A stretch of DNA of 64,000 bases, taken from the NCBI GenBank assembly GCA_036268055.1, contig DATAUW010000041.1, positions 62,001 to 126,000 on the forward strand, read 5' to 3'. The stretch comes from Verrucomicrobiia bacterium (GTDB lineage Bacteria; Verrucomicrobiota; Verrucomicrobiia; Limisphaerales; Pedosphaeraceae). The notes under the pieces were generated by a model. It saw only the letters and a program-made list of their open reading frames with translations. It did no database searches and was not told the origin of the DNA. Below, one piece after another: positions 1 to 64,000 of the stretch; position 1 is the first letter of the stretch; each line of letters opens with the position of its first letter. The position numbers and the translations under genes are program-made.

Positions 1-1795
1 AGTTCGTGTTCGGAAGAGCAATATTTTCGCTCGTCCCTCGCAGCGACAACGCCGCGATGCTCGCGCGGCCTTTTTTATTCGCGCTCAGGTCGGAAAGAAT
101 GTGGCGGGCAGCTTCGGGTTGCTCCGTGATGACCAGTTGCAGGTGATGACCCAGCGCCGTTTCGATGGCGGTAATATATTGGTCGGGCACACGGATTTTG
201 TCCGCCAATGAACCCAGCACATGTTCGGCATTTTTGAGCGCGGCGAGCGTACCCGCGCTGAAGCCTTCGTGCTCGGATTGTAATTGCTCAAGCACGTTGA
301 GACGCGAGCGCTTTTCCGCCTGCCGCTGCAACTGGGCGTCCAACTGCTGTGTCAACTGCGCCAGTTCCGCTTGAATCTCGCGCAATCGCGCCTGACGTTC
401 CTCAACCGTGCCACGCTGGGTTTGGACATTGAGCTTTTGCGTTTCGACATTCGCCGCGAATTGATGCAAGCGCACTTCCAACTGGCCGCGCTCCTCTTCA
501 AGCTGGATTTTTTCGGCGGAAAGTTTTTCAAGCCGCACGACGTTCCCCTGCTTCTGCAAATCAAGCGCGTTGATCTCGTTGCGTGCGCGGGTCAGTTGTT
601 GCGCGTGAGAAAAGGCTTCCGCCTGTGCCTTGCGCTGGTTCTCCTGCAACTGGCGCAATTCATTTTCAATAGCCTGAACCGCGTCGCGTTTAGCTTGCAA
701 TGCGGCGCGATTCTGTTCGAGCGCGGCGGTGGACGCGGTTAGGCGCTCGCTCAACGCAGCCAATTCCTGTTCCGCGGCGCTGTGGCGCTCCTCGGCCTGG
801 GTGATGTCGCCGAGAGCCTTCGTGTTTTGCGATGCCAATTCGCGCAGGCGTTCCTCGTTGAATTGCACCCGGCTTTCCTGCCGCTCCACCTGCCCCTTGA
901 GTTCAAGGCCGCGCTGCTGCATTTCGTTGATGCGATGTTCCAGCACGGATAATTGTTCGCGCAACGCAGCGATTTCATCTTCGCCTTGCAGCACGGCGGC
1001 GGAACTTTGCTCGATTTCGGTGCGCAACTTTTCGGCGGATGTCTGACGATCCGTGATCTCGGATTGAAAAACATCGAACTGATGCCGCGCAAGCTGCGTG
1101 TCGAGGTGTTGCAACTCAAGCATGAATTGTTTATAGCGCCGCGCCTTGCCCGCCTGGCGTTGCAACGAGCCGATCTGCCGCTTCACTTCGCGAATCAAGT
1201 CGGCGACGCGCAAAAGATTTTGCTCGGTGTATTCGAGTTTGCGCAGCGATTCTTTTTTTTGCGCCTTGAACTTCGTGATGCCCGCCGCTTCCTCAAAAAT
1301 CATCCGGCGATCTTCAGGTTTGCTGGAAAGAATTTGCGTGATGTTCCCCTGCGCCATGATGCTGTAGCTCGTGCGCCCGACGCCCGTGCCCATGAAAAGC
1401 TGCTGCACGTCTTTGAGACGGCAAGGAGTCTTATTGATGAAATACTCGCTGCCACCGTCGCGAAAGACCCGGCGCGTGATCGTAACTTCGTTATAGGCCA
1501 CTTCGACGCCCGCCGCGCTAAGATGTTCCTCGTCCACACCGCCGATGGTCAGCGAAACTTCGGCCATGCCGAGCGGTTTCCGCCCGTCGGTTCCGTTAAA
1601 AATCACGTCCGCCATTTCGCCACCGCGCAAGGCCTTGGCCGACTGTTCGCCCAGTACCCAGCGGATGGCGTCGGACACATTCGACTTGCCGCAACCGTTG
1701 GGCCCGACAATGGCCGTGACGCCCGGTTGGAAATTCAGGCTCGTTTTATTTGCGAACGATTTGAAGCCTAAAACCGTTAAATTCTTGAGATACAT
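1..1795 (-). CDS. smc: Chromosome segregation ATPase SMC (N-terminal part, C-terminus outside window)
   Basis: The reverse strand from the ATG at 1795 reads MYLKNLTVLGFKSFANK, then a Walker A motif GPNGCGKSN near residue 33 and the SMC signature WVLGEQSAKALRGG. This is the head domain of a structural-maintenance-of-chromosomes ATPase. The reading frame stays open to base 1, and after about residue 170 it turns into Glu/Gln/Lys/Arg-rich coiled coil. About 598 codons are visible of a protein that usually has about 1,150-1,250 residues, so the hinge and C-terminal head lie outside the window. SMC dimers with ScpA/ScpB compact and segregate the chromosome. The gene is transcribed leftward and diverges from the 2227 hydrolase gene. 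Several short ORFs here in other frames are shadows. Family assignment is firm. Confidence 0.95.
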   Translation of the reverse strand, partial: MYLKNLTVLGFKSFANKTSLNFQPGVTAIVGPNGCGKSNVSDAIRWVLGEQSAKALRGGEMADVIFNGTDGRKPLGMAEVSLTIGGVDEEHLSAAGVEVAYNEVTITRRVFRDGGSEYFINKTPCRLKDVQQLFMGTGVGRTSYSIMAQGNITQILSSKPEDRRMIFEEAAGITKFKAQKKESLRKLEYTEQNLLRVADLIREVKRQIGSLQRQAGKARRYKQFMLELQHLDTQLARHQFDVFQSEITDRQTSAEKLRTEIEQSSAAVLQGEDEIAALREQLSVLEHRINEMQQRGLELKGQVERQESRVQFNEERLRELASQNTKALGDITQAEERHSAAEQELAALSERLTASTAALEQNRAALQAKRDAVQAIENELRQLQENQRKAQAEAFSHAQQLTRARNEINALDLQKQGNVVRLEKLSAEKIQLEEERGQLEVRLHQFAANVETQKLNVQTQRGTVEERQARLREIQAELAQLTQQLDAQLQRQAEKRSRLNVLEQLQSEHEGFSAGTLAALKNAEHVLGSLADKIRVPDQYITAIETALGHHLQLVITEQPEAARHILSDLSANKKGRASIAALSLRGTSENIALPNTN

Positions 1796-2226
1796 GATTT
1801 TCCATTTAATTGAGCAAATAAATGGCAGAAGTAAAGTAAAAACCACCATATACAGGGGGATAGTTATTCACAGGGCACAACTAATGGTGAGATACTAAAA
1901 TCGCGGTTTTTGGCAAAAATAGCCGTTTTTGAGTAAATTCTGGTTCAAATGCTTTGACCGCCGTGACCGCATGCGCCAGCCTTCTTTCCGTGCGGACCGC
2001 GGATCTACGATCCGCAGCAACCCAAGAAGAGATTGCCGTTCTCGGATCATCCAAACGCACCCCTCTTGATCACGTTGGCCGCCGCGCTTCGTTTGCTCAG
2101 CCACTCCAATATTCCACCCGCATATATATATTATATCCGATTATTCCGCCCATACCCGTTTTTGTATTAAACAAAAAAGGTTTATTACTTGAAACTATCA
2201 TTAACAGTGTAGTTAATGAGTAACTC
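1796..2226. other. Divergent intergenic region between smc and the GHL10 hydrolase
   Basis: 431 bases without a convincing gene. The part near smc is AT-rich and should hold the smc promoter. There is a run of alternating T and A near 2120-2140 before the hydrolase gene. One short palindrome at 1999-2015 and one DnaA-box-like 9-mer at 1864-1872 are present. I could not assign a promoter with confidence. Confidence 0.5.
1999..2015. repeat. Small intergenic palindrome
   Basis: GCGGAT-CTACG-ATCCGC is a perfect 6-bp stem with a 5-base loop in non-coding DNA. It has the same layout (stem, 5-base loop, stem) as the hairpin at 63230-63252. It may be a short interspersed palindrome of this genome, which is inference from two examples. 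Confidence 0.4.
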
Positions 2227-3723
2227 ATGGTTTGTAACATCCGCGCCTTCACTCTAGTCATCATCGCTGCACTTTATGTGAGCTTCAGCGCTCGCGCGGG
2301 GAATTACGTTCCGGTGGTGATGGATCCGCCGGCGGTGGAACGGGAATTTCGCGGCGCGTGGGTGGCGACGGTGGGAAATATTGACTGGCCTTCCAAACCG
2401 GGCCTGACGGTCAAGCAGCAACAGGACGAATTCCTCGCCATCCTTGATCGCGCGGTCAAATTGCATTTGAACGCCATCGTCTTTCAAGTCCGCCCGGCGT
2501 GCGATGCCATGTATTCCTCCAAACTCGAACCGTGGTCAGGTTATCTCAGCGGCACGATGGGCGCGGCGCCGCAACCATTTTATGATCCGCTGGAGTTTGC
2601 CGTCACCGAAGCGCATCGCCGCGGGTTGGAACTGCATGCCTGGTTTAATCCGTTTCGCGCCGCGCTGCTCCCGGCGAAAATGCCGATGTCTTCGAATCAC
2701 ATCAGCCACACCCATCCCGATTGGGTGCGCAAATACGGAACGATGCTTTGGCTCGACCCCGGCGAGAAGAAAGTGCAGGACTATTCGTTGCGCGTGGTGA
2801 TGGATGTCGTGCGGCGCTATGACATAGATGGCGTCCATTTCGACGATTATTTTTATCCCTACAAGGAACAGGACGCCCAGCATCGCGACCTGGAATTTCC
2901 CGACGAGGCAAGTTGGAAAAAATACGGTGCGGGCGGCAAACTCAGCCACGAAGATTGGCGTCGCGAAAATGTGAATACCTTCGTACGCCACGTCTATGAG
3001 TCTATTAAGGAGACGAAGCCTTGGGTGAAATTTGGCATCGCGCCTTTCGGCATTTGGCAACCCGGTTATCCCGCTCAAATCAAGGGTTTCAACGCCTACA
3101 ATGTCCTTTACGGCGATTCGCGTAAGTGGTTGACGAATGGCTGGGTGGATTATCTCGCGCCGCAGCTTTACTGGGCTATCGCGCCGCCGGATCAAAGTTT
3201 TCCCGTGCTCTTAAAATGGTGGGAGGAACAAAATCCGAAGCATCGCAACATCTGGCCCGGCCTTGATTCGGAACGCGTGGGGGGAAAATGGGCCGCGTTT
3301 GAAATCATCAATCAAATTAAGACTACCCGCGAGTTGAGTGGCAGTTCGGCGGGCTCCATTCATTGGGCCGATCACACTCTAATGTCGAATCGTGGCAACT
3401 TGGCAACTGAATTGGAAAATGGCCCTTACTCCGCACCTGCGCTTATTCCTTCCTCGCCGTGGCTGGAAAAAAAAGCTCCCGGAAAACCCAAGCTGATGGT
3501 GGACGGGCACGATCAGGTCAACTGGCAGCCGGCGGCGTTCGATAAAATTTCCGCCTGGGTGGTTCAGACGAAAGCCAACGGAAGCTGGCGCACGGCCATT
3601 CTTCCCGGCGACGCGCGGCATCAGCCTCTCACAGACTCACCTGAAATCGTGGCGGTGACGGCCATTGATCGTTGCGGAGTGGCAAGTCCGGCGATGGTCG
3701 TCAAGCGGTCAGACGCGAAATAA
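2227..3723 (+). CDS. GHL10-type secreted glycosyl-hydrolase-like protein (DUF187/COG1649)
   Basis: 498 residues. A hydrophobic N-terminal segment (residues about 7-25, ending SARA) looks like a Sec signal peptide. The body carries hallmarks of the glycosyl-hydrolase-like 10 family: EFRGAWVATVGNIDWPS near residue 40, NAIVFQVRPACDAMY, LHAWFNPFRA, and DGVHFDDYFYPY near residue 202. These are the TIM-barrel strands typical of YngK-like proteins. The C-terminal about 90 residues form a separate, probably beta-rich appendage. The protein is expected to act outside the cytoplasm on a polysaccharide or peptidoglycan-related substrate; the exact substrate is not known for most family members. It stands alone, followed by a hairpin terminator at 3743. 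Confidence 0.85.
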   Translation: MVCNIRAFTLVIIAALYVSFSARAGNYVPVVMDPPAVEREFRGAWVATVGNIDWPSKPGLTVKQQQDEFLAILDRAVKLHLNAIVFQVRPACDAMYSSKLEPWSGYLSGTMGAAPQPFYDPLEFAVTEAHRRGLELHAWFNPFRAALLPAKMPMSSNHISHTHPDWVRKYGTMLWLDPGEKKVQDYSLRVVMDVVRRYDIDGVHFDDYFYPYKEQDAQHRDLEFPDEASWKKYGAGGKLSHEDWRRENVNTFVRHVYESIKETKPWVKFGIAPFGIWQPGYPAQIKGFNAYNVLYGDSRKWLTNGWVDYLAPQLYWAIAPPDQSFPVLLKWWEEQNPKHRNIWPGLDSERVGGKWAAFEIINQIKTTRELSGSSAGSIHWADHTLMSNRGNLATELENGPYSAPALIPSSPWLEKKAPGKPKLMVDGHDQVNWQPAAFDKISAWVVQTKANGSWRTAILPGDARHQPLTDSPEIVAVTAIDRCGVASPAMVVKRSDAK

Positions 3724-3742
3724 ATTTATTCTGATTGAAGAG

Positions 3743-3787
3743 CGGAGCGTTGCAGAGTTATTCCGCAACCCTCCGTTGATTTTTAGT
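3743..3787 (+). terminator. Intrinsic terminator after the GHL10 gene
   Basis: CGGAGCGTTGC and GCAACCCTCCG form an 11-bp stem with one mismatch around an 11-base loop, followed by a T-rich run (TTGATTTTTAG). It lies 20 bases after the stop codon and between convergent genes. Confidence 0.65.
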
Positions 3788-3799
3788 TTTGAAGTGTGA

Positions 3800-4231
3800 T
3801 CACATGCTTGCGGGCTTCACCAAAATCATCCATGAAACGCCGAATTTATCCGTGACCATTCCGAAGCGCTCGGAGAAGAAAGTCCTGGCGGGCGGCATCA
3901 CAACCTGTCCCCCCGTGGCCAAACCGTTGCAAAGCCGTTCCACTTCGGCTTCGCTATGCACAGTGATGGACAACGCGAATCCCGAGAAAGTTTCCTTGCC
4001 CTGGCAACGTCCGTCTGAAACCTGAATCAGCGTCTCACCAATGCGGATTCGCGCGTGCATTATTTTGTCGGGAGAAGTTGGCGTGCACATGGATTTGTCG
4101 GGAGAATCCTTGAAGCGAAACATCATCGCCACCTCCGCGCCGATCGCCTTTTGATAAAACTCGATGGCCTCCTCGCAACGGCCGTCGAAATTCAAGTGAG
4201 GTTGAACTAAATAATTATTTTCTGTGCTCAT
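3800..4231 (-). CDS. PhnB-like VOC superfamily protein
   Basis: 143 residues. The N-terminus YLVQPHLNFDGRCEEAIEFY and the C-terminal RFGMVTDKFGVSWMI are the two halves of the PhnB-type vicinal-oxygen-chelate fold (the '3-demethylubiquinone-9 methyltransferase'/glyoxalase-like group). HARIRIGETLIQVSDG and GFALSITVHSEAEVERL are internal matches. Such proteins are cytosolic dimers, and their substrate is usually unknown. Nothing in the neighbourhood points to one: the gene lies downstream of the RNase P RNA gene on the same strand and convergent with the GHL10 gene. The assignment is to the family only. Confidence 0.85.
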   Translation of the reverse strand: MSTENNYLVQPHLNFDGRCEEAIEFYQKAIGAEVAMMFRFKDSPDKSMCTPTSPDKIMHARIRIGETLIQVSDGRCQGKETFSGFALSITVHSEAEVERLCNGLATGGQVVMPPARTFFSERFGMVTDKFGVSWMILVKPASM

Positions 4232-4331
4232 ATTTTTTTGATTTATCGGAACATGTCTTCGACACCGCGCCGGAGCGAATGCGTCCGTTTTCTATACGAC
4301 GAACGGAAAATCCCTTTCGAGACAAAAAAAA

Positions 4332-4725
4332 GATTTTGGAAGGGCTGTAAGCCGATTTTTGTCTTCACCCTTGCGGATGGAGAGAATCATTTGTCTCAGC
4401 AGCCAATACCCGAAACCTGTTCCGCGAACGGAACCCGGAGCGGGCAACTCCTCGGTTTCCTATTTGGCCTTGCACCCGATGGGGTTTTCCGTGCCTCCGC
4501 GATTGCTCTTGGAGCGGTGGGCTCTTACCCCGCCGTTTCACCCTTGCCGCCGACCGAAGCCGGCGGCGGTTTCATTTTCTGTGGCACTTTCCGTCGAAAG
4601 TTTTTAACCTTTCTCCCGCGTGTATCCCCTGCTCAAGCAAAGGTTACGCGGCATCGCGCCCTGCGGAGTTCGGACTTTCCTCCCCCGGCTTGCGCACGGG
4701 AGCGATTCTCCGCCCTTCCAAAATC
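4332..4725 (-). ncRNA. rnpB: RNase P RNA, bacterial type A
   Basis: Read on the minus strand, the segment has the conserved 5' core GAGGAAAGTCCG (about 4665-4680), the central ACAGAAA region, a GGTAAGAGCCCACCG segment, GCAAGGCCAAATAGG, and a 3' end with AATCGGCTTACAGCCC. The first and last 14 bases (GATTTTGGAAGGGC at the 5' end, GCCCTTCCAAAATC at the 3' end) pair perfectly as helix P1. The length of about 394 nt is normal. RNase P RNA is the catalytic RNA that trims the 5' leader of tRNA precursors. A promoter at 4732-4760 predicts a start exactly at the P1 5' end, and a run of seven T follows the 3' end. ORFs drawn across this region are artefacts. Confidence 0.93.
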
Positions 4726-4731
4726 ACCGCC

Positions 4732-4760
4732 ATTCTACGCCGTGAATTTGTCCGAATCAA
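4732..4760 (-). promoter_or_regulatory. Sigma-70 type promoter of rnpB
   Basis: On the minus strand, TTGATT (-35) and TAGAAT (-10) are separated by 17 bases. The seventh base after the -10 box is the first base of helix P1 of the RNase P RNA (4725), a normal transcription start distance. Confidence 0.75.
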
Positions 4761-4789
4761 GCAGCGTAAACAAAAGTCCTTAGAGGGCT

Positions 4790-4838
4790 TAAAAAAAAAT
4801 CACCCGGGTAAATCGGTTTTACGCGACTCACCCGGATG
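4790..4838 (-). terminator. Intrinsic terminator downstream of the 4860-5686 gene pair
   Basis: On the minus strand, CATCCGGGT pairs with ACCCGGGTG (one G-T pair) around a 20-base loop, followed by nine T. It ends the transcript coming from 5686 and separates it from the rnpB promoter. Confidence 0.75.
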
Positions 4839-4859
4839 GCGGTTTAGTTGATGTTACAG

Positions 4860-5531
4860 TTACCTTGCTGAAAATCTGTGGGGTGGTTCGATACGTGGTG
4901 GCCAGGGCGATAATAGCTGGTGATTGACATCATGTTCCCGGTTGAATTTATCGTGGCCAAGTTCTCCGTGATGAAGGCCGTCGTGAAAACGATTGCGGCC
5001 TTCGTCAATAGTGGGAATCGCTATAGCGCCGCCTCCATCCGTCCAGCCGTAGCCTTGGTCATTGCCGCCGGATTCGCCTCCAGTCTGGACGCGCGCGAGA
5101 TTTGCTTCGGCTTCGTCAAGTTGCGCCAGAGCAGCCAGCCTTTGAATTTCCATTTGCGCGTCGCGAGCGTCGCGCTCGTCACGGGATTGCATCTCAGCTT
5201 TCGCGGCTTGTTCCATCCGCGCATTTTCCAATCGCCAATCCTCACTGGCCTTTGCCGCGCCATTTTCATATTCGCGGGCTTTTTGCGGGTCATAGCCCGC
5301 GGCCTTTTGTTGATCGACGGAAAGCCGGGAAAATTTGATTTTAGCCACGCCGATTCCGTTTCTTATCGGTTCGTAATTAACCAAATAACCGTCTGGTTCC
5401 ACGCGAATGAGCGACACGCCGTTATAAGTGACACCATCGGTAGTAATAATCGTGGCAGGGATTTCAGCGCCGGCGGAAATGACAAAAGTCATAAGGGCCG
5501 CACCCGTGAAAAGAATTTTTGGAGTTTTCAT
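4860..5531 (-). CDS. Unrecognised periplasmic protein with coiled-coil segment
   Basis: 223 residues when started at the ATG at 5531, which gives a clear signal peptide (MKTPKILFTGAALMTFVISAGAE). A longer frame to 5606 exists but lacks a sensible N-terminus. Residues about 25-70 resemble a small beta domain seen in many verrucomicrobial secreted proteins (ATIITTDGVTYNGVSL...). Residues 75-150 are rich in Ala, Glu, Arg and Gln and should form a coiled coil. The tail is rich in Gly, His and Asp. The ATG overlaps the stop codon of the DUF3309 gene (ATGA), indicating translational coupling. Function unknown. Confidence 0.65.
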   Translation of the reverse strand: MKTPKILFTGAALMTFVISAGAEIPATIITTDGVTYNGVSLIRVEPDGYLVNYEPIRNGIGVAKIKFSRLSVDQQKAAGYDPQKAREYENGAAKASEDWRLENARMEQAAKAEMQSRDERDARDAQMEIQRLAALAQLDEAEANLARVQTGGESGGNDQGYGWTDGGGAIAIPTIDEGRNRFHDGLHHGELGHDKFNREHDVNHQLLSPWPPRIEPPHRFSAR

Positions 5532-5686
5532 AATCTTCCGAGCAATAGCAGCACGAGCAGAATCACTACCACGAGTCCGAGTCCGCCGCTGGGATAGTAT
5601 CCCCACCCGCTGCTATACGGCCACGCGGGCAGCGCGGCGATGATGAGGATAATCAATAGAACCAATACCAGTCGTGAAGGATTCAT
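5528..5686 (-). CDS. DUF3309-type membrane micro-protein (52 aa)
   Basis: A 52-residue gene. The minus-strand ATG at 5686 reads MNPSRLVLVLLIILIIAALP, then an aromatic turn AWPYSSGWGYYPSGGLG and a second hydrophobic helix VVVILLVLLLLGRL. Two helices joined by a W/Y/G-rich loop with the PSGGLG sequence are the hallmark of DUF3309 proteins, which are widespread and of unknown function. The stop codon overlaps the start of the next gene (ATGA), so both are probably made from one transcript that ends at the 4790-4838 terminator. Confidence 0.8.
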   Translation of the reverse strand: MNPSRLVLVLLIILIIAALPAWPYSSGWGYYPSGGLGLVVVILLVLLLLGRL

Positions 5687-5796
5687 AATTTTTGATTGCC
5701 TTCGGCCAATTTTGGGCCGTTACCAACGAAAAGCTAAAGGTGTACCAGTTCCCTATCCCTCCATTTTCGCCTGAATTAAGTGACGGTAAAAATACG

Positions 5797-5855
5797 AACG
5801 GGGCAAATTGCATTATTCCTCTTTTGTAAAATGCAAATTGCGGCCCCGTTTTTTT
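5797..5855 (-). terminator. Hairpin terminator ending the sigma-factor operon
   Basis: AACGGGGC and GCCCCGTT bracket a longer imperfect stem (AAATTGCAT against ATGCAAATT). A T-run follows on the plus strand and an ATTTTTA run on the minus strand, so it could work in both directions. It begins about 10 bases past the lipoprotein stop codon. Confidence 0.65.
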
Positions 5856-5864
5856 CAACGTGAT

Positions 5865-6596
5865 TCACTGGCTGCGCGGACTCGCGTCAGAGTTGGTCGT
5901 TTTCTCCGGCTTCAGCGCGCCCTCGACAATGGTGGAAGCCAGAACCATTTCATTTTTGTCTGGCAACATTTCCAATCGCGCCAGCGGTTCAAAGTCACGC
6001 CGGACGACCAGCGCGGCATATTTGGAACCAGTATGGGTCCAACTAAACCAGGTTTTGTCGGGCTGAATCGGCAGAAAAAAACCCGGGGTCGGCTGGATGT
6101 ACCAATAGCTGAAGGCGCGAGCATAAATGATGACAACGCAATCGGCGGGCACCGGACCGCTGACGCGTCCGGCGATGTCCGCGTGGGTATCGGGACCGCC
6201 GGGCTCGAATGGCGGAATCGTCGTGATCTCAATCTGGACGTTAGCCGCCTGCCGCCCATTGCGCGAACTGTCGCCATCGAATTTCACTCTAATTTCCGAC
6301 TGCGCGACCCGCTGATTGCCACGCCATGCTTCCACTGAAACTTTGTCCTGCCGCACCCCTTCGGCAAATCTAAAGGTAGTGGAAGGCCGGTCGGATTCCT
6401 GTGGCTCACACTCGCCGGAAACCGCGAACCATTTATAGTGAAGTCCCGCCGTGGGTCCCGCGACCTGGGCTTGAATTTCAAGAAGATTCGCCGGCTCTTG
6501 CGGCGCTGCGCGTTCCGACAATTGGACATTGACATCGTTGCGTTCGCCACAGCCCGCAAAGCCGATCGCGAATGCAATCAATAGGATGTTTATCAT
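5865..6596 (-). CDS. Putative lipoprotein, last gene of the sigma-factor operon
   Basis: 243 residues from the ATG at 6596. The N-terminus MINILLIAFAIGFAGCGE is a lipoprotein signal with lipobox FAGC, so the mature protein should be lipid-anchored. A longer frame (TTG at 6671) would put the signal 25 residues inside and is less likely. The rest looks like two beta domains: residues about 30-110 (YKWFAVSGE, an Ig/PKD-like pattern) and 120-235, where VQIEITTIPPFEPGGPDTHADIAGRV and a Trp/Tyr-rich stretch suggest ligand or surface binding. I do not recognise a named family. Its place in the operon suggests it works with the upstream membrane protein. Confidence 0.65.
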   Translation of the reverse strand: MINILLIAFAIGFAGCGERNDVNVQLSERAAPQEPANLLEIQAQVAGPTAGLHYKWFAVSGECEPQESDRPSTTFRFAEGVRQDKVSVEAWRGNQRVAQSEIRVKFDGDSSRNGRQAANVQIEITTIPPFEPGGPDTHADIAGRVSGPVPADCVVIIYARAFSYWYIQPTPGFFLPIQPDKTWFSWTHTGSKYAALVVRRDFEPLARLEMLPDKNEMVLASTIVEGALKPEKTTNSDASPRSQ

Positions 6597-6657
6597 GACG
6601 CACCATTCTCGCGGGACAAATGCAGCACGGCGCTTGAGACGGATTTTGTAAAAAATT

Positions 6658-8352
6658 TTATTCATGCCCAAGACGATTCAAATAGGTGAGCGAATAACAA
6701 CCTACGCGTTCACCGAAATCGAATTCGCGCGTGAGAAAATGGTTTCGACGCTCCACCCACACTGTGCCGTTCTCGCTGTCGAGCGATACCGGAGTGGCTA
6801 GCGGAGCGAGACGCATTTCCGCGCGCGGCAAGGCATTTGGACCGCGGCGCGGAAGCAAATTCGCCCGGCGATTGGACCAAAAATGCGACTCCAGGACTAC
6901 GCGGAAATCTTCAGGATGCCGGGTGTCAAGGGTCACCCAAAGGTAGGAAGGTGATGGAGAGGACGGCATAACGGCCAGCGGTGCGCGCGGAGGGAACAGA
7001 ACGGCCCGCAGGCCGCCATTGCCGAAAAGGATCACGCAACTTACCGCGAGCGCGAGCGCGTTGACCGCCATTTGCCGCGCGCTCGAAAGATTGCCGATCC
7101 GCATCAACGCGCCTGCCACATGCCGGCAACGATGAATCGCCAATCCCTGGCTCTCCGCCGCAAAACCGAGTTGTTGCAAACCATCCGCCGCAGTAACCGG
7201 CGTGCGCTCGAAAACCGCCGAAGCCAGCGTGCCGCTCAAGTCTTTCATTTTGCCGCGGCCCGCGCCGCTTTGTCGTGGCATCAGCAGATGGGTGATTGAA
7301 TCATGCTGAACACACGCGCGCAACTTCGGCTCAATCACGACCGGACGGAGGTGCGCTTCGGCAGTGACCACTCCCGTCGCGGCCCAGCCGTTCGTCTCGG
7401 AATTTAATTTTGTGTAGATATTGCGCCATAGCCATGAACGATGTTCTTTTCCACGTTTGGCGCGGAACAACGAAAGCATCGTGCTCAAACAAAAAACGAC
7501 GCCCGCCGAGCCACCTTTTAGCGTCAGGCCGCCATTCATTCGCAGCCGCACCTGGCTTCGATTCAACAGAGCATTCCACTCGCGTCCATCGCGCCACGCC
7601 GCGAGACACTGGGTCATTGAAACTTTCGCCGCGATCGCAATCAAACCGACCCAAAGCGTGACGAGTGCCGCTACTACATAAAACAACTGCCTTCCCGGAT
7701 CGGGTCCGATCAACAAATATAAAATAATTCCAGCCACCCCGAACCATCCGGCCATTAGCGCGACTCTCACCACTTTTGAATACGGACGCCGCCCGCTCGC
7801 GATCCACAAGGCGAGAAATACCAGCAGCCCTTTGCCGTTCAAAAGGCTCATCGCAGCGCGGCGTGGTATTTCCAATTCCACACCGTCCACTTGAAAACCT
7901 TCGCTCACGATTTGCGGAGCGGTGGCATCGGCCGGCAGCGCGATCGCTTCGACCCGACGGACGTCCTCCGCTTCGCCCAGGCTTTTTTCGGTGAGGATAA
8001 TCGCCGACAGTCCGCCTACGCCGAAGCTCGCACGATATTTTTCAAAGGCGGCCCATTCGTTGAACGGCGCGACCCCGGCAAGTTCACTCAGGATGAAATG
8101 CCGCGCCAAACCGTTTTTGCGCAAATTGGCTTCGCGCGCCCAGCGGTTCAGCAGCCACGCGATGAATTGCCGCTGCGAATGGCGCGTGCGGCCCGCTTGC
8201 TGAACTGCGGCGCGTTCACCAACCGAGGCTTCGTGGCAATACCATTCGTCCCAATGGCTGCCAATCCCGTGAAGCGGGCTGCGCAAAAGCGAGCCGTCAC
8301 GGAAACTTTCCGTACTCCAGTGCCAGAATGTCCAGAACCAGACGAAGCGCAT
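6658..8352 (-). CDS. Unrecognised multi-pass membrane protein
   Basis: 564 residues. Residues about 1-165 are soluble and rich in Trp and Arg. Hydrophobic segments follow at about 172-185, 197-216, 222-246 and 428-447. The stretch between 250 and 425 is polar and contains an N/T/W-rich part (about 315-325). The C-terminal 115 residues after the last helix are probably extracytoplasmic (SYLWVTLDTRHPEDFRVVLE). The start at 8352 lies 27 bases after the stop of the preceding operon gene. No family is recognised. It sits with a sigma factor, a soluble protein and a lipoprotein, which fits a sensing or envelope role, but this is inference only. Confidence 0.6.
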   Translation of the reverse strand: MRFVWFWTFWHWSTESFRDGSLLRSPLHGIGSHWDEWYCHEASVGERAAVQQAGRTRHSQRQFIAWLLNRWAREANLRKNGLARHFILSELAGVAPFNEWAAFEKYRASFGVGGLSAIILTEKSLGEAEDVRRVEAIALPADATAPQIVSEGFQVDGVELEIPRRAAMSLLNGKGLLVFLALWIASGRRPYSKVVRVALMAGWFGVAGIILYLLIGPDPGRQLFYVVAALVTLWVGLIAIAAKVSMTQCLAAWRDGREWNALLNRSQVRLRMNGGLTLKGGSAGVVFCLSTMLSLFRAKRGKEHRSWLWRNIYTKLNSETNGWAATGVVTAEAHLRPVVIEPKLRACVQHDSITHLLMPRQSGAGRGKMKDLSGTLASAVFERTPVTAADGLQQLGFAAESQGLAIHRCRHVAGALMRIGNLSSARQMAVNALALAVSCVILFGNGGLRAVLFPPRAPLAVMPSSPSPSYLWVTLDTRHPEDFRVVLESHFWSNRRANLLPRRGPNALPRAEMRLAPLATPVSLDSENGTVWVERRNHFLTREFDFGERVGCYSLTYLNRLGHE

Positions 8353-8379
8353 TCAGGATCACGTATTAACTGCAATGGA

Positions 8380-8922
8380 CTAGGGACTCGCGCGCAGAAT
8401 GAATCGAAACGGCATGCGGTCGGTGACTTTCAGCGCATCCCATCCCACGACGACTTCCGCGGGCAATTCGGCATCCATGCGATATTCGCAATCCACCGCG
8501 ACCGTCGCAGGCGCTGACAAAACCGGACGCGAAGTTCTATCCGCCACCAAGGTGACTTCAAAGTTTTCAACCTTCGCCCCATCGGCAGGCGCGCTCAACT
8601 CAAAACGCAAACGCAACCGTCCGTCGCGCACGACCAGATAAACTACGCGCGCAAAATCTTCGGTCTCCTGTCCGTCGCTTACGATTAACGCGGGAACTGG
8701 ATGTCCCCCGCGGGCCTGTCGGAGTTCCGTCATGGCATGCGCATAGGCGACCCGCATCTTGCCGAGGCGCTCGGCGCAGGCCTGAAATTTTTCTGGCCAG
8801 GTTTCCCACCAGGGCCGCGCCAATTCGAGCAGGCGTTTTCCCCGCGGTGCCGGCGGAGCTTCCGCCTCAGCCTGCGCGAGCCGCAACTGTAAAAGTTCTT
8901 CCATGGAAATATTTTTTTTCAT
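8380..8922 (-). CDS. Unrecognised soluble protein encoded directly after a sigma factor
   Basis: 180 residues with no signal peptide or membrane helix. The N-terminal 60 residues are helical and charged (MEELLQLRLAQAEAEAPP...). The remaining part looks like a beta-sandwich (RLRFELSAPADGAKVENFEV, EYRMDAELPAEVVVGWDAL). The ATG overlaps the stop of the sigma gene (ATGA), so the two proteins are probably made in linked amounts. That position is where anti-sigma factors often sit, but the usual zinc-binding HxxxCxxC anti-sigma motif is absent, so I do not call it one. Confidence 0.6.
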   Translation of the reverse strand: MKKNISMEELLQLRLAQAEAEAPPAPRGKRLLELARPWWETWPEKFQACAERLGKMRVAYAHAMTELRQARGGHPVPALIVSDGQETEDFARVVYLVVRDGRLRLRFELSAPADGAKVENFEVTLVADRTSRPVLSAPATVAVDCEYRMDAELPAEVVVGWDALKVTDRMPFRFILRASP

Positions 8923-9716
8923 GTTGCAACCGTTTCGGGATCGACCGGGCGCGAGTCCTCAAGATGAATTTTCATTTGCCGGACGCCTTCGCGCACCCAG
9001 GCGCTGATGGTTTGCTCGGTGCGACCGTAGCGCAAGCCGATCTCCGCGCACGACTCGCCCGCGATGTAACGCGCCACAAGGATTTCGTGCAGCAATGTGT
9101 CCAGCCGGCCCAACGCCTCATCAATATCCAGCTTGAGCAGCGTGCTTTCGACGTGGCGAATCGTTTTCAAGTCCGGCAGAAAGTCCGCAAGCCGGCCATT
9201 TTCTCCGGTGTCGCTGGCGATCTCGGCTTCGAGCGAAGCCAGTCGGCCTTCGGCCATCGGCCCGGCGCGGCGGGCCGAGCGGCAATTATCACGCCACAGG
9301 TTCGTCGCTATGGTCAGAAGATAGGCGGGGAAATTACCGTCGGGCTTAAGCGAACGGCGCGCGCGCAAGACGCGGCACCACGCTTCCTGTGCCAGATCGC
9401 TGGCTTTTTGGGAATTCAAGGTCATCACCTGGCAGCGCGCAAAAAGCTTTTTCCAGTAACGATCCACTAATACATCAAGCGCGGGACCGTCGGGCGGTTC
9501 GCAGCGAATGGCGGCGATCAACCAGGCGTCCGGCCACAAATTGGCATCCTGCAAACGGGCCCAACTCTCGCCCTGAAACTTCTGCTCGTTCAGCGCTGTC
9601 GCATCGGCCATCAAACGGCGAGCTTCGGCGGCATCCCCAGCCGCGAGCAATGACTCGATGGTCATGCGCAACGTCTCAGGCACTCGGTCAATGGGTTTGA
9701 TGACGGCGTCAATCAT
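8919..9716 (-). CDS. ECF-like RNA polymerase sigma factor
   Basis: 265 residues. Region 2 runs from about residue 80 to 145 (LVDRYWKKLFARCQVMTLN, ASDLAQEAWCRVLRARRSL, FPAYLLTIATNLWRDNCR). Region 4 is at about 195-255 (LDTLLHEILVARYIAGESC, AEIGLRYGRTEQTISAWVRE), a typical helix-turn-helix. There is no region 1.1 or 3, as in ECF sigma factors, but about 75 extra N-terminal residues precede region 2. It is the first of four same-strand genes (sigma, 8380, 6658, 5865) ending in a hairpin at 5797-5855. It probably directs its own operon and other genes; the signal is not evident. Confidence 0.85.
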   Translation of the reverse strand: MIDAVIKPIDRVPETLRMTIESLLAAGDAAEARRLMADATALNEQKFQGESWARLQDANLWPDAWLIAAIRCEPPDGPALDVLVDRYWKKLFARCQVMTLNSQKASDLAQEAWCRVLRARRSLKPDGNFPAYLLTIATNLWRDNCRSARRAGPMAEGRLASLEAEIASDTGENGRLADFLPDLKTIRHVESTLLKLDIDEALGRLDTLLHEILVARYIAGESCAEIGLRYGRTEQTISAWVREGVRQMKIHLEDSRPVDPETVAT

Positions 9717-9772
9717 TCGTTTGAGTGGAACTCATAGGTATGATTACGCCGTGGCACTCTAAAATGAAAGCA

Positions 9773-9805
9773 GTTTGAATCCGAAATCTGCGGATCAATT
9801 CAAAC
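9773..9805 (-). terminator. Possible terminator at the end of the urease operon
   Basis: GTTTGAATCCG and CGGATCAATTCAAAC pair with a small bulge between ureG (stop at 9820) and the sigma gene. The T-rich stretch that follows on the minus strand is delayed and weak, so termination here may be only partial. Confidence 0.4.
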
Positions 9806-9819
9806 GACGACGACGAAGC

Positions 9820-10548
9820 CTAGTGCGTATGCGCCACGGAATTCGCGTGCCGCCAGGCATGAAGGATATGCTCGATGATGGCATCCACGCCGGGACCGTG
9901 CTTGACCTGCGCAAACACCACCGGGCCATCGCCGCGCATGCGCCGGGCGTCACGGGCCATTACCTCAAGGTCGGCGCCGACCGCCGGGGCGAGGTCGGTT
10001 TTATTGATCACCAGCAAGTCCGCCTGCGTGATTCCAGGGCCGCCTTTGCGGGGAATTTTATCGCCGCCCGCAACATCAATCACGTACACCGTGAAGTCAG
10101 CCAGTTCGCGGCTGAAATGCGCGGCCAGATTATCGCCGCCGGATTCCAGCAGCATTAATTCCGGTTTGAAATGGCGTTGCAGTTCTTCCAGCGCGAGCAG
10201 ATTGGCCGAGATGTCCTCGCGAATCGCGGCGTGCGGACAACCGCCCGTCTCGACGGCGCGAATACGCTCGGCTTCCAACGCCTGATGCCGCACCAAAAAT
10301 TCGCCGTCTTCTTTCGTAAAAATATCATTCGTCACGGCGGCGATATTCATTCGCTCGCGCAATTCCCGGCACAGCGCCAGCATCAACGCCGTCTTGCCAC
10401 TGCCCACCGGGCCGCCAACGCCGACAGTGAAAGCGCGTTGAGCGAAATCTCGCGTCAAAGGTTGTTCGCGTTCACCGAAGCGTCCCGGATGTTCCAGGTG
10501 TTCGTGAGTATGGCCGTCCGGCCCGTGATGATGATGACCTGCGCTCAT
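9820..10548 (-). CDS. ureG: Urease accessory GTPase UreG with His-rich N-terminus
   Basis: 242 residues from the ATG at 10548; an upstream TTG in frame is possible. A P-loop GGPVGSGKT is at residues 45-53, followed by [16 protein letters not shown] and the conserved CPH of [23 protein letters not shown] is the guanine-specificity motif. Residues 5-20 hold eight histidines and the C-terminus ends HANSVAHTH. UreG uses GTP hydrolysis to deliver nickel to apo-urease with UreF and UreD. The His-rich leader probably binds nickel and may compensate for the missing ureE. Last gene of the porin-urt-ure series. Confidence 0.95.
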
Positions 10549-10568
10549 AATGTTATTCGATGCGAAAA

Positions 10569-11291
10569 TCAACTTTGAAACAATCGCGAATAGAGACGGT
10601 CTTGCGCGCCCTGCCAGAGGTCGAGCAATGGTGCTGTCTGGGCGACGTCATCCACAGTGAGCATTTCGCAGTGATCAAGAATTTCCACGGCTGGTGACGC
10701 GCATTGGTGTTGCAACGATTGTGCTTCCATCGGCCCGATGACACCCAATCGCACCGCGCTCGCAGTCAATCCGCGCATATAAGTAAAAAAGAAAAGTTCC
10801 GCCACCGTGCGCCGCCCAATCCCCAAAGCTCGAACCACGCCGCCAAAAACCGGGCTCAAATGAAACGGCTGCCCGGCTGATGCTGATTCGCGAATTTGTT
10901 TCAAATCCGCGCCGCCAAAAATGCGCTCGGCTGATGCCAGCAATGCGCGCCCCTGCAACCGGCTCGCTCGATTGGCGACATGGTTCGTCGTAAAGGAATC
11001 GCACAACAAATCGAGACGCAAAAGTTCCGCCGGCTGGTCGTAAGCGCCCAGCATGAATGGCAGCGAACCCTTTCCAAATTGCCACAAACTGGCCTCGATG
11101 AAACTTCGCAGTTCAGCACGATTGCGCAGTTCGCCGTGCTGCCATGTTGCCTCGAGTCCGCCGGAGTGGGCGAATCCGCCGGTCGGGAAAGCCGAATCCG
11201 CCAGTTGCCAAATCAACCACTGATCGCCGGCGATTTCTGCCTCGCCGCCAGCCTTGGCAAATTCTGATTCTGGTTGTACGCGCGCGAACAC
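10569..11291 (-). CDS. ureF: Urease accessory protein UreF
   Basis: 240 residues, all-helical. Family signature [22 protein letters not shown] lies at about residues 26-47 ([10 protein letters not shown] and FAHSGGLE as key parts), with [19 protein letters not shown] in the middle and [20 protein letters not shown] at the end. UreF bridges UreD and UreG in the nickel-insertion complex and controls the UreG GTPase. The gene starts three bases after the ureC stop and is followed by ureG on the same strand, consistent with one transcript. Confidence 0.93.
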
Positions 11292-11294
11292 AAC

Positions 11295-13010
11295 TTAAAA
11301 AAGATGATAGCGTTGCGCGAGCGGCAGGATTTTTGCCGGTTCGCAAACGAGCGATTCGCCATCCGCAGTCACGGCGTAGGTTTCCGGATCAACCGTGATG
11401 CGCGGCGTGGCGTCATTCCATCTCATGTGGGACTTGCCGAGGTTGCGACAGCCGCGCACGGCCTCAAGGCGTTTCGTCAGACCGTAAGTTGAAACAACTC
11501 CGCGCTCTTTGCTCAATGCGCTGACAAAGCTCACCGAAATCGGCCCCGGCGCGCGGCCAAATGCGCCGAACATCGGCCGCATAAAAACCGGTTGCGGTGT
11601 GGGAATGGAAGCGTTGGGATCGCCCATCTGCGACCACGCGATAACACCGCCTTTGATGACCATTTCCGGCTTCGCGCCAAAAAACGCCGGCTTCCACAAA
11701 ACCAAATCCGCCAATTTGCCAACCTCAACCGATCCGATCAAATGACTCATCCCGTGCGCGATTGCGGGATTAATTGTGTATTTGGAAATATAGCGTTTGA
11801 TGCGCATATTATCATTCGCGCCTTTTTCGCCAGGCAGCGCGCCGCGTTGTTGTTTCATCTTGTCCGCGGTTTGCCACGTCCGCGTGATGACTTCCCCGAT
11901 GCGGCCCATCGCCTGCGAATCCGAACTCATCATGCTAATGGCGCCCAAATCGTGCAGGATGTCTTCCGCCGCGATGGTTTCGCCACGGATGCGGCTTTCC
12001 GCAAACGCCACGTCCTCCGGCAATCCGGGATCAAGATGATGGCACACCATCAACATATCGAGATGCTCGTCAATGGTGTTAACGGTGTACGGCCGCGTTG
12101 GATTCGTCGAACTCGGCAAGACATTCGGCTCGCCGCAAATGCGGATGATGTCCGGTGCGTGCCCGCCGCCCGCGCCCTCGGAATGATACGTGTGAATCGT
12201 GCGGCCTTTGATCGCGGCGATGGTCGCGCCGACGAATCCCGATTCGTTAAGCGTGTCGGTGTGAATCGTGACCTGCACATCGTGTTCGTCCGCGATGCGC
12301 AAGCAACAATCAATCGCGGCGGGCGTCGTCCCCCAGTCTTCGTGCAACTTGAGTCCAATCGCGCCGCCGAGGATTTGTTCCGCGAGACCTTCGGGCATTG
12401 CCGTGTTACCTTTGCCGGTAAAACCAAAATTCAGCGGCAGTTGATCGGTCGCCTGCAACATCATTCGCAAATAACCTGCGCCCGGCGTGCAAGTCGTCGC
12501 GCAGGTTCCCGTCGCGGGTCCGGTGCCGCCGCCCACCATTGTGGTCAATCCCGCCGCGATCGCCTCGAACGCTTGTTGCGGACATATATAATGGATATGC
12601 GTGTCCAATCCTCCCGCGGTCAAAATCATCCCCTCCCCCGCGATCACTTCGGTCGTGACGCCAAAGATCATTCCCGGTGTCACTCCAGCCATGACATCCG
12701 GGTTGCCCGCCTTGCCGATGCCCTTGATCAAACCGTCCTTGATGCCGATGTCCGCCTTGTAAATTCCCGTATGGTCCACCACGATCGCGCACGTTATCAC
12801 GCAATCCAACGCATCGGCCTGTCCCACACCCGCCGCCTGCCCCATGCCTTCGCGCAAAACCTTTCCACCACCGAATTTGCATTCGTCGCCGTAAACGGTG
12901 AAATCCTTTTCCACCTCCAGTTGCAATGAAGTATCGCCGAGCTTCAACCGGTCACCGGTCGTCGGCCCGAACATCTCCGCGTAATGCGAGCGTTGCATTT
13001 TATGAGCCAT
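11295..13010 (-). CDS. ureC: Urease alpha subunit UreC
   Basis: 571 residues, the usual length. Nickel ligands and active-site elements are all visible: the HIH pair in GLDTHIHYI, the carbamylated lysine in GLKLHEDWG, histidines in [11 protein letters not shown] and [14 protein letters not shown], the flap with [20 protein letters not shown], and the aspartate in [12 protein letters not shown]. It hydrolyses urea to ammonia and carbamate in the cytoplasm. Its start overlaps the end of ureAB by 11 bases. Nothing suggests inactivation. Confidence 0.97.
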
Positions 13011-13773
13011 GATTTTCCTCCTGATGCGCGAAGCCGCCGTCTTTTACCCGCGCCATGACCGCCGGCAAATTTTCCGCCGAGACTTTGCCATTGCCAAGAT
13101 TGTTGCCGCCACGAATCACCCGATTGCCCGCAATCTCAACCAAATTAACGGTTTTGGTTTCGCCCGGTTCAAAACGCACCGCCGTTCCTGCAGGAACGTC
13201 CAACCGGCGACCGTAAGCTTTTGCGCGATCAAAGCGAAGCTGCGCGTTCGTCTCGATAAAATGATAATGGCTTCCGACTTGCACCGGACGGTCACCAAGA
13301 TTGGTGACGGACAAAGTGATGCTCACGCGGCCCGCGTTCAGTTCGAGTTCCCCTGGTTGCGGCGTCATCGCGCCCGGCTCGAAATCTGTGACCGCATCCG
13401 CCTTGAAAGTTGAAATATCCGGCACCGGCAGAAAACTTCCATACAACGCCAATTTCAAATCTCCATGCTCCGCAGCGATAGGATGATGCACCGTTACCAG
13501 TTTTGTCCCGTCGGGAAATGTTCCCTCCACCTGCACTTCGCCAATCATCGCAGGCACGCCGGACATCACCTGACGACGGCCTAGAAATTTTCGGCCCAGG
13601 TCCATGAGTTCCGCCACGCTGCGGCCATCGCGAATGAATTCGAGAAGCTGCGTCGCGATCAACGCGACGGCTTCGGGGTAGTTGAGCCGCACGCCGCGCG
13701 CAAGCCGTTTCTGGGCGAGGAAGCCCGCGTTGTGAAGCAGCAGCTTGTCAATTTCTCGAGGCGACAGATGCAT
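13000..13773 (-). CDS. ureAB: Fused urease gamma-beta subunit (UreAB)
   Basis: 257 residues made of two urease subunits joined in one chain. Residues 1-100 match the gamma subunit ([41 protein letters not shown]). After a linker of about 30 residues, the second half matches the beta subunit ([47 protein letters not shown]). Such fusions are known from Helicobacter and some other bacteria. The ureC start overlaps its end. It forms the urease core together with UreC. Confidence 0.93.
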
Positions 13774-13807
13774 TGTGGTAAATGAATTGGGTCTCCGGTT
13801 TCAGCGC

Positions 13808-14740
13808 TCACCATTTTCGCGCCCAGGGATCATCGTGCAAAACGTCACGAAGAAAATCAAGCTGTTGGTGAATCTCCCGCCGGACTTGTTCCACTGCTTC
13901 GCCCGCCAAACGAAGCACCACGCCGCCTTTGATAGCACTCGCGCTGCACAGAAGCGACGCGCGGCGCTCAATGGGCCGCACAGCGATGCGCTCCAGGACT
14001 TGAGCCGCAACCGTATTCAACACTTCGCCAAGAATGACAATCGTCGCGATACAATTCATCCGCCCCATCCGATGTGCACCACCCAGCGGCCCTGGTTCGG
14101 CATCGAGCGACAACGCATCCAAAAAAACGCGCTCGCCGCCGACGAAAATTTCATTGCGACTTTGAAAACGATTGAATACCCAGCGTTCACCACAAGCCGC
14201 GCGCCCCGAGCCAAGCCAATCCACCAATACCAATCCGCTCCCGCGCGCGAGTTGAAATCCCTGGCGTTGGACATAATCAGAATCGGCGAACGCCTGCACC
14301 GCATCCGGCGCCAGCACTAACAGGGAATCTTCCGCGAGGTCTGCGCGAAGTTCATGACCGCACGGGCGATTTTTTGGATTGCGATAAACTTTTGTCGAAG
14401 CCTGCGTGCTCAGGAAGCAGCGTGTTCCCGCGCCGAGTTTCACCGTCAGTTTAGTCTCGTCACCGGCGACCATGCCGCCGCCGAAACTGCTCAGATAGGC
14501 CCACACACTTTCGCCGCGCGGTCTGGGAACGAGAATTTTCAACGGGCTCGACGCGCAAACTGAAGTCGCCGTGCTCATACCCGAAACCATTTGAACCTCG
14601 AGATGGCCAAATCCCTTTTCCACTGGCGATGCGCAGCCGTTTTCGGTCACGCCATTCAAAACGCCAGCCTCGCCAGGCGGGTTGCGAAATAGTTCATGCA
14701 AAGAGGAAACACGCGGGACAGGTTTCGCGACGACTATCAT
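13808..14740 (-). CDS. ureD: Urease accessory protein UreD
   Basis: 310 residues. The ATG at 14740 overlaps the urtE stop (ATGA) and is preferred over the longer frame to 14848, which would run inside urtE. Family features are LVPRPRGESVWAYLSSFGGG-type sequence (around residues 70-90: GGGMVAGDETKLTVKLGAGT, LSTQASTKVYR) and ADSDYVQRQGFQL. UreD binds apo-urease and recruits UreF and UreG for nickel insertion. The overlap with urtE physically joins the transporter and enzyme genes in one transcript. Confidence 0.9.
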   Translation of the reverse strand: MIVVAKPVPRVSSLHELFRNPPGEAGVLNGVTENGCASPVEKGFGHLEVQMVSGMSTATSVCASSPLKILVPRPRGESVWAYLSSFGGGMVAGDETKLTVKLGAGTRCFLSTQASTKVYRNPKNRPCGHELRADLAEDSLLVLAPDAVQAFADSDYVQRQGFQLARGSGLVLVDWLGSGRAACGERWVFNRFQSRNEIFVGGERVFLDALSLDAEPGPLGGAHRMGRMNCIATIVILGEVLNTVAAQVLERIAVRPIERRASLLCSASAIKGGVVLRLAGEAVEQVRREIHQQLDFLRDVLHDDPWARKW

Positions 14741-15456
14741 ACCGTCAAGTATTTCTTCACGATCCCTTCGTTCAAATCCGCAATCGGCCCGCCCGCGACC
14801 ACCGCTCCGCGATCCATCACGTAAAACCGGTCGGCAATTTCGAGGCAAAAATCGAGATATTGTTCGACCAATAAAATACTGATCTTGTCCGTCTTTTTGA
14901 TTTTCACCAGCGTCTCGCCGATCAGGTCAATGATGTTCGGCTGAATACCTTCCGTCGGCTCGTCCAGAATCAGAACTTTGGGGTCCGTCAACAATGCGCG
15001 CGCGATCGCCAGTTGCTGTTGTTGGCCGCCGCTGAGCACTCCGCCTTTGCGTCCCAGCATTTCCTTGAGCACGGGAAAAAGTTCCAGCACGCGTTCCAAC
15101 TGGCCGTTCGCCTGCGTGCCATGCACGACAAGGCTGATCTTTAAATTTTCCCACACTGTCAAATTTGGAAAAATATCGCGTCCCTGCGGCACGTATCCGA
15201 TGCCCTTGCGCGCACGTTCTTCTGACGGCAATCCGCTCAGTGATTCTCCGCAGATGCGGATGTCGCCGCTGACGGGTTTGACCAAGCCAACGATGCATTT
15301 CAGCGTGGTCGTTTTCCCGACACCGTTGCGTCCCATGAACGCCACTAACTGCCCGTCGGGAAGGGTCATGTTCACATCGCGCAAGATTTGCGAGCCGTCG
15401 TACGCCGCGTTGAGATTCGAGATCGCCAGCAACGGCGGTGGTTCCGGCGTGGTCAT
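14737..15456 (-). CDS. urtE: Urea ABC transporter ATP-binding protein UrtE
   Basis: 239 residues, LivF-type ATPase. Walker A GRNGVGKTT at about residues 42-50, Q-loop GYVPQGRDIFPNLTVWENL, signature LSGGQQQQLAIARAL, Walker B LILDEPTEGIQPN, and the switch His region replaced by VEQYLDF, as in this subfamily. With UrtD it powers urea import. Its ATG overlaps the urtD stop and its stop overlaps the ureD start. Confidence 0.94.
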   Translation of the reverse strand: MTTPEPPPLLAISNLNAAYDGSQILRDVNMTLPDGQLVAFMGRNGVGKTTTLKCIVGLVKPVSGDIRICGESLSGLPSEERARKGIGYVPQGRDIFPNLTVWENLKISLVVHGTQANGQLERVLELFPVLKEMLGRKGGVLSGGQQQQLAIARALLTDPKVLILDEPTEGIQPNIIDLIGETLVKIKKTDKISILLVEQYLDFCLEIADRFYVMDRGAVVAGGPIADLNEGIVKKYLTV

Positions 15457-16217
15457 AAATGTTTCTTCTCGTGCTTGCGGCCCAAATAAACATCGAGGAC
15501 GCGTTCGTTGTTTTGCACTTCATCCACGCTGCCTTCGCACAACACATGGCCCTGGTGCAACACCGTGACCTTCCTTCCCAGTTGCCGCACGAAAGTCATG
15601 TCGTGTTCGATGACCACGACGCTGTGCTTGCCTTCGAGCCCGAGCAATAACTCGGCGGTTTTGTGCGTTTCCTCGTCGGTCATACCGGCGGCGGGTTCAT
15701 CCACCAGCAAAAGTTTCGGATCTTGCGCAATCAACATGCCGATCTCCAGCCATTGCTTTTGCCCGTGGCTTAACAATCCCGCTTTCCAATCGGCGCGCTG
15801 GGCCAGGCCAACCGTCTTTAAAACCTCATGGATGCGCGCGCGCTCGTCCTCACTGATGCGATGAAACAACGCGGCAAAAACCCCGCGCGGCCCTTTCAGC
15901 GACAACAGCAAATTTTCAAATACGGTGTGATGGACATACACGGAGGGCGTTTGAAATTTTCTGCCGATGCCAAGGCGGTTGATTTGATATTCGTTGAGCC
16001 GGGTGAGGTCCGTGCTCTTGCCAAATTCGATTTTTCCGCTGTCAGGGCGCGTGCGTCCGGTGATGAGGTCCATCATCGAACTTTTGCCCGCGCCATTGGG
16101 GCCGATGATGATGCGCAACTCGCCATCATCCATGTAAAAATTCAGATCGTTGATCGCCTTGAAACCGTCGAAGGATTTATTCACCCCTTCGAGCATGAGA
16201 ATAAATTTCTTGGACAT
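15453..16217 (-). CDS. urtD: Urea ABC transporter ATP-binding protein UrtD
   Basis: 254 residues from the ATG at 16217 (the longer frame to 16415 runs back into urtC). LivG-type ATPase: Walker A GPNGAGKSS at 39-47, IGRKFQTPSVYVHHTVFENL as the LivG-specific Q-loop region, signature LLSHGQKQWLE, Walker B LLLVDEPAAGM, and VVVIEHDMTFV. Partner of UrtE at the inner membrane. It starts two bases after the urtC stop. Confidence 0.94.
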   Translation of the reverse strand: MSKKFILMLEGVNKSFDGFKAINDLNFYMDDGELRIIIGPNGAGKSSMMDLITGRTRPDSGKIEFGKSTDLTRLNEYQINRLGIGRKFQTPSVYVHHTVFENLLLSLKGPRGVFAALFHRISEDERARIHEVLKTVGLAQRADWKAGLLSHGQKQWLEIGMLIAQDPKLLLVDEPAAGMTDEETHKTAELLLGLEGKHSVVVIEHDMTFVRQLGRKVTVLHQGHVLCEGSVDEVQNNERVLDVYLGRKHEKKHL

Positions 16218-16219
16218 GC

Positions 16220-17362
16220 TTATTTGGTTCCCAGGAGTTGGCTTTTCTCCGCGAGTTCGGCAGCCGCGTTGTCGCGGGCTTTTGCCCGGCGCTGACGCAT
16301 CTGGCGGATTTGCGCGGGAAGCCCCACGATTCCGGCGGGCATGAAAATCGTCACCACAATGAACAAACCGCCAAGGATCAAGAGCCACAAATCCGGGTAG
16401 GCGCGGGTCGCCCAACTTTTGATGACATTCACCACCACCGCGCCGATGACCGGCCCGATCAATGTGCCGCGGCCGCCGATCGAAACCCAGATCACCGCCT
16501 CGATGGATTTGTCCACGCCCATTTCGCTGGGGTTGATGATTCCCACTTGCGGCACATAAAGCATCCCGCCGATTGCCGCGATCAAAGCGCTCACGACAAA
16601 CACGAACAGCTTGTAATTTCCCGCGGCATAGCCACTGAACAGCACGCGATTTTCACTATCGCGAATCGCTTGCTGTACCAGTCCAAATTTTGTCCGGCTC
16701 AGCCATTTGCAAAACCAATAGACCAGCAAAAGTGTCACGCCCGATGCGAAATACAAAATCCGTTGCGTGGAAGCCAGGCGCAAATCATATCCCAGCATGA
16801 ATTTGAAATCGGTGAAGCCATTGTTGCCGCCGAGCAAAAGACTGTTGCGAAAAAATAGCAAACAGGCGGCATAGGTCAGCGCCTGGGTGAGAATCGAAAA
16901 ATAGACCCCGCGAATGCGCGAGCGAAAGGCGAGAAAGCCAAATACCAACGCCAGTACGCCCGGCAAAACCAGTGCCATCAGCACGGCAAATGGGAAACTC
17001 GAAAAAGGCTTCCAGAAGACCGGCAGATTGCTCCAGCCCAGGAACACGAGAAAGTCAGGAATGGGTTTGTGATACTGGCCAAGGTCGCCAATCATGCGCA
17101 TCAGATACATCCCCATCATGTAACCGCCGAGCGTGAAAAAGAGCGCCTGGCCGAGACATAACAAACCCGTGTAACCCCAAAGCAAATCCACGCTGATCGC
17201 CAAAATCGCGTAGCAAAGATATTTGCCATAGACAGTGATCGAAAAATCGGAGACGTGCAGGAAGCTGCTCGCGGGCACGAACGCATTGAGGGATGGCAAG
17301 ATCGCCAGAATATAAATCGCCGCGATGGCGACACCCCACTTTTGATATTTCGATGTTTCCAT
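16220..17362 (-). CDS. urtC: Urea ABC transporter permease UrtC
   Basis: 380 residues from the ATG at 17362; the longer frame to 17455 overlaps urtB. LivM-type permease with about nine hydrophobic helices. Conserved segments are WGYTGLLCLGQALFFTLGGY near residue 60, NNGFTDF near 190, and EAVIWVSIGGRGTLIGPVIG near 305, the EAA-like loop contacting the ATPases. It forms the urea channel with UrtB. A charged tail (RQRRAKARDNAAAELAEK) follows the last helix. Confidence 0.93.
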   Translation of the reverse strand: METSKYQKWGVAIAAIYILAILPSLNAFVPASSFLHVSDFSITVYGKYLCYAILAISVDLLWGYTGLLCLGQALFFTLGGYMMGMYLMRMIGDLGQYHKPIPDFLVFLGWSNLPVFWKPFSSFPFAVLMALVLPGVLALVFGFLAFRSRIRGVYFSILTQALTYAACLLFFRNSLLLGGNNGFTDFKFMLGYDLRLASTQRILYFASGVTLLLVYWFCKWLSRTKFGLVQQAIRDSENRVLFSGYAAGNYKLFVFVVSALIAAIGGMLYVPQVGIINPSEMGVDKSIEAVIWVSIGGRGTLIGPVIGAVVVNVIKSWATRAYPDLWLLILGGLFIVVTIFMPAGIVGLPAQIRQMRQRRAKARDNAAAELAEKSQLLGTK

Positions 17363-17363
17363 T

Positions 17364-19118
17364 TTAATCCAGACTGCGGCTGCGAATTGAGAACAATCCG
17401 CCGGGCTTCCATTGCAGGAACAAGATGATGGTGATAAGCACCACAATCTTCCCACTCACGGGCGAGCCGGTCAGTTGTTGCAACACCTGGTCGGACGTGC
17501 CGATGCCCAGCGCGGCACATACCGTGCCGATGATGCTTCCCACACCGCCGACGACCACCGTCATGAACGCATTGACGATATGGTCCTGCCCCATGCTCGG
17601 TCCGACATTGCCGATTTGTGAAAGGAACGCGCCCGCCAGCCCGGCCAATCCCGATCCAAAAGCAAAGGTCAGCATATTGATGCGACGCGTCCGCACTCCG
17701 AGGCACGCGGCCATGTTGCGATTCTGCATCACCGCGCGAATCAAAAGACCCAGCGGCGTTTTTGTCAGCAGCAGCCAGGTTCCGATAACGATCAGGACTG
17801 CGAAGCCGATGACGAACACGCGATTGTAACCGAAGCTCACGTCATCCACCGTAAAATGGCCGAGCAACCACGACGGCGAATTTACCTGCACATTGTTCGC
17901 GCCAAAAACCATGCGGAAACATTGCTGCATCACCAGCGAAACTCCCCACGTCGCCAGCAATGATTCCAGCGGACGCCGGTAAAGAAATTGAATCACCGCC
18001 CGTTCCACCAGCAAGCCCGCCAGCGCCGCCATGATGAAACTCAAAGGCAGCGCCACCAGGAAATAACTTTCATACGTCGCGCCGGTGGTATTGAGTCCCG
18101 GCAAGTGCATTCCAAATTGGATGGCCTTCCCGGCAAAATTGAACGGCAGCACAATCGTGAAACCAAATCCCGCGCCAAAAAGATTTTGCACCACGTAACA
18201 AGTGTACGCGCCGACCGCGATCATCTCGCCGTGCGCCATATTAATGATGCCCATCAAACCGAACGTGATCGCCAAACCCAGCGCGACCACCAGCAAAATC
18301 GAACCCAGACTGATCCCATGAAAAATGGTGCCGAAGAAATTGACCCAGCCAATGTGGTTCTTGATGGAACCAATCGCCTTGGTTGCCGCCAGCTTCGCTG
18401 CGGGCGGAGTCGTATCCTTCTCGGCAAACTTCTGTAGATTTTCCACTGAACCGATTGACTGAAGTTCCGCCAGATGATTCACCGCAGAAATCTTCACGTC
18501 TGTGTTTGTATCCCCCAACTGGAGCATGGCAATAGCCTCTTCAATGGCCCGGCGCACTTCCGCATTCGTCTCCCTGGTCAGTCTTGCCTGCAAAATCGGG
18601 AGGTATTGCAGCTTCTGTGAGTTGCCGAGTTTGCTCACCGCCGAGTGGCGGACTTCGGGATCTTTGTCGGCAAGCGCGAGCGAATCGAGGGTGCGTTGAA
18701 TCACTTTGCGCAAAGCCATGTCCGTCTCGGCGGCTTCAAGATCGCCGGAACCAAAATGCAACTCCACTCCCTTATCATCCTTCAAAATCTGGCCGTCATC
18801 CACGCGAATGGCGCGCGCCTTGCCCTGGGCGTCCTGTTGGTCCTCCAACTGCACCGGCACCTTTGCGCCGCCCGGCGCGCCATACATATATATTCCATCG
18901 CGCGTCCACGCCGTGAGAACATCGTGCGCCGTCTTCGAGCCGGTATCCACCAGTTCGCTCAACAGCTTTGGCTGGTCTTCCGGTTTCGCGACGATCACCT
19001 CGGCGAGCTTTTTCCTGGCTTCAAGTTCCGTGGCGCTCTCCGCGGCACGCGCCATCCCTGTGCCGGAGAGCAATAGCGCGATCCAAACCATCAATCCAAG
19101 GCGAAAAGTTGAATTCAT
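17364..19118 (-). CDS. urtB: Urea ABC transporter permease UrtB with N-terminal extracytoplasmic domain
   Basis: 584 residues. A signal-like N-terminus (ending ARAAES) is followed by about 230 polar residues with repeated helical pairs resembling HEAT repeats (ADKDPEVRHSAVSKLGNSQ, ETNAEVRRAIEEAIAML). The LivH-type permease domain starts near 270 (FHGISLGSILLVVALGLAIT, GLMGIINMAHGEMIAVGAY). The extra N-terminal domain is usual for UrtB. TVVVGGVGSIIGTVCAALGIG is the cytoplasmic coupling loop. It lies downstream of a terminator-like hairpin that separates it from urtA. Confidence 0.93.
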   Translation of the reverse strand: MNSTFRLGLMVWIALLLSGTGMARAAESATELEARKKLAEVIVAKPEDQPKLLSELVDTGSKTAHDVLTAWTRDGIYMYGAPGGAKVPVQLEDQQDAQGKARAIRVDDGQILKDDKGVELHFGSGDLEAAETDMALRKVIQRTLDSLALADKDPEVRHSAVSKLGNSQKLQYLPILQARLTRETNAEVRRAIEEAIAMLQLGDTNTDVKISAVNHLAELQSIGSVENLQKFAEKDTTPPAAKLAATKAIGSIKNHIGWVNFFGTIFHGISLGSILLVVALGLAITFGLMGIINMAHGEMIAVGAYTCYVVQNLFGAGFGFTIVLPFNFAGKAIQFGMHLPGLNTTGATYESYFLVALPLSFIMAALAGLLVERAVIQFLYRRPLESLLATWGVSLVMQQCFRMVFGANNVQVNSPSWLLGHFTVDDVSFGYNRVFVIGFAVLIVIGTWLLLTKTPLGLLIRAVMQNRNMAACLGVRTRRINMLTFAFGSGLAGLAGAFLSQIGNVGPSMGQDHIVNAFMTVVVGGVGSIIGTVCAALGIGTSDQVLQQLTGSPVSGKIVVLITIILFLQWKPGGLFSIRSRSLD

Positions 19119-19125
19119 ATTTGTG

Positions 19126-19164
19126 AAAAAGGAGGAACGAAGATGGACAACTTCGTTCCTCCTT
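19126..19164 (-). terminator. Hairpin between urtA and urtB (partial terminator / attenuator)
   Basis: A perfect 14-bp stem (AAGGAGGAACGAAG against CTTCGTTCCTCCTT, 8-base loop) is followed on the minus strand by TTTTT just before urtB. Intrinsic terminators between a binding-protein gene and its permease genes often lower expression of the latter. The 5' arm also contains a perfect Shine-Dalgarno-like AAGGAGG that the stem would hide. Confidence 0.75.
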
Positions 19165-19200
19165 GAACTAACTAACTCGGAAACAAGATCAACACGGCCA

Positions 19201-20484
19201 TCATTTCGCGGCTAGCTTTTCGTCCAGGCCTTTCAGCAGGAACGGTTCACCGGTAACTCCGTCAAATGATTTGAGAATCTTGAACTGGCCGTTGGCCTTG
19301 GTTTCACCAATGTAAACATTCTTGGTGGCGTGATGGTTGGCTTGCATCGTGACCGTGCCGCCCGGGCCACCGAAGGAGATCGCACCGGATTCCAGCACTT
19401 CGCGAACTTTGTCCACGTCAGCCGTGCCGGCCTTTTCGACCGCGGCCTTCCAGAGATAAACGCCGTCATAGGAAAGCACCATCGGACTGTCCACCGGGCG
19501 GTTTTCTTTTACGACACCGGCATGGGATTCAGTCGAGAGCCAGTCTTTCCAGTTGCCCAGGAACTTTTTGTTCTCCGGCGTAGGGAGGGACATGAAGTAA
19601 GTCCAGCAACCGAGTTCACCGACCAGGTCTTTGGTCGGCAGCGCGCGGAGTTCGTCTTCCGCCAAGCTGAAGGAGACCACCGGGCAATCCGAAGGCGTCA
19701 AACCAGCGGCGGCAATTTCCTTGAAGAAAGGCACGTTGGAATCACCGTTGATGGTGTTGATCACGCAGGCGTCACCACCGGCGGCGAATTGCTTGATGTC
19801 GGCCACGATCTGCTGATAGTCGGTGTGGCCGAATGGGGTGTATTTGCCAGCAGAGATGACCTTGCCGGAATCATCCTTGCGCAAACCGCCGCCGATGTCC
19901 TCGATCTTGATGCCGTGCAGCAACAGATATTTGTAGAGGATGAGGTTCGTGGTTTGCGGATACACGTAGTCGGTGCCGATCAGGTAGAATCTCTTCTTGC
20001 CCTGCGCAAGCAGATAGTCAACCGCCGGGGTGGCTTGTTGATTCACCGCTTCAGCAGTGTAGAAAATATTCTTGGAAAGCTCTTCACCTTCATACTGCAC
20101 CGGATAGAAGAGCAAGCCATTGTCCTTCTCAAAGACCGGCAGCACGGATTTGCGGCTGACCGAAGTCCAGCAGCCGAAAACCACCGCGACCTTGTCTTCT
20201 TCGAGCAACTGCTTGGCTTTTTCAGCGAACAGCGGCCAGTTCGAGGCGCCGTCCACGATGACCGGCTCGATAGTGTACATCTTGTCGCCGATCTTGATGC
20301 CGCCTTCCTTGTTGATTTCATCAAACGCGAACAACAACACATCGCGCAACGACGTTTCGCTGATGGCCATCGTGCCGCTCAATGAATGGAGAATGCCGAC
20401 CTTGATGGTATCTGCGGCTTGACCGACCGTGGCTGCGAATAAACACGCCGCCCCCGTTACCAGACTAAAGAATTGCTTTTTCAT
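19201..20484 (-). CDS. urtA: Urea ABC transporter substrate-binding protein UrtA
   Basis: 427 residues with a signal peptide ([20 protein letters not shown], cleavage after GQA). The family pattern is clear: [79 protein letters not shown]. UrtA is the periplasmic receptor for urea feeding UrtBC. It is the first of five urt genes, 48 bases after the porin gene, and separated from urtB by a hairpin, so it is probably made in excess over the permease. Confidence 0.95.
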
Positions 20485-20532
20485 AGGATTTCAAATGACG
20501 TTGATTTCAGATTCAGGTTTTCAATGTTGGGT

Positions 20533-21903
20533 TTAGAACAGATAAGAAAGGCCGGCGCCGAAGATGACCCGGTTTTGTTTGCCCGGCACGAAGCCTCCCG
20601 AATACGAGGTATGGTCGTAGCGGATTTCCGGCTGGAACTTGATGGCGGGAACCGGAGTGTAGTTGAGCGTGACCGCGACACTGGAAAGGTCCTGGCCAAC
20701 GCCGACCGGGTTCATGAACCCGAGCGCGCCGCCGGAGGCATCCACACCGTCATGATCCGCGAGATATTCCGCGCGCAAGGCGAGGTCGAATTGCTTGGTG
20801 AACGCGTAATCCGTCCAAAGCCCGGCGGAATAAACATCCGAGTGCCCGGCAGCATACGCCGCGGGAGGAGCTGCAAGATGCGGATTATAGAAGTTGAACC
20901 AGTCGAGTTCCGTGCCGAAGGTCCACTGCGGCGTTGGATTCCATCCGGCGAGGATTTCCGCGCCGATGAGATTTTCGGTAAAGCCCGCATCCTCACGACC
21001 GCCGAATACCAAGCCATTGACCCAAAGATTTTTCAAGGGCTTGAGGTCGAGCGCGGCGATGAAACTCTTGGAAGAGTTATTGTCAATAGGTCCGGCATAA
21101 GTGCCGTTTTGCACGCGCAACTTCACATCGGCCCAATCCGTCAGGGTATAGCCGAGTTGAATGCCTTCCGCGGGACCATTGCCGGTGAAGAACCATTGGT
21201 AACCCTGCGAAAAGTTCGCATTCGCCGCGCCGCCATCCCCCGACTCATAATTGAGCAGCGAGATCATTTCACCCGCCCGGAAATTCACGCCGGTGCCGAT
21301 GGGAATGTTCAACTCAACATAGGCTTCGCGAACGGCATTGAAACCAGAATCATTGTTATACGTTCCAGTCGCGCCCCCCGGAGTGGTCGTGACGGTTGAA
21401 TGATTGCCGTTGAAACCGGAATTGACGACGGGCGCGTCCTGGCCGTAGATGAGCGACACGCGAAACGCGGCGTCGAACTTATCGCCGCTGCGCTCAACCG
21501 GTTTGCTGGCGAGCGTCACTTTGATTTTGTTCAACGAAAAGTTGTCGTTGACGCGGTTCCACAGATAACCGGGCGAAACATGGCCCGCCGGTTCGCTGCT
21601 GTCATGAAAGTACGACGTGGTGATGAAGCCGCTGAGGGTGATGTCCGACAGCGCTGCAACGGACGAATTACCGCCCTTGTTGCTGGGCATCCAGCCTTCT
21701 TTTTCCGCGGCCGTTTCGAGCGCATCCAGGCGCGCCTTGAGGTCTTTGTTTTCCTGCGTCAGTTTTTGCATTGACTGGGGATCGGTGGCCGAAGGGTCGG
21801 CGGCCATCGGATCCGCATGCAGCGCGATCGCGCTGCTGACGACCATCCCCATGCACACACCGGCCGTCTTTAACTGCTTGCCAAGTCTAGGTTGTTTTTT
21901 CAT
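20533..21903 (-). CDS. Outer-membrane beta-barrel porin (BBP2/OmpL-like), likely for urea
   Basis: 456 residues from the ATG at 21903. This start lies downstream of the predicted sigma-54 promoter, whereas the longer frame to 21939 would overlap it. A signal peptide ends near LHADP. Residues about 45-70 form a short coiled coil (KLTQENKDLKARLDALE). The rest alternates polar and hydrophobic residues as barrel strands and ends in an aromatic strand with terminal Phe (GAGLSYLF). This pattern matches the beta-barrel-porin-2 group. It is the first gene of the transport operon, so passage of urea or a related small solute across the outer membrane is inferred from context. Confidence 0.8.
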   Translation of the reverse strand: MKKQPRLGKQLKTAGVCMGMVVSSAIALHADPMAADPSATDPQSMQKLTQENKDLKARLDALETAAEKEGWMPSNKGGNSSVAALSDITLSGFITTSYFHDSSEPAGHVSPGYLWNRVNDNFSLNKIKVTLASKPVERSGDKFDAAFRVSLIYGQDAPVVNSGFNGNHSTVTTTPGGATGTYNNDSGFNAVREAYVELNIPIGTGVNFRAGEMISLLNYESGDGGAANANFSQGYQWFFTGNGPAEGIQLGYTLTDWADVKLRVQNGTYAGPIDNNSSKSFIAALDLKPLKNLWVNGLVFGGREDAGFTENLIGAEILAGWNPTPQWTFGTELDWFNFYNPHLAAPPAAYAAGHSDVYSAGLWTDYAFTKQFDLALRAEYLADHDGVDASGGALGFMNPVGVGQDLSSVAVTLNYTPVPAIKFQPEIRYDHTSYSGGFVPGKQNRVIFGAGLSYLF

Positions 21904-21934
21904 CGCGTAGTCAGTTGTTAGGTTGTCCTGTCGT

Positions 21935-21950
21935 TGCATTGTTCGAGCCA
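21935..21950 (-). promoter_or_regulatory. Sigma-54 (-24/-12) promoter for the porin-urt-ure operon
   Basis: On the minus strand, TGGCTCG-AACA-ATGCA matches the consensus TGGCACG-N4-TTGCW at 10 of 12 defined positions, with GG and GC at exact spacing. The -12 GC lies about 33 bases before the porin ATG at 21903. Nitrogen-scavenging operons are classic sigma-54 targets. Confidence 0.6.
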
Positions 21951-21952
21951 GT

Positions 21953-21965
21953 TCACAATCGGTGA
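21953..21965. promoter_or_regulatory. LysR-type box (T-N11-A) between divergent promoters
   Basis: TCAC-AATCG-GTGA is a dyad with the exact T-N11-A spacing typical of LysR-family binding sites. It lies between the two -24 elements at 21935-21950 and 21969-21984 and next to a LysR gene. Confidence 0.5.
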
Positions 21966-21968
21966 GCT

Positions 21969-21984
21969 TGGCTTGACAGTTGCT
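21969..21984 (+). promoter_or_regulatory. Sigma-54-like (-24/-12) promoter toward the lysR gene
   Basis: TGGCTTG-ACAG-TTGCT matches the sigma-54 consensus at 10 of 12 positions with correct GG-GC spacing. It faces the lysR gene, whose ATG is at 22112, which gives a leader of somewhat over 100 bases. Confidence 0.5.
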
Positions 21985-22111
21985 TGTATTGGGTCACCAC
22001 GGCGTTTGGCCTCTGGTTGATCAAGTTGTTTTCGGAAAAAGCAACTCAGATACCGATTGGGCGAATTGTTCCGTGAAATATTTTAACGACCGCCTTGAAT
22101 CGCATTCACAC

Positions 22112-23062
22112 ATGGATGAACCACTAGATAGCAGGCAGCTAAGAGCGTTTGTCGTCCTCGCGGAAACCGGCAGTTATACCGAGACCGCCCGCCGTCTTTT
22201 TGTCACGCACTCAGCCATCAGCCACGCGATGCGCGCACTGGAGAGCACGGTGGGGTGTCGCCTTTTGAACAACCTGAATAAAAAGGTCATGCTCACGGAC
22301 GCCGGCGAGGCGCTACTTCAACATGCACAGCAGGTTTTGGAGGAAATGCGCCGCGCGAAAACAAATCTCAACGCGCTCAACAAATGGGGCTCGCGCCGTT
22401 TGCGCATCTCCGCCGAAGCACCGCTGGCAGGTTATTTTCTCAACGATGTGCTCGTGGAATTTCATCACAAATTTCCCAACGTCATGGTCAGCGTGGAATT
22501 GCACAACCGTTGTGATGCTTATGCTTTTCTCACGGCGAACCGCACCGACCTGGTATTTGCCGAAAAGCCGCCGGTGGATGGGCGCTTTGAATTTTGCCCG
22601 CTGTTCTCCGACACGTTTCACGTGGTCATGGGCCCACAACATCCCTGGGCGGTCAAAAAATCCGTGACGCTTTCAGAATTTCCCAAAGCGCCGTTCATCC
22701 TTCATCGCAACCTCGCGCGCTCCCAAAAAATGCTGGCGGACTACCTGGAAAAATCGGGTTTCCAACTCAACACCGTGGCGGAGATGGACAGTCTGGATTC
22801 AATCAAGGATTTCGTGCGCCAAACCCGCGCGATCAGCATCCTCCCGACGTGGGCAATCGAGTGCGAATTACGGGACGGAATATTGGTGGCGCTCCCATTG
22901 GGCCGCCGGTCATTTGAACAAACCTGGGGATTCACCCGTTGGACCGAGCGCGCACTGACTCATAGCGAGTCCGGCTTCGTCCATATTTGCCGAACGGTTC
23001 TGATGGAAACCGCCGCGAAAATAAAACTTAAATCCACTACGTTTCCAACCATGCAGGCCTGA
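22112..23062 (+). CDS. LysR-family transcriptional regulator
   Basis: 316 residues from the ATG at 22112; the longer frame to 21980 would overlap the regulatory spacer. The winged HTH covers residues 5-65 (SRQLRAFVVLAETGSYTETA, FVTHSAISHAMRALE). A linker helix and a periplasmic-binding-like effector domain (residues 90-300) follow. It diverges from the porin-urt-ure operon across a 208-base spacer with a T-N11-A box, so it most likely regulates that operon and itself. The effector is unknown; nitrogen status or a urea-related compound is plausible by context. Confidence 0.9.
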   Translation: MDEPLDSRQLRAFVVLAETGSYTETARRLFVTHSAISHAMRALESTVGCRLLNNLNKKVMLTDAGEALLQHAQQVLEEMRRAKTNLNALNKWGSRRLRISAEAPLAGYFLNDVLVEFHHKFPNVMVSVELHNRCDAYAFLTANRTDLVFAEKPPVDGRFEFCPLFSDTFHVVMGPQHPWAVKKSVTLSEFPKAPFILHRNLARSQKMLADYLEKSGFQLNTVAEMDSLDSIKDFVRQTRAISILPTWAIECELRDGILVALPLGRRSFEQTWGFTRWTERALTHSESGFVHICRTVLMETAAKIKLKSTTFPTMQA

Positions 23063-23303
23063 GCGGTATTCCGTAAACCAGCAGCAAATTTTTTCAGCTT
23101 ATTCTTTCGCCGACTTTCATCTGGCTTGCGTTAAACCTTTGCGGTCCCTTCGATGGGATTGACTCCGCTTGCAGGGCTGGAATATTGTCTAAACCCGCCA
23201 AGACGCAAATGCGTCGCAGTCAAGCGCGTCCGCTGGTCTGCGGATCGGTCTTTTGCCAAAGAAAGATTTGCGCCCGGCGCGGTTCAGTTAATAATACATT
23301 GAT

Positions 23304-26300
23304 ATGAAACAAGGCTCCCCGGGAGAACCTGGCCACACAAAATCGAAAAGCCGTCTGTTGATCGTCATCTTCACGATCGCCGCGACGCTGCTGGTGCTCA
23401 GCATGGTCGTGGTTTTCCGGGCTGGGCATATCGCGATCCTGGCCCAGGACCGGATGAACAGCCAACTTGAGGCGGTCAGCGAATTACAGGAATGGTTGTC
23501 CACGGTCAAGGATGCCGAAACCGGCCAGCGCGGTTATTTGCTCACGGGCGAGGAAAGTTATTTGCAGCCGTACACCGATGCGCTGCAAAAACTGAAAACC
23601 GATTCCGTCGCGCTGGAAAATCTGGTTTCCGCCGGACAATTATCCCGGGAGGATGTGGCGCGAACCGCTGGTTTGGTCCAGGAAAAAATCAACGAACTGG
23701 CAGAGACCATTCGCTTGCGAAATGAAAAAGATCTGGCGCAGGCATTGTTGGTCGTGCGGAGCGATCACGGCAAAATAACGATGGACCAAATCCGGATGAA
23801 CATTCAGGCGTTGCTTAAGACCGCGCGGGAAAATTATAATGAGGCCACCCAGGAGGCCGACCGCATCAGCTTCTGGCGTTCGGCGACTTTTTTCATCGTG
23901 ACCATCGTCAACCTCGCGTTTCTGACCTGGGCTTTTCAAACCATCCGGCGCCAGGAATGGCTGCAATTTGGCCGGATGCAATTAGGTGAGAAATTATCCG
24001 GCGATCCGCAACTCCACGATTTGACGGCGAAGGCGCTGACGTTTTTGGCGGAGTATTTGGGCGCGCAGTCGGGTGTGCTTTATGTGGATGACGGCGGGGC
24101 TTTTCGGCGTTCGGCGGTTTACGCTTTGCCTGACCCGCAGAAAGTCCCGGAAAAATTTTCACCCGGAGAAGGTTTGCCGGGACAAGCCGTGCGGGACAAG
24201 CGGTCGTTCGTCGTGCGGGCGCTTCCCGAAGGATACATCAACGTCGGGTCAGCGTTGGGAAAGAGCGCGCCGCGCCAGATCATCATCGCGCCGATTCGCG
24301 TGGAGGAATCCGTCAATGCGGTGGTCGAACTGGGCTTTCTCGATTCGGTTCCCGGCGCGGCGCTGGAGTTTCTCGACGATATCAGCGAGCCCACAAGTGT
24401 GGCGCTACGCTCGGCGCAATATCGCACCCGCTTGCAGGAATTATTGGAAGAGACGCAGCGCCAATCCGAAGAACTTCAGTCTCAGAGCGAGGAACTTCGC
24501 GTGTCCAATGAGGAACTTGCCGAGCAGGGCCGCGCTTTAAAGGAATCCCAAGTGCGGCTTGAACAGCAACAAGCCGAACTCGAGCAATCCAATTCACAAT
24601 TGGAGGAGCAAACACAAATTCTTGAAGGACAGAAGGACGATCTGTCTCGCGCGAAAATCGAACTTGAAAATCAAGCCGCCGTGGTCGAGCAGGCGAGCCG
24701 TTACAAATCGGATTTCCTCGCCAATATGTCCCATGAATTGCGCACGCCGCTCAATTCCTCGCTCATCCTCGCCAAACTCCTCGCCGATAATCGCGAGGGA
24801 AATCTGTCCGCCGAACAGATCAAATATGCGCAGACGATCCAGTCCGCGGGCAACGACCTGCTGACGCTCATCAATGACATCCTGGACCTCGCCAAGGTCG
24901 AGGCGGGGCGACTCGATTTGAAGCCGGAGGCATTTCTGCTGCCCAGCCTCGTCGAAAGCTTGAATGGATTATTTGACCCGGTCGCCGAAGGCAAGGGTTT
25001 GAAATTGCGCATGACGCTCGCGCCGGACGCGCCGCAGACGCTCGAAACCGACCGCAAGCGGCTTGAGCAAGTCCTCAAAAATCTTTTATCCAACGCCATC
25101 AAATTTACTGAGAAAGGCGAAGTGAGCCTTAACATCAGCCGCAAGCCGGGCGGCATCGCGTTTGCGGTGCAGGACACGGGCATCGGAATCGCCGAGCAGC
25201 ATCAGAAAATTATTTTTGAGCCCTTCCGCCAGGCGGATCCGGCGACCGACCGCAAGTACGGCGGCACCGGCCTGGGACTCTCGATCTCGCGTGAACTGGT
25301 CCGGTTGATGGGCGGGACCATCACGGTCACCAGCGAACTCGGGCGCGGGAGCGTGTTCATCGTCGTGCTGCCCGAGGTTTATAAACCCGCAAAATTTCTC
25401 ACGCCAAAGTCCGCCCAGGACATCAATCCGCTCAGACATGAGGCCGCGCCCGCCTCGCCTCCATCGGCGCCGCAGCCCGCATTGAAACATGTGCCGCGCG
25501 TGCCGGATGACCGCGAACGATTGACCGCGGATTCCCGGATGATCCTGCTCGTCGAAGACGATGCTTTATTCGCCGGAATCCTCGCCGACCTGGCGCACGA
25601 ACTGGATTTTCAAGTCCTCATCGCGCAAAGCGCCGAGGAATCCCTGGTGCTCGCGCGGCAATTCCAGCCGAGCGCCATCATCCTCGACATCGGCTTGCCG
25701 GATAATTCCGGCATGTTCGTTTTGGAACGGCTTAAGGGAGATTCGCGCACACGGCACATTCCAGTGCATGTCGTTTCGGGAAATGATTATTCGGAACCGG
25801 CGCTCGCCATGGGCGCGGTCGGCTACATGCTCAAGCCCGTCAAACGCGAGCAACTGGTCGAGGCGTTTCATAAATTGGAATTTCGCCTCACCCAGCGGTT
25901 GCGCCGGGTGCTGGTCGTCGAGGATGACAAGGTGCAACTCGACAGCTTGAAACGCCTCCTCGGTTCGCGCGATGTCGAAACCGTCGGCGTGCGCACGGCG
26001 GCGGAATGCCTCGAAAATTTGAAGTCGTCCACCTTCGATTGCATGGTGCTCGATTTGAGTTTGCCGGACGCGTCGGGTTTTTCGCTCCTTGAGACGTTGA
26101 GCGCGGAGGAGGCTTATTCTTTTCCGCCGGTGATCATTTATACCGGGCGCGATTTGAGCGCCGACGAAGAACAGCGGCTGAGAAAATATTCCAAATCCAT
26201 CATCATCAAAGGCGCCAAATCTCCCGAGCGGTTGCTGGATGAAGTCACGCTCTTCCTTCACCAGATCGTCTCCAGCCTGCCGGCGGAAAAACAGCAGATG

Positions 26301-26720
26301 CTGGAAAAAGCTCGCCATCGCGATGCCGCCTTTGAGGATAAATGCATCCTCATCGCCGAGGATGACGTGCGAAATATTTTCGCGCTCACTTCCTTGCTCG
26401 AGCCCAAGGGCGTGAGGACGCGCATCGCGCGAAACGGCCGCGAGGCGTTGCGCGAATTGGAAGCGGCCGGCAAAGATCCTTCGAAACGCGTGGATCTCGT
26501 GCTCATGGACATCATGATGCCGGAGATGAACGGGCTCGACGCCATGCGCGCGATCCGAAAAAATTCCGAGTGGCAGCGGCTACCCATCATCGCCCTGACC
26601 GCCAAGGCGATGAAAAACGACCAGGAGCAATGCATCCAGGCCGGTGCAAACGATTATCTCGCCAAGCCGCTCGACGTGGACAAACTCCTCTCGCTGATTC
26701 GAGTCTGGATGCCGAGATGA
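23304..26720 (+). CDS. Hybrid sensor histidine kinase: CHASE3, GAF, HisKA, HATPase, three REC domains
   Basis: 1,138 residues. TM1 at about 17-40; a CHASE3 sensor at 45-185 (TVKDAETGQRGYLLTGEESYL); TM2 at about 193-212; GAF at about 225-375; then about 100 residues of coiled coil rich in EELQSQSEEL-type heptads. The kinase core has H477 in MSHELRTP, an N-box NLLSNAIKF, DTGIGIAEQH and GGTGLGLSIS. Three receiver domains follow: about 735-855 (VEDD, ILDIGLP, LKPV), 870-985 (VEDD, VLDLSLP, IKGAK) and 1012-1138 (AEDD, LMDIMMP, LAKPLD). The stop overlaps the cheR start (ATGA). It acts at the inner membrane in a multi-step phosphorelay; the signal is unknown. Confidence 0.93.
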   Translation: MKQGSPGEPGHTKSKSRLLIVIFTIAATLLVLSMVVVFRAGHIAILAQDRMNSQLEAVSELQEWLSTVKDAETGQRGYLLTGEESYLQPYTDALQKLKTDSVALENLVSAGQLSREDVARTAGLVQEKINELAETIRLRNEKDLAQALLVVRSDHGKITMDQIRMNIQALLKTARENYNEATQEADRISFWRSATFFIVTIVNLAFLTWAFQTIRRQEWLQFGRMQLGEKLSGDPQLHDLTAKALTFLAEYLGAQSGVLYVDDGGAFRRSAVYALPDPQKVPEKFSPGEGLPGQAVRDKRSFVVRALPEGYINVGSALGKSAPRQIIIAPIRVEESVNAVVELGFLDSVPGAALEFLDDISEPTSVALRSAQYRTRLQELLEETQRQSEELQSQSEELRVSNEELAEQGRALKESQVRLEQQQAELEQSNSQLEEQTQILEGQKDDLSRAKIELENQAAVVEQASRYKSDFLANMSHELRTPLNSSLILAKLLADNREGNLSAEQIKYAQTIQSAGNDLLTLINDILDLAKVEAGRLDLKPEAFLLPSLVESLNGLFDPVAEGKGLKLRMTLAPDAPQTLETDRKRLEQVLKNLLSNAIKFTEKGEVSLNISRKPGGIAFAVQDTGIGIAEQHQKIIFEPFRQADPATDRKYGGTGLGLSISRELVRLMGGTITVTSELGRGSVFIVVLPEVYKPAKFLTPKSAQDINPLRHEAAPASPPSAPQPALKHVPRVPDDRERLTADSRMILLVEDDALFAGILADLAHELDFQVLIAQSAEESLVLARQFQPSAIILDIGLPDNSGMFVLERLKGDSRTRHIPVHVVSGNDYSEPALAMGAVGYMLKPVKREQLVEAFHKLEFRLTQRLRRVLVVEDDKVQLDSLKRLLGSRDVETVGVRTAAECLENLKSSTFDCMVLDLSLPDASGFSLLETLSAEEAYSFPPVIIYTGRDLSADEEQRLRKYSKSIIIKGAKSPERLLDEVTLFLHQIVSSLPAEKQQMLEKARHRDAAFEDKCILIAEDDVRNIFALTSLLEPKGVRTRIARNGREALRELEAAGKDPSKRVDLVLMDIMMPEMNGLDAMRAIRKNSEWQRLPIIALTAKAMKNDQEQCIQAGANDYLAKPLDVDKLLSLIRVWMPR

Positions 26721-27553
26721 AAACCTCCGCCGTCGAAACTGAAGAGATTGAGTTGCGTCTTTTGCTGGAGGCAATCTTTCAGAAATACCACTACGACTTC
26801 CGTGGTTATTCGACAGCGTCACTCAAGCGGCGGCTGGCGCAAGCCCTGGACCGGCTCGAGTGCAAAAGTTTTTCGCAGCTTCAGGACCGGGTGTTGCACG
26901 ACGATTCCCTGCTGCCCTACCTGATCGGTTTTTTAACCGTGCAGGTGAGTGAGATGTTTCGCGACCCTTCCTATTTTCTTTGTTTGCGGCGGAACGTCCT
27001 GCCGCATTTGAAAACCTATCCGTCATTAAAAGTGTGGGTGGCCGGCTGCTGCACCGGCGAAGAATTATATTCGATGGTGATCCTTTTTCGTGAAGAAGGA
27101 TTGGAGAATCGCACGATATTTTATGCCACGGACATCAATACGCATTCGCTGGAAAAAGCCAAGGCGGGCGTGTATGAACTGGATCGCATCGCCCTCTTCA
27201 CAAAAAACCATCATGAGTCCGGCAGCAAAGTCTCCTTGTCCAACTATTACACTGCGGCTTACGGCGCGGCGAGGTTCGACAAGAGTTTGCGCGAGCGGGC
27301 CGTGTTCTCGGACCACAGCCTCGTTTCGGACGCCGTGTTCGCCGAAGCGCAACTTATCTCCTGCCGGAACGTATTGATTTATTTCAATCGCGACTTGCAA
27401 AACCGCGCGCTGGGGCTTTTTAAAGATTCACTCGTGCGCAAGGGTTTTTTAGGATTGGGTTCGCGCGAGAGCCTGCGTTTTTCTTCTCATACGGCGGATT
27501 TTTCCGATTTTGCACGAAATGAACGCATTTATCAGAAGGAGGAAAGCAAGTGA
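26717..27553 (+). CDS. cheR: CheR-type protein-glutamate methyltransferase
   Basis: 278 residues from the ATG at 26717, which overlaps the upstream stop (ATGA); the longer frame to 26570 lies inside the kinase gene. The N-terminal helical domain (RLLLEAIFQKYHYDFRGYS) precedes the SAM-binding motif VAGCCTGEELYSM (usual AGCSTGEEPYS), then FYATDINTHSLEKAKAGVY and ISCRNVLIYF, all CheR hallmarks. It would methylate glutamates using SAM. No chemoreceptor gene is nearby, so the target may be the coiled coil of the hybrid kinase, an inference from context. Confidence 0.9.
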   Translation: MKTSAVETEEIELRLLLEAIFQKYHYDFRGYSTASLKRRLAQALDRLECKSFSQLQDRVLHDDSLLPYLIGFLTVQVSEMFRDPSYFLCLRRNVLPHLKTYPSLKVWVAGCCTGEELYSMVILFREEGLENRTIFYATDINTHSLEKAKAGVYELDRIALFTKNHHESGSKVSLSNYYTAAYGAARFDKSLRERAVFSDHSLVSDAVFAEAQLISCRNVLIYFNRDLQNRALGLFKDSLVRKGFLGLGSRESLRFSSHTADFSDFARNERIYQKEESK

Positions 27554-28146
27554 TGTCCGGCGTGAAGCGTGAAGCCATCGTGATCGGCGCCTCCGCGGGG
27601 GGCATCGGCGCGTTGAGTGAGATTCTGCCGCAACTGCCCGCGAACTATCCCCTGCCCACTTTTGTCGTCGTCCATATTCCGCCGGACATGAAAAGCCTGC
27701 TGCCGGAATTGTTCGCGTCCAAATGCCGTGTCCAGGTGAAGGAGGCCGAGGACAAAGAAACTATTCGTCCTGGTGTGGTTTATTTTGCGCCGCCGGATTA
27801 TCATTTGCTTGTGGAGACCACCGGCCTGCTGTCGCTCTCGAGTGATGAACCCGAACTTTTTTCCCGGCCTTCCATCAATGTGCTTTTCGAGTCGGCGGAA
27901 GATGCCTATGGTACTGGGCTAGTGGGTATTATTTTAACGGGTGCAAGCAATGATGGCGCTAAAGGTTTGCACGCTATTTCTAAAGCCGGCGGGCTCGCGA
28001 TCGTGCAGGACCCTAAAACTGCCGAATCCAGCCACATGCCCGAATCCGCACTCGAATCCTGTCCGGGCGCGCTCACACTTACATCAGCAGACATAGGCGC
28101 GCTGCTCGCGCGGCTGCCCAACGATGGAAAAACTGATGGCCAATAA
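27553..28146 (+). CDS. cheB: CheB-type methylesterase without receiver domain
   Basis: 197 residues from the ATG at 27553, which overlaps the cheR stop; a GTG three bases earlier is an alternative. It consists only of the catalytic domain: Ser in GASAGGIGAL, His in VVVHIPPDM, and Asp in LTGASNDGAKGL form the expected triad. The usual N-terminal REC domain is absent, so control must come from elsewhere, perhaps the neighbouring REC proteins. It would remove methyl groups added by the adjacent CheR. Confidence 0.9.
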   Translation: MSGVKREAIVIGASAGGIGALSEILPQLPANYPLPTFVVVHIPPDMKSLLPELFASKCRVQVKEAEDKETIRPGVVYFAPPDYHLLVETTGLLSLSSDEPELFSRPSINVLFESAEDAYGTGLVGIILTGASNDGAKGLHAISKAGGLAIVQDPKTAESSHMPESALESCPGALTLTSADIGALLARLPNDGKTDGQ

Positions 28147-29338
28147 AACCGTAAAATTTTTACTCGTTGACGATCTGGAGGCCAACCTGCTGGCGCTGGG
28201 CGGCTTGCTGAAGCGCGACCACCTGGAACTGCTCATGGCGAGTTCGGGCAAGGCGGCGCTGGAATTGTTGTTGATCCATGACATCGCGCTCGCCTTCGTG
28301 GATGTGCAGATGCCGGAGATGAATGGTTTTGAACTCGCCGAATTGATGCGCGGCACGGAACGCACCCGCCGCGTTCCCATCATTTTTCTGACCGCCGGCG
28401 CGACGGACCAGGAACGGCGGTTTCGCGGTTACGATGCGGGCGCGGTGGATTTCCTGACGAAACCCATCGAGGCGCACGTGCTTCAAAGCAAGGCCAACGT
28501 CTTTTTTGAACTCGCGCGCCAGCACCAGGAATTGCAGGCCGTCGCGGAGGAAAAAGCGCGCCTGATTTCTTCGCTGAGCGAGGCCCAGCGGGAATTGCAA
28601 ATCCATGCGGAAAACCTGGACCGCCGCGTGCGCGAACGCACCGCTTCACTCGAAGAAACGAACAAGCACCTGGAAGCATTCTGCTATACCATCGCCCACG
28701 ATTTGCGCGGCCCCATGCGCGCGCAAAACGGTTTCGCGCAAATTCTGCTTGAAGAATATGGCGACGCGCTGGGCGATACCGGCCGCGACTTGACGATGCG
28801 CATCCAGGCCGCCGCCAAGCGCCAGGAAAATTTGATTGATGATCTGCTGGCGTACTCGCGGGTGAGCCGCGATGAGATGTCGGTGAATCGCGAGAACCTT
28901 CACCGCATCGTTTCAGATGTATGCGAGGAAATGTCCTATTTCATAAAGGAAGCGAAGGCAGAGCTTACATTAGAGCCGTTTGACTTCAAAGTGCGTGCCC
29001 ACGAAATGTCCTTGCGCCTGGCGATCACCAACCTGCTTTCCAACGCGCTCAAATTTAGAAAACCCGGCGGGACGCCTCGCATTGAAATCCACGCCGAACG
29101 GAACGGCGAATGCACCCGCCTTTGGATCATGGACAATGGCATTGGCATCGCCCCGGAATATTTTGAGAAGATTTTTGAAGTCTTTCAACGCCTTCACAAA
29201 ACCAGCGAATATCCCGGCACGGGCGTGGGCCTCGCCATCGTGAAAAAAGCGGTCGAACGCATGGGTGGTCGCGTGGGTTTGGAAGCCGAGGAATCCGTCG
29301 GCAGCCGTTTTTGGATCGAACTTAAGAATGCGGATTAA
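28136..29338 (+). CDS. Response regulator-histidine kinase (REC-HisKA-HATPase)
   Basis: 400 residues from the ATG at 28136 (MANKTVKFLLVDD); an ATG at 28124 is also possible. A REC domain at about 8-120 has VDDLEAN, FVDVQMPEMNG and TKPIE. A coiled coil rich in REL/RRV heptads follows. The kinase has H188 in AHDLRGP, NLLSNALKF, DNGIGIAPEYFEKIF and GTGVGLAIVKK, the bacteriophytochrome-like subtype. No membrane segment, so it is a cytoplasmic relay kinase. It overlaps the end of cheB and its stop overlaps the stop of the opposite 29335 gene. Confidence 0.92.
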   Translation: MANKTVKFLLVDDLEANLLALGGLLKRDHLELLMASSGKAALELLLIHDIALAFVDVQMPEMNGFELAELMRGTERTRRVPIIFLTAGATDQERRFRGYDAGAVDFLTKPIEAHVLQSKANVFFELARQHQELQAVAEEKARLISSLSEAQRELQIHAENLDRRVRERTASLEETNKHLEAFCYTIAHDLRGPMRAQNGFAQILLEEYGDALGDTGRDLTMRIQAAAKRQENLIDDLLAYSRVSRDEMSVNRENLHRIVSDVCEEMSYFIKEAKAELTLEPFDFKVRAHEMSLRLAITNLLSNALKFRKPGGTPRIEIHAERNGECTRLWIMDNGIGIAPEYFEKIFEVFQRLHKTSEYPGTGVGLAIVKKAVERMGGRVGLEAEESVGSRFWIELKNAD

Positions 29339-29733
29339 ACCGTTTTCAAAAACCCGATCACTTCCTCGCATAAAGCGGATTTTTGCAAATATTTCGTCAC
29401 CCCTAATGCAGCCGTTCGTTTGAGGTCCCGGGCATCGTCCGATGAACTGAGCACGACGACCGGCAAATGCTTAAGCTCGTCCTTTTCTTTAAGCCATTCC
29501 AATACATCAAACCCGGATTTTTTTGGCATCTTCAAATCCAGGATCAGCAGGTCGGGTAAAGGATACTTTTTGCGGTCGGCATAACGGTTATCACCGCGCA
29601 GCCAGCAGATCGCCTCTTGTCCATCATCCACACAATGAAGCGCATGCGCGAACCCGGCGCGTTTGAAAGCCATCTTGAGGATGAGCATATCGTCCGGATT
29701 GTCCTCCGCATATAATATGATCTTGTTGGCCAT
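29335..29733 (-). CDS. Single-domain response regulator (Rcp1-like)
   Basis: 132 residues, a lone receiver: AEDNPDDMLIL acid pocket, LLILDLKMPKKSGFDVLEWL with the phospho-acceptor Asp, VVLSSSDDARD, and Lys in TKYLQKS. The insert GDNRYADRKKYPLPDL before the Asp is typical of Rcp1-type regulators paired with bacteriophytochrome-like kinases, matching the kinase at 28136. It is convergent with that kinase and the two stop codons overlap by three bases. It has no output domain, so it probably shuttles phosphate or binds partners. Confidence 0.9.
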   Translation of the reverse strand: MANKIILYAEDNPDDMLILKMAFKRAGFAHALHCVDDGQEAICWLRGDNRYADRKKYPLPDLLILDLKMPKKSGFDVLEWLKEKDELKHLPVVVLSSSDDARDLKRTAALGVTKYLQKSALCEEVIGFLKTV

Positions 29734-29794
29734 TTTCAGAAATCTCTAAGTCCCAATATGTTGATATGATGCAGAACCCCTCAGAAAGCGCAAG

Positions 29795-29802
29795 TCCCCT
29801 GA
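29795..29802 (+). promoter_or_regulatory. TCCCCTGA element upstream of module 1 kinase
   Basis: TCCCCTGA lies within a small dyad (GTCC-CCTGA-GGAC), flanked by CAAGTC and GACTTG, 108 bases before the kinase ATG at 29910. The same 8-mer occurs upstream of the giant secreted gene at 33982-33989. Candidate site for the module 1 regulator; weak evidence. Confidence 0.3.
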
Positions 29803-29909
29803 GGACATGACTTGCCTAAAGTAAATGTAATGCCTTTCCGTGAATTTGCGGCTTCAAAAATGATTTTTATTTGCGCGCCTGATTTCGTCTTGTAACTTTC
29901 GCCAGCGCC

Positions 29910-32900
29910 ATGATTTCGAAACCGCCGAAATTATTTTTCATTTTTGCCATCTGCCGCAAGTGGAGGCAAATCTTTCGGTTGCTTGCGTTCGCCGTTTTGA
30001 TGCTGCCGGACGGCGAACTTGTGGCAAAAGATATTCCTCCAACTTCCTCCGTTGTCTTCACAAATATTCTCGAAGTGCGCCGCGCGGTGATCACGCATGG
30101 TCTGGGTTGCGGCGCCGTGCGGCTGGAAGGCGTCGTGCTCTGGGTGAGCCCCACGCGCGACGAATTTATTTTTCAAGACGCCACGGCCGGCGTGGCGGTG
30201 AAAATGAGTTTGACGAACCAACCCGCCTTTGAACCTGGCGAGCGGGTGCGCATCGAAGGCGCTTGTGTCGTCGGCAGCGATGGCATCGCCGACCAACCGC
30301 TCATTGACAATGACGGACTCCATTCCGGCGCGGAGAAATCGGAGACTGCATTTTTCTCCGCAGGTCTGCATCCATTTTTTATCGAGTGGTTCAATGGACC
30401 AGCAGAATATGAATTGAGCCTGGATTGGGCGAACGCACATCTGCGCCGCCAGCACGTGCCCACCTCCGCTTTTTTTCGCGATGACCCGGATGCCAGCGGC
30501 GGCAAAATCGGCGGCTCGTTGAACTACCGTTATTACGAAGGCGAATGGAAACACGTTCCCGATTTTTCGCAACTGCCCGTAGTTAAATCAGGAAGTTTTA
30601 CCAACTTCAATCTTCATGGGTTGGGCCATACGAACAACATTGGCATGGTCATCTCCGGTTATTTGGATGTGCCGCAGGACGGGCAATATCAACTGTGGCT
30701 GCGGTCCGATGACGGCGCAAAAATATTTTTTGGCAATGGGCGGTTGCGCTTGACCGACCTTGGCCGCGGGGTCATGCCCCTGCCGCGGGAAATTTTTCCT
30801 GGCCAGGCCATTCCCGCAGAACAGGATTCGCAATGGGCCGAGGTCGAGGGCGTCATCACGCGCGTGAGCGAGAGCTATGGCGGCCTGAATCTCGAACTCA
30901 GCACCAGCATGGGCCAGGCGTATCTTCGCGTGCTGGCCCGCGAGCATGGGCCATTGACGCTGTTGCCGCAAAGCCGCATCAAGACTCTCGGCATCTGCCA
31001 AAATGCCCGTTCTGTGGATGGCCAATCGGTGCCGTCACTCTGGGTGGCAAAAGCCAGCGACATCACCGTCGAAGAAGTTGCCGAAGCCCAATGGCTGGAT
31101 CATCCGCTGATTTCTTTGGGATCGCTCACCGATGCCACTCTGCCAAAAACTCGCGGCGAATTGATTCACGCCAGCGGCAAGGTCATTCAAAAGACCGGCG
31201 AGAAATTTCTTACGCTTGCGGATAAAACCGGCGAGGTTCTTTTTTCCACGACTCAATCGCCGCCCGGCATCGGAGAGCAAATCGAAGCGCTCGGCTGGTA
31301 TGACGCGAGCGAAACAAATGGCTTATTGCAAATCGGATTTTACCGGACCATTTCGCAACTGCCGGGCAGCAATCCCGCGGCTCTGCCGCTGTTGACCGAA
31401 GCCATCCAGGTCAAAAGCCTGAACCGCGCCGAAGCCGCGCGCGGCTATCCGGTAAAAATCCAGGGCGTGATCACTTATCGTGGCGCGACCGACTACGTGC
31501 TTCAGGATGCCACCGCTTCGGTTTATCTTTTATGGGCCAATCCGGATACGCGCGAGTTGCCGCGCATCGGTGATTATTGGGAGATGGAGGGCGAATCCAC
31601 AGTTGAATTTGCGCCGAACGTCCGGGTGCATCGCGCGACTTATTTGCGTCCGGGAGTTTTGCCTGAACCGTTGCACCCCACCGGTGAGGAATTAATCAAT
31701 GGCAGCCTCGACACCAAGTTCGTGGAGATTCGCGGCATCGCGACTTCGATTGAAAAAAACATCGTCACATTATTGACGCGCGATGGCTCGGTGAAATTGC
31801 GTTTGACCGGGCTTGATACGAATTCGCTCACGGACTGTGAAGGCGCGCTCGTGCGGATTCGCGGTATCTGCGCTCCGGGGCGCGATAAAAATCAAAGGTT
31901 GCTGCCGCCGCTTGAGTTGTTGAATGCCTCGATTGTTGCCGATGAATTTCCGCCGGCCAACCCGTTCGCCGCCCCGCTCAAACACGCGTCCGATCTGCTG
32001 CTGTTCGACGCGAATGCGGATAATTTGCGTCGCGTGAAAATTGCGGGGCAAGTGACTCAGGAACGGCAGGACGAATATTTTCTGATGGACGGCATCAACG
32101 GTTTTCGTTGCGAGCCGAAATTGGATCCCAAACTGGAACCGGGTGAATTGATCGAAGCGGTTGGTTTTCCCGACATCAGCGGCCCTTCGCCGGTTTTGCA
32201 TGAAGCGGTCATGCGGCGGCTGGGCAAAGCGAATTTGCCGCCGGCCGTTCCGCTGGCTGAAGATGCACTGTTGAATGGAAAACTGGATGCGACGCTGGTT
32301 GAGGTGCAGGCGCGGCTCGTCGGCTTGAGCATGCAACGCACGGAACAGGTGCTGGAATTGCAGACTGGCAATCGCACTTTCAACGCGCGGCTGCCGAATC
32401 GGCACGGGTTGTTGTCGGGGCTTTTGCCGGGAAGCAAGCTCGCGTTGAGGGGCGTGTATATGGGTGAAGGCGGCGACCGCGCGTCCAGCCGTGAAATTGA
32501 TTCGTTTGAGTTGCTGCTCGATTCGCCCGATGACATTCGCGTGCTGGCGCGTCCGTCGTGGTGGAACATTCGCCATGCGTTGACGATGATGTGCGGGATG
32601 CTGGTCGTGCTGTTGCTCGCGCTGGTTTGGATCACGATGCTGCGGCGGCAGGTTGAGGAACGCTCGCGACAACTGACGGCGGAAATCAAAAGCCGCGAGC
32701 AGGCCGAGCATCAACGCGCGCTGGAAGGCGAACGCGCGCGCATCGCCCAGGATTTGCACGATGATCTCGGCGCGACGCTGACGGAAATCCGTTTTTTGAG
32801 CGCGGTGGAAAGTTGCGATTCGCTCGTGCCCACCGCCACGCGCACGCAGATGCGAAAGGTTTCCGAGAAATCGCATCAGTTGGTTTCTTCGCTGGATGAA

Positions 32901-33329
32901 ATCGTCTGGGCGGTCAATCCGGCGAATGATTCGCTGTCGAGTCTCGCAAATTATTTATGCCACGTGGCGGAGGAGTTTTTTCGCACGACCTCCATCCGTT
33001 GCCGGCTGGACGTGGATGAATCGCTGCCGCCGATGGCCTTGAACTCTGAAGTGCGCCATAATCTTTGCCTGTCTGTTCGCGAAGCGCTGAATAATATCGC
33101 CAAACATTCCCACGCCACGGAAGCGTGGCTGCGCATTCATTGGCAGAGGCCGGCGCTGGACATCGCGGTTGAGGATAATGGCATCGGTTTCGTTCGCGGC
33201 GAGCGCGAGCCTTCGGGCAACGGATTAAAAAACCTGCGCCGGCGAATGGAAATGATCGGCGGACAGTTTGAATGCGAAAGCCGCGCCGGGGAAGGCACGG
33301 TTTGCCGGATACATCTGGCTTTCAATTAA
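29910..33329 (+). CDS. NarL-type sensor histidine kinase with PA14 and OB-like repeats
   Basis: 1,139 residues. The N-terminus is a signal or anchor. The ectodomain (about 45-885) contains about seven OB-like repeats with a recurring 'GVVTxxxxxxYVLQDATASVxL' type pattern (near residues 60, 312, 422, 517, 607, 711 and 799). A PA14-like domain lies at about 195-300 (YRYYEGEWKHVPDF, VPQDGQYQLWLRSDDGAKIF). TM at about 893-913. The kinase core has H950 in IAQDLHDDLG, NNIAKHSHA, VEDNGIGF and GNGLKNLRRR (HisKA_3/NarX group). PA14 domains often bind glycans, so a carbohydrate signal is plausible. It is followed by its NarL-type regulator nine bases on. Confidence 0.88.
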   Translation: MISKPPKLFFIFAICRKWRQIFRLLAFAVLMLPDGELVAKDIPPTSSVVFTNILEVRRAVITHGLGCGAVRLEGVVLWVSPTRDEFIFQDATAGVAVKMSLTNQPAFEPGERVRIEGACVVGSDGIADQPLIDNDGLHSGAEKSETAFFSAGLHPFFIEWFNGPAEYELSLDWANAHLRRQHVPTSAFFRDDPDASGGKIGGSLNYRYYEGEWKHVPDFSQLPVVKSGSFTNFNLHGLGHTNNIGMVISGYLDVPQDGQYQLWLRSDDGAKIFFGNGRLRLTDLGRGVMPLPREIFPGQAIPAEQDSQWAEVEGVITRVSESYGGLNLELSTSMGQAYLRVLAREHGPLTLLPQSRIKTLGICQNARSVDGQSVPSLWVAKASDITVEEVAEAQWLDHPLISLGSLTDATLPKTRGELIHASGKVIQKTGEKFLTLADKTGEVLFSTTQSPPGIGEQIEALGWYDASETNGLLQIGFYRTISQLPGSNPAALPLLTEAIQVKSLNRAEAARGYPVKIQGVITYRGATDYVLQDATASVYLLWANPDTRELPRIGDYWEMEGESTVEFAPNVRVHRATYLRPGVLPEPLHPTGEELINGSLDTKFVEIRGIATSIEKNIVTLLTRDGSVKLRLTGLDTNSLTDCEGALVRIRGICAPGRDKNQRLLPPLELLNASIVADEFPPANPFAAPLKHASDLLLFDANADNLRRVKIAGQVTQERQDEYFLMDGINGFRCEPKLDPKLEPGELIEAVGFPDISGPSPVLHEAVMRRLGKANLPPAVPLAEDALLNGKLDATLVEVQARLVGLSMQRTEQVLELQTGNRTFNARLPNRHGLLSGLLPGSKLALRGVYMGEGGDRASSREIDSFELLLDSPDDIRVLARPSWWNIRHALTMMCGMLVVLLLALVWITMLRRQVEERSRQLTAEIKSREQAEHQRALEGERARIAQDLHDDLGATLTEIRFLSAVESCDSLVPTATRTQMRKVSEKSHQLVSSLDEIVWAVNPANDSLSSLANYLCHVAEEFFRTTSIRCRLDVDESLPPMALNSEVRHNLCLSVREALNNIAKHSHATEAWLRIHWQRPALDIAVEDNGIGFVRGEREPSGNGLKNLRRRMEMIGGQFECESRAGEGTVCRIHLAFN

Positions 33330-33338
33330 ATTTTTTCT

Positions 33339-33962
33339 ATGTCAATCAACACGGCGGTGGTCGAGGACAATCGCGATTTTCGCGCGACGCTGGAAAATTA
33401 TGTGAACGAAGCGCCGGGCTTCAAGTGCGTGGGCGCGTTTGGCTCGGCGGAGGACGCGCTCAAGGCGATTCCCCGTTTGCTGCCCGACGTGGTGCTCATG
33501 GACATTCATTTGCCCGCGATGTCCGGCGTCACTTGCACGAGAAAATTAAAAGATCTTTGTCCGTCCGTGCAGATTTTGATTCTCACGGTGTATGAAGATA
33601 ACGAGCGCATCTTTGGGGCTTTGAAAGCAGGCGCGAGCGGCTATCTGCTCAAGCGCGCCGAACCCGCCGACATCCTGCGCGCGATTCAGGAAGTTAAACT
33701 GGGCGGCGCGCCGATGAGCTGCCAGATCGCCCGCCGGGTCGTGCAATCGTTTCGCGAGAGCGCGCCCGACCCGATGAAGGACGAAAAACTTTCACAGCGC
33801 GAGGAGGAAATTCTTCAGCAACTGGCCAAGGGTTATACGACCAAGGAAATCGCGGAGCGCTCGAGCATCAGCGTCAACACCGTGCGCACGCACCTGCAAC
33901 ATATCTACGAAAAACTTCACGTTCGTTCGCGGACGGAAGCGATTTTGAAGTTTCTTCATTAG
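33339..33962 (+). CDS. NarL/LuxR-family response regulator of module 1
   Basis: 207 residues. The REC domain (1-120) has AVVEDNRDF, LMDIHLPAMSGVT with the phospho-acceptor Asp near 54, and LKRAEP with the conserved Lys. The LuxR-type HTH at 145-205 reads LSQREEEILQQLAKGYTTKEI, then SVNTVRTHLQHIYEKLHV. It pairs with the histidine kinase encoded directly upstream. Likely targets are the following secreted-protein genes, since palindromes lie in the spacer before 34146. It resembles the module 2 regulator (60711) through the whole REC domain (GAFGSAEDAL, LMDIxLPAMSG, YEDxERIFxALKAGA). Confidence 0.93.
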   Translation: MSINTAVVEDNRDFRATLENYVNEAPGFKCVGAFGSAEDALKAIPRLLPDVVLMDIHLPAMSGVTCTRKLKDLCPSVQILILTVYEDNERIFGALKAGASGYLLKRAEPADILRAIQEVKLGGAPMSCQIARRVVQSFRESAPDPMKDEKLSQREEEILQQLAKGYTTKEIAERSSISVNTVRTHLQHIYEKLHVRSRTEAILKFLH

Positions 33963-33981
33963 GCGGAATTTTCGTCGCCGT

Positions 33982-34016
33982 TCCCCTGACCGGTCAAAAT
34001 CATCCGTTTGGATGAT
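33982..34016. promoter_or_regulatory. Cluster of palindromes upstream of the giant secreted gene
   Basis: TCCCCTGA (33982-33989) overlaps the perfect palindrome TGACCGGTCA (33987-33996), followed three bases later by ATCATCC-GTTT-GGATGAT (33999-34016), a perfect 7-bp dyad. No T-run follows, so it is more operator-like than terminator-like. It sits between the regulator gene and its presumed target. Confidence 0.45.
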
Positions 34017-34145
34017 GCAAGCGTGTCGTGCGTTTTCGTAAATTGGGAACATGAATCACCCACGGTCTTTGGCCACGCGCTATTTCACGCAGCATCGCGC
34101 TGGGTCATTTTCCGAAAATCCAACCACTCCTCCATCAATCCAACT

Positions 34146-37100
34146 ATGAAGATTCAACCGACCCGAATTCCCACCGCGAAGCTGTTTGCCAGCCTGATCG
34201 CAGGCGCGGCCCTTGCACTTTTCGCGCAACCGGCAGGCGCGCAAGTCGTCAACTTCGATGTCACTGGCGGTTTGGGTGGCGACAGTTACACCGGCCAGGG
34301 CGCGTATCTCGACGCAGGGCATAATTACTGGAATCCGATTGTCAAAAGCGGCACGACTTCCAGCGGACTCCTTTCGGACGGCGTCACCACGACGCCAATC
34401 ACTTTGACCGAAGGTGAAGCGGGTGATTACTCCGGCGGATCGTCATCGCCGCAAGGCACGCCCGCGGAATTGGAATATTGGTATGCTTACGCAAACAACA
34501 ATTCCGTGCAAACCTGCACGCTGAGCAATATTCCGCCGGGCACGTACAATCTTTTTCTTTACGGAAAAAACGACAACCAGGGCGACGCCAATCGCGGCAC
34601 GACCTTCGCGGTGACGGTGGGCACGAATTCCTTCGGCAGCCAGAGCACGACCAATAGCGTGGATACCAGCTACACATTGCACAACGATTACGTGGAATTT
34701 ACGAATGTGATTGTCGGCGCGGGCGGAGCGGTCACGTTCACTTACACGGCCAATCAAAATGTGCAGGGCAATTACGGCGTCAATCACGAGGGTGACTTCA
34801 ACGGTTTGCAATTGGTCAATGTCACCGCGATTAATTTCGACGTCGCGGGGGGCGTGGGCGGGATCAATTTTTCTGGCCAAGGCGCGTTCTCCAATCCGGG
34901 ATTGAATTATTGGAATCCGATCAAGGCGAACGGCACCACTTCGCCGGGCACGAATTCGGACGGCCAAAGCGTCAGCCTGGTCACTTTCACCGAAGCGGAA
35001 AATGGCGATTACCAAGGTGGCTCGCCGACGACCCAAGGCACGGTGGCGGAACTGGAATATCATTTTGCGTATGCGAATAATTCCTCCACGCAGACCTGTT
35101 CGTTGAACAATGTTTCGCCCGGCACTTACACTTTGTATCTCTACGGGAAAAACGACAACCAGGGTGATGGCAATCGCGGCGCGACTTTTTCCGTCACTTC
35201 CGGGGGAGTTTCCTACGGCACGCAAAGCACGACCAACCATGTGGACAGCGTCTTCACTTTGGGCAACGACTATGTGGTGTTCAGCGGCATTGTCGTCGGG
35301 ACCAACGGCAACATCACTTTCACCTATACCCACAATCCCAACGCTCCGGGCACGCCCAATAATGCGGAAGGCGATTTCAATGGTTTGCAGCTCGCGCAGG
35401 TGGTTTTGCTGCCTCCGCTGATCACCGCGCAGCCCCAACCGGAAGTTCTTTACGCCGGTGAAACCGCGCACTTCAGCGTGTCGGGCGCGAGCCAGCCCAG
35501 CGGTCCCGTCACAGTTCAATGGATTGTCAATGGCACTCCCCTAACCGATGGCACCACGGGTTCGGGTTCGATCATCAGCGGTTCGCAAACCAGCACTTTG
35601 ACCATCAGCCACGTGAGCGCGGCGGATCAACTGAATTATCAGGCGGTGCTTACCGGCGCTGATTTGCTCACGCTCAAATCTGTTGCTGTGCCACTGACAA
35701 TCGTCACGGCCAGCGGTACGCTGGAGACGACGGAAATTTCCGAGAACCCGCTGCACTTTTATCAATTCAACGATACCAATGATCCCGCGACGACGAATGC
35801 CGTCGCACTGGATTATGTCGGCGGCGATAATGGCATCTACGGTGTCGCGACCCAAAATGGCAATCCGAATTACAACGTCTCCGGCCCGACGCCGACGCAA
35901 GGCTGGCCCGGATTTCCCGCGACCAACGGAGCCGTGGCTTTCGCGAATGGCAACCTCAATGAAAATGTCGCCATCACCACGCCGTGGAATCTCGATACGA
36001 ATACCGTCACCATCAGCGCGTGGATCAATCCCAACAACGGCGCAGCGAACCAAAAATTTGTCTTCAGCCGCGGCGGCGATACCATCGCCGGATTCGGTTA
36101 CGGTCCCAACGCCGATTCAAGTGGCAATCCTGTTTTGGGCTACACCTGGAATAACGATCCCAATACCACGGGTTGGAATTCCGGTTTGGAAGTTCCGCCG
36201 AACCAATGGTCGTTCGTCGCGCTCTCCGTGACTTCGACCAACGCGACCGTGAGCATCATGAATGCGAACGGCCTGCTTTCCGCCACGCATGTTTATCCCC
36301 ATCCGCTGCAAAGTTTCAACGGCCCGACGCTTATCGGTGATGACCCGGCGGACGGCAATGGCGCAAATGTTTTCGGTGGCGTCATTGACAACGTCGCCGT
36401 GTTCAACCAGGCGCTTTCCTTCAATCAACTCTTTAACGTATTCACCAACGCTTCGGGCACCGCGAACTACGGCGCGCTGATCGGCGTGCAGCCGGTGGCG
36501 CAAAGTGTTTATCCCACGCAAACGGCGCAGTTCACAGTGAATGCCGGCGGCTCAGGGACATTGAATTATCAGTGGCAGGTGGATCGCACCGGCGGGGGCA
36601 CGTATGTGAATCTCCAAAATGGCGCGACGGGTTTTGGCTCGATAGTTTCCGGCGCTGACTCGGCCGCATTAAGCATCGCCAATGTCGGCAATGCGGATGC
36701 CGTGAGTTATCAAGTCGTGGTGACCGGCTCGTTCGGTTCACCGGTGATAAGCACTCCAGTGGCGCTGACGCTGCTTGCCACCAGCAGTGCGCAAAATATC
36801 ACTCTCTCGAATCGTGAACCGGCTGGCCAGGACTGGAACACGGCGGCAAATTGGAGCGACCTGCTTTCGGCCTACGATTCCGCCGCCGCGTTTCCGGGCA
36901 GCACATTTGAAGTCTTGCCGGGCGCGCAACTGCGCAGTGTTAATACGAATGCGAGCATCGCGTTCCCGGGCGTTGAATTGACGATTGACGGCACGAACGC
37001 CATCGGCCTCTCCGGCGAACTGTTGCTCAACCATCCGGCAGGCACAACGGCGTATTCATTTGCCGACCTTGTGCTGGCAGGCGGACGATTGGACAATGGC

Positions 37101-39707
37101 GACGATGGCCTAGCCACCATCTCCGGCGCGATCAATGTTTCCAGCAATGTCATCATTGCGAGCGATCCCATCGGCACGGCGATCAACTTTGATGTGCCGG
37201 GAAGTTTCGCGGCGAATTATGTCGGCCAAGGCGCGTTCTCCGATCCCGGCCACAATTATTGGAATGCGCTCGCCAATAACGGCACTACTGCCAACAGTCT
37301 GCTCGCCGACGGCACGACGGCGTCGCCGATCACCTTTACGAGCCATGAGCAATTCACCTACGCGGACGGCGTGGGCACGCAAGGACAACCGAGCGGACTC
37401 GAATCAGCGTTTGAAGGCATCACCAGTTCCGGCGTCGAGCCCAACAACTCGCTCAACAACGTCCCGCCCGGCACGTATGATTTGTATTGCTACGGCGTCA
37501 ACGGCGGCAATGGCGACCATGATCGCGGCACGAGCTTTACTATCTCGAGTGACCTGACTTCGTCACGCACCTTGAGTACGATTTGCACCCCGGCTGGTTA
37601 CAATCAATTCATCGAGGGCAACGATTTCGTTGTCTTCCGCAACGTGCTCGTCGGCGCGGGCGGCATCATTCACATCTCCTATACCGCGAATCCACTGGCG
37701 GGCAACGGCCACGGCGCGACGCCCAATCCGCCGCCGAATACGGAAGCGGATTTCAATGGCGTGCAACTCGTCAAAGTTACGCCGAGCTTGATCGCGCGCT
37801 CGATCCGCGTGGACTCGGCGTTATCCGGCACGGGTTCAATCCAATACATCTCGAGTGATACCAATTATCAAAGTGATTTGAATATTACCGACAGCAGCAA
37901 TACTTACTCCGGCCAATGGAACGCCACGCAAGGCACGTTGCTGGCGACGGGCGCGAACTCTTTGGGAACCAATTCCATCACCGTCGGAACCAACGGCGCG
38001 CTGGAAACTGCTTATGATCTCAATGACCCGAACGCGGTCTTGTTCCTCAACGGCAAACTGTTCCTCCATCAGAATGATACTTTCAAAAGTGTATTCCTGA
38101 ACGGTGCGGCCATGTCGCCGGGCACTTATTCCGCGGCGCAGTTGACGAGCCTCAATGCCGCGGCCTTCCCGGCAAGCTGGGCGTTGCAAACCGGTTCGAG
38201 TGTGTCGAATAGTTCCGGTTCGCTACACGTTCTGTCGAGCCCGCCGCCGGTGTTCTCACAGGACATATCGCCGCTAAGTCTCACGATCTATCCAAGCCAG
38301 GTGGCGCAATTCTCAGTCGTGGCCGTCGGCTCGCCGCCGGTGACTTACGCGTGGAAATTCAACAGCACGACGTTGAGTGACGGAAAGATCACGGGCATCG
38401 GTTCCGTGTCCGGCTCCGCGACCAATACGTTGACCATCTCGAACTTCACCGCTGCGGCGGGCACTTACAATGTGCAAGTCACGGTGAGCAATCCGAGTGG
38501 TTCATCGCCAAGCCAAGTTGCCACCGTAACCATCCTGCCGACTTCGCCGCCGATGACGGCGACACTTATCACTGTTCAACCGCCGGGAGACGATTGGAAT
38601 TCGTCGAACGATTGGGACATTGACATTTCGGCGACGCAGTTGGCATTGCAAGATCCCGGCAGCACAAACATCGTTCCTCCGGGCACGGTCCTGAACACAC
38701 CATTTATCGGCACGACGCTGGCATTCCCCGGCGCACGTCTGATCATTCAAGGTGACGGTAATTTCTTGAACAACGCCGGTGATACCGCAGTGGGCGGGAG
38801 TTCGACCGCGGAATTGCGCGCCAGTGAACCGGGCAATGTCACGATCTTCTTCCCTGACTTGCAATTCGCCGGCGGCCAGTTGGATAATTCCGGCAACAAC
38901 ACCGGCAACGCCAACGCGGGCCAAAGCCTCGGCATGCTGACGATCAATGGCCAGGTGGACATCCTCGCCAACACCACGATCTATTCCGACAGCGGCGTGC
39001 GCGGCGGTTCGTTGCGCGCGATCAATATCGGCGCCTATCTCACCGGCAACGGCACGATTCAGTATTCCGCGTTCGACACCAGCCTCACCAATGACCTGGA
39101 TATTTCCGGACCGACGAATAGTTTCAGCGGCCAGTGGAACGTGCTGCAAGGCGCGCTCCTGGGCAGCACACAAAATTCGCTCGGCACCAATTCCATCACG
39201 GTGGCGACGGCGGGCGCATTGGAGACTTCCTACAACCTTAACAGCCCCCAAGCCGATCTCGTGTTGAACGGCCAGTTGTTCCTGCATCAGGCCGATACGT
39301 TCCATACAGTTACGATCGCGGGCACGGCTCTGCCGGTGGGCACTTATTCCGCGCTGGATTTGAGTCGCGCATTTCCGGCGAATTTCCCGCTCACCTGGCC
39401 GCAACAAATCGGTTCCAGCGTCAACAACGCCTCGGGCACTTTGACGATCCTCAGCGGCCCGGCTCCGGCGCAACCGGCGCATTTCGCGCCGGTGGTGGTC
39501 AACGATGGCAACCTCACCCTGTCCGGTTCGGGCGGCACACCATCGGGTTCATTCCAGTTGTTGAGTTCGACCGTATTGAACTCCGTCACGAACGCGAATT
39601 GGACGGTGGTCGCGAGCGGCAACTTCGACGGCAGCGGAAACTTCAGCGTGAGTTTGCCGATCAACACGGGTGAAGCGCAACGGTTCTACTCGATCGTCGC
39701 ACCTTAG
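34146..39707 (+). CDS. Giant secreted multi-domain repeat protein (module 1)
   Basis: 1,853 residues from the ATG at 34146, giving a signal peptide that ends PAGAQ; the longer TTG frame at 34008 is rejected. Three copies of a roughly 190-residue beta domain share NFDV..G, GQGA, NYWN, PPGTY.L..YG and EADFNG.QL (residues about 34-230, 230-420, 1010-1210). Between them are Ig-like modules and a LamG-like domain (about 530-770, LHFYQFNDTNDPA). Two passenger-type repeats (GxIQY, NxYSGQWN, GTLL, NSLGTNSITV, LETxYxL) follow at about 1215-1360 and 1615-1760. The C-terminus ends in the FYSIVAP form of a shared terminal domain. It probably binds or displays glycans at the cell surface; no catalytic motif is seen. 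Confidence 0.85.
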   Translation: MKIQPTRIPTAKLFASLIAGAALALFAQPAGAQVVNFDVTGGLGGDSYTGQGAYLDAGHNYWNPIVKSGTTSSGLLSDGVTTTPITLTEGEAGDYSGGSSSPQGTPAELEYWYAYANNNSVQTCTLSNIPPGTYNLFLYGKNDNQGDANRGTTFAVTVGTNSFGSQSTTNSVDTSYTLHNDYVEFTNVIVGAGGAVTFTYTANQNVQGNYGVNHEGDFNGLQLVNVTAINFDVAGGVGGINFSGQGAFSNPGLNYWNPIKANGTTSPGTNSDGQSVSLVTFTEAENGDYQGGSPTTQGTVAELEYHFAYANNSSTQTCSLNNVSPGTYTLYLYGKNDNQGDGNRGATFSVTSGGVSYGTQSTTNHVDSVFTLGNDYVVFSGIVVGTNGNITFTYTHNPNAPGTPNNAEGDFNGLQLAQVVLLPPLITAQPQPEVLYAGETAHFSVSGASQPSGPVTVQWIVNGTPLTDGTTGSGSIISGSQTSTLTISHVSAADQLNYQAVLTGADLLTLKSVAVPLTIVTASGTLETTEISENPLHFYQFNDTNDPATTNAVALDYVGGDNGIYGVATQNGNPNYNVSGPTPTQGWPGFPATNGAVAFANGNLNENVAITTPWNLDTNTVTISAWINPNNGAANQKFVFSRGGDTIAGFGYGPNADSSGNPVLGYTWNNDPNTTGWNSGLEVPPNQWSFVALSVTSTNATVSIMNANGLLSATHVYPHPLQSFNGPTLIGDDPADGNGANVFGGVIDNVAVFNQALSFNQLFNVFTNASGTANYGALIGVQPVAQSVYPTQTAQFTVNAGGSGTLNYQWQVDRTGGGTYVNLQNGATGFGSIVSGADSAALSIANVGNADAVSYQVVVTGSFGSPVISTPVALTLLATSSAQNITLSNREPAGQDWNTAANWSDLLSAYDSAAAFPGSTFEVLPGAQLRSVNTNASIAFPGVELTIDGTNAIGLSGELLLNHPAGTTAYSFADLVLAGGRLDNGDDGLATISGAINVSSNVIIASDPIGTAINFDVPGSFAANYVGQGAFSDPGHNYWNALANNGTTANSLLADGTTASPITFTSHEQFTYADGVGTQGQPSGLESAFEGITSSGVEPNNSLNNVPPGTYDLYCYGVNGGNGDHDRGTSFTISSDLTSSRTLSTICTPAGYNQFIEGNDFVVFRNVLVGAGGIIHISYTANPLAGNGHGATPNPPPNTEADFNGVQLVKVTPSLIARSIRVDSALSGTGSIQYISSDTNYQSDLNITDSSNTYSGQWNATQGTLLATGANSLGTNSITVGTNGALETAYDLNDPNAVLFLNGKLFLHQNDTFKSVFLNGAAMSPGTYSAAQLTSLNAAAFPASWALQTGSSVSNSSGSLHVLSSPPPVFSQDISPLSLTIYPSQVAQFSVVAVGSPPVTYAWKFNSTTLSDGKITGIGSVSGSATNTLTISNFTAAAGTYNVQVTVSNPSGSSPSQVATVTILPTSPPMTATLITVQPPGDDWNSSNDWDIDISATQLALQDPGSTNIVPPGTVLNTPFIGTTLAFPGARLIIQGDGNFLNNAGDTAVGGSSTAELRASEPGNVTIFFPDLQFAGGQLDNSGNNTGNANAGQSLGMLTINGQVDILANTTIYSDSGVRGGSLRAINIGAYLTGNGTIQYSAFDTSLTNDLDISGPTNSFSGQWNVLQGALLGSTQNSLGTNSITVATAGALETSYNLNSPQADLVLNGQLFLHQADTFHTVTIAGTALPVGTYSALDLSRAFPANFPLTWPQQIGSSVNNASGTLTILSGPAPAQPAHFAPVVVNDGNLTLSGSGGTPSGSFQLLSSTVLNSVTNANWTVVASGNFDGSGNFSVSLPINTGEAQRFYSIVAP

Positions 39708-39728
39708 TGGCGTGAGAGCGAAGGGAGC

Positions 39729-39758
39729 GGGGCGGACTCTGAAGATGGTGTCCGCCCC
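39729..39758 (+). terminator. GC-rich hairpin after the giant secreted gene
   Basis: GGGGCGGAC and GTCCGCCCC form a perfect 9-bp stem with a 12-base loop, 21 bases past the stop. The T-run is poor (GTATCTT), so it may only slow transcription into the pseudopilin gene or protect the upstream mRNA. Confidence 0.5.
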
Positions 39759-39809
39759 GTATCTTAATGAATGATTTGAACGAAGAATGTTTTTAATTGC
39801 GAAAAATTT

Positions 39810-40652
39810 ATGAAGAAAAAATATTCGATTCACGCTGGCCGCGCGGCGCGCCAGGATGATTTGGCGTCGCGGGCATTTACCTTGATAGAATTGCTGGTGG
39901 TGATCGCGATCATCGCCATTCTTGCGGGTTTGCTTTTGCCCGCGCTGGCCAAGGCGAAGTCCAAGGCGCAAGGCATCACGTGTATGAACAACACGAAGCA
40001 GCTTGAGCTTGCGTGGATCATGTACCCGAACGACAATCAGGATCGCACCGCGCCGGTAGATTCGAATTGGGAGACTCCTGGCGCGCCCGCGGAATGGGCG
40101 ATGTATTGGTGCGGCGGGACGATGTCCGATCCTTCCAACAGCACCAATCAACAAACGCTCACGCTGGGGCTGTTGTATCCTTATGTGCGAACGATAAATA
40201 TTTATCACTGCCCGGCGGACAAATCCACGCAGAATTATCCCGCCCAAACGGGCGCGCCGCGTATCCGCAGCGTTTCGTGCAGCCAGGTTTTCTCCACGGG
40301 GAATTGGCTTCCCGCGCCGCCGTACGTGACTTATACCAAGGCGAACACGATTGTGAATCCATCTGAAACCTGGTGCTTCATTGACGAAGCCGCCGCGAGC
40401 ATCAACGACGGCGGTTTTGCCGTGGCGATGACGGCGGACACGGCGAACTCGGCGTCCGAACCGGATTTTCCAGCGGGTTATCATAATGGCGCGTCGGGGA
40501 TGTCCTTCGCGGACGGCCATTCGCTCATTCATAGATGGTTTTCGTCCGCCACTTACACGCCGCCCAATCCCATCCAGACTTACTCGAGCAGCAGTCCCGC
40601 GTTTATGCAGGACATGCGCTGGCTTACGTCCGTCACCACCGTGCACCAATAA
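39810..40652 (+). CDS. Type II secretion-like pseudopilin with H-X9-DG tail (module 1)
   Basis: 280 residues. A charged leader is followed by the prepilin cleavage site and helix [20 protein letters not shown] (about residues 23-42). The following region has KAKAQ-type helix residues and [12 protein letters not shown]. The cysteine-containing YHCPADKS and the C-terminal motif [12 protein letters not shown] (the H-X9-DG pattern) place it in the pseudopilin group common in Planctomycetes, Lentisphaerae and Verrucomicrobia. It probably inserts in the inner membrane after prepilin peptidase cleavage. It lies between a giant secreted protein and a GH95 enzyme. Confidence 0.9.
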
Positions 40653-40655
40653 CCA

Positions 40656-43553
40656 ATGCGATTAACCAACGTGGTTCGTTCGCTCGCCGCCGCATTCACT
40701 TTTGCGGTGTGCGCTTTCAACATTTCCGCGGGCGTTCCCGAGCGCGGCGCGGTCAGCACGAATTGGACGGAGAATTGGGAGAGCGGCATGGTCACGGGCA
40801 ATGGCCGCATGGGCGCGGTCGTTTACGGCATGCCGGAATCGCCCATCATCATCATCAATCACGACCGTCTCTATACTTCGCAGTACGATCCGAAAACAGT
40901 GGGCCCGGCGGACACGGCGCGTTTCGTTCCGGAGATTCGCCGCTTGATTCGCGACGAAGGTTACAAACAAGCGATGGATTTTTCGTTTCAAAAATCGAAG
41001 GAGAACGGTTTGGCTCCCGATGAGACGATTGATTATCACCCTGGCGCTTTTTTGAATTTTAAAATCGAAGGCGCGGACCAGGCGACTGATTATCGCCGCT
41101 CGGAAAATTTTGAGACCGGTGAAGTGGAAACGACCTGGCATGGCGCGAGCGGGGATTTTTCCACGCGTGTTTTTGTTTCGCGCGCGGACAATCTGGTTGT
41201 GATTTCCATTAAAGGTCCCGGCGCGGGACAGCTCGATTGCACGATAGATCTGGGACGCATCACGAGCCGGTTGATTCATTCGCAATCCACTAACGGCACG
41301 GATTGGATTGGGTTTCATAATCTTTATGCGCCGGGAAATGGTGGTTACGACGGGGTCGTGCGGGCGGTGGCTCAAGGTGGTTCTATCACTGCGGAAAACG
41401 GACGACTTACTATTCATCACGCGGATGAGGCTCTTATTCTTGCGCGCATCGAGCGGTTTCGGCCGCCGGAGATTGGCGGGGTGAAAGGCCTAGCCCGTGA
41501 GTTGGCTTCGGTGCATTCCGATTATACTCGATTGCTGGCGCCGCATGAAAAGATTCATCGGGCTTTGTTTGATCGGGTGCGGCTGGACCTGGGTGGCGGA
41601 GTTGATCGCGCGCTGACCACGGATGAATTGCTCGCTCGGGCTCAGCGGGAGAAGAAACTTTCGCCGGCGTTGATGGAAAAAATCTATGACGCGTGCCGTT
41701 ATGTTGTGTTGTGCTCCAGCGGGGATTTGCCGCCGAACTTGCAAGGCATTTGGACCGGCACGTGGAACCCACCGTGGCATAGCGATTATAGCGCTGATGC
41801 GAATCTGCAACTGGCGGTTGATTCGACTTGCAATGCGAATATGCCGGAATTGATGAGCGGGTTCTTTAATCTTATCGAGGCGGGCGTGCCTTCGTGGCGC
41901 GAGGGGGCGCGCAAGCTGGCCGGGTGCCGGGGGATTCTTTATCCGGCGCGCATGCAGGATCAGGGAACTTATTTTCAGCAGAATCGCGAATGGCAGTGGT
42001 TTAACCAGGTTTCCATCGCGGGATGGCTGGGACATTATTTTTACGATTATTATCTCTATACTGGCGACCGCGCGTTTTTGCGGAAGCATGCCATTCCTTA
42101 TCTCAAAGAGTGCGCGTTGTTTTATGAAGACTGGTATGTGCCGGATACGAATGGTTTGGTTCGCGCGACACCTTCGTTTTCTTACGAGTGCGCTTTTTGT
42201 GATAATGCCACGATAGATTTCGCGGTTGCACGGGAAACGCTGACGCATCTTATCGCGGGCTGCGAACTGCTCGGCGTGGAACGCGATGGGGTCGCGCGCT
42301 GGAAGGCGTTGCTCGCCAAAATTCCGCCGTACATGATCAACACGGCGGAAACGACCGGCGGGCCTTTGCCGCGCTATCGTCTCATGGAAGGTAATGAAGT
42401 CGCGCCGAAAGCGAACGGGACGCTCAAGGAATTCATCGAGCCGAACATGTATGAATTTCCGATGCACCGGCATCTGTCGTCGCTCTATCCGCTGTTTGTC
42501 AGTTACGAATTCAGTCCCGACGCGACGCCGGAGCTTTGGAAAGCGTCGGCGCTGGCGTATGAGAAAAAAATCCGCTCGGTGCGCGAAACGGAATCGCATT
42601 TTCGCATGCAGGCGGCGCTGTCCGCGGCACGACTTGGGCGGGGAGACGACGCGTGGAACTTTCTTACGGCGATGGCGGTCAATGGGGTTTTCCACACGAG
42701 CCTGGTTCCTTCGCACTATGACCATTTGCAGGTTTTCAATGTGGATGCCAGCGGCGGCATTCCATCGGTGATTTATAACTGCCTCGTTTTTTCGCAACCG
42801 GGCCAACTGGATTTGCTGCCCGCGTTGCCGTTCGCGTTGCCAAAGGGGAATTTCGACGGCAGCCTTGCCCGTGGCCAAATTAAAATTGACGATCTGGCGT
42901 GGGACATGACGGCGGGAACGGTCACTGCAAAATTGACTTCTGCCATTGCGCAAAAAATGGCCATCGGTTTGCCGCCGGGCGTCACGAATGCGCATCTTGC
43001 AATGAACGGCGCGGCGCAGGAAATTGTCGCGCTGGGGATGGAGAAGCGGGGTTGCCGCCTGACCTTGCCCAAGGGCGAATCGGTCATCACGGCGACTTTC
43101 GATCCGCAAGCGGCGGTCGTGGTTTCGTCGGCAACGCCGGCAGCGCTGCTTTCGCAAGGCAAACCGGTCACGGCGTCGTCGGTGAAAAGCGACGATGGCG
43201 ATGTCGTTGCCACGCACGCGGTGGATGGCGATGAAAGCACCCGCTGGACGAGCGACTATCTCGACAACCAATGGATCTCGGTTGATCTCGGCGCATCCAA
43301 GCAGATCACGGAAATCAAACTCGATTGGGAAGCCGCCACCGGCAAGGATTATGACCTCGAAGTTTCCGATGATGGCCATGACTGGACAAACGTGAAAAGT
43401 GTCACGGGAAATTCCGACAGCGGCTGGCTGGATTATCCCGGGCTGCACGCACAGGGTCGTTATGTGCGGGTTAATTGCAAGACACGTGCGACGATTTACG
43501 GTTTCTCACTTTGGGAATTTCAAGTCTTCGGCAGCGACGGTAAAAATCCGTAA
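40656..43553 (+). CDS. Glycoside hydrolase family 95 (alpha-fucosidase/galactosidase type) with F5/8C domain
   Basis: 965 residues with a signal peptide (cleavage near NISAG). The GH95 N-terminal beta domain starts ENWESGMVTGNGRMGAVVYG. The catalytic helical barrel has PPNLQGIWTGTWNPPW near 358, the likely acid E511 in PSFSYEC, and D697 in FNVDASGG followed by GQLDLLPALP. At the pair of asparagines that assist the base in characterised GH95 enzymes, this protein has D381 and N383 (SADANLQ). Residues about 830-960 form an F5/8 type C carbohydrate-binding domain (ITEIKLDWE, YDLEVSDDG, GRYVRVNCKT). It starts four bases after the pseudopilin stop, so the two are co-transcribed. Confidence 0.88.
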   Translation: MRLTNVVRSLAAAFTFAVCAFNISAGVPERGAVSTNWTENWESGMVTGNGRMGAVVYGMPESPIIIINHDRLYTSQYDPKTVGPADTARFVPEIRRLIRDEGYKQAMDFSFQKSKENGLAPDETIDYHPGAFLNFKIEGADQATDYRRSENFETGEVETTWHGASGDFSTRVFVSRADNLVVISIKGPGAGQLDCTIDLGRITSRLIHSQSTNGTDWIGFHNLYAPGNGGYDGVVRAVAQGGSITAENGRLTIHHADEALILARIERFRPPEIGGVKGLARELASVHSDYTRLLAPHEKIHRALFDRVRLDLGGGVDRALTTDELLARAQREKKLSPALMEKIYDACRYVVLCSSGDLPPNLQGIWTGTWNPPWHSDYSADANLQLAVDSTCNANMPELMSGFFNLIEAGVPSWREGARKLAGCRGILYPARMQDQGTYFQQNREWQWFNQVSIAGWLGHYFYDYYLYTGDRAFLRKHAIPYLKECALFYEDWYVPDTNGLVRATPSFSYECAFCDNATIDFAVARETLTHLIAGCELLGVERDGVARWKALLAKIPPYMINTAETTGGPLPRYRLMEGNEVAPKANGTLKEFIEPNMYEFPMHRHLSSLYPLFVSYEFSPDATPELWKASALAYEKKIRSVRETESHFRMQAALSAARLGRGDDAWNFLTAMAVNGVFHTSLVPSHYDHLQVFNVDASGGIPSVIYNCLVFSQPGQLDLLPALPFALPKGNFDGSLARGQIKIDDLAWDMTAGTVTAKLTSAIAQKMAIGLPPGVTNAHLAMNGAAQEIVALGMEKRGCRLTLPKGESVITATFDPQAAVVVSSATPAALLSQGKPVTASSVKSDDGDVVATHAVDGDESTRWTSDYLDNQWISVDLGASKQITEIKLDWEAATGKDYDLEVSDDGHDWTNVKSVTGNSDSGWLDYPGLHAQGRYVRVNCKTRATIYGFSLWEFQVFGSDGKNP

Positions 43554-43578
43554 AGATTTCCCAGCGGCGATTTTTATT

Positions 43579-43944
43579 ATGCGAATCCATTTAGTTTTTC
43601 GTCACGTTAAAAACCTCTTTGTCGTGTGCGCGGTCGCAACGCTGATCACGGCCTGTCATAAAAATGCGGGCGGGACATCCGGCTCTGCTGAGCAGCCCAC
43701 CCCGCCTCCGCCGACGGTTGAAATTCCGGCGGGAAGTCCAAGCAACGCTTTGACCGGCGAAGTGAATTCAGATCTGACGCGCCAGCTTCGTTCTTTCATC
43801 CGGCAGAAAGCGCGGTTCCCCGTGGACCTGGATGAGCTTGCCCAGTCACGTTCGATGCAACTTCCCGCACCACCCGCGGGCAAACATTGGGTGATTGACG
43901 TTCAAACCACGGAAGTCAAAGCCGTGGACTCCGCCGCGCATTGA
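43579..43944 (+). CDS. Small lipoprotein at the end of module 1
   Basis: 121 residues from the ATG at 43579; the longer frame to 43399 lies inside the GH95 gene. Lipobox LITAC gives a mature N-terminal Cys, followed by a Gly/Ser/Pro-rich spacer (EQPTPPPPTVEIPAG) and a small helical domain. Its SDLTRQLRSFIRQKARFPVD, LDELAQSR and PPAGKHWVIDV resemble short pseudopilin-associated lipoproteins. No named family recognised. It is 25 bases after the GH95 gene and convergent with the GH2 gene, so it closes the module 1 operon. Confidence 0.7.
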   Translation: MRIHLVFRHVKNLFVVCAVATLITACHKNAGGTSGSAEQPTPPPPTVEIPAGSPSNALTGEVNSDLTRQLRSFIRQKARFPVDLDELAQSRSMQLPAPPAGKHWVIDVQTTEVKAVDSAAH

Positions 43945-43959
43945 GGCTTACGCGCGAAA

Positions 43960-46900
43960 CTATTGCGCCGCCGGTTTGTCGGTCGCGAATTCGAGTTTGG
44001 AAACGAAGCTCTTGTCGCTGCATTCAAACTTGCCGGTGAACTTCCATTCGCCCTGCCCTTGCACGACGCGGATGATGAGTTGATTCCATCCCAGCTTTAG
44101 CAGCAGCGGATTGATGGTGAACCCCTCGGGTTCGAGCGGGCCGGTGCGATTATGCGTCGCCAGCAAATCATGATTCAACCACACCTCGCAGCCGTCATCG
44201 GAACCGTAGATGAACGACAATTTTGGCAGGTTCGGTTCGGACAACAAATCATTGAGCGGCTTGGGCGATTTTATCCAGACCACAACGTAGGCAAACGCAT
44301 TTTCCTGCGGGCCATCGGTGAGGGCAGTTTTGAAATCAAATACTCCGGCGTCGTTCGCCTGACGAATCACCCAACGACGGCCATTGATGCGACCATCTTC
44401 CTTGATCTCGCGGTCGGGCAGACTCACGGCATAGGCATCATCGGCGGTTTTTACGCCGAATGAGCCGCTCACCAGTGCGCGAATAAGATGGCCACCCGCG
44501 TCCAAATATTCGTCCCTGGTGTCAATCGCCTGCGGTTGAATTCCTTCATTGCGGAACAACCGCTCGATCAGCGAGGATTTTTTCTTCGACGTCGCATCGG
44601 GACTGATATTGCAAAGAATCACCCGTCCCGGATTCATCTCGCGAATAACGACTGCGGCGAGCGGTCCCGGGCGTTCGACTTCGGAGCGATAAAGCGCCGC
44701 CGTTTTTACGGGCTCGGATTTATACGACCACCGGCGCCAATCCGCCACGCACGCGTCCACCGCGACCTTCGAGCCTTTCACGAAATCGCCGCCCAAGGTG
44801 AAATTAAGCTGACGCCAATTATCATTGTCGGAGAAATACAAATTGGGATTTCCCAATCCCGCCGTCAACGCATCCGCTTGCTTGATGACGAACGACGAGG
44901 CCGGGCGGGAGTCCACCGTGATCTCACTTCCCAAGATTTTGCTGAGAGCCGCTGCGCCATTTTTATCAAGGTTCCAAATCCATACAGTTCCGTTGGCTTG
45001 CAGGGTTTTGGAAATCGCCGCTTGGGATTCCGCGTTGCCGGGTGAGTCGGACAGTTTGGAAGCATCCACGAGCAGGAAATCCGTATTCTGATTATCGGAA
45101 TAGGCGGAAGGTTTGATGCCCACTTTGCCGAATGCCGTCGCGAGGCGCGCGCCATTGTCGGGCAAGTACGCGATGGTATTGATCTTCATATTTGCGTCAG
45201 CCGTTGGTGATTTTTTGACGGGCATACGCGGCGCTTCGGCCCATTGCGAATTTGTCACACCCGTGTTGGCATCGCGAATGGCCTCGAACATCGGCCAGGG
45301 ACGATAGAGCGGCAGAGAAGAATCGTAACCGGGATTCAGCGTCGAACAATATGGCCCCAATCGCTCCGGTTGCACGCCGGGCATGCCTTCTTTGTAATCG
45401 CCAAAGAAAATACCTTCGTCCATTTGAATGGGCCGCGTCACGACGCTTTTGCCGAGAGGCAGCGGCTGAATACTATACCAAACGATGTTGAATACACTCT
45501 GGTAATCGCCGCCGAATTTCTGTTGCGCGCGCAGGAGGCCGTAACATTCGTAAGCGAGACCTTCCATGCGTCCGAGATCGGATTCATACGCGCGATCACC
45601 GTTGAACTTCGAGACCTGCTCGGGCGTGCCATAATAAGCCATGCTGGTTTCACCAACGCCCCACGGCTTGCCGGAATTGGCGGCGCGGCGCATGTCGTTA
45701 TCGCCACCGTAATGGATATTGATGGTAGGCAGGCGGCCGTTCGCGTCGTCTTCGCCATCGCCGGAAATCCACGGGCGGGTTGGGTCGTTCGTGCGGCAAA
45801 TTTCCACCCACGCGGAAATTTCCGCGAGGTTGTGATCAATCATGCTTTTCGGCGCGTGCCAGACATTGCGCAGGACCGCGAGGCTCTCGTTGCAGACGCT
45901 CCAGCCGAACACCGAGGGATGATTGCGATCGCGCCGCACCAACTCCTCCACGTGCGTCCGGCAATTCGTCCAGAACAAATCGCTGTCCGCTTTGGGGCCG
46001 CCGTCGCTGAGCCAGATGGCGCTTTCGTCCAAAATCATCATGCCCATCTCGTCGGCCATTTCATGATAAAGCGGCGGATAAACCGTGGCGTGCAACCGCA
46101 CCGCGTTTGCGCCCGCGTCCTTGAGCAAGCGATACCACGCGTAGGCATAACGGCGCGTCATTTGCGGGATGCCGAGGAAATGCCAGGAGTCGCCTTTCAG
46201 CGTGATCGGCTGGCCGTTGAGCAGAAGTTTGTTGCCCTGAAAGGAAAACTGCCGCCAGCCGAATCGCTCGTATTTCGTATCCACCGTTTTGCCACCGCCC
46301 GCGATGTGCAACAAAATGCCGTAAAGATTTGGCGCGTCGGGCGACCACAATTTTAGTGCGGACTTCACCGGCACGTTGAAGATGACGTGCTGGGTTTCGT
46401 TCGGCGCGACGGTGATTTTCTGCGCGGGCAAATCCAGGGATTTCTTATCTGCGAGGCTCCATTTCACCTCGGGTTTTTCGAGCACGGAATCGCCGGTTTG
46501 GTTCAGCCACTCGCGAACTTCACCGGACAAATCCACGGTTGCCGGCGTGCTTCCGCGGTTGATGACCGTCGCCTCGATTTGCAATTCATCCCGATCAACC
46601 CAGGGCTGCACATAAATCTCACTGACGGAGACGTTCGGCTCGGCCAAGAGATAAACGTCCTGCCAGATTCCCGCGATGTGCGTGCCCCAAAAAGAACCGG
46701 ATAAATATTCGCGACGGCCGTACCGACCGGGTTTATCAAAAACTCTTGAACTAACCACCTTGACCAGAATTTGATTTTCCGCGCCCGGATGAAGCAGATC
46801 GGTGACGTCGTATTCCTGTGGAAAGAAAATATCGAACCCCTGCCCGGCTTTCTGACCGTTCACGAAGACAGTCGCATTTCCACCGATTGCTCCGAAATGC

Positions 46901-47313
46901 AGCAACAGACGTTGTCCGGCCCATTCCTTGGGAACCGTTACGGTTTTCTGCATCCACGCGGCGCGGACATTTTCCCATTCTTTGGGATAGGAAGGATAAG
47001 CGCGAAAATCGCCGCCGTCCTCTTCGCGATCCATCGAGAATGAATTTACATTCCACGGCGAAGGGATCTTGATCGCGGTCTTTTCCCACTCGCCCAGTTT
47101 CGGCAAGGCATCCGGCACGGAGACGTCTTTGTCGGCTTGAAATTGCCAGGTTCCATTGAGGCAAATTTCCTGCCGCTGGGGTTTTTCATACGAACTTACC
47201 AAACCGGATTGCGGCGCGAATACGTGGTCGAAGGTTATTTTTTCAGCGGAGGCGCGCGTTACACACAACGCGGCCAACAGGCCACAGGCGACGGTTACAA
47301 GATAGGACTTCAT
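43960..47313 (-). CDS. Glycoside hydrolase family 2 enzyme (beta-galactosidase/glucuronidase clan)
   Basis: 1,117 residues from the ATG at 47313, which starts the signal peptide MKSYLVTVACGLLAALCV; an ATG at 47343 is an alternative. GH2 layout: sugar-binding jelly roll (ICLNGTWQFQADKD, LLLHFGAIGGNATVFVNGQ), Ig-like domain (VSEIYVQPWVDRDELQIEA), TIM barrel (ITLKGDSWHFLGIPQ, NAVRLHATVYPP, LDESAIW) with the acid/base Glu in WSVCNESLA and a probable nucleophile Glu in WGVGETSM. The last about 350 residues hold another domain and a jelly-roll. Substrate cannot be fixed from the sequence. A conserved palindromic element lies upstream at 47382-47400. Confidence 0.88.
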   Translation of the reverse strand: MKSYLVTVACGLLAALCVTRASAEKITFDHVFAPQSGLVSSYEKPQRQEICLNGTWQFQADKDVSVPDALPKLGEWEKTAIKIPSPWNVNSFSMDREEDGGDFRAYPSYPKEWENVRAAWMQKTVTVPKEWAGQRLLLHFGAIGGNATVFVNGQKAGQGFDIFFPQEYDVTDLLHPGAENQILVKVVSSRVFDKPGRYGRREYLSGSFWGTHIAGIWQDVYLLAEPNVSVSEIYVQPWVDRDELQIEATVINRGSTPATVDLSGEVREWLNQTGDSVLEKPEVKWSLADKKSLDLPAQKITVAPNETQHVIFNVPVKSALKLWSPDAPNLYGILLHIAGGGKTVDTKYERFGWRQFSFQGNKLLLNGQPITLKGDSWHFLGIPQMTRRYAYAWYRLLKDAGANAVRLHATVYPPLYHEMADEMGMMILDESAIWLSDGGPKADSDLFWTNCRTHVEELVRRDRNHPSVFGWSVCNESLAVLRNVWHAPKSMIDHNLAEISAWVEICRTNDPTRPWISGDGEDDANGRLPTINIHYGGDNDMRRAANSGKPWGVGETSMAYYGTPEQVSKFNGDRAYESDLGRMEGLAYECYGLLRAQQKFGGDYQSVFNIVWYSIQPLPLGKSVVTRPIQMDEGIFFGDYKEGMPGVQPERLGPYCSTLNPGYDSSLPLYRPWPMFEAIRDANTGVTNSQWAEAPRMPVKKSPTADANMKINTIAYLPDNGARLATAFGKVGIKPSAYSDNQNTDFLLVDASKLSDSPGNAESQAAISKTLQANGTVWIWNLDKNGAAALSKILGSEITVDSRPASSFVIKQADALTAGLGNPNLYFSDNDNWRQLNFTLGGDFVKGSKVAVDACVADWRRWSYKSEPVKTAALYRSEVERPGPLAAVVIREMNPGRVILCNISPDATSKKKSSLIERLFRNEGIQPQAIDTRDEYLDAGGHLIRALVSGSFGVKTADDAYAVSLPDREIKEDGRINGRRWVIRQANDAGVFDFKTALTDGPQENAFAYVVVWIKSPKPLNDLLSEPNLPKLSFIYGSDDGCEVWLNHDLLATHNRTGPLEPEGFTINPLLLKLGWNQLIIRVVQGQGEWKFTGKFECSDKSFVSKLEFATDKPAAQ

Positions 47314-47381
47314 CAAATGCGTTTGATTGCCAAGATTGCTCATGAGTGGAATGACTTTGGATAAAAAAATGCGGCCTCACA

Positions 47382-47400
47382 ATTCCCTAAAGCGGGGAGT
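47382..47400 (-). promoter_or_regulatory. Module 2 palindromic element, site A (GH2 gene)
   Basis: Minus strand ACTCCCCGCTTTAGGGAAT, 39-69 bases before the GH2 start depending on the codon chosen. It shares CGCTTTAGG and the flanking C and G runs with sites B-D and has the same orientation relative to the gene. Confidence 0.65.
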
Positions 47401-47438
47401 GCGATTTCGTGGGTTGGAGTTTTAACGGGATGCAAATT

Positions 47439-50400
47439 TTAAGGACTGACGATTCGATAAAACATCGCCGGAGTGCCGGGATTCACGGAGTTGGTGAAAA
47501 CGGAGTTGCCGGCGCTGTCGAAATAATTTGTGGCCACCGGCGTCCACGCGCTGAGCGGAGCCAGCGAGTCCGGGGATGCCAGCAAGCGATACGCGCTATT
47601 CGCGGGCCCGTTGGCGCCATTAATGACGATGTATTTTCCATCGAGCATTTCGATACGCGGACTGAGGTAGTAAGCCGGTGACGCGATTTTTCCAACCAGC
47701 ACCGCATTGAGTTGATAACCGTAACCGGAGGCGGTGTTGGTGAATGAGCGGGTGGTCGCGCTTGCGATAAAGGTGGCAAACACATATCCGCCCAAACCGC
47801 CCTGCCCCGCCGGAAACGCATAAGCCTGGCTCAGGCTCGAAGTCGTCCCGGACATGATCGCAAAACTGCGCGAGCCGACGCTCGCGCGCGTATCCGTGGT
47901 GAGAAATAAAACATTATAACTTTGCCCGGCGACGAGATTGCTCAACACGATCACGCCGCTGCCGATGCCCAATTCCGCATTGTTCAGCACGCCGTCAAAA
48001 TTCGCATCGCCACTGGTCGCGCCGCTCAAAAATCCCGATACTGAATAAGCGCCCGAGCCGCCGTAATTTATGTTCGTATTTGGATAATTTTTGAAAATGT
48101 ACTGATTCGTGGTCGTTCGGCTGGTGGCATCGCCTAAAGAAATTCCATACAATTCCTGCGACGGCGATCCGATCAAACTCAATACGGAATCGTTGGAAAA
48201 GACACCGCTGGTGAAGGATAAAATATTTGAGGAACCTACCGGCTGCGCGGCGACCAATGTGGAATTCGGACTTTCACCCAAGGCGTTCGACGCGGAGACG
48301 ACATAATAATAAGTGCTGCGATTGATCACGTTGGTATCGCAAAAATAAGCATTCGCCGGGCTGGAAATATTGGTGAACGGACCGGAACCGGACGGTGAGC
48401 GTTTGACATTATAATTCAGCGCGCCGAAAACGGAACTCCAGGTCAGCGCCACTTGTCCGTCACCGGCAGCGGCGGAAAGATTGGCGGGAGCATCGGGAAT
48501 GGTGTAACGCGAGGTGGCCGTGACTTCCGTGGAGTTGGCGCTTTCACCGGAAGGATTTACCGCGGACACCACATAATAATATTTATTTCCATTCGCCAAA
48601 ATACTGTTGGTGAAACTTGGATTGAAGACGCTGTTTGAAATCACGGTGTAAGGGCCGCTGGAAGTGGCCGAGCGTTTGACATTGTAACTGAGCGCGCCAT
48701 GCGCCGGGCTCCAACTCAAGACGATTCCGGTGTCCATCGCGGTTGCGATTACGTTCGTTGGCGGCATTGGCGCCGAACCGCCGCCGTTCATCAGAATCAC
48801 ATCCGCCGCGCGCGCTGCCGGAGTGACGACGAGATTGGTGACTCGACCGTTCACAATATTTCCTTGAACAGTGGTTTGAAACGGCGCGCTGAGTTTGAAG
48901 GCCGCGTTCCAGGTGGCGGGCCACGCGGGCAGCAGCATGATTTTCGTTCCGTCACTCTGCATGAGCATGCGTTGTAAGGCGTCGAGGGCCACGCCGCCGG
49001 TATCTTCGCTCGGCATATAATCGTTTTGCTCGCGCCAAAATGCGGGGAACTTCAGCGACGGGTCGGTATTCGTGAAATTATAAACGGTATATTGTTGGGC
49101 GACATCCGTGAGCCCGATGACAGCGGCTTGAATCGCGTCCTGCATCCAATCGGCCCAGCCGAGGCCGTGGAACAAGCGCGCGTTGAAAGTGGAAACTGCG
49201 AGCGGCAGATTGGCTTTGTCCACGCCGAAAACGCGATACGGAAAAACTGCGTAGAGTTCGGTGTTTTCGCCATTTTCGATTTGATTAGTTTGCGGGCCGG
49301 TGTAGGGCAGAAGCACGCTCGCGCCGCTTTTCGTTCCGGTCGGCAAGGGCGGAACTTCACCGAGCATGCGCGTCCATTTCACCTGATTGCTCGGGGCGAG
49401 GAGATTCGCCGGGAGCGCGAGCATGCGCGGCAACACGGAGGTCAGCCCCGCGATGTCGGGCGCGGGATCGTGAGTTTTCCAATAGGTCTCGAGGGAATTG
49501 ACGGGGTCGAGAAACATTTTGCCACTGGCATCGAGCGGAAAATGTTGGTCGTAAAAATCGAGCCCGGCGGACGCAAGCGGCAGGAGGGTGTTCGCGGCGA
49601 AATTGGTGTCGCCGGTGTAATCGTAGTAATCGAGCATCATCGTGCTCAACTCAAGAATGCCTTCAAAATAATGCGCGGTGAAATTTGCGGGACTGTTCGT
49701 GCCCTCGAAACTAATTCCGCCCCAGAACGGAGCCGTCTCCGCAAAATACGCGCCGCCGTGACCGTAGAAACTGGTGACTTGCGCGGCGTCGGCGGGAAGC
49801 AACTGCGCATACATGTTGAAGAGCGGCGACATGAGGTCGAAGTCGCCGGATTCGAGCATGGGCCAATACATTGGGCGGGTGTTCTGAAACCAGTATTGCC
49901 CGCCCCAGCGGCGGCCATCGGCGTTGTAGGGAACGGAGGGATTGTCAACGACGAACAGGGAGCCGTTGAACTTGATGGGGTAGGCGCCGCGTCCGGCGGC
50001 GGCGGTCACGAAGCGTTGCAATACATAGCCTTGCGTGGTGGTTGCGGCGCTGGAATCGCCGCTGACATAAATCCAACTGCGATGCCAGAGGGCATCCCAC
50101 CAGGTTTGATGCGCAGTGCGCGCGATTGCGAGCGATTGCGCGCTGATTTGCGTGAGATTCGTCTGGACTTGAGCGAGCCATTGGTTTGCCGTTTGCGTAC
50201 GAGTCGTGAGCGGGTAGATGGAGATGAGTTGAGAGGTGACGGGGTTGGAGAGCAAATTGGTCGAAGTGGTGTTGGTCATGCCGGCGCCGGCGATGAGCGC
50301 GCCGAAGATCCAGTTCGCGATGTGCGGATCGTCGCTCGCGCTGTTGCGATGATACCACCCGATGCGGTTTGTTTGGGCGGTGAGCACGACGTCGGGATTT

Positions 50401-50918
50401 GAAGCTTTCAAACGCCAATCGTTCAAGCTCGCTTGAAAGGTGAAGGGCGCGCCGCCACTGGTGGCTTCAACGTGGATGACGGGATTGTTGGCATCCACCC
50501 AAACGACGTACACGATGGAATTGTTACCCGTCCCTTCGGTGATTTGGATCTGGCCTTCGTGCAACATTAATACCTGCGAAAAAAACGCGCCACTGGTGAG
50601 CGGACTTGGAGTGGCCGCGATGCGTACGCCGCCGACTTTCATGAGACCTTGATCGCCGGGTACGTTGTCGCCCCAGGCGTCTGTTTTGCCGATGTAAAAA
50701 TTCACGGCGCCGTTTGTCTCAACCCAAACATTCAAGCCAATGTCACCATTGCCCAGCGGCATGGATTGGGCATAAGTCGGTCCCGGTGAATTCCAAGTGA
50801 CGTTGTTTGAGGCCAACAATGGAACGATGTCGGTCGTGGTTTGCGCGACGGCAGATGCCATCGTCATAGAAAGCGCTGCCAAACATCGCGCCAGTTGAAA
50901 CCAAATTTTCGTCCGCAT
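47439..50918 (-). CDS. DUF5703 secreted protein with two FnIII domains and shared C-terminal modules
   Basis: 1,159 residues. The ATG at 50918 is chosen over a TTG at 50927. Signal peptide ends SAVAQ. Residues about 25-720 match DUF5703-type helical-barrel proteins related to glycosidases (YAQSMPLGNGDIGLNVWVE, FYIGKTDAWGDN, RWGGQYWFQNTRPMYWPML, MPSEDTGGVALDALQRML). Two fibronectin III domains follow (PTNVIATAMDTGIVLSWSPA and PANLSAAAGDGQVALTWSSV). Then comes a roughly 170-residue domain shared with the next gene and a C-terminal domain ending MFYRIVSP. It lies five bases after the DUF5010 gene stop and acts in the same operon. Probable carbohydrate-active surface or secreted protein. Confidence 0.82.
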   Translation of the reverse strand: MRTKIWFQLARCLAALSMTMASAVAQTTTDIVPLLASNNVTWNSPGPTYAQSMPLGNGDIGLNVWVETNGAVNFYIGKTDAWGDNVPGDQGLMKVGGVRIAATPSPLTSGAFFSQVLMLHEGQIQITEGTGNNSIVYVVWVDANNPVIHVEATSGGAPFTFQASLNDWRLKASNPDVVLTAQTNRIGWYHRNSASDDPHIANWIFGALIAGAGMTNTTSTNLLSNPVTSQLISIYPLTTRTQTANQWLAQVQTNLTQISAQSLAIARTAHQTWWDALWHRSWIYVSGDSSAATTTQGYVLQRFVTAAAGRGAYPIKFNGSLFVVDNPSVPYNADGRRWGGQYWFQNTRPMYWPMLESGDFDLMSPLFNMYAQLLPADAAQVTSFYGHGGAYFAETAPFWGGISFEGTNSPANFTAHYFEGILELSTMMLDYYDYTGDTNFAANTLLPLASAGLDFYDQHFPLDASGKMFLDPVNSLETYWKTHDPAPDIAGLTSVLPRMLALPANLLAPSNQVKWTRMLGEVPPLPTGTKSGASVLLPYTGPQTNQIENGENTELYAVFPYRVFGVDKANLPLAVSTFNARLFHGLGWADWMQDAIQAAVIGLTDVAQQYTVYNFTNTDPSLKFPAFWREQNDYMPSEDTGGVALDALQRMLMQSDGTKIMLLPAWPATWNAAFKLSAPFQTTVQGNIVNGRVTNLVVTPAARAADVILMNGGGSAPMPPTNVIATAMDTGIVLSWSPAHGALSYNVKRSATSSGPYTVISNSVFNPSFTNSILANGNKYYYVVSAVNPSGESANSTEVTATSRYTIPDAPANLSAAAGDGQVALTWSSVFGALNYNVKRSPSGSGPFTNISSPANAYFCDTNVINRSTYYYVVSASNALGESPNSTLVAAQPVGSSNILSFTSGVFSNDSVLSLIGSPSQELYGISLGDATSRTTTNQYIFKNYPNTNINYGGSGAYSVSGFLSGATSGDANFDGVLNNAELGIGSGVIVLSNLVAGQSYNVLFLTTDTRASVGSRSFAIMSGTTSSLSQAYAFPAGQGGLGGYVFATFIASATTRSFTNTASGYGYQLNAVLVGKIASPAYYLSPRIEMLDGKYIVINGANGPANSAYRLLASPDSLAPLSAWTPVATNYFDSAGNSVFTNSVNPGTPAMFYRIVSP

Positions 50919-50923
50919 CACTT

Positions 50924-53900
50924 TCAAGGTTCGACCAACCGATAGAACCGTCCCGGTTCATTCAAGTTGATCGGAATGCTATTGGAAAATGCGCCACTGG
51001 CATCGAACGAATTGGTCAGCACCGCCGTCCAGTTCACCAGCGGCAACATGGCGTTGGTGGAAGTGAGGACGCGATAAGTGCCGTTGGCAACACCGTTCGT
51101 CCCCGCGAAATGAATGCTCGAACCGCTGACTATCGCAGCCGTAATCACCGCCGGCGTCGGCGGAGGAACCGCGCCGATGAGAACTGCGTTTAATTGATAG
51201 CCGTAACCCGCCTGAGTGTTCGTGAAAGATTGTGTCGCAGCCGTCGCCAAAAGTGTGGCCTCGATATAACCACCCAGCGCCGGAACGCCGCTAACAAACG
51301 CATACGATTGCGCCGCGCTGGAAGCCCCTGAAACGATGGTGAAATTTCGCGTGCCCACGCCAGTGCGCGTATCGGATTCGAGGAACAACACTTTGTAAGT
51401 CATGCCCACGACGAGATTACTAAGCGTGATCACACCGTTGCCGATGCCTAACTCCGCGTCATTGAGCACGGTATCAAAGTTCGCGTCACCGCTCGTCGCG
51501 CCACTCAGAAATCCCGATACTGAATAAGCGCTCGAACTGCCGTAGCTTAGGTTCGTGCTCGGAAAACTTCCGAATTTAAAACCGTTGGCGGTCGAGTGTG
51601 CGGTTCCATCGCCGAGGCTCACGCCGTATAATTGGGTTGCGTTGTTGCCGACGAGATTAAGCACGGAATTATTCGAGAATGTTCCGCTGGTGAACGACAC
51701 CGGAACGCCGATGACGGTCACCAAACCAGACTGCGCAACCAGCGCCTCATCGGCTTGAATTTTGGCCGAGCCCAGTGCGTGACCGGTGAAAGCCGCGCTG
51801 CGATCGTCTGCTGAAGAAACGAGATCACGAGCTAGTACACCGCCGGTGATATTGACGAGCGACCACGTCGCCGCAGAATTAGTTATGAAATTACCTCCCG
51901 AATCACGCGAGATGGCGAACACATTGAGCGAAGTCCCGGCAACGATCAAACTTGCCGCAACGGGTGAACCACTGCCGTCGGCAGCGGATTCGATGCTCAA
52001 ACTCGCAGGCGCACCGGGCGTGATTTGAAATGCGGAAGAAGTGACCGGCTGAACACTCGCGCCCGATGCCAGCAAAGTTTTTGCGCCAATCAAATTAATG
52101 ATGAGGTTATTGAAATGAGCAATGCCATTAACATCTGTGACAGCGGTATTTCCAGTGAGCGTGCCATCACCACTGGCAATCGAGAGAGTGATGGTCAAGC
52201 CCGTGATCGGATTTTGGTTCGCATCTGCGGCGGCAAGTTGGACTTCGTTCAGTCCGCCCGCTGTGATGGACAAACCTTCCGCGCTGTTGTTGGGTTGCGC
52301 AACGAATGAAAGTGAATTGGCGGACACTTGCGTCACCGCAAATGTTTCCGGCGTGCCGGCATTGAAGCGAACGCGATTCGGCACCAGCGGATAGGCCGAT
52401 GAACTATTCGTGGCCGACACCATGAGACTGTTGGCGAGCGCGCGCAAATAGATAGTGCCGTTGCCATTGTCCACCCAATCGAAAACCTGCATCGAACCAA
52501 TGGAAGAGGCGTTCGCGCTGAGCGGCAGGATGCCATTGGTATCAGCCGTGACATATTGATTGTTCGCCGCGAGCAAGGCCACGCTGCCGTAACCAAAACT
52601 GGCGCTGGCATCCACTACTGTAAAAGCTTCGTTCGTGCCCGGCGACGCGGCGTTCGCATTGAGCGTGCTGTTCGATGCCGTGACCCACTTGCCGCTCGCG
52701 CTGGAGCGCAAATTAATATTTGCGCCGATGGGAATGTCGTCGTGATATTGCCAGTAATTGAGATTGAAGCCCCCAGTATCGCAAATGAGCATCACGTTAT
52801 GCACACTGTTCTTCGCGAAGGTGTAGCTGCTCGCGCTTTCAACCGTCGCCCATGATTGATTGCCGCCGGTGTTCGGCACGGTCATGGCGGGATAATTGGT
52901 TCCGTCAATCACGAAGTGCAGTTGGCAACCGTTGTTCGGACTCGCGACACGCACGCGCAAATGCACCTGACTCCCTTGGATCGGCACACCAGTCCATTCA
53001 AACCATTCGCCCGCCTGGATCCAGCCGATGTCGAAACCGCCGCCTGCGTCTGTCGTCGGTTCGATGGCAATATTGCCATTGCGATAAAAATTCGATTTGC
53101 CGTTGCCGCTTGCTGCGCCGCCAAAAGTATCGCAACCCTCCGCCTCGAATTTCATTTCCGCCGGAAACGGACGCACGCTGAACTGACGCAAAATATTCAA
53201 TCGCTGGTTGGGGTAATCATACAACGTCTGGCTGTAAGTCAGGGCATTGCTTTGCGCGTCGAGATTACGCACGCGAAATTGCGCCGCGTCTTCCTCGTAA
53301 TCGGTAAAACCTTCGCACAAGGTCAGCAACGCATTTGCGCCGACGGTCTGTGTGAGTCCGGTCGTGAAAAGCTGGCCGTGATTCGGATCGAGAAAACCAG
53401 ATTGGCCGGTGTGCTGAAATTCCGCAACCGCGACGCCTACCTTCACGCCGTTCTTAGTGACCAGCGTATGCGAAGGACCGTTGGGTCCGGCGGTGAACCA
53501 GCTTTCCGACGCGTCAGCGATGCCGGGATTGTTGCAAGTGGTGTCGTTGGAAAAAAAGTCCGAGGACAGAACGATGTAAGGATTAAAACCAAAATCCGCC
53601 TGACATTTCTGACGGACATAAGTCAAAGCGCGCGAGACATTGCCTTGAGTGTTGGTAAGAAACGTCACGGTGTTGCCAGTCCAGATGATGAGCAACGGAC
53701 GCCCCTTGATCTTGAAGCGATTCGTGTCGGGAACAGTTTGATAAAAAAGTTTGTAGTTATAATCGTAGAGATATTTCCAGTTATTCGTGTCCGACATGTC
53801 GAACTTATCCGCATAACCGTAGCCGCGTCCGTTCGCCTCATTCCATTGGGCAACCCACGACGCCGCGTTGTCGTCGAAGATGGCGAACTTGATTTGGTTC

Positions 53901-54247
53901 GCGAGCCCGCGGCGGCTTAATGCGGCCATGAATGGAATGATGTTCGTCGGATTGCCGCCGTTGTTGGGCTTGGTTCCGGTGAGATTCGGGCAGACAAAAT
54001 CCACTCCTGCCTGGCCGAGTTGCTCGGCCCAGTTGTCCCACGTGGCGTTGGGATTACTTGACTGCGGATTGTAGAGCGAGATATTGAACTGATTGGGATC
54101 ACTCAGGGGGCCGGTGAGCTGGGCGCTATACTGATAGCCGCAAGTGACTCCGAGGTATTGCGCTTGAACATTGGCAACGATTAGAAGCATTGCGAAAACC
54201 AAGCCAGATAAAAATCTCCCTGCATAAACGAACTGCTGATCTTTCAT
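50924..54247 (-). CDS. DUF5010 secreted protein with CBM6-like, fascin-like and Ig-like domains
   Basis: 1,107 residues from the ATG at 54247, with a signal peptide ending NVQAQ. Residues about 30-350 match DUF5010 (QLGQAGVDFVCPNLTG, GRPLLIIWTGNTV, DASESWFTAGPNG), a probable TIM-barrel glycosidase-like domain. A CBM6-like domain follows (AEGCDTFGGAASG, DIGWIQAGEWFEWTGVPI), then a beta-trefoil/fascin-like part (NINLRSSASGKWVTASN). Next are two bacterial Ig-like segments, the shared 170-residue module (SFTSGTFSNNSVLNLVG onwards) and the terminal domain ending RFYRLVEP. An intrinsic terminator separates it from the upstream giant gene. Likely secreted glycan-binding or -degrading protein. Confidence 0.82.
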   Translation of the reverse strand: MKDQQFVYAGRFLSGLVFAMLLIVANVQAQYLGVTCGYQYSAQLTGPLSDPNQFNISLYNPQSSNPNATWDNWAEQLGQAGVDFVCPNLTGTKPNNGGNPTNIIPFMAALSRRGLANQIKFAIFDDNAASWVAQWNEANGRGYGYADKFDMSDTNNWKYLYDYNYKLFYQTVPDTNRFKIKGRPLLIIWTGNTVTFLTNTQGNVSRALTYVRQKCQADFGFNPYIVLSSDFFSNDTTCNNPGIADASESWFTAGPNGPSHTLVTKNGVKVGVAVAEFQHTGQSGFLDPNHGQLFTTGLTQTVGANALLTLCEGFTDYEEDAAQFRVRNLDAQSNALTYSQTLYDYPNQRLNILRQFSVRPFPAEMKFEAEGCDTFGGAASGNGKSNFYRNGNIAIEPTTDAGGGFDIGWIQAGEWFEWTGVPIQGSQVHLRVRVASPNNGCQLHFVIDGTNYPAMTVPNTGGNQSWATVESASSYTFAKNSVHNVMLICDTGGFNLNYWQYHDDIPIGANINLRSSASGKWVTASNSTLNANAASPGTNEAFTVVDASASFGYGSVALLAANNQYVTADTNGILPLSANASSIGSMQVFDWVDNGNGTIYLRALANSLMVSATNSSSAYPLVPNRVRFNAGTPETFAVTQVSANSLSFVAQPNNSAEGLSITAGGLNEVQLAAADANQNPITGLTITLSIASGDGTLTGNTAVTDVNGIAHFNNLIINLIGAKTLLASGASVQPVTSSAFQITPGAPASLSIESAADGSGSPVAASLIVAGTSLNVFAISRDSGGNFITNSAATWSLVNITGGVLARDLVSSADDRSAAFTGHALGSAKIQADEALVAQSGLVTVIGVPVSFTSGTFSNNSVLNLVGNNATQLYGVSLGDGTAHSTANGFKFGSFPSTNLSYGSSSAYSVSGFLSGATSGDANFDTVLNDAELGIGNGVITLSNLVVGMTYKVLFLESDTRTGVGTRNFTIVSGASSAAQSYAFVSGVPALGGYIEATLLATAATQSFTNTQAGYGYQLNAVLIGAVPPPTPAVITAAIVSGSSIHFAGTNGVANGTYRVLTSTNAMLPLVNWTAVLTNSFDASGAFSNSIPINLNEPGRFYRLVEP

Positions 54248-54282
54248 ATAAAAAATACTCCACCGCCAACCAACACTTCCCC

Positions 54283-54325
54283 GAATAAAACAAGGGATTC
54301 TCCGGAATGTACCGGAGAATCCCTT
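54283..54325 (-). terminator. Intrinsic terminator after the 54341-57706 gene
   Basis: AAGGGATTCTCCGG and CCGGAGAATCCCTT make a perfect 14-bp stem with a 6-base loop, followed on the minus strand by GTTTTATT. It is 16 bases past the stop of the giant gene. Confidence 0.85.
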
Positions 54326-54340
54326 CTCGATCACTAACAA

Positions 54341-57300
54341 TTACGGCGTAACCGCGCGATAGAAACGCGCCGGCTGGCTGGCTGGCTGAACCAACTGATA
54401 CACGCCATTCGTGCCAAGTGTAGTTGTGCCGACTGGCGTCCACGACGCAGCGGGCGTCGTGATGTCACCCGTCGAGAGGATGCGATAGGTGTGACCCGAT
54501 GCACCCGTCAACGTGATCGTCACGTTTGTGCCCGTGGGCGCGATCTTGAGCGTCGGCGTGAGACCGAGCACGCTGAACGGCGCGCTCAAGCCGCGGCTGT
54601 TCGACAGCCATTTGTGATCCAGATATTGCTCAACCTGGGTGCGTTCGCCATCGGACAAACCACGGTTATAAACGATGATTTCCGAGAGGTCGCCGCTGTA
54701 GTGTCCGCCGTTGCCCACGCCGACGGCGCCACCGATGAGCGTGCCCGGGAAGGCATTCGCTCCGCGCTGGGCACGCATAACGCTATTCAGGAAAATTTCC
54801 TGATTGCCAACTGCATCCAGCCGCCCGGTCCATTGACGCGGTGTTCCGAAGGCGAAGTTGGCTGGCGCGGTCCAATTCAAGTCGTCGGCATATTGCGCGA
54901 ACGTGAAGGTATTCGCGGCGCGATAACCCATGTGCAGCGTGGCATCCACATTGTTGAAGCTGCTGCCGAAGAAGTAGCTGTTGCCATTGGCCGCAGCCGG
55001 ATCCGCCACGTCCACGACGAACACCGTCCAGGGCTGGCCAGTCAACGACGTGAGGTCCACATCGAGCCAGTTATTTCCGAGGAACTTCACCGCATGCTGA
55101 CCACCGTAGCCGAGCACCGGCAGCGAAGGACTGACATCGGTGATGGGATAATTGCCGGAGTTTGTGCCATTGTTTTCTATGCCGCTCTTGTCCACCCATT
55201 CCACGAGGTTCGTGCCGGAAAGCATAAGCGTGCTGGAATCATAAGCGTCCAACCACAGGATGCAGTTCGGAATGCCGTTGGTCGGATCGGTGATGGAGCC
55301 GAGGAAATCGGCGGACAAAACGTCGTTGTTTCCAGCCGCGTCCACTTCCAGGTTATGGAAAGTGATCACGCCGTTGGAACCGTCAGTTCCGATGTTATAG
55401 ACCAGGTTTGTGCCAACCAACCCACTGCCCGAAACCAAATGCACGACGACCAGGTTCGTGGCGCCCAATCCCAAGGTGCTGAGATTGCCGCCCGCATCCA
55501 CCGTCTTCAATACTGGCTGCTGGCTCAGCGGCGCGCCTGCCACGCCGGAACCCGGTTGAGTCGTCCAGACGACTGTCGTTGCTGGTCCGGCATTCACGGT
55601 GATCGCGGAGGAGACAGCCGAAGCCGTGCCCGAGGTGAAGGTCAGCGTGACGCTGCCGACATTGGTGATGGTCAAACTGGTGAATGTTGCCTGGCCGCTG
55701 GCGATGGATTCCGTGGTATCGCCCTGCAAATTACCGATGCTGCTGGTCGCGATCACCGGTGTGCCGTTGGTTTCAATATTGCCGAAACTGTCCAGCACGC
55801 TAATGATCGGCTGGGTGTCAATCGCCACGCCGACTTGCGCCGCGGTGTCAGGTTCCTGCACGATCACGACGGTGTGCGGCGCGCTGGGGACGACCGCGAT
55901 GTTCGCGGAATTAAGCGTCGGCAACGAACCCGAGGTGAAGGTCAGCGTCGTCGTGGCGGCGTTGGTGATGAACAGACCGGAGAATGTCGCCACGCCTTTC
56001 ACGGCCGAAACCGCGACTCCGTTCGTGGGCGAATTGCTCAAATCACCCGCGCCGGTTTCCGAGACGACGATCACATCGGTCGCGTTGGTAACGATGTTGC
56101 CGAAGGAATCTTCGACGGCAACGACTGGCTGAGCCGCGAAATTGATCCCGGCAATGGCGCTGGCGGAAGGTTGAGTCAACACGGCCAGTTGCGCTTCCAC
56201 TGCGGGAAGAATCGTAAATGAGGTGCTCATATTCGTCGCCGCACCGCCGATGACCGCGGTCAATTCTTTTTCTCCAGCATTGGTGATATTCAGATCATTG
56301 AAAGTCGCCACGCCAGTTCCGTCCGTCACTTGAGTCAAAGTACCGTTGAGCGTTCCCGAACCGCTGCCAATGGATAAGACGATCGGAATGTTGGCCACGC
56401 CCGCGCCGCCGTTGCCGGTCGCTTCAACCGTGACACTGGGAGAAATCGTCACACCCGCGACGGTCGTGGTGGGCTGCTGAACGAAATGAACTCCCGTGAC
56501 TGCGCTGCCGTTGCCGACGAAGAAAGGCGTGCTGGTCGCGGCGCTGGAAAGTTGGCCCATCCATTTGTTGAACAAATAATTTTCCACACCGATGCGCTGA
56601 ACTTCAGTGAGGTTGGTATTATAAACGATGATTTCAGCAATATCGCCGTGGAAACTTCCACCGTTGCCTTGGCCGATGTTGCCGGGATTCACGTTGCCAA
56701 GAAATTGCGAACCACCCGTGCCGGCGAGCACGCCGTTCAAGTAGATCGCCTTTTGTCCGGGCGAAAGCACATGCGAAGCGATCTGCGGACCGGAACCCGA
56801 CCAGGCGACGTTCAGATCGTCCGCGTAAAATGCGAAGGTATATTGCGGTCCCGCATTACGATAACCCATGTGTAGGACGTGATCCACGCCACCTGCCACA
56901 TTCAGGAATGGCGTGCCCATGAAAAAGTCATTGTTCGCCGTTTCGCTCGGGCTGAGTTCGGTCAAGGCGATGATGGTGAATGGCCCGTTGGTGATGTGGG
57001 AAAAATCAACATTCAGACGGTTCGTGCCAAAAAAGCTGACCACTTTGGCATCGCCATAAGCGAAACTTGCGAGGTCGGCGTTCGTGCCGAGAAGCGGCGT
57101 GTTGCTGATGCCGTCGGCGACCGCGTTGGTCGCGTTATCATTGGCTCCGCTTTTATCTTTCCAGAGCGAGACGTTGGCGCCGTTCGTGGCGACCAGCGAG
57201 GTCAAGTCGGACGCATCGAGCCAGAGCTGGCAATTACTGATGCCATTCGTCGGTGAGAACACGGCGTTGGTTCCGTTGCCGGAGGTCGCGAGCAAACTGT

Positions 57301-57706
57301 AACCGCCCGCGGAGTCAATTTCCAAACCGCTCAACACCGCCACGCCGTTGGAGCCATCCGGCCCATTGCCCATGTTGAAAGTGAATGGCGCGCCGTTCAA
57401 ACCGGCGGGCACAGACGAGACCGTGACCGTCATCGTCGCCGCCAAACCGATGCTTGAAGGATTGCCGGAAGCATCCGCGGTGACGAGTGTTGGTTGATGA
57501 CCGAAAGGGGAGCCAACATTTGCCGAACCGGGTTGCACCGACCAGATCAGTTGAACCGCCGGACCGACGGAGGCGGAAACAGACGCGGCCAGAAAGACTG
57601 ACAAGGCTGAGACTAAAAGGAATATCGCCCGCTGGGCTTTGCCCTGCCCGGCTCGCGTTTTTATTTTGGACCCGGCATTTCTTATTGAATTGGGATTTGT
57701 CTTCAT
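54341..57706 (-). CDS. Giant secreted protein with Ig-like repeats and two LamG-like domains (module 2)
   Basis: 1,121 residues. An extended charged N-terminus precedes the signal helix (AIFLLVSALSVFLAASVSAS). Two copies of a LamG-like unit begin ISNCQLWLDASDLTSL and IPNCILWLDAYDSSTL and share DKSG, VKFLGNNWLDVDL-type, LHMGYR, FAFYADDLN, GNGGSFHGDIAEIIVYN. Bacterial Ig-like repeats lie between and before them, with recurring pieces such as QPxxTVAGVTI and VATFxxLxITNAG. The C-terminus ends RFYRAVTP. No catalytic motif is seen; surface glycan binding or adhesion is inferred. Element B lies 86 bases upstream, and a terminator follows. Confidence 0.82.
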   Translation of the reverse strand: MKTNPNSIRNAGSKIKTRAGQGKAQRAIFLLVSALSVFLAASVSASVGPAVQLIWSVQPGSANVGSPFGHQPTLVTADASGNPSSIGLAATMTVTVSSVPAGLNGAPFTFNMGNGPDGSNGVAVLSGLEIDSAGGYSLLATSGNGTNAVFSPTNGISNCQLWLDASDLTSLVATNGANVSLWKDKSGANDNATNAVADGISNTPLLGTNADLASFAYGDAKVVSFFGTNRLNVDFSHITNGPFTIIALTELSPSETANNDFFMGTPFLNVAGGVDHVLHMGYRNAGPQYTFAFYADDLNVAWSGSGPQIASHVLSPGQKAIYLNGVLAGTGGSQFLGNVNPGNIGQGNGGSFHGDIAEIIVYNTNLTEVQRIGVENYLFNKWMGQLSSAATSTPFFVGNGSAVTGVHFVQQPTTTVAGVTISPSVTVEATGNGGAGVANIPIVLSIGSGSGTLNGTLTQVTDGTGVATFNDLNITNAGEKELTAVIGGAATNMSTSFTILPAVEAQLAVLTQPSASAIAGINFAAQPVVAVEDSFGNIVTNATDVIVVSETGAGDLSNSPTNGVAVSAVKGVATFSGLFITNAATTTLTFTSGSLPTLNSANIAVVPSAPHTVVIVQEPDTAAQVGVAIDTQPIISVLDSFGNIETNGTPVIATSSIGNLQGDTTESIASGQATFTSLTITNVGSVTLTFTSGTASAVSSAITVNAGPATTVVWTTQPGSGVAGAPLSQQPVLKTVDAGGNLSTLGLGATNLVVVHLVSGSGLVGTNLVYNIGTDGSNGVITFHNLEVDAAGNNDVLSADFLGSITDPTNGIPNCILWLDAYDSSTLMLSGTNLVEWVDKSGIENNGTNSGNYPITDVSPSLPVLGYGGQHAVKFLGNNWLDVDLTSLTGQPWTVFVVDVADPAAANGNSYFFGSSFNNVDATLHMGYRAANTFTFAQYADDLNWTAPANFAFGTPRQWTGRLDAVGNQEIFLNSVMRAQRGANAFPGTLIGGAVGVGNGGHYSGDLSEIIVYNRGLSDGERTQVEQYLDHKWLSNSRGLSAPFSVLGLTPTLKIAPTGTNVTITLTGASGHTYRILSTGDITTPAASWTPVGTTTLGTNGVYQLVQPASQPARFYRAVTP

Positions 57707-57791
57707 GAAGGGAGGAGTTGTTTGGTTTTGGGTTGCGTGGTTTCGGGATGGAATTTAGCGAACGAGTGAGTTTGTTCCTACCATCTTAATC

Positions 57792-57814
57792 GGTATCCCC
57801 TAAAGCGGGGAACC
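57792..57814 (-). promoter_or_regulatory. Module 2 palindromic element, site B (giant secreted gene)
   Basis: Minus strand GGTTCCCCGCTTTAGGGG followed by ATACC, the most symmetrical copy, 86 bases before the ATG at 57706. Same orientation relative to the gene as sites A, C and D. Confidence 0.65.
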
Positions 57815-57908
57815 GTCCAAGGCAGGGTTTACAATATGTTTTGCAATGTGCTTTTTTGAATTGTGTCGTTTGAGGTTTTTCGTCCCGGGCTTTCATTTAA
57901 TTGGATGC

Positions 57909-58766
57909 TTATTGGATCGCCGAAAGATGTTGCGCCAGCCAGACGCCGTCGGACTGCTTGGCAGCGATGCCGCCGACGCTATTAGTGTTAAGAAAAGTAT
58001 TGTTCCAGGGATGAATCTCGGCGTGACCATCCGCGAAGGACATTGAACTGGCATGACCGTGATTCACTGCCGGGCGGTCGCCGATGCCACCGAGCGTGGG
58101 GTTGCCGAAGAAAAATCCGTCGTTGATGCTCTCGGTATTTTCGTCCAGATAAACCAGCACCAGGGAACTGCTCATGGCGCCGCTGAAGTCTGAACTTTTC
58201 CGAAACTTTGTATAAGCCGGATACGCGGGATCCACATTGCTTTCCTCCGGACTGGAACTCGGCCCGACAAAACAATTCGCGGACACCGAACGGACACGAG
58301 GCTGGTTTGAAGGGAGATATACGCTTTTGTCAGCGGGGCAATGATACACGCCCGCGGCTTTGCAATAGCTTCCAATCGAACCGACGATCTTAGAGCCCGT
58401 GACGGGATCCCGATCACCCAGGACACCCAAAAGATAGACGTTAGTTTCCGTGCCCGCCGGTCCGGCGCCGTTTCCGCCGCCGGCCATTGCGCCCGCCACC
58501 CAATCCGGATTGCTTGGCGCCAGGCCGATGAAACTGCCATTGATGGGATTGCCGTCGTTTTCTGGGAGGGTGTCAGCATTGTCGCCAGTGTAAATGATGC
58601 TGGCTATTTGAAGTTGTTTCATGTTGTTGAGGCAGGAGGTTCCCTGTGCGCGAATTTTCGCCTGCGTCAATGCGGGAAGCAGCAGGCTCGCCAGGATGGC
58701 AATGATGGCTATGACCACGAGCAACTCGATCAGCGTGAAGGCGTGAAGATGGTTTTTCTTTTTCAT
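57909..58766 (-). CDS. Type II secretion-like pseudopilin with H-X9-DG tail (module 2)
   Basis: 285 residues. The short leader MKKKNHLHA precedes [20 protein letters not shown], the cleaved and methylated pseudopilin helix. YHCPADKS and [12 protein letters not shown] near residue 238 match the module 1 pseudopilin, as does [16 protein letters not shown]. It likely anchors in the inner membrane and assembles with a type II-like secretion machinery encoded elsewhere. It diverges from the module 2 histidine kinase; the spacer carries element C facing this gene. Confidence 0.9.
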
Positions 58767-58873
58767 AAAATGGCGTTGTCAACCCGGCCCCTCGTTTCCG
58801 GGAATGCGCAAACGAAGCGTCGCGTTTGGGCATTCGGAGAATCAGGTGGCACTGGAACAAACTTATTGGAAAT

Positions 58874-58889
58874 GTGCGCAGGCGCACAA
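58874..58889. repeat. Perfect palindrome next to site C
   Basis: TGTGCGC-AG-GCGCACA is a perfect 7-bp dyad that directly abuts element C in the pseudopilin/kinase spacer. It could be a second operator in this divergent promoter region. Confidence 0.45.
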
Positions 58890-58908
58890 TCCCCTATAGC
58901 GGGATACC
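58889..58908 (-). promoter_or_regulatory. Module 2 palindromic element, site C (pseudopilin / kinase spacer)
   Basis: Minus strand GTATCCCGCTATAGGGGATT, 123 bases before the pseudopilin start and 62 bases before the divergent kinase start. Its downstream ATTGTG also follows site A. It could serve both genes. Confidence 0.65.
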
Positions 58909-58970
58909 CGCTTTTGTGTGGCCATCTTTTTGTCTTGTTTGATGCCCTTGTTATTGAGTAGCACTGAACC

Positions 58971-60704
58971 ATGAACACGCACCGATTGATGAACTGGAAA
59001 AAGTTTTTCAGTTTAATCACAGCGGTGTTCTGCACTTTTTTTTCCCGCGCCGCGGAGACGCCACCCACCAATTCCGCCGCCGGGGCGATTGAGATGGACT
59101 CGGTGATCGTGGACAACGAGAACCGCCTGCCCTCGATCCGCAATCACTCCGTCAGCCTCGGCTCGTCTCCGCAAAATGTGATGTTCTATTTTCGCGTGAA
59201 CACCAATTACGGTTTCGTCCCCCTGCGCATTCATTACCAGTTGCAGGGCTATGACGGCGATTGGCGTAAGGACCCGGGTGAAATGAATCTCACCGTGCGA
59301 TTTTTCAATGACGCGGGAGACCAGGTGAATGAAAAAAAATTTACCGTCAGCGGCCAAAGCGCTGGCTGGAATGGTTCGCTGAAAACTTCGCCGCTGACGC
59401 ATCGCCGTGAATCGGTCGTGGTGCCCGCACAGGCTTCGCGGCTTATGATCGTCGTCTCCTCGGCCGGGCCGCCGGCGACTGCGGGCATTTACGTCGTCGG
59501 CAATCTCGTGGTCACGCGTTCGATGAGCAACGCGCCCGCGGAAATGCTGATGCAGTTCCCGACCGAGCATCAATTGTACGACGGAGAAACCAATTTAGTT
59601 CCCCAGGGCTGGGTCCGCGATGGAACCGCGCGGAGCATGGCGAAGATCGTCCGGCTGGAACAGGAATCTGACAGTGAAGCGTTGGCGATCATTGATGACA
59701 GTCTTATCAGCCACGCGGAATGGCATAACACGCTGGCCGTCGCACCCAAGGTCGTGCCCGGTGAACATCTCATCATTGAATGGAACGAGATGTTCAGCAT
59801 CGGCGTCGGCGACCCGCGCGTGGGCATCTATAAAAATCTGCCGCGTGGAAATTTTCATTTTCATGTGGAGGCGCTGGATGTCATGGGCATGCCGACGGGA
59901 ATCGGAACGTCCATTGACGTGGTCGTTCCGCCGCCCTTCTGGCGGACGTTTTGGTTTTGGAACATCGTGCTCGTGACGTTCGTGGCGATGATCATGATTA
60001 TTGGCCGTTATATTATTGTGCGCCGGATGCGCCAGGGATTGTTGCTGCTGGAATTGCGGTTGGAAAAACAACGCTTGCTCGAACAGGAACGCCTGCGCAT
60101 CGCCCATGATATTCATGACGACCTCGGCGCGCGCGTGACGCAAATTTCCCTGGTGAGCGCGATGGCGCGGAGCCTGCCGATTGATCCTGACCAGGCGCAA
60201 GTGGATTTCGATAAGATTTCCGAAATGTCCCGCGACCTCGTCACCGCGCTTTACGAAACCGTCTGGTCGGTGAATCCCGAAAATGACAATCTCAACGAAC
60301 TGGGAAATTATCTTTTCCAGATGGTGAATAAATTTTGCGAACGGGCGCAATGCCGCTGCCGGTTCTACGTGGATCTGTTGCCGCGCGAAATGCCGGTCCC
60401 CAGCCAGATCCGCCATAACATTTGCATGGCCGTTAAAGAGGCGGTGAATAACGCCATCAAGCATGCCGACGCATCCGAAATCACCGTCCGTATCACTTAC
60501 GCAAAATTCATGCTGACGATCCTTATCCAGGACGACGGCTGCGGTTTTGACACGGAGGACGTTGTCACCGGCAATGGATTGCCCAACTTGAAACAACGCC
60601 TCAAGGACATCAACGGCGTCTGTACGATCGAGAGCCAGCCCGGCCATGGAACAAAAATACAAATCCGACTTGAAGTTGGCCCCGTCCGGCTGAACATTGA
60701 GTAA
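58971..60704 (+). CDS. NarL-type sensor histidine kinase of module 2
   Basis: 577 residues. An N-terminal signal (cleavage near SRAAE) leads to a periplasmic sensor of about 300 residues with beta-sandwich features (VPLRIHYQLQGYDGDWRKD; FRVNTNYGF). TM at about 330-350 (NIVLVTFVAMIMIIGRYIIV). The core is HisKA_3/NarX type: H382 in AHDIHDDLGARV, NNAIKHADAS, IQDDGCGFD and GNGLPNLKQRL. Compared with the module 1 kinase it has a much shorter sensor but a very similar core (VWSVNPENDNLNELGNYL against VWAVNPANDSLSSLANYL). It is followed by its response regulator after six bases. Confidence 0.9.
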   Translation: MNTHRLMNWKKFFSLITAVFCTFFSRAAETPPTNSAAGAIEMDSVIVDNENRLPSIRNHSVSLGSSPQNVMFYFRVNTNYGFVPLRIHYQLQGYDGDWRKDPGEMNLTVRFFNDAGDQVNEKKFTVSGQSAGWNGSLKTSPLTHRRESVVVPAQASRLMIVVSSAGPPATAGIYVVGNLVVTRSMSNAPAEMLMQFPTEHQLYDGETNLVPQGWVRDGTARSMAKIVRLEQESDSEALAIIDDSLISHAEWHNTLAVAPKVVPGEHLIIEWNEMFSIGVGDPRVGIYKNLPRGNFHFHVEALDVMGMPTGIGTSIDVVVPPPFWRTFWFWNIVLVTFVAMIMIIGRYIIVRRMRQGLLLLELRLEKQRLLEQERLRIAHDIHDDLGARVTQISLVSAMARSLPIDPDQAQVDFDKISEMSRDLVTALYETVWSVNPENDNLNELGNYLFQMVNKFCERAQCRCRFYVDLLPREMPVPSQIRHNICMAVKEAVNNAIKHADASEITVRITYAKFMLTILIQDDGCGFDTEDVVTGNGLPNLKQRLKDINGVCTIESQPGHGTKIQIRLEVGPVRLNIE

Positions 60705-60710
60705 ATAATC

Positions 60711-61391
60711 ATGATCACCGCAAAACCTGCAGCCAAAACCTCACCACCCAAATTTGCCATGAAACAATCAATCGTCATCGTGGAAGATGACCGGGGATTG
60801 CGGGAGCAACTGGTCAAACTTATCGGCACCACCCGCGACATGCAGTGCGTGGGCGCCTTTGGCTCCGCCGAGGACGCGCTGCCGCAAATCGGCAAGAAGG
60901 CGCCGGACATCATTCTCATGGACATCAAGCTGCCCGCGATGTCCGGCATCGAATGTCTTTCCATCATCAAAAAATTTGCGCCGAATATTCAGATCATCAT
61001 GGTAACGGTGTACGAGGACAGCGAACGTATTTTTCAGGCGTTGAAAGCGGGAGCGAATGGTTACCTGATCAAGTCCAGCCCGCCGGAGCAGTTGCTCGAC
61101 GCCATCCGCGGCGCATTCACGGGTGGTGCGCCGATGTCGGGACCGATCGCGCTGAAGGTCATGCAACATTTTCACAAGATGGGACCGTCACCGAAGGAAG
61201 CGGAAAATCTGTCGCCGCGCGAACGGCAAGTGCTCGACCTGCTGGCGATGGGTTTCACTTACAAGGAGATCGGCGCGAAATCAAATATCGGCGCTGAGAC
61301 CGTGCGCAGTTACGTAAAAAAGATTTGCCAGAAATTGCATGTGCGCAGCCGGATTGAAGCGGTAGCGAAACATTGGTCGGAACCTTGCTAA
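60711..61391 (+). CDS. NarL/LuxR-family response regulator of module 2
   Basis: 226 residues; an internal ATG at 60759 (MKQSIVIVEDD) may be the true start, since the first 16 residues add no domain. REC has VEDDRGL, ILMDIKLPAMSGIE (phospho-acceptor near residue 70) and LIKSSPP. The LuxR HTH has LSPRERQVLDLLAMGFTYKE and AETVRSYVKKICQKLHV. It closely resembles the module 1 regulator. By position it is the best candidate to bind the palindromic elements A-D. It follows its kinase immediately. Confidence 0.92.
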   Translation: MITAKPAAKTSPPKFAMKQSIVIVEDDRGLREQLVKLIGTTRDMQCVGAFGSAEDALPQIGKKAPDIILMDIKLPAMSGIECLSIIKKFAPNIQIIMVTVYEDSERIFQALKAGANGYLIKSSPPEQLLDAIRGAFTGGAPMSGPIALKVMQHFHKMGPSPKEAENLSPRERQVLDLLAMGFTYKEIGAKSNIGAETVRSYVKKICQKLHVRSRIEAVAKHWSEPC

Positions 61392-61393
61392 GC

Positions 61394-61708
61394 GTGAATG
61401 GAATTTTGACGCCAGCAAAAAAATTCTTCTATACGATTTTGCGCGGAATGGTGGTTTTTGGCATCGTAACATTTATCTCCTTCCACTTGCGTTCCGATGA
61501 TCTTTTCACACCCGATATGCCGGACGCGATGGATCGTTCTGGTTTTCCTTTTCTGATTTATCAACAGGGAGGGCCGGTCGTTTTGGACTATTACAGTCCG
61601 CTTGCTCTTTGGGCGGATTTTGCTTTTGCGCTGGCTGCGACGGAATTGGCCAGTTTGAGTTATCCTCGCGTGAGAAGAATGTATTTCCAGCGCTCTCCGT
61701 TGGATTAG
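61394..61708 (+). CDS. Small unrecognised membrane protein
   Basis: 104 residues from a GTG two bases after the regulator stop. Hydrophobic helix at about 17-35 (ILRGMVVFGIVTFISFHL), then an acidic and Pro/Gly-rich loop (DDLFTPDMPDAMDRSGFP, IYQQGGPVVLDYYSP), and a second helix (LALWADFAFALAATELASL). The tight spacing suggests coupling with the regulator. The coding pattern is plausible but no family is recognised. Confidence 0.5.
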   Translation: MNGILTPAKKFFYTILRGMVVFGIVTFISFHLRSDDLFTPDMPDAMDRSGFPFLIYQQGGPVVLDYYSPLALWADFAFALAATELASLSYPRVRRMYFQRSPLD

Positions 61709-61753
61709 ACAGCGCTGCGTTGAGGTTCAGAGCATTTTTGCCGCTCTAAACCG

Positions 61754-61772
61754 TATCCCCGCTTTAGGTATA
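61754..61772 (+). promoter_or_regulatory. Module 2 palindromic element, site D (GH71/99-like gene)
   Basis: TATCCCCGCTTTAGGTATA, 36 bases before the ATG at 61809 on the same strand. A TATATT at its right end could be the -10 box, which would place the element over the -35 region as for a class II activator site. Confidence 0.65.
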
Positions 61773-61808
61773 TTTACATCCAAAGGCACTCGCCTACAGT
61801 TGGACGCA

Positions 61809-63197
61809 ATGTCATATACCGTCTTTACTCAATCGCTATCCTGCTTACTCGGTAAGTATAAAGGGAAGAGCGGCTCTTTCGTAACTCGAATCACTTTCCT
61901 CCCGTTGGTGACCTCGGCGCTCATAGCTTTTAACGCCGCCGCTGCTGACAATAACTTGCCGCAAGAGCCGTGGCTGCGTCCCTACGAAGGCCCGACCCGT
62001 ACCGATGTGGATGCCACCACCCTCGACGGAAAAGTTCTTTGCGGTTATCAAGGCTGGTTCAACACGCCTTGCGACGGCACGCATTCGGGCTTCGGCCATT
62101 GGGGCCGCGGACTCGAAGGACCGAATGGCAAATTCGTCGTGGATATGTGGCCGGATACGACCGAGTACGACCCGAATGACCTTTGCGAAATCCCGAATCT
62201 CTCGATGCCCAACGGCTCCCCTGCCCGGCTCTACAGCGCTTATCTCAAGGGCCCGGTTTTGCTGCATTGCAAATGGATGCGCCAATACGGCATTGACGGG
62301 GTTTTCCTGAGCCGCTTCGTTGGCGAAAGCACGAGCCCCGAACGCGCGCGCCATATCAATACCGTCCTCGCTAATGTCCGCGAAGGCGTGCATCGCGAAG
62401 GCCGGGTGTGGGCGATGATGCTCGATCTCTCGATGGGCGGTCGTGACCGCGTCAACATCGTGGAGCGCGATTGGAAATTTCTTTGCGACGATGTGAAAAT
62501 TCGCGAAGACTCACGCTACCTGCACAATCAAGGCAAGCCCGTCGTGCTGCTCTGGGGACTTGGACTTAAAGATCGCCCGTGGACGCCGGAGCAGGGCGAG
62601 GAGTTGATTCATTTTTTCAAGGACGATCCAAAGTATGGCGGAGTGTATTTGATCGGCGGTGTGGACCCGTTCTGGCGGACGCTCAGTGGCGGTTCGCGCA
62701 CGAACGCGGAATGGGCCAAGGTGTATCGCATGTTCGATTCCATCAGTCCGTGGGACGCGGGACGTTATCGCGACAATAACAGCATGGATCGCGTGCGGCG
62801 CGATTCGTGGGAAGGCGATTTGGCAGAGCTGAAGGATTTGAAAATGGGTTATATGCCGACCGCATTTCCGGGATTCTCGTGGGATAACTTGCGCCAGTCG
62901 CGGCCCGGAACCAGCGGCATCTCGCGGCGCAAAGGAGATTTTTATTGGCGTCAATTTGCGATCTTTAAGGAGTTGAATGTGCGCACGGTTTTCGTCGGCA
63001 TGTTCGACGAGGTAAACGAAGGCACGGCAATTTATAAAGTCGCCAATCAAACGCCCGTCGGCCAGCACTTCGTTACCAATGATGGTTTACCCAGTGATTG
63101 GTATCTTCGCCTGACGGGAGAAGCCACGCGTATGATCCGTAACGATGCCCCGTTGTCGGAACACGTTCCCGACAAAGTTTTGTCGCCGGTCCAATAA
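61809..63197 (+). CDS. Secreted GH71/GH99-like glycoside hydrolase
   Basis: 462 residues from the ATG at 61809 (a TTG at 61800 is also in frame). A long leader ends with the signal helix FLPLVTSALIAFNAAAAD. Features of the GH71/99-like group of bacterial proteins are VLCGYQGWFNTPCDG, VDMWPDTTEYD, KWMRQYGIDGVFLSRFVGE, VWAMMLDLSM, VVLLWGLGLKDR, MPTAFPGFSWDNL and FVGMFDEVNEGTAIYK. The E in FDEVNEG and the D/E residues in the barrel strands are candidates for catalysis. Characterised relatives act on alpha-mannans or alpha-glucans, but the substrate here is open. Element D lies directly upstream. Confidence 0.87.
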   Translation: MSYTVFTQSLSCLLGKYKGKSGSFVTRITFLPLVTSALIAFNAAAADNNLPQEPWLRPYEGPTRTDVDATTLDGKVLCGYQGWFNTPCDGTHSGFGHWGRGLEGPNGKFVVDMWPDTTEYDPNDLCEIPNLSMPNGSPARLYSAYLKGPVLLHCKWMRQYGIDGVFLSRFVGESTSPERARHINTVLANVREGVHREGRVWAMMLDLSMGGRDRVNIVERDWKFLCDDVKIREDSRYLHNQGKPVVLLWGLGLKDRPWTPEQGEELIHFFKDDPKYGGVYLIGGVDPFWRTLSGGSRTNAEWAKVYRMFDSISPWDAGRYRDNNSMDRVRRDSWEGDLAELKDLKMGYMPTAFPGFSWDNLRQSRPGTSGISRRKGDFYWRQFAIFKELNVRTVFVGMFDEVNEGTAIYKVANQTPVGQHFVTNDGLPSDWYLRLTGEATRMIRNDAPLSEHVPDKVLSPVQ

Positions 63198-63229
63198 CTC
63201 GCCTTAAGGGATCGCACGCGTCTCGTGCA

Positions 63230-63252
63230 GTGGCTGGCATCTCGCCAGCCAC
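63230..63252. repeat. Intergenic hairpin after the GH71/99-like gene
   Basis: GTGGCTGGC-ATCTC-GCCAGCCAC is a perfect 9-bp stem with a 5-base loop, 33 bases past the stop. A T-run (CCCTTTTT) follows only later, so it may be a repeat element, a weak terminator, or both. Confidence 0.5.
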
Positions 63253-63391
63253 ATCTCTTAGTCCCTTTTTCCTGCACAAATCGGACTGATGGGTTAATTC
63301 TTGTCAGCCACGCAGGGGCGCTCTCATGCGAGCGTCAATAAAGGAGTTTTCCTTTTCCAAGGGTTTGTTACCATTATCGCAACAAAAAGAT

Positions 63392-64000
63392 ATGGGCGAA
63401 AAATCTACGATGGGGAAAAAGCCGGCCGCTTTCAAATGGCTTTTGGGGCTGGGAATTGTAGTGTTGATTTATACGGTCACGGGATTTTTTATCGTGCCCG
63501 CGATCATCAAGTCGCAGATGTTAAAACGGCTGCCCGCCTTGACCAAACGCCAGGTCAGCGTAGCCGAGGTCAAATGCAATCCCTACGTATTGTCTCTGAC
63601 GATCCGTGGACTAGCGCTGACGGAAACCAACGGCGACGTGTTCAGTTCCTTCGACGAATTCTACGGCAACTTCCAATTATTAGCGTCGCTCGCAAAACGC
63701 AGTTGGGTCTTTGACGAAGTCACACTCACGCGGCCTTTTGCGCAAGTCACTTATCAGGCCGACGGCAATTTTAATTTTGCCAATCTTCTCACCGATCTGC
63801 CCGCGAAGCCCAAGACAGCTTCTTCCGCGCCCCCGTCCCTGCCATCAATCCAGATTGATGTGCTAAGCATCACCAATGGCTCGGTCGCGATCACCGACTT
63901 GAAACGTGAAACGCCTTTTCACACGAAGTTCCTGCCGATTGATTTTTTCGTGACGAACCTCACGACTATCCGCGATAAGAACAGTCCCTACTCTTTCGTG
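63392..64000 (+). CDS. DUF748/AsmA-like envelope protein (N-terminal part, runs off window)
   Basis: 203 codons from the ATG at 63392, still open at the right edge. A short positively charged N-terminus and one transmembrane helix (WLLGLGIVVLIYTVTGFFIV, about 15-34) are followed by VPAIIKSQMLKRLPALTKRQ, CNPYVLSLTIRGLALTE and RPFAQVTYQADGNFNFANLL. This is the start of DUF748 proteins, large AsmA-like periplasmic proteins linked to envelope lipid or outer-membrane homeostasis. The coding frame differs from the overlapping 63301 frame, which is a shadow. Confidence 0.85.
   Translation, partial: MGEKSTMGKKPAAFKWLLGLGIVVLIYTVTGFFIVPAIIKSQMLKRLPALTKRQVSVAEVKCNPYVLSLTIRGLALTETNGDVFSSFDEFYGNFQLLASLAKRSWVFDEVTLTRPFAQVTYQADGNFNFANLLTDLPAKPKTASSAPPSLPSIQIDVLSITNGSVAITDLKRETPFHTKFLPIDFFVTNLTTIRDKNSPYSFV

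Follow-up and report, generated by a model that had tools for sequence, protein, structure and literature searches.

The window analysed here, a stretch of 64,000 nucleotides from a Verrucomicrobiia genome (5.1 Mb, 41 contigs), carries genes for urea uptake and urea splitting on one strand and a divergent gene for a LysR-type regulator on the other. This arrangement raises the question from which promoters the two units are read and where the regulator might act. The genes concerned are the following:

9820..20484, minus strand, urtABCDE and urease block, recognized by Pfam matches and lists of open reading frames
9820-10572, minus strand, ureG
10569-11291, minus strand, ureF
11295-13010, minus strand, ureC
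13000-13773, minus strand, ureAB
13808-14848, putative ureD frame, ureD by position alone
14737-15456, minus strand, urtE
15453-16415, minus strand, urtD (open frame)
16220-17455, minus strand, urtC (open frame)
17364-19118, minus strand, urtB
19201-20484, minus strand, urtA
20533..21903, minus strand, porin gene (BBP2), Pfam PF07642 at 7.7e-43
22112..23062, plus strand, lysR gene, LysR-type regulator of 316 amino acids, Pfam HTH_1 at 8.8e-19 and LysR_substrate at 2.9e-35

The names urtA to urtE and ureG were assigned from gene order and family. Inferred from gene order and strand, the porin and urea genes form one unit, and the porin gene was taken as the first gene of the urea operon. Both the HTH_1 and the LysR_substrate domain are present in the lysR product, and the starts of the porin gene at 21903 and of lysR at 22112, as given in a preliminary description of this DNA, were confirmed in the open reading frame data. 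The UrtB-like permease at 17364-19118 carries N-terminal HEAT repeats (Pfam). Adjoining lysR, positions 23304-29733 encode a large hybrid kinase and a CheR protein (Pfam), followed by what look, judged by the frames alone, like a CheB-like protein, a kinase and a response regulator.

The gap between the porin gene and lysR comprises 208 bases and holds all the elements discussed below:

21935..21950, minus strand, sigma-54-like site of the preliminary description, TGGCTCGAACAATGCA, that is TGGCTCG-N4-ATGCA, 10/12 consensus positions, conserved neither in position nor in sequence
21953..21965, no strand, dyad of the preliminary description, TCACAATCGGTGA, that is TCAC-N5-GTGA
21969..21984, plus strand, site A, predicted sigma-54-type promoter of lysR, TGGCTTGACAGTTGCT, that is TGGCTTG-N4-TTGCT, 10/12 consensus positions
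22040..22055, minus strand, site B, proposed promoter of the porin-urt-ure genes, CGGTATCTGAGTTGCT, GG-N10-GC kept, 8/12 consensus positions
22096..22108, no strand, proposed LysR box, TGAATCGCATTCA, TGAA-N5-TTCA, a perfect 4-N5-4 dyad of the T-N11-A type just before the lysR start codon

The preliminary description had proposed that the minus-strand site at 21935..21950 and site A are back-to-back sigma-54 promoters of the urea operon and of lysR, with the TCAC-N5-GTGA dyad between them as the LysR box. Both sites are real, as each matches 10 of 12 consensus positions with exact GG-N10-GC spacing; they lie 18 bases apart with the dyad between them. When the gap was shuffled 4000 times with its dinucleotides preserved, 29 shuffles had a site of at least 10 on the plus strand alone, 18 had one on the minus strand alone and none had one on both strands, a result to be read with the fact that the two-site pattern was picked after the sequence had been seen. 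The presence of two sites of 10/12 in this gap is not trivial, yet conservation is the better test.

Relatives of the LysR protein were matched in 146 of the 320 genomes of the order (E 1e-60); apart from the window's own, no genome of its genus turned up in the searches for relatives. In a phylum sample, at least 3 of 387 genomes gave a match at 1e-62, the window's own among them; this is a lower bound, as scoring was confined to part of the first-look candidates in each genome. The analysis covered 114 loci, a subset of all matches, and 111 of these had 400 bases upstream of lysR; L022 was left out of the set and taken as identical to L016. A quick tree with midpoint root separated 16 urea-type LysR genes from 98 others. 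We call the latter nitrate-type on two grounds: the neighbours of the copy in this genome include an NMT1_2 (NrtA-like) gene, a formate/nitrite transporter gene and one for a nitrate-type ABC ATPase, the last slightly below its curated cut-off, and 66 of the 98 loci have a divergent NrtA-like gene (32 are without, some having short flanks). All loci are related, and the locus counts given below are therefore not independent. Across the 111 loci, sites of at least 9 numbered 92 on the plus strand, 59 of them exactly at -55, and 59 on the minus strand, 42 of them at -67/-68; over both strands, dinucleotide shuffles gave 28.7 +/- 4.8 and reversed sequence gave 19.

All but one (L024) of the 16 urea-type loci have site A with a score of at least 8, and its position in these 15 ranges from -140 to -157 relative to the ATG. 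Over 400 shuffles, the same scan yielded a mean of 0.32 and a maximum of 3. With its GG-N10-GC core in TGGCAC/TTGC surroundings (10/12) and its conserved position, site A has the sequence features of a sigma-54 promoter, and at this level that half of the preliminary proposal is supported. On the minus strand the conserved element is site B, which the preliminary description had overlooked. Thirteen of the 16 loci have it with a score of at least 8; its usual place is -67 to -69, and it lies at -57 in the window and in L023, the closest relative by LysR identity (shuffles: mean 0.21, maximum 2). Site B shares the GG-N10-GC core and surroundings and is conserved in position; it is weak in the window (8/12) and scores as high as 10/12 in relatives. 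Furthermore, it tracks the divergent gene: it is present in 12/12 loci with a divergent porin or urtA and in 1/4 without, the exception being L061, with L014, L017 and L049 lacking it. Site A is kept in all four of these loci. In L024, L036, L049 and L061, a urtA match lies downstream of lysR, beginning about 907 bases past the start of that gene, and L024 and L036 additionally carry a divergent porin.

Pairwise alignments of the gap complement the scan. Identity to the gap of L023 is 60%, with 15/16 bases kept in each of sites A and B and 11/13 in the box at 22096-22108. The alignment with L020 keeps 11 bases of A, 15 of B and 4 of the minus-strand site at 21935..21950, and that with L015 keeps 13, 11 and 8, respectively. 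The sites were not separated in L016 (A 6, B 5, minus site 7) and L027 (A 7, B 9, minus site 9); as the site scan detects both A and B there, we think that the aligner puts the two out of register in these loci, where the distances to the ATG differ.

A and B face each other. Counting 26 bases from the first T of each site, RNA starts are predicted at about 21995 for A and about 22029 for B, and from these coordinates the predicted transcripts overlap by 35 bases. The T-to-T spacing in the 12 loci with both sites is 77-78 in four, 82 in one and 86-89 in seven. Conservation thus suggests that the putative promoters of the urea operon and of lysR are arranged face to face rather than back to back.

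Back-to-back pairs do exist in the sister clade. In nitrate-type loci, a plus-strand site of at least 8 lies at about -55 in 82 of 98 cases, the best scoring 12/12, and site B at this threshold is present in 49/98 and absent from 49/98; 46/98 have both. The commonest places, -55 and -67, put the two sites back to back with 11 bases between them, and two genomes of the same class from outside the order keep such a pair next to a divergent nrtA-like gene, one at -55/-67 and the other at -58/-70. The layout claimed in the preliminary description occurs in nitrate-type loci and is not supported at the urea locus. The nitrate-type clade agrees more weakly on the tracking of the divergent gene by B: at a threshold of 9, B was found in 33/66 loci with a divergent nrtA-like gene versus 6/32 without (Fisher p 0.004, kinship uncorrected), and the other 33 of the 66 lack it, a point against the reading of B as the promoter of the divergent gene. 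Short hairpins directly ahead of the nrtA-like gene, close to where transcription from B is predicted to begin, were seen in L117, L120, L086, L093, L118 and others. They occurred in part of the 33 nitrate-type loci folded and are not general; perhaps they represent a leader element.

A LysR-type box is likewise conserved, at another place than proposed. The motif TGAA-N5-TTCA with 7-8 of 8 arm bases lies at -16 in 15/16 urea-type and 67/98 nitrate-type loci, and at offsets from -30 to -199 it never exceeded 4/113 loci. A looser count gave 85/114 loci within -40 to -1 compared with 0/114 in the control stretch. This conserved T-N11-A dyad close to lysR is likely the LysR-binding box. It lies about 73 bases upstream of the predicted B start. 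The TCAC-N5-GTGA dyad, present as described, keeps 4/13 bases in L023, which does not support it as the LysR box.

The machinery for sigma-54-dependent transcription is encoded in this genome. The preliminary description had made its proposal depend on rpoN; rpoN is present here, as it is in 292 of the 320 genomes of the order, together with AAA+ activators, and that objection falls away. Nine strong Sigma54_activat matches (at least 220 bits) and two weak ones were found; as this model also gives matches in each of the 14 control genomes, weight is given to the strong ones alone and the two weak ones mean nothing. It had also been pointed out that LysR control combined with sigma-54 is uncommon because sigma-54 normally needs an AAA+ activator. 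With nine such proteins available, the LysR protein need not take over that role. All nine were scanned and none reaches the NCBIfam ntrC cut-off of 558.6 bits (TIGR01818), the nearest being C6:24682 with 502.6 bits.

The glnK-amt operon is a classic target of NtrC and sigma-54, and the motif TGGCA-N7-TGCT precedes glnK (P-II) at all three glnK-amt loci of this genome, with four sites scoring 9-10 before four P-II genes. One of these loci, L159 (G000:C13:159900-162000), has a tandem pair of P-II (glnK) genes, each with its own sigma-54-like site. When up to 650 bases at amt were searched in 30 relatives, a plus-strand site of at least 10 was present in 12 and absent from 18, and a minus-strand site was present in none. 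Simple scans of the gap and the glnK upstream regions for NtrC-type inverted repeats revealed no shared activator-binding site; the sole match falls inside a sigma-54 site upstream of glnK. Some sigma-54 promoters function without upstream activator-binding sites. Genome-wide, the pattern TGGCNNGNNNNNTGCW gave 119 matches versus 83 for its reverse, so that the bare pattern is weakly enriched and proves little.

Taken together, the genes for urea uptake and splitting and their lysR gene are most likely both switched on from predicted sigma-54 promoters upon nitrogen starvation. The best explanation, to which we assign a probability of about 0.7, is a pair of face-to-face sigma-54 promoters in which a LysR box precedes the one for the urea operon. 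Here, we infer that A and B act as promoters, A yielding lysR mRNA from about 21995 and B yielding porin-urtABCDE-urease mRNA from about 22029. Both would be opened when nitrogen is limiting by an AAA+ activator, probably one of the NtrC kind, as at the glnK-amt operons. Each polymerase would cross the opposite promoter, and the first 35 bases of both transcripts would be complementary, so that the two directions should compete. LysR would bind TGAA-N5-TTCA within the lysR leader, a position that suits negative autoregulation; the placement of the box relative to the B start would suit tuning of the urea operon, perhaps with urea or a product as the putative ligand. At the level of sequence, the core of the preliminary description, namely sigma-54-type sites for both lysR and the divergent porin-urea operon plus a LysR-type box, is supported. 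A bolder version, which we regard as rather unlikely, is that LysR acts directly with the sigma-54 polymerase at B, that the substrate thereby gates an AAA+-dependent promoter and that the facing promoters are mutually exclusive. It draws on the nearly fixed distance from the box (-16) to B (-67 to -69), from which the window and L023 deviate by having B ten bases, about one helical turn, closer to the box.

One point against the face-to-face arrangement is that B in the window is weaker (8/12) than the minus-strand site at 21950-21935. In this strain the latter might serve as the porin promoter, back to back with A, as originally proposed. It would give a short leader of about 21 bases, and its 10/12 matches, exact spacing and rarity in the 4000 shuffles (18 with an equally good minus-strand site) are in its favour. 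We nevertheless consider this unlikely. Only 5/16 of its bases are kept in L023, and among the 16 urea-type loci the window alone has a minus-strand site of 10 at -215 to -140, the other 15 showing sites of 8 in two cases (L020 and L016) and none in 13. Alignment and clade scan show neither this site nor the dyad at 21953-21965 to be conserved, and it is B that tracks the divergent gene. The minus-strand half of the preliminary description was probably misplaced; the site may have been gained in the window's lineage alone.

The weakness of B in the window also leaves room for the view that A is the sigma-54 promoter of lysR, and that B has a regulatory role with the urea operon read from another promoter. 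LysR activators mostly act with sigma-70, which would fit. This reading is improbable given that B reaches 10/12 in relatives and is present in every urea-type locus with a divergent gene. A consensus scan of 21880-22130 found no sigma-70-like site, which is no evidence because the scan covered one promoter type and only 0.2 matches were expected by chance.

A reading of A and B as places where LysR or another regulator binds, instead of promoters, is very improbable. In its favour, GG-N10-GC also fits a GGCA-N7-TGC half-dyad near the size of a LysR-type dyad, and the 8-base inverted arms AGTTGCTT and AAGCAACT common to A and B were recovered by a repeat finder, which reported only two other inverted pairs. 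Against it, the ends TGGC and TGCT do not form a reverse-complementary pair, and a perfect dyad distinct from A and B is conserved at -16. Loci without a divergent gene keep A in 4/4 and B in 1/4 cases, and the motif also precedes glnK, where no LysR match was obtained in the stretches of this genome even at E 10.

The locus offers a sequence-level view of nitrogen control within an order of the Verrucomicrobiota that has received little study. One LysR family splits into a urea-type and a nitrate-type clade, both of which have sigma-54-type sites, and the layout switches between face to face and back to back; the clades form a natural series for testing how regulation by LysR and by sigma-54 is combined in one stretch of DNA. 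Among the matches listed in literature searches of titles and abstract openings, with subscription papers mostly beyond reach, none reported that sigma-54 controls urea genes or LysR genes in this order, and nothing was listed on the sigma-54 promoter of AtzR. A sigma-54 regulon survey (PMC12316311) reports, for Pseudomonadota, urease genes and genes for the transport of nitrate and ammonium, so that sigma-54 control of such genes is already known; its main text gave no match for 'lysr', 'nac' or 'urta'. We conclude that the region is real and conserved, and that it is predicted to exert a known kind of control in a new arrangement.

Several known systems invite comparison. In the atzR-atzDEF region of Pseudomonas sp. 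ADP, a LysR gene and an operon for nitrogen scavenging are transcribed divergently; the promoter of atzR itself depends on sigma-54 and NtrC, and the target operon atzDEF uses sigma-70. The window resembles it, as judged from the DNA alone, in that a sigma-54-type site precedes its LysR gene and a nitrogen operon runs divergently from that gene. It differs in that sigma-54 is predicted on both sides with the sites facing each other, and in that the operon is porin-urt-urease and resides in Verrucomicrobiota. Nac of Klebsiella and E. coli is a LysR regulator of nitrogen genes that is made from a sigma-54 promoter and bridges in trans to sigma-70 operons, urease being among its targets. The window likewise has a putative LysR regulator of nitrogen genes with a predicted sigma-54 promoter; in contrast to Nac, its lysR adjoins the likely target, which bears a sigma-54-type site of its own. 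The Nac model was absent among the 25 of 56 NCBIfam matches listed, all 25 of which were below cut-off. Nac is named together with NtrC and sigma-54 in PMC9397018. Finally, the sites in the window share the TGGCA-N7-TGCT motif with the glnK-amt sigma-54 promoters of the same genome, whereas those promoters stand without a described face-to-face partner and without a LysR match in the stretch.
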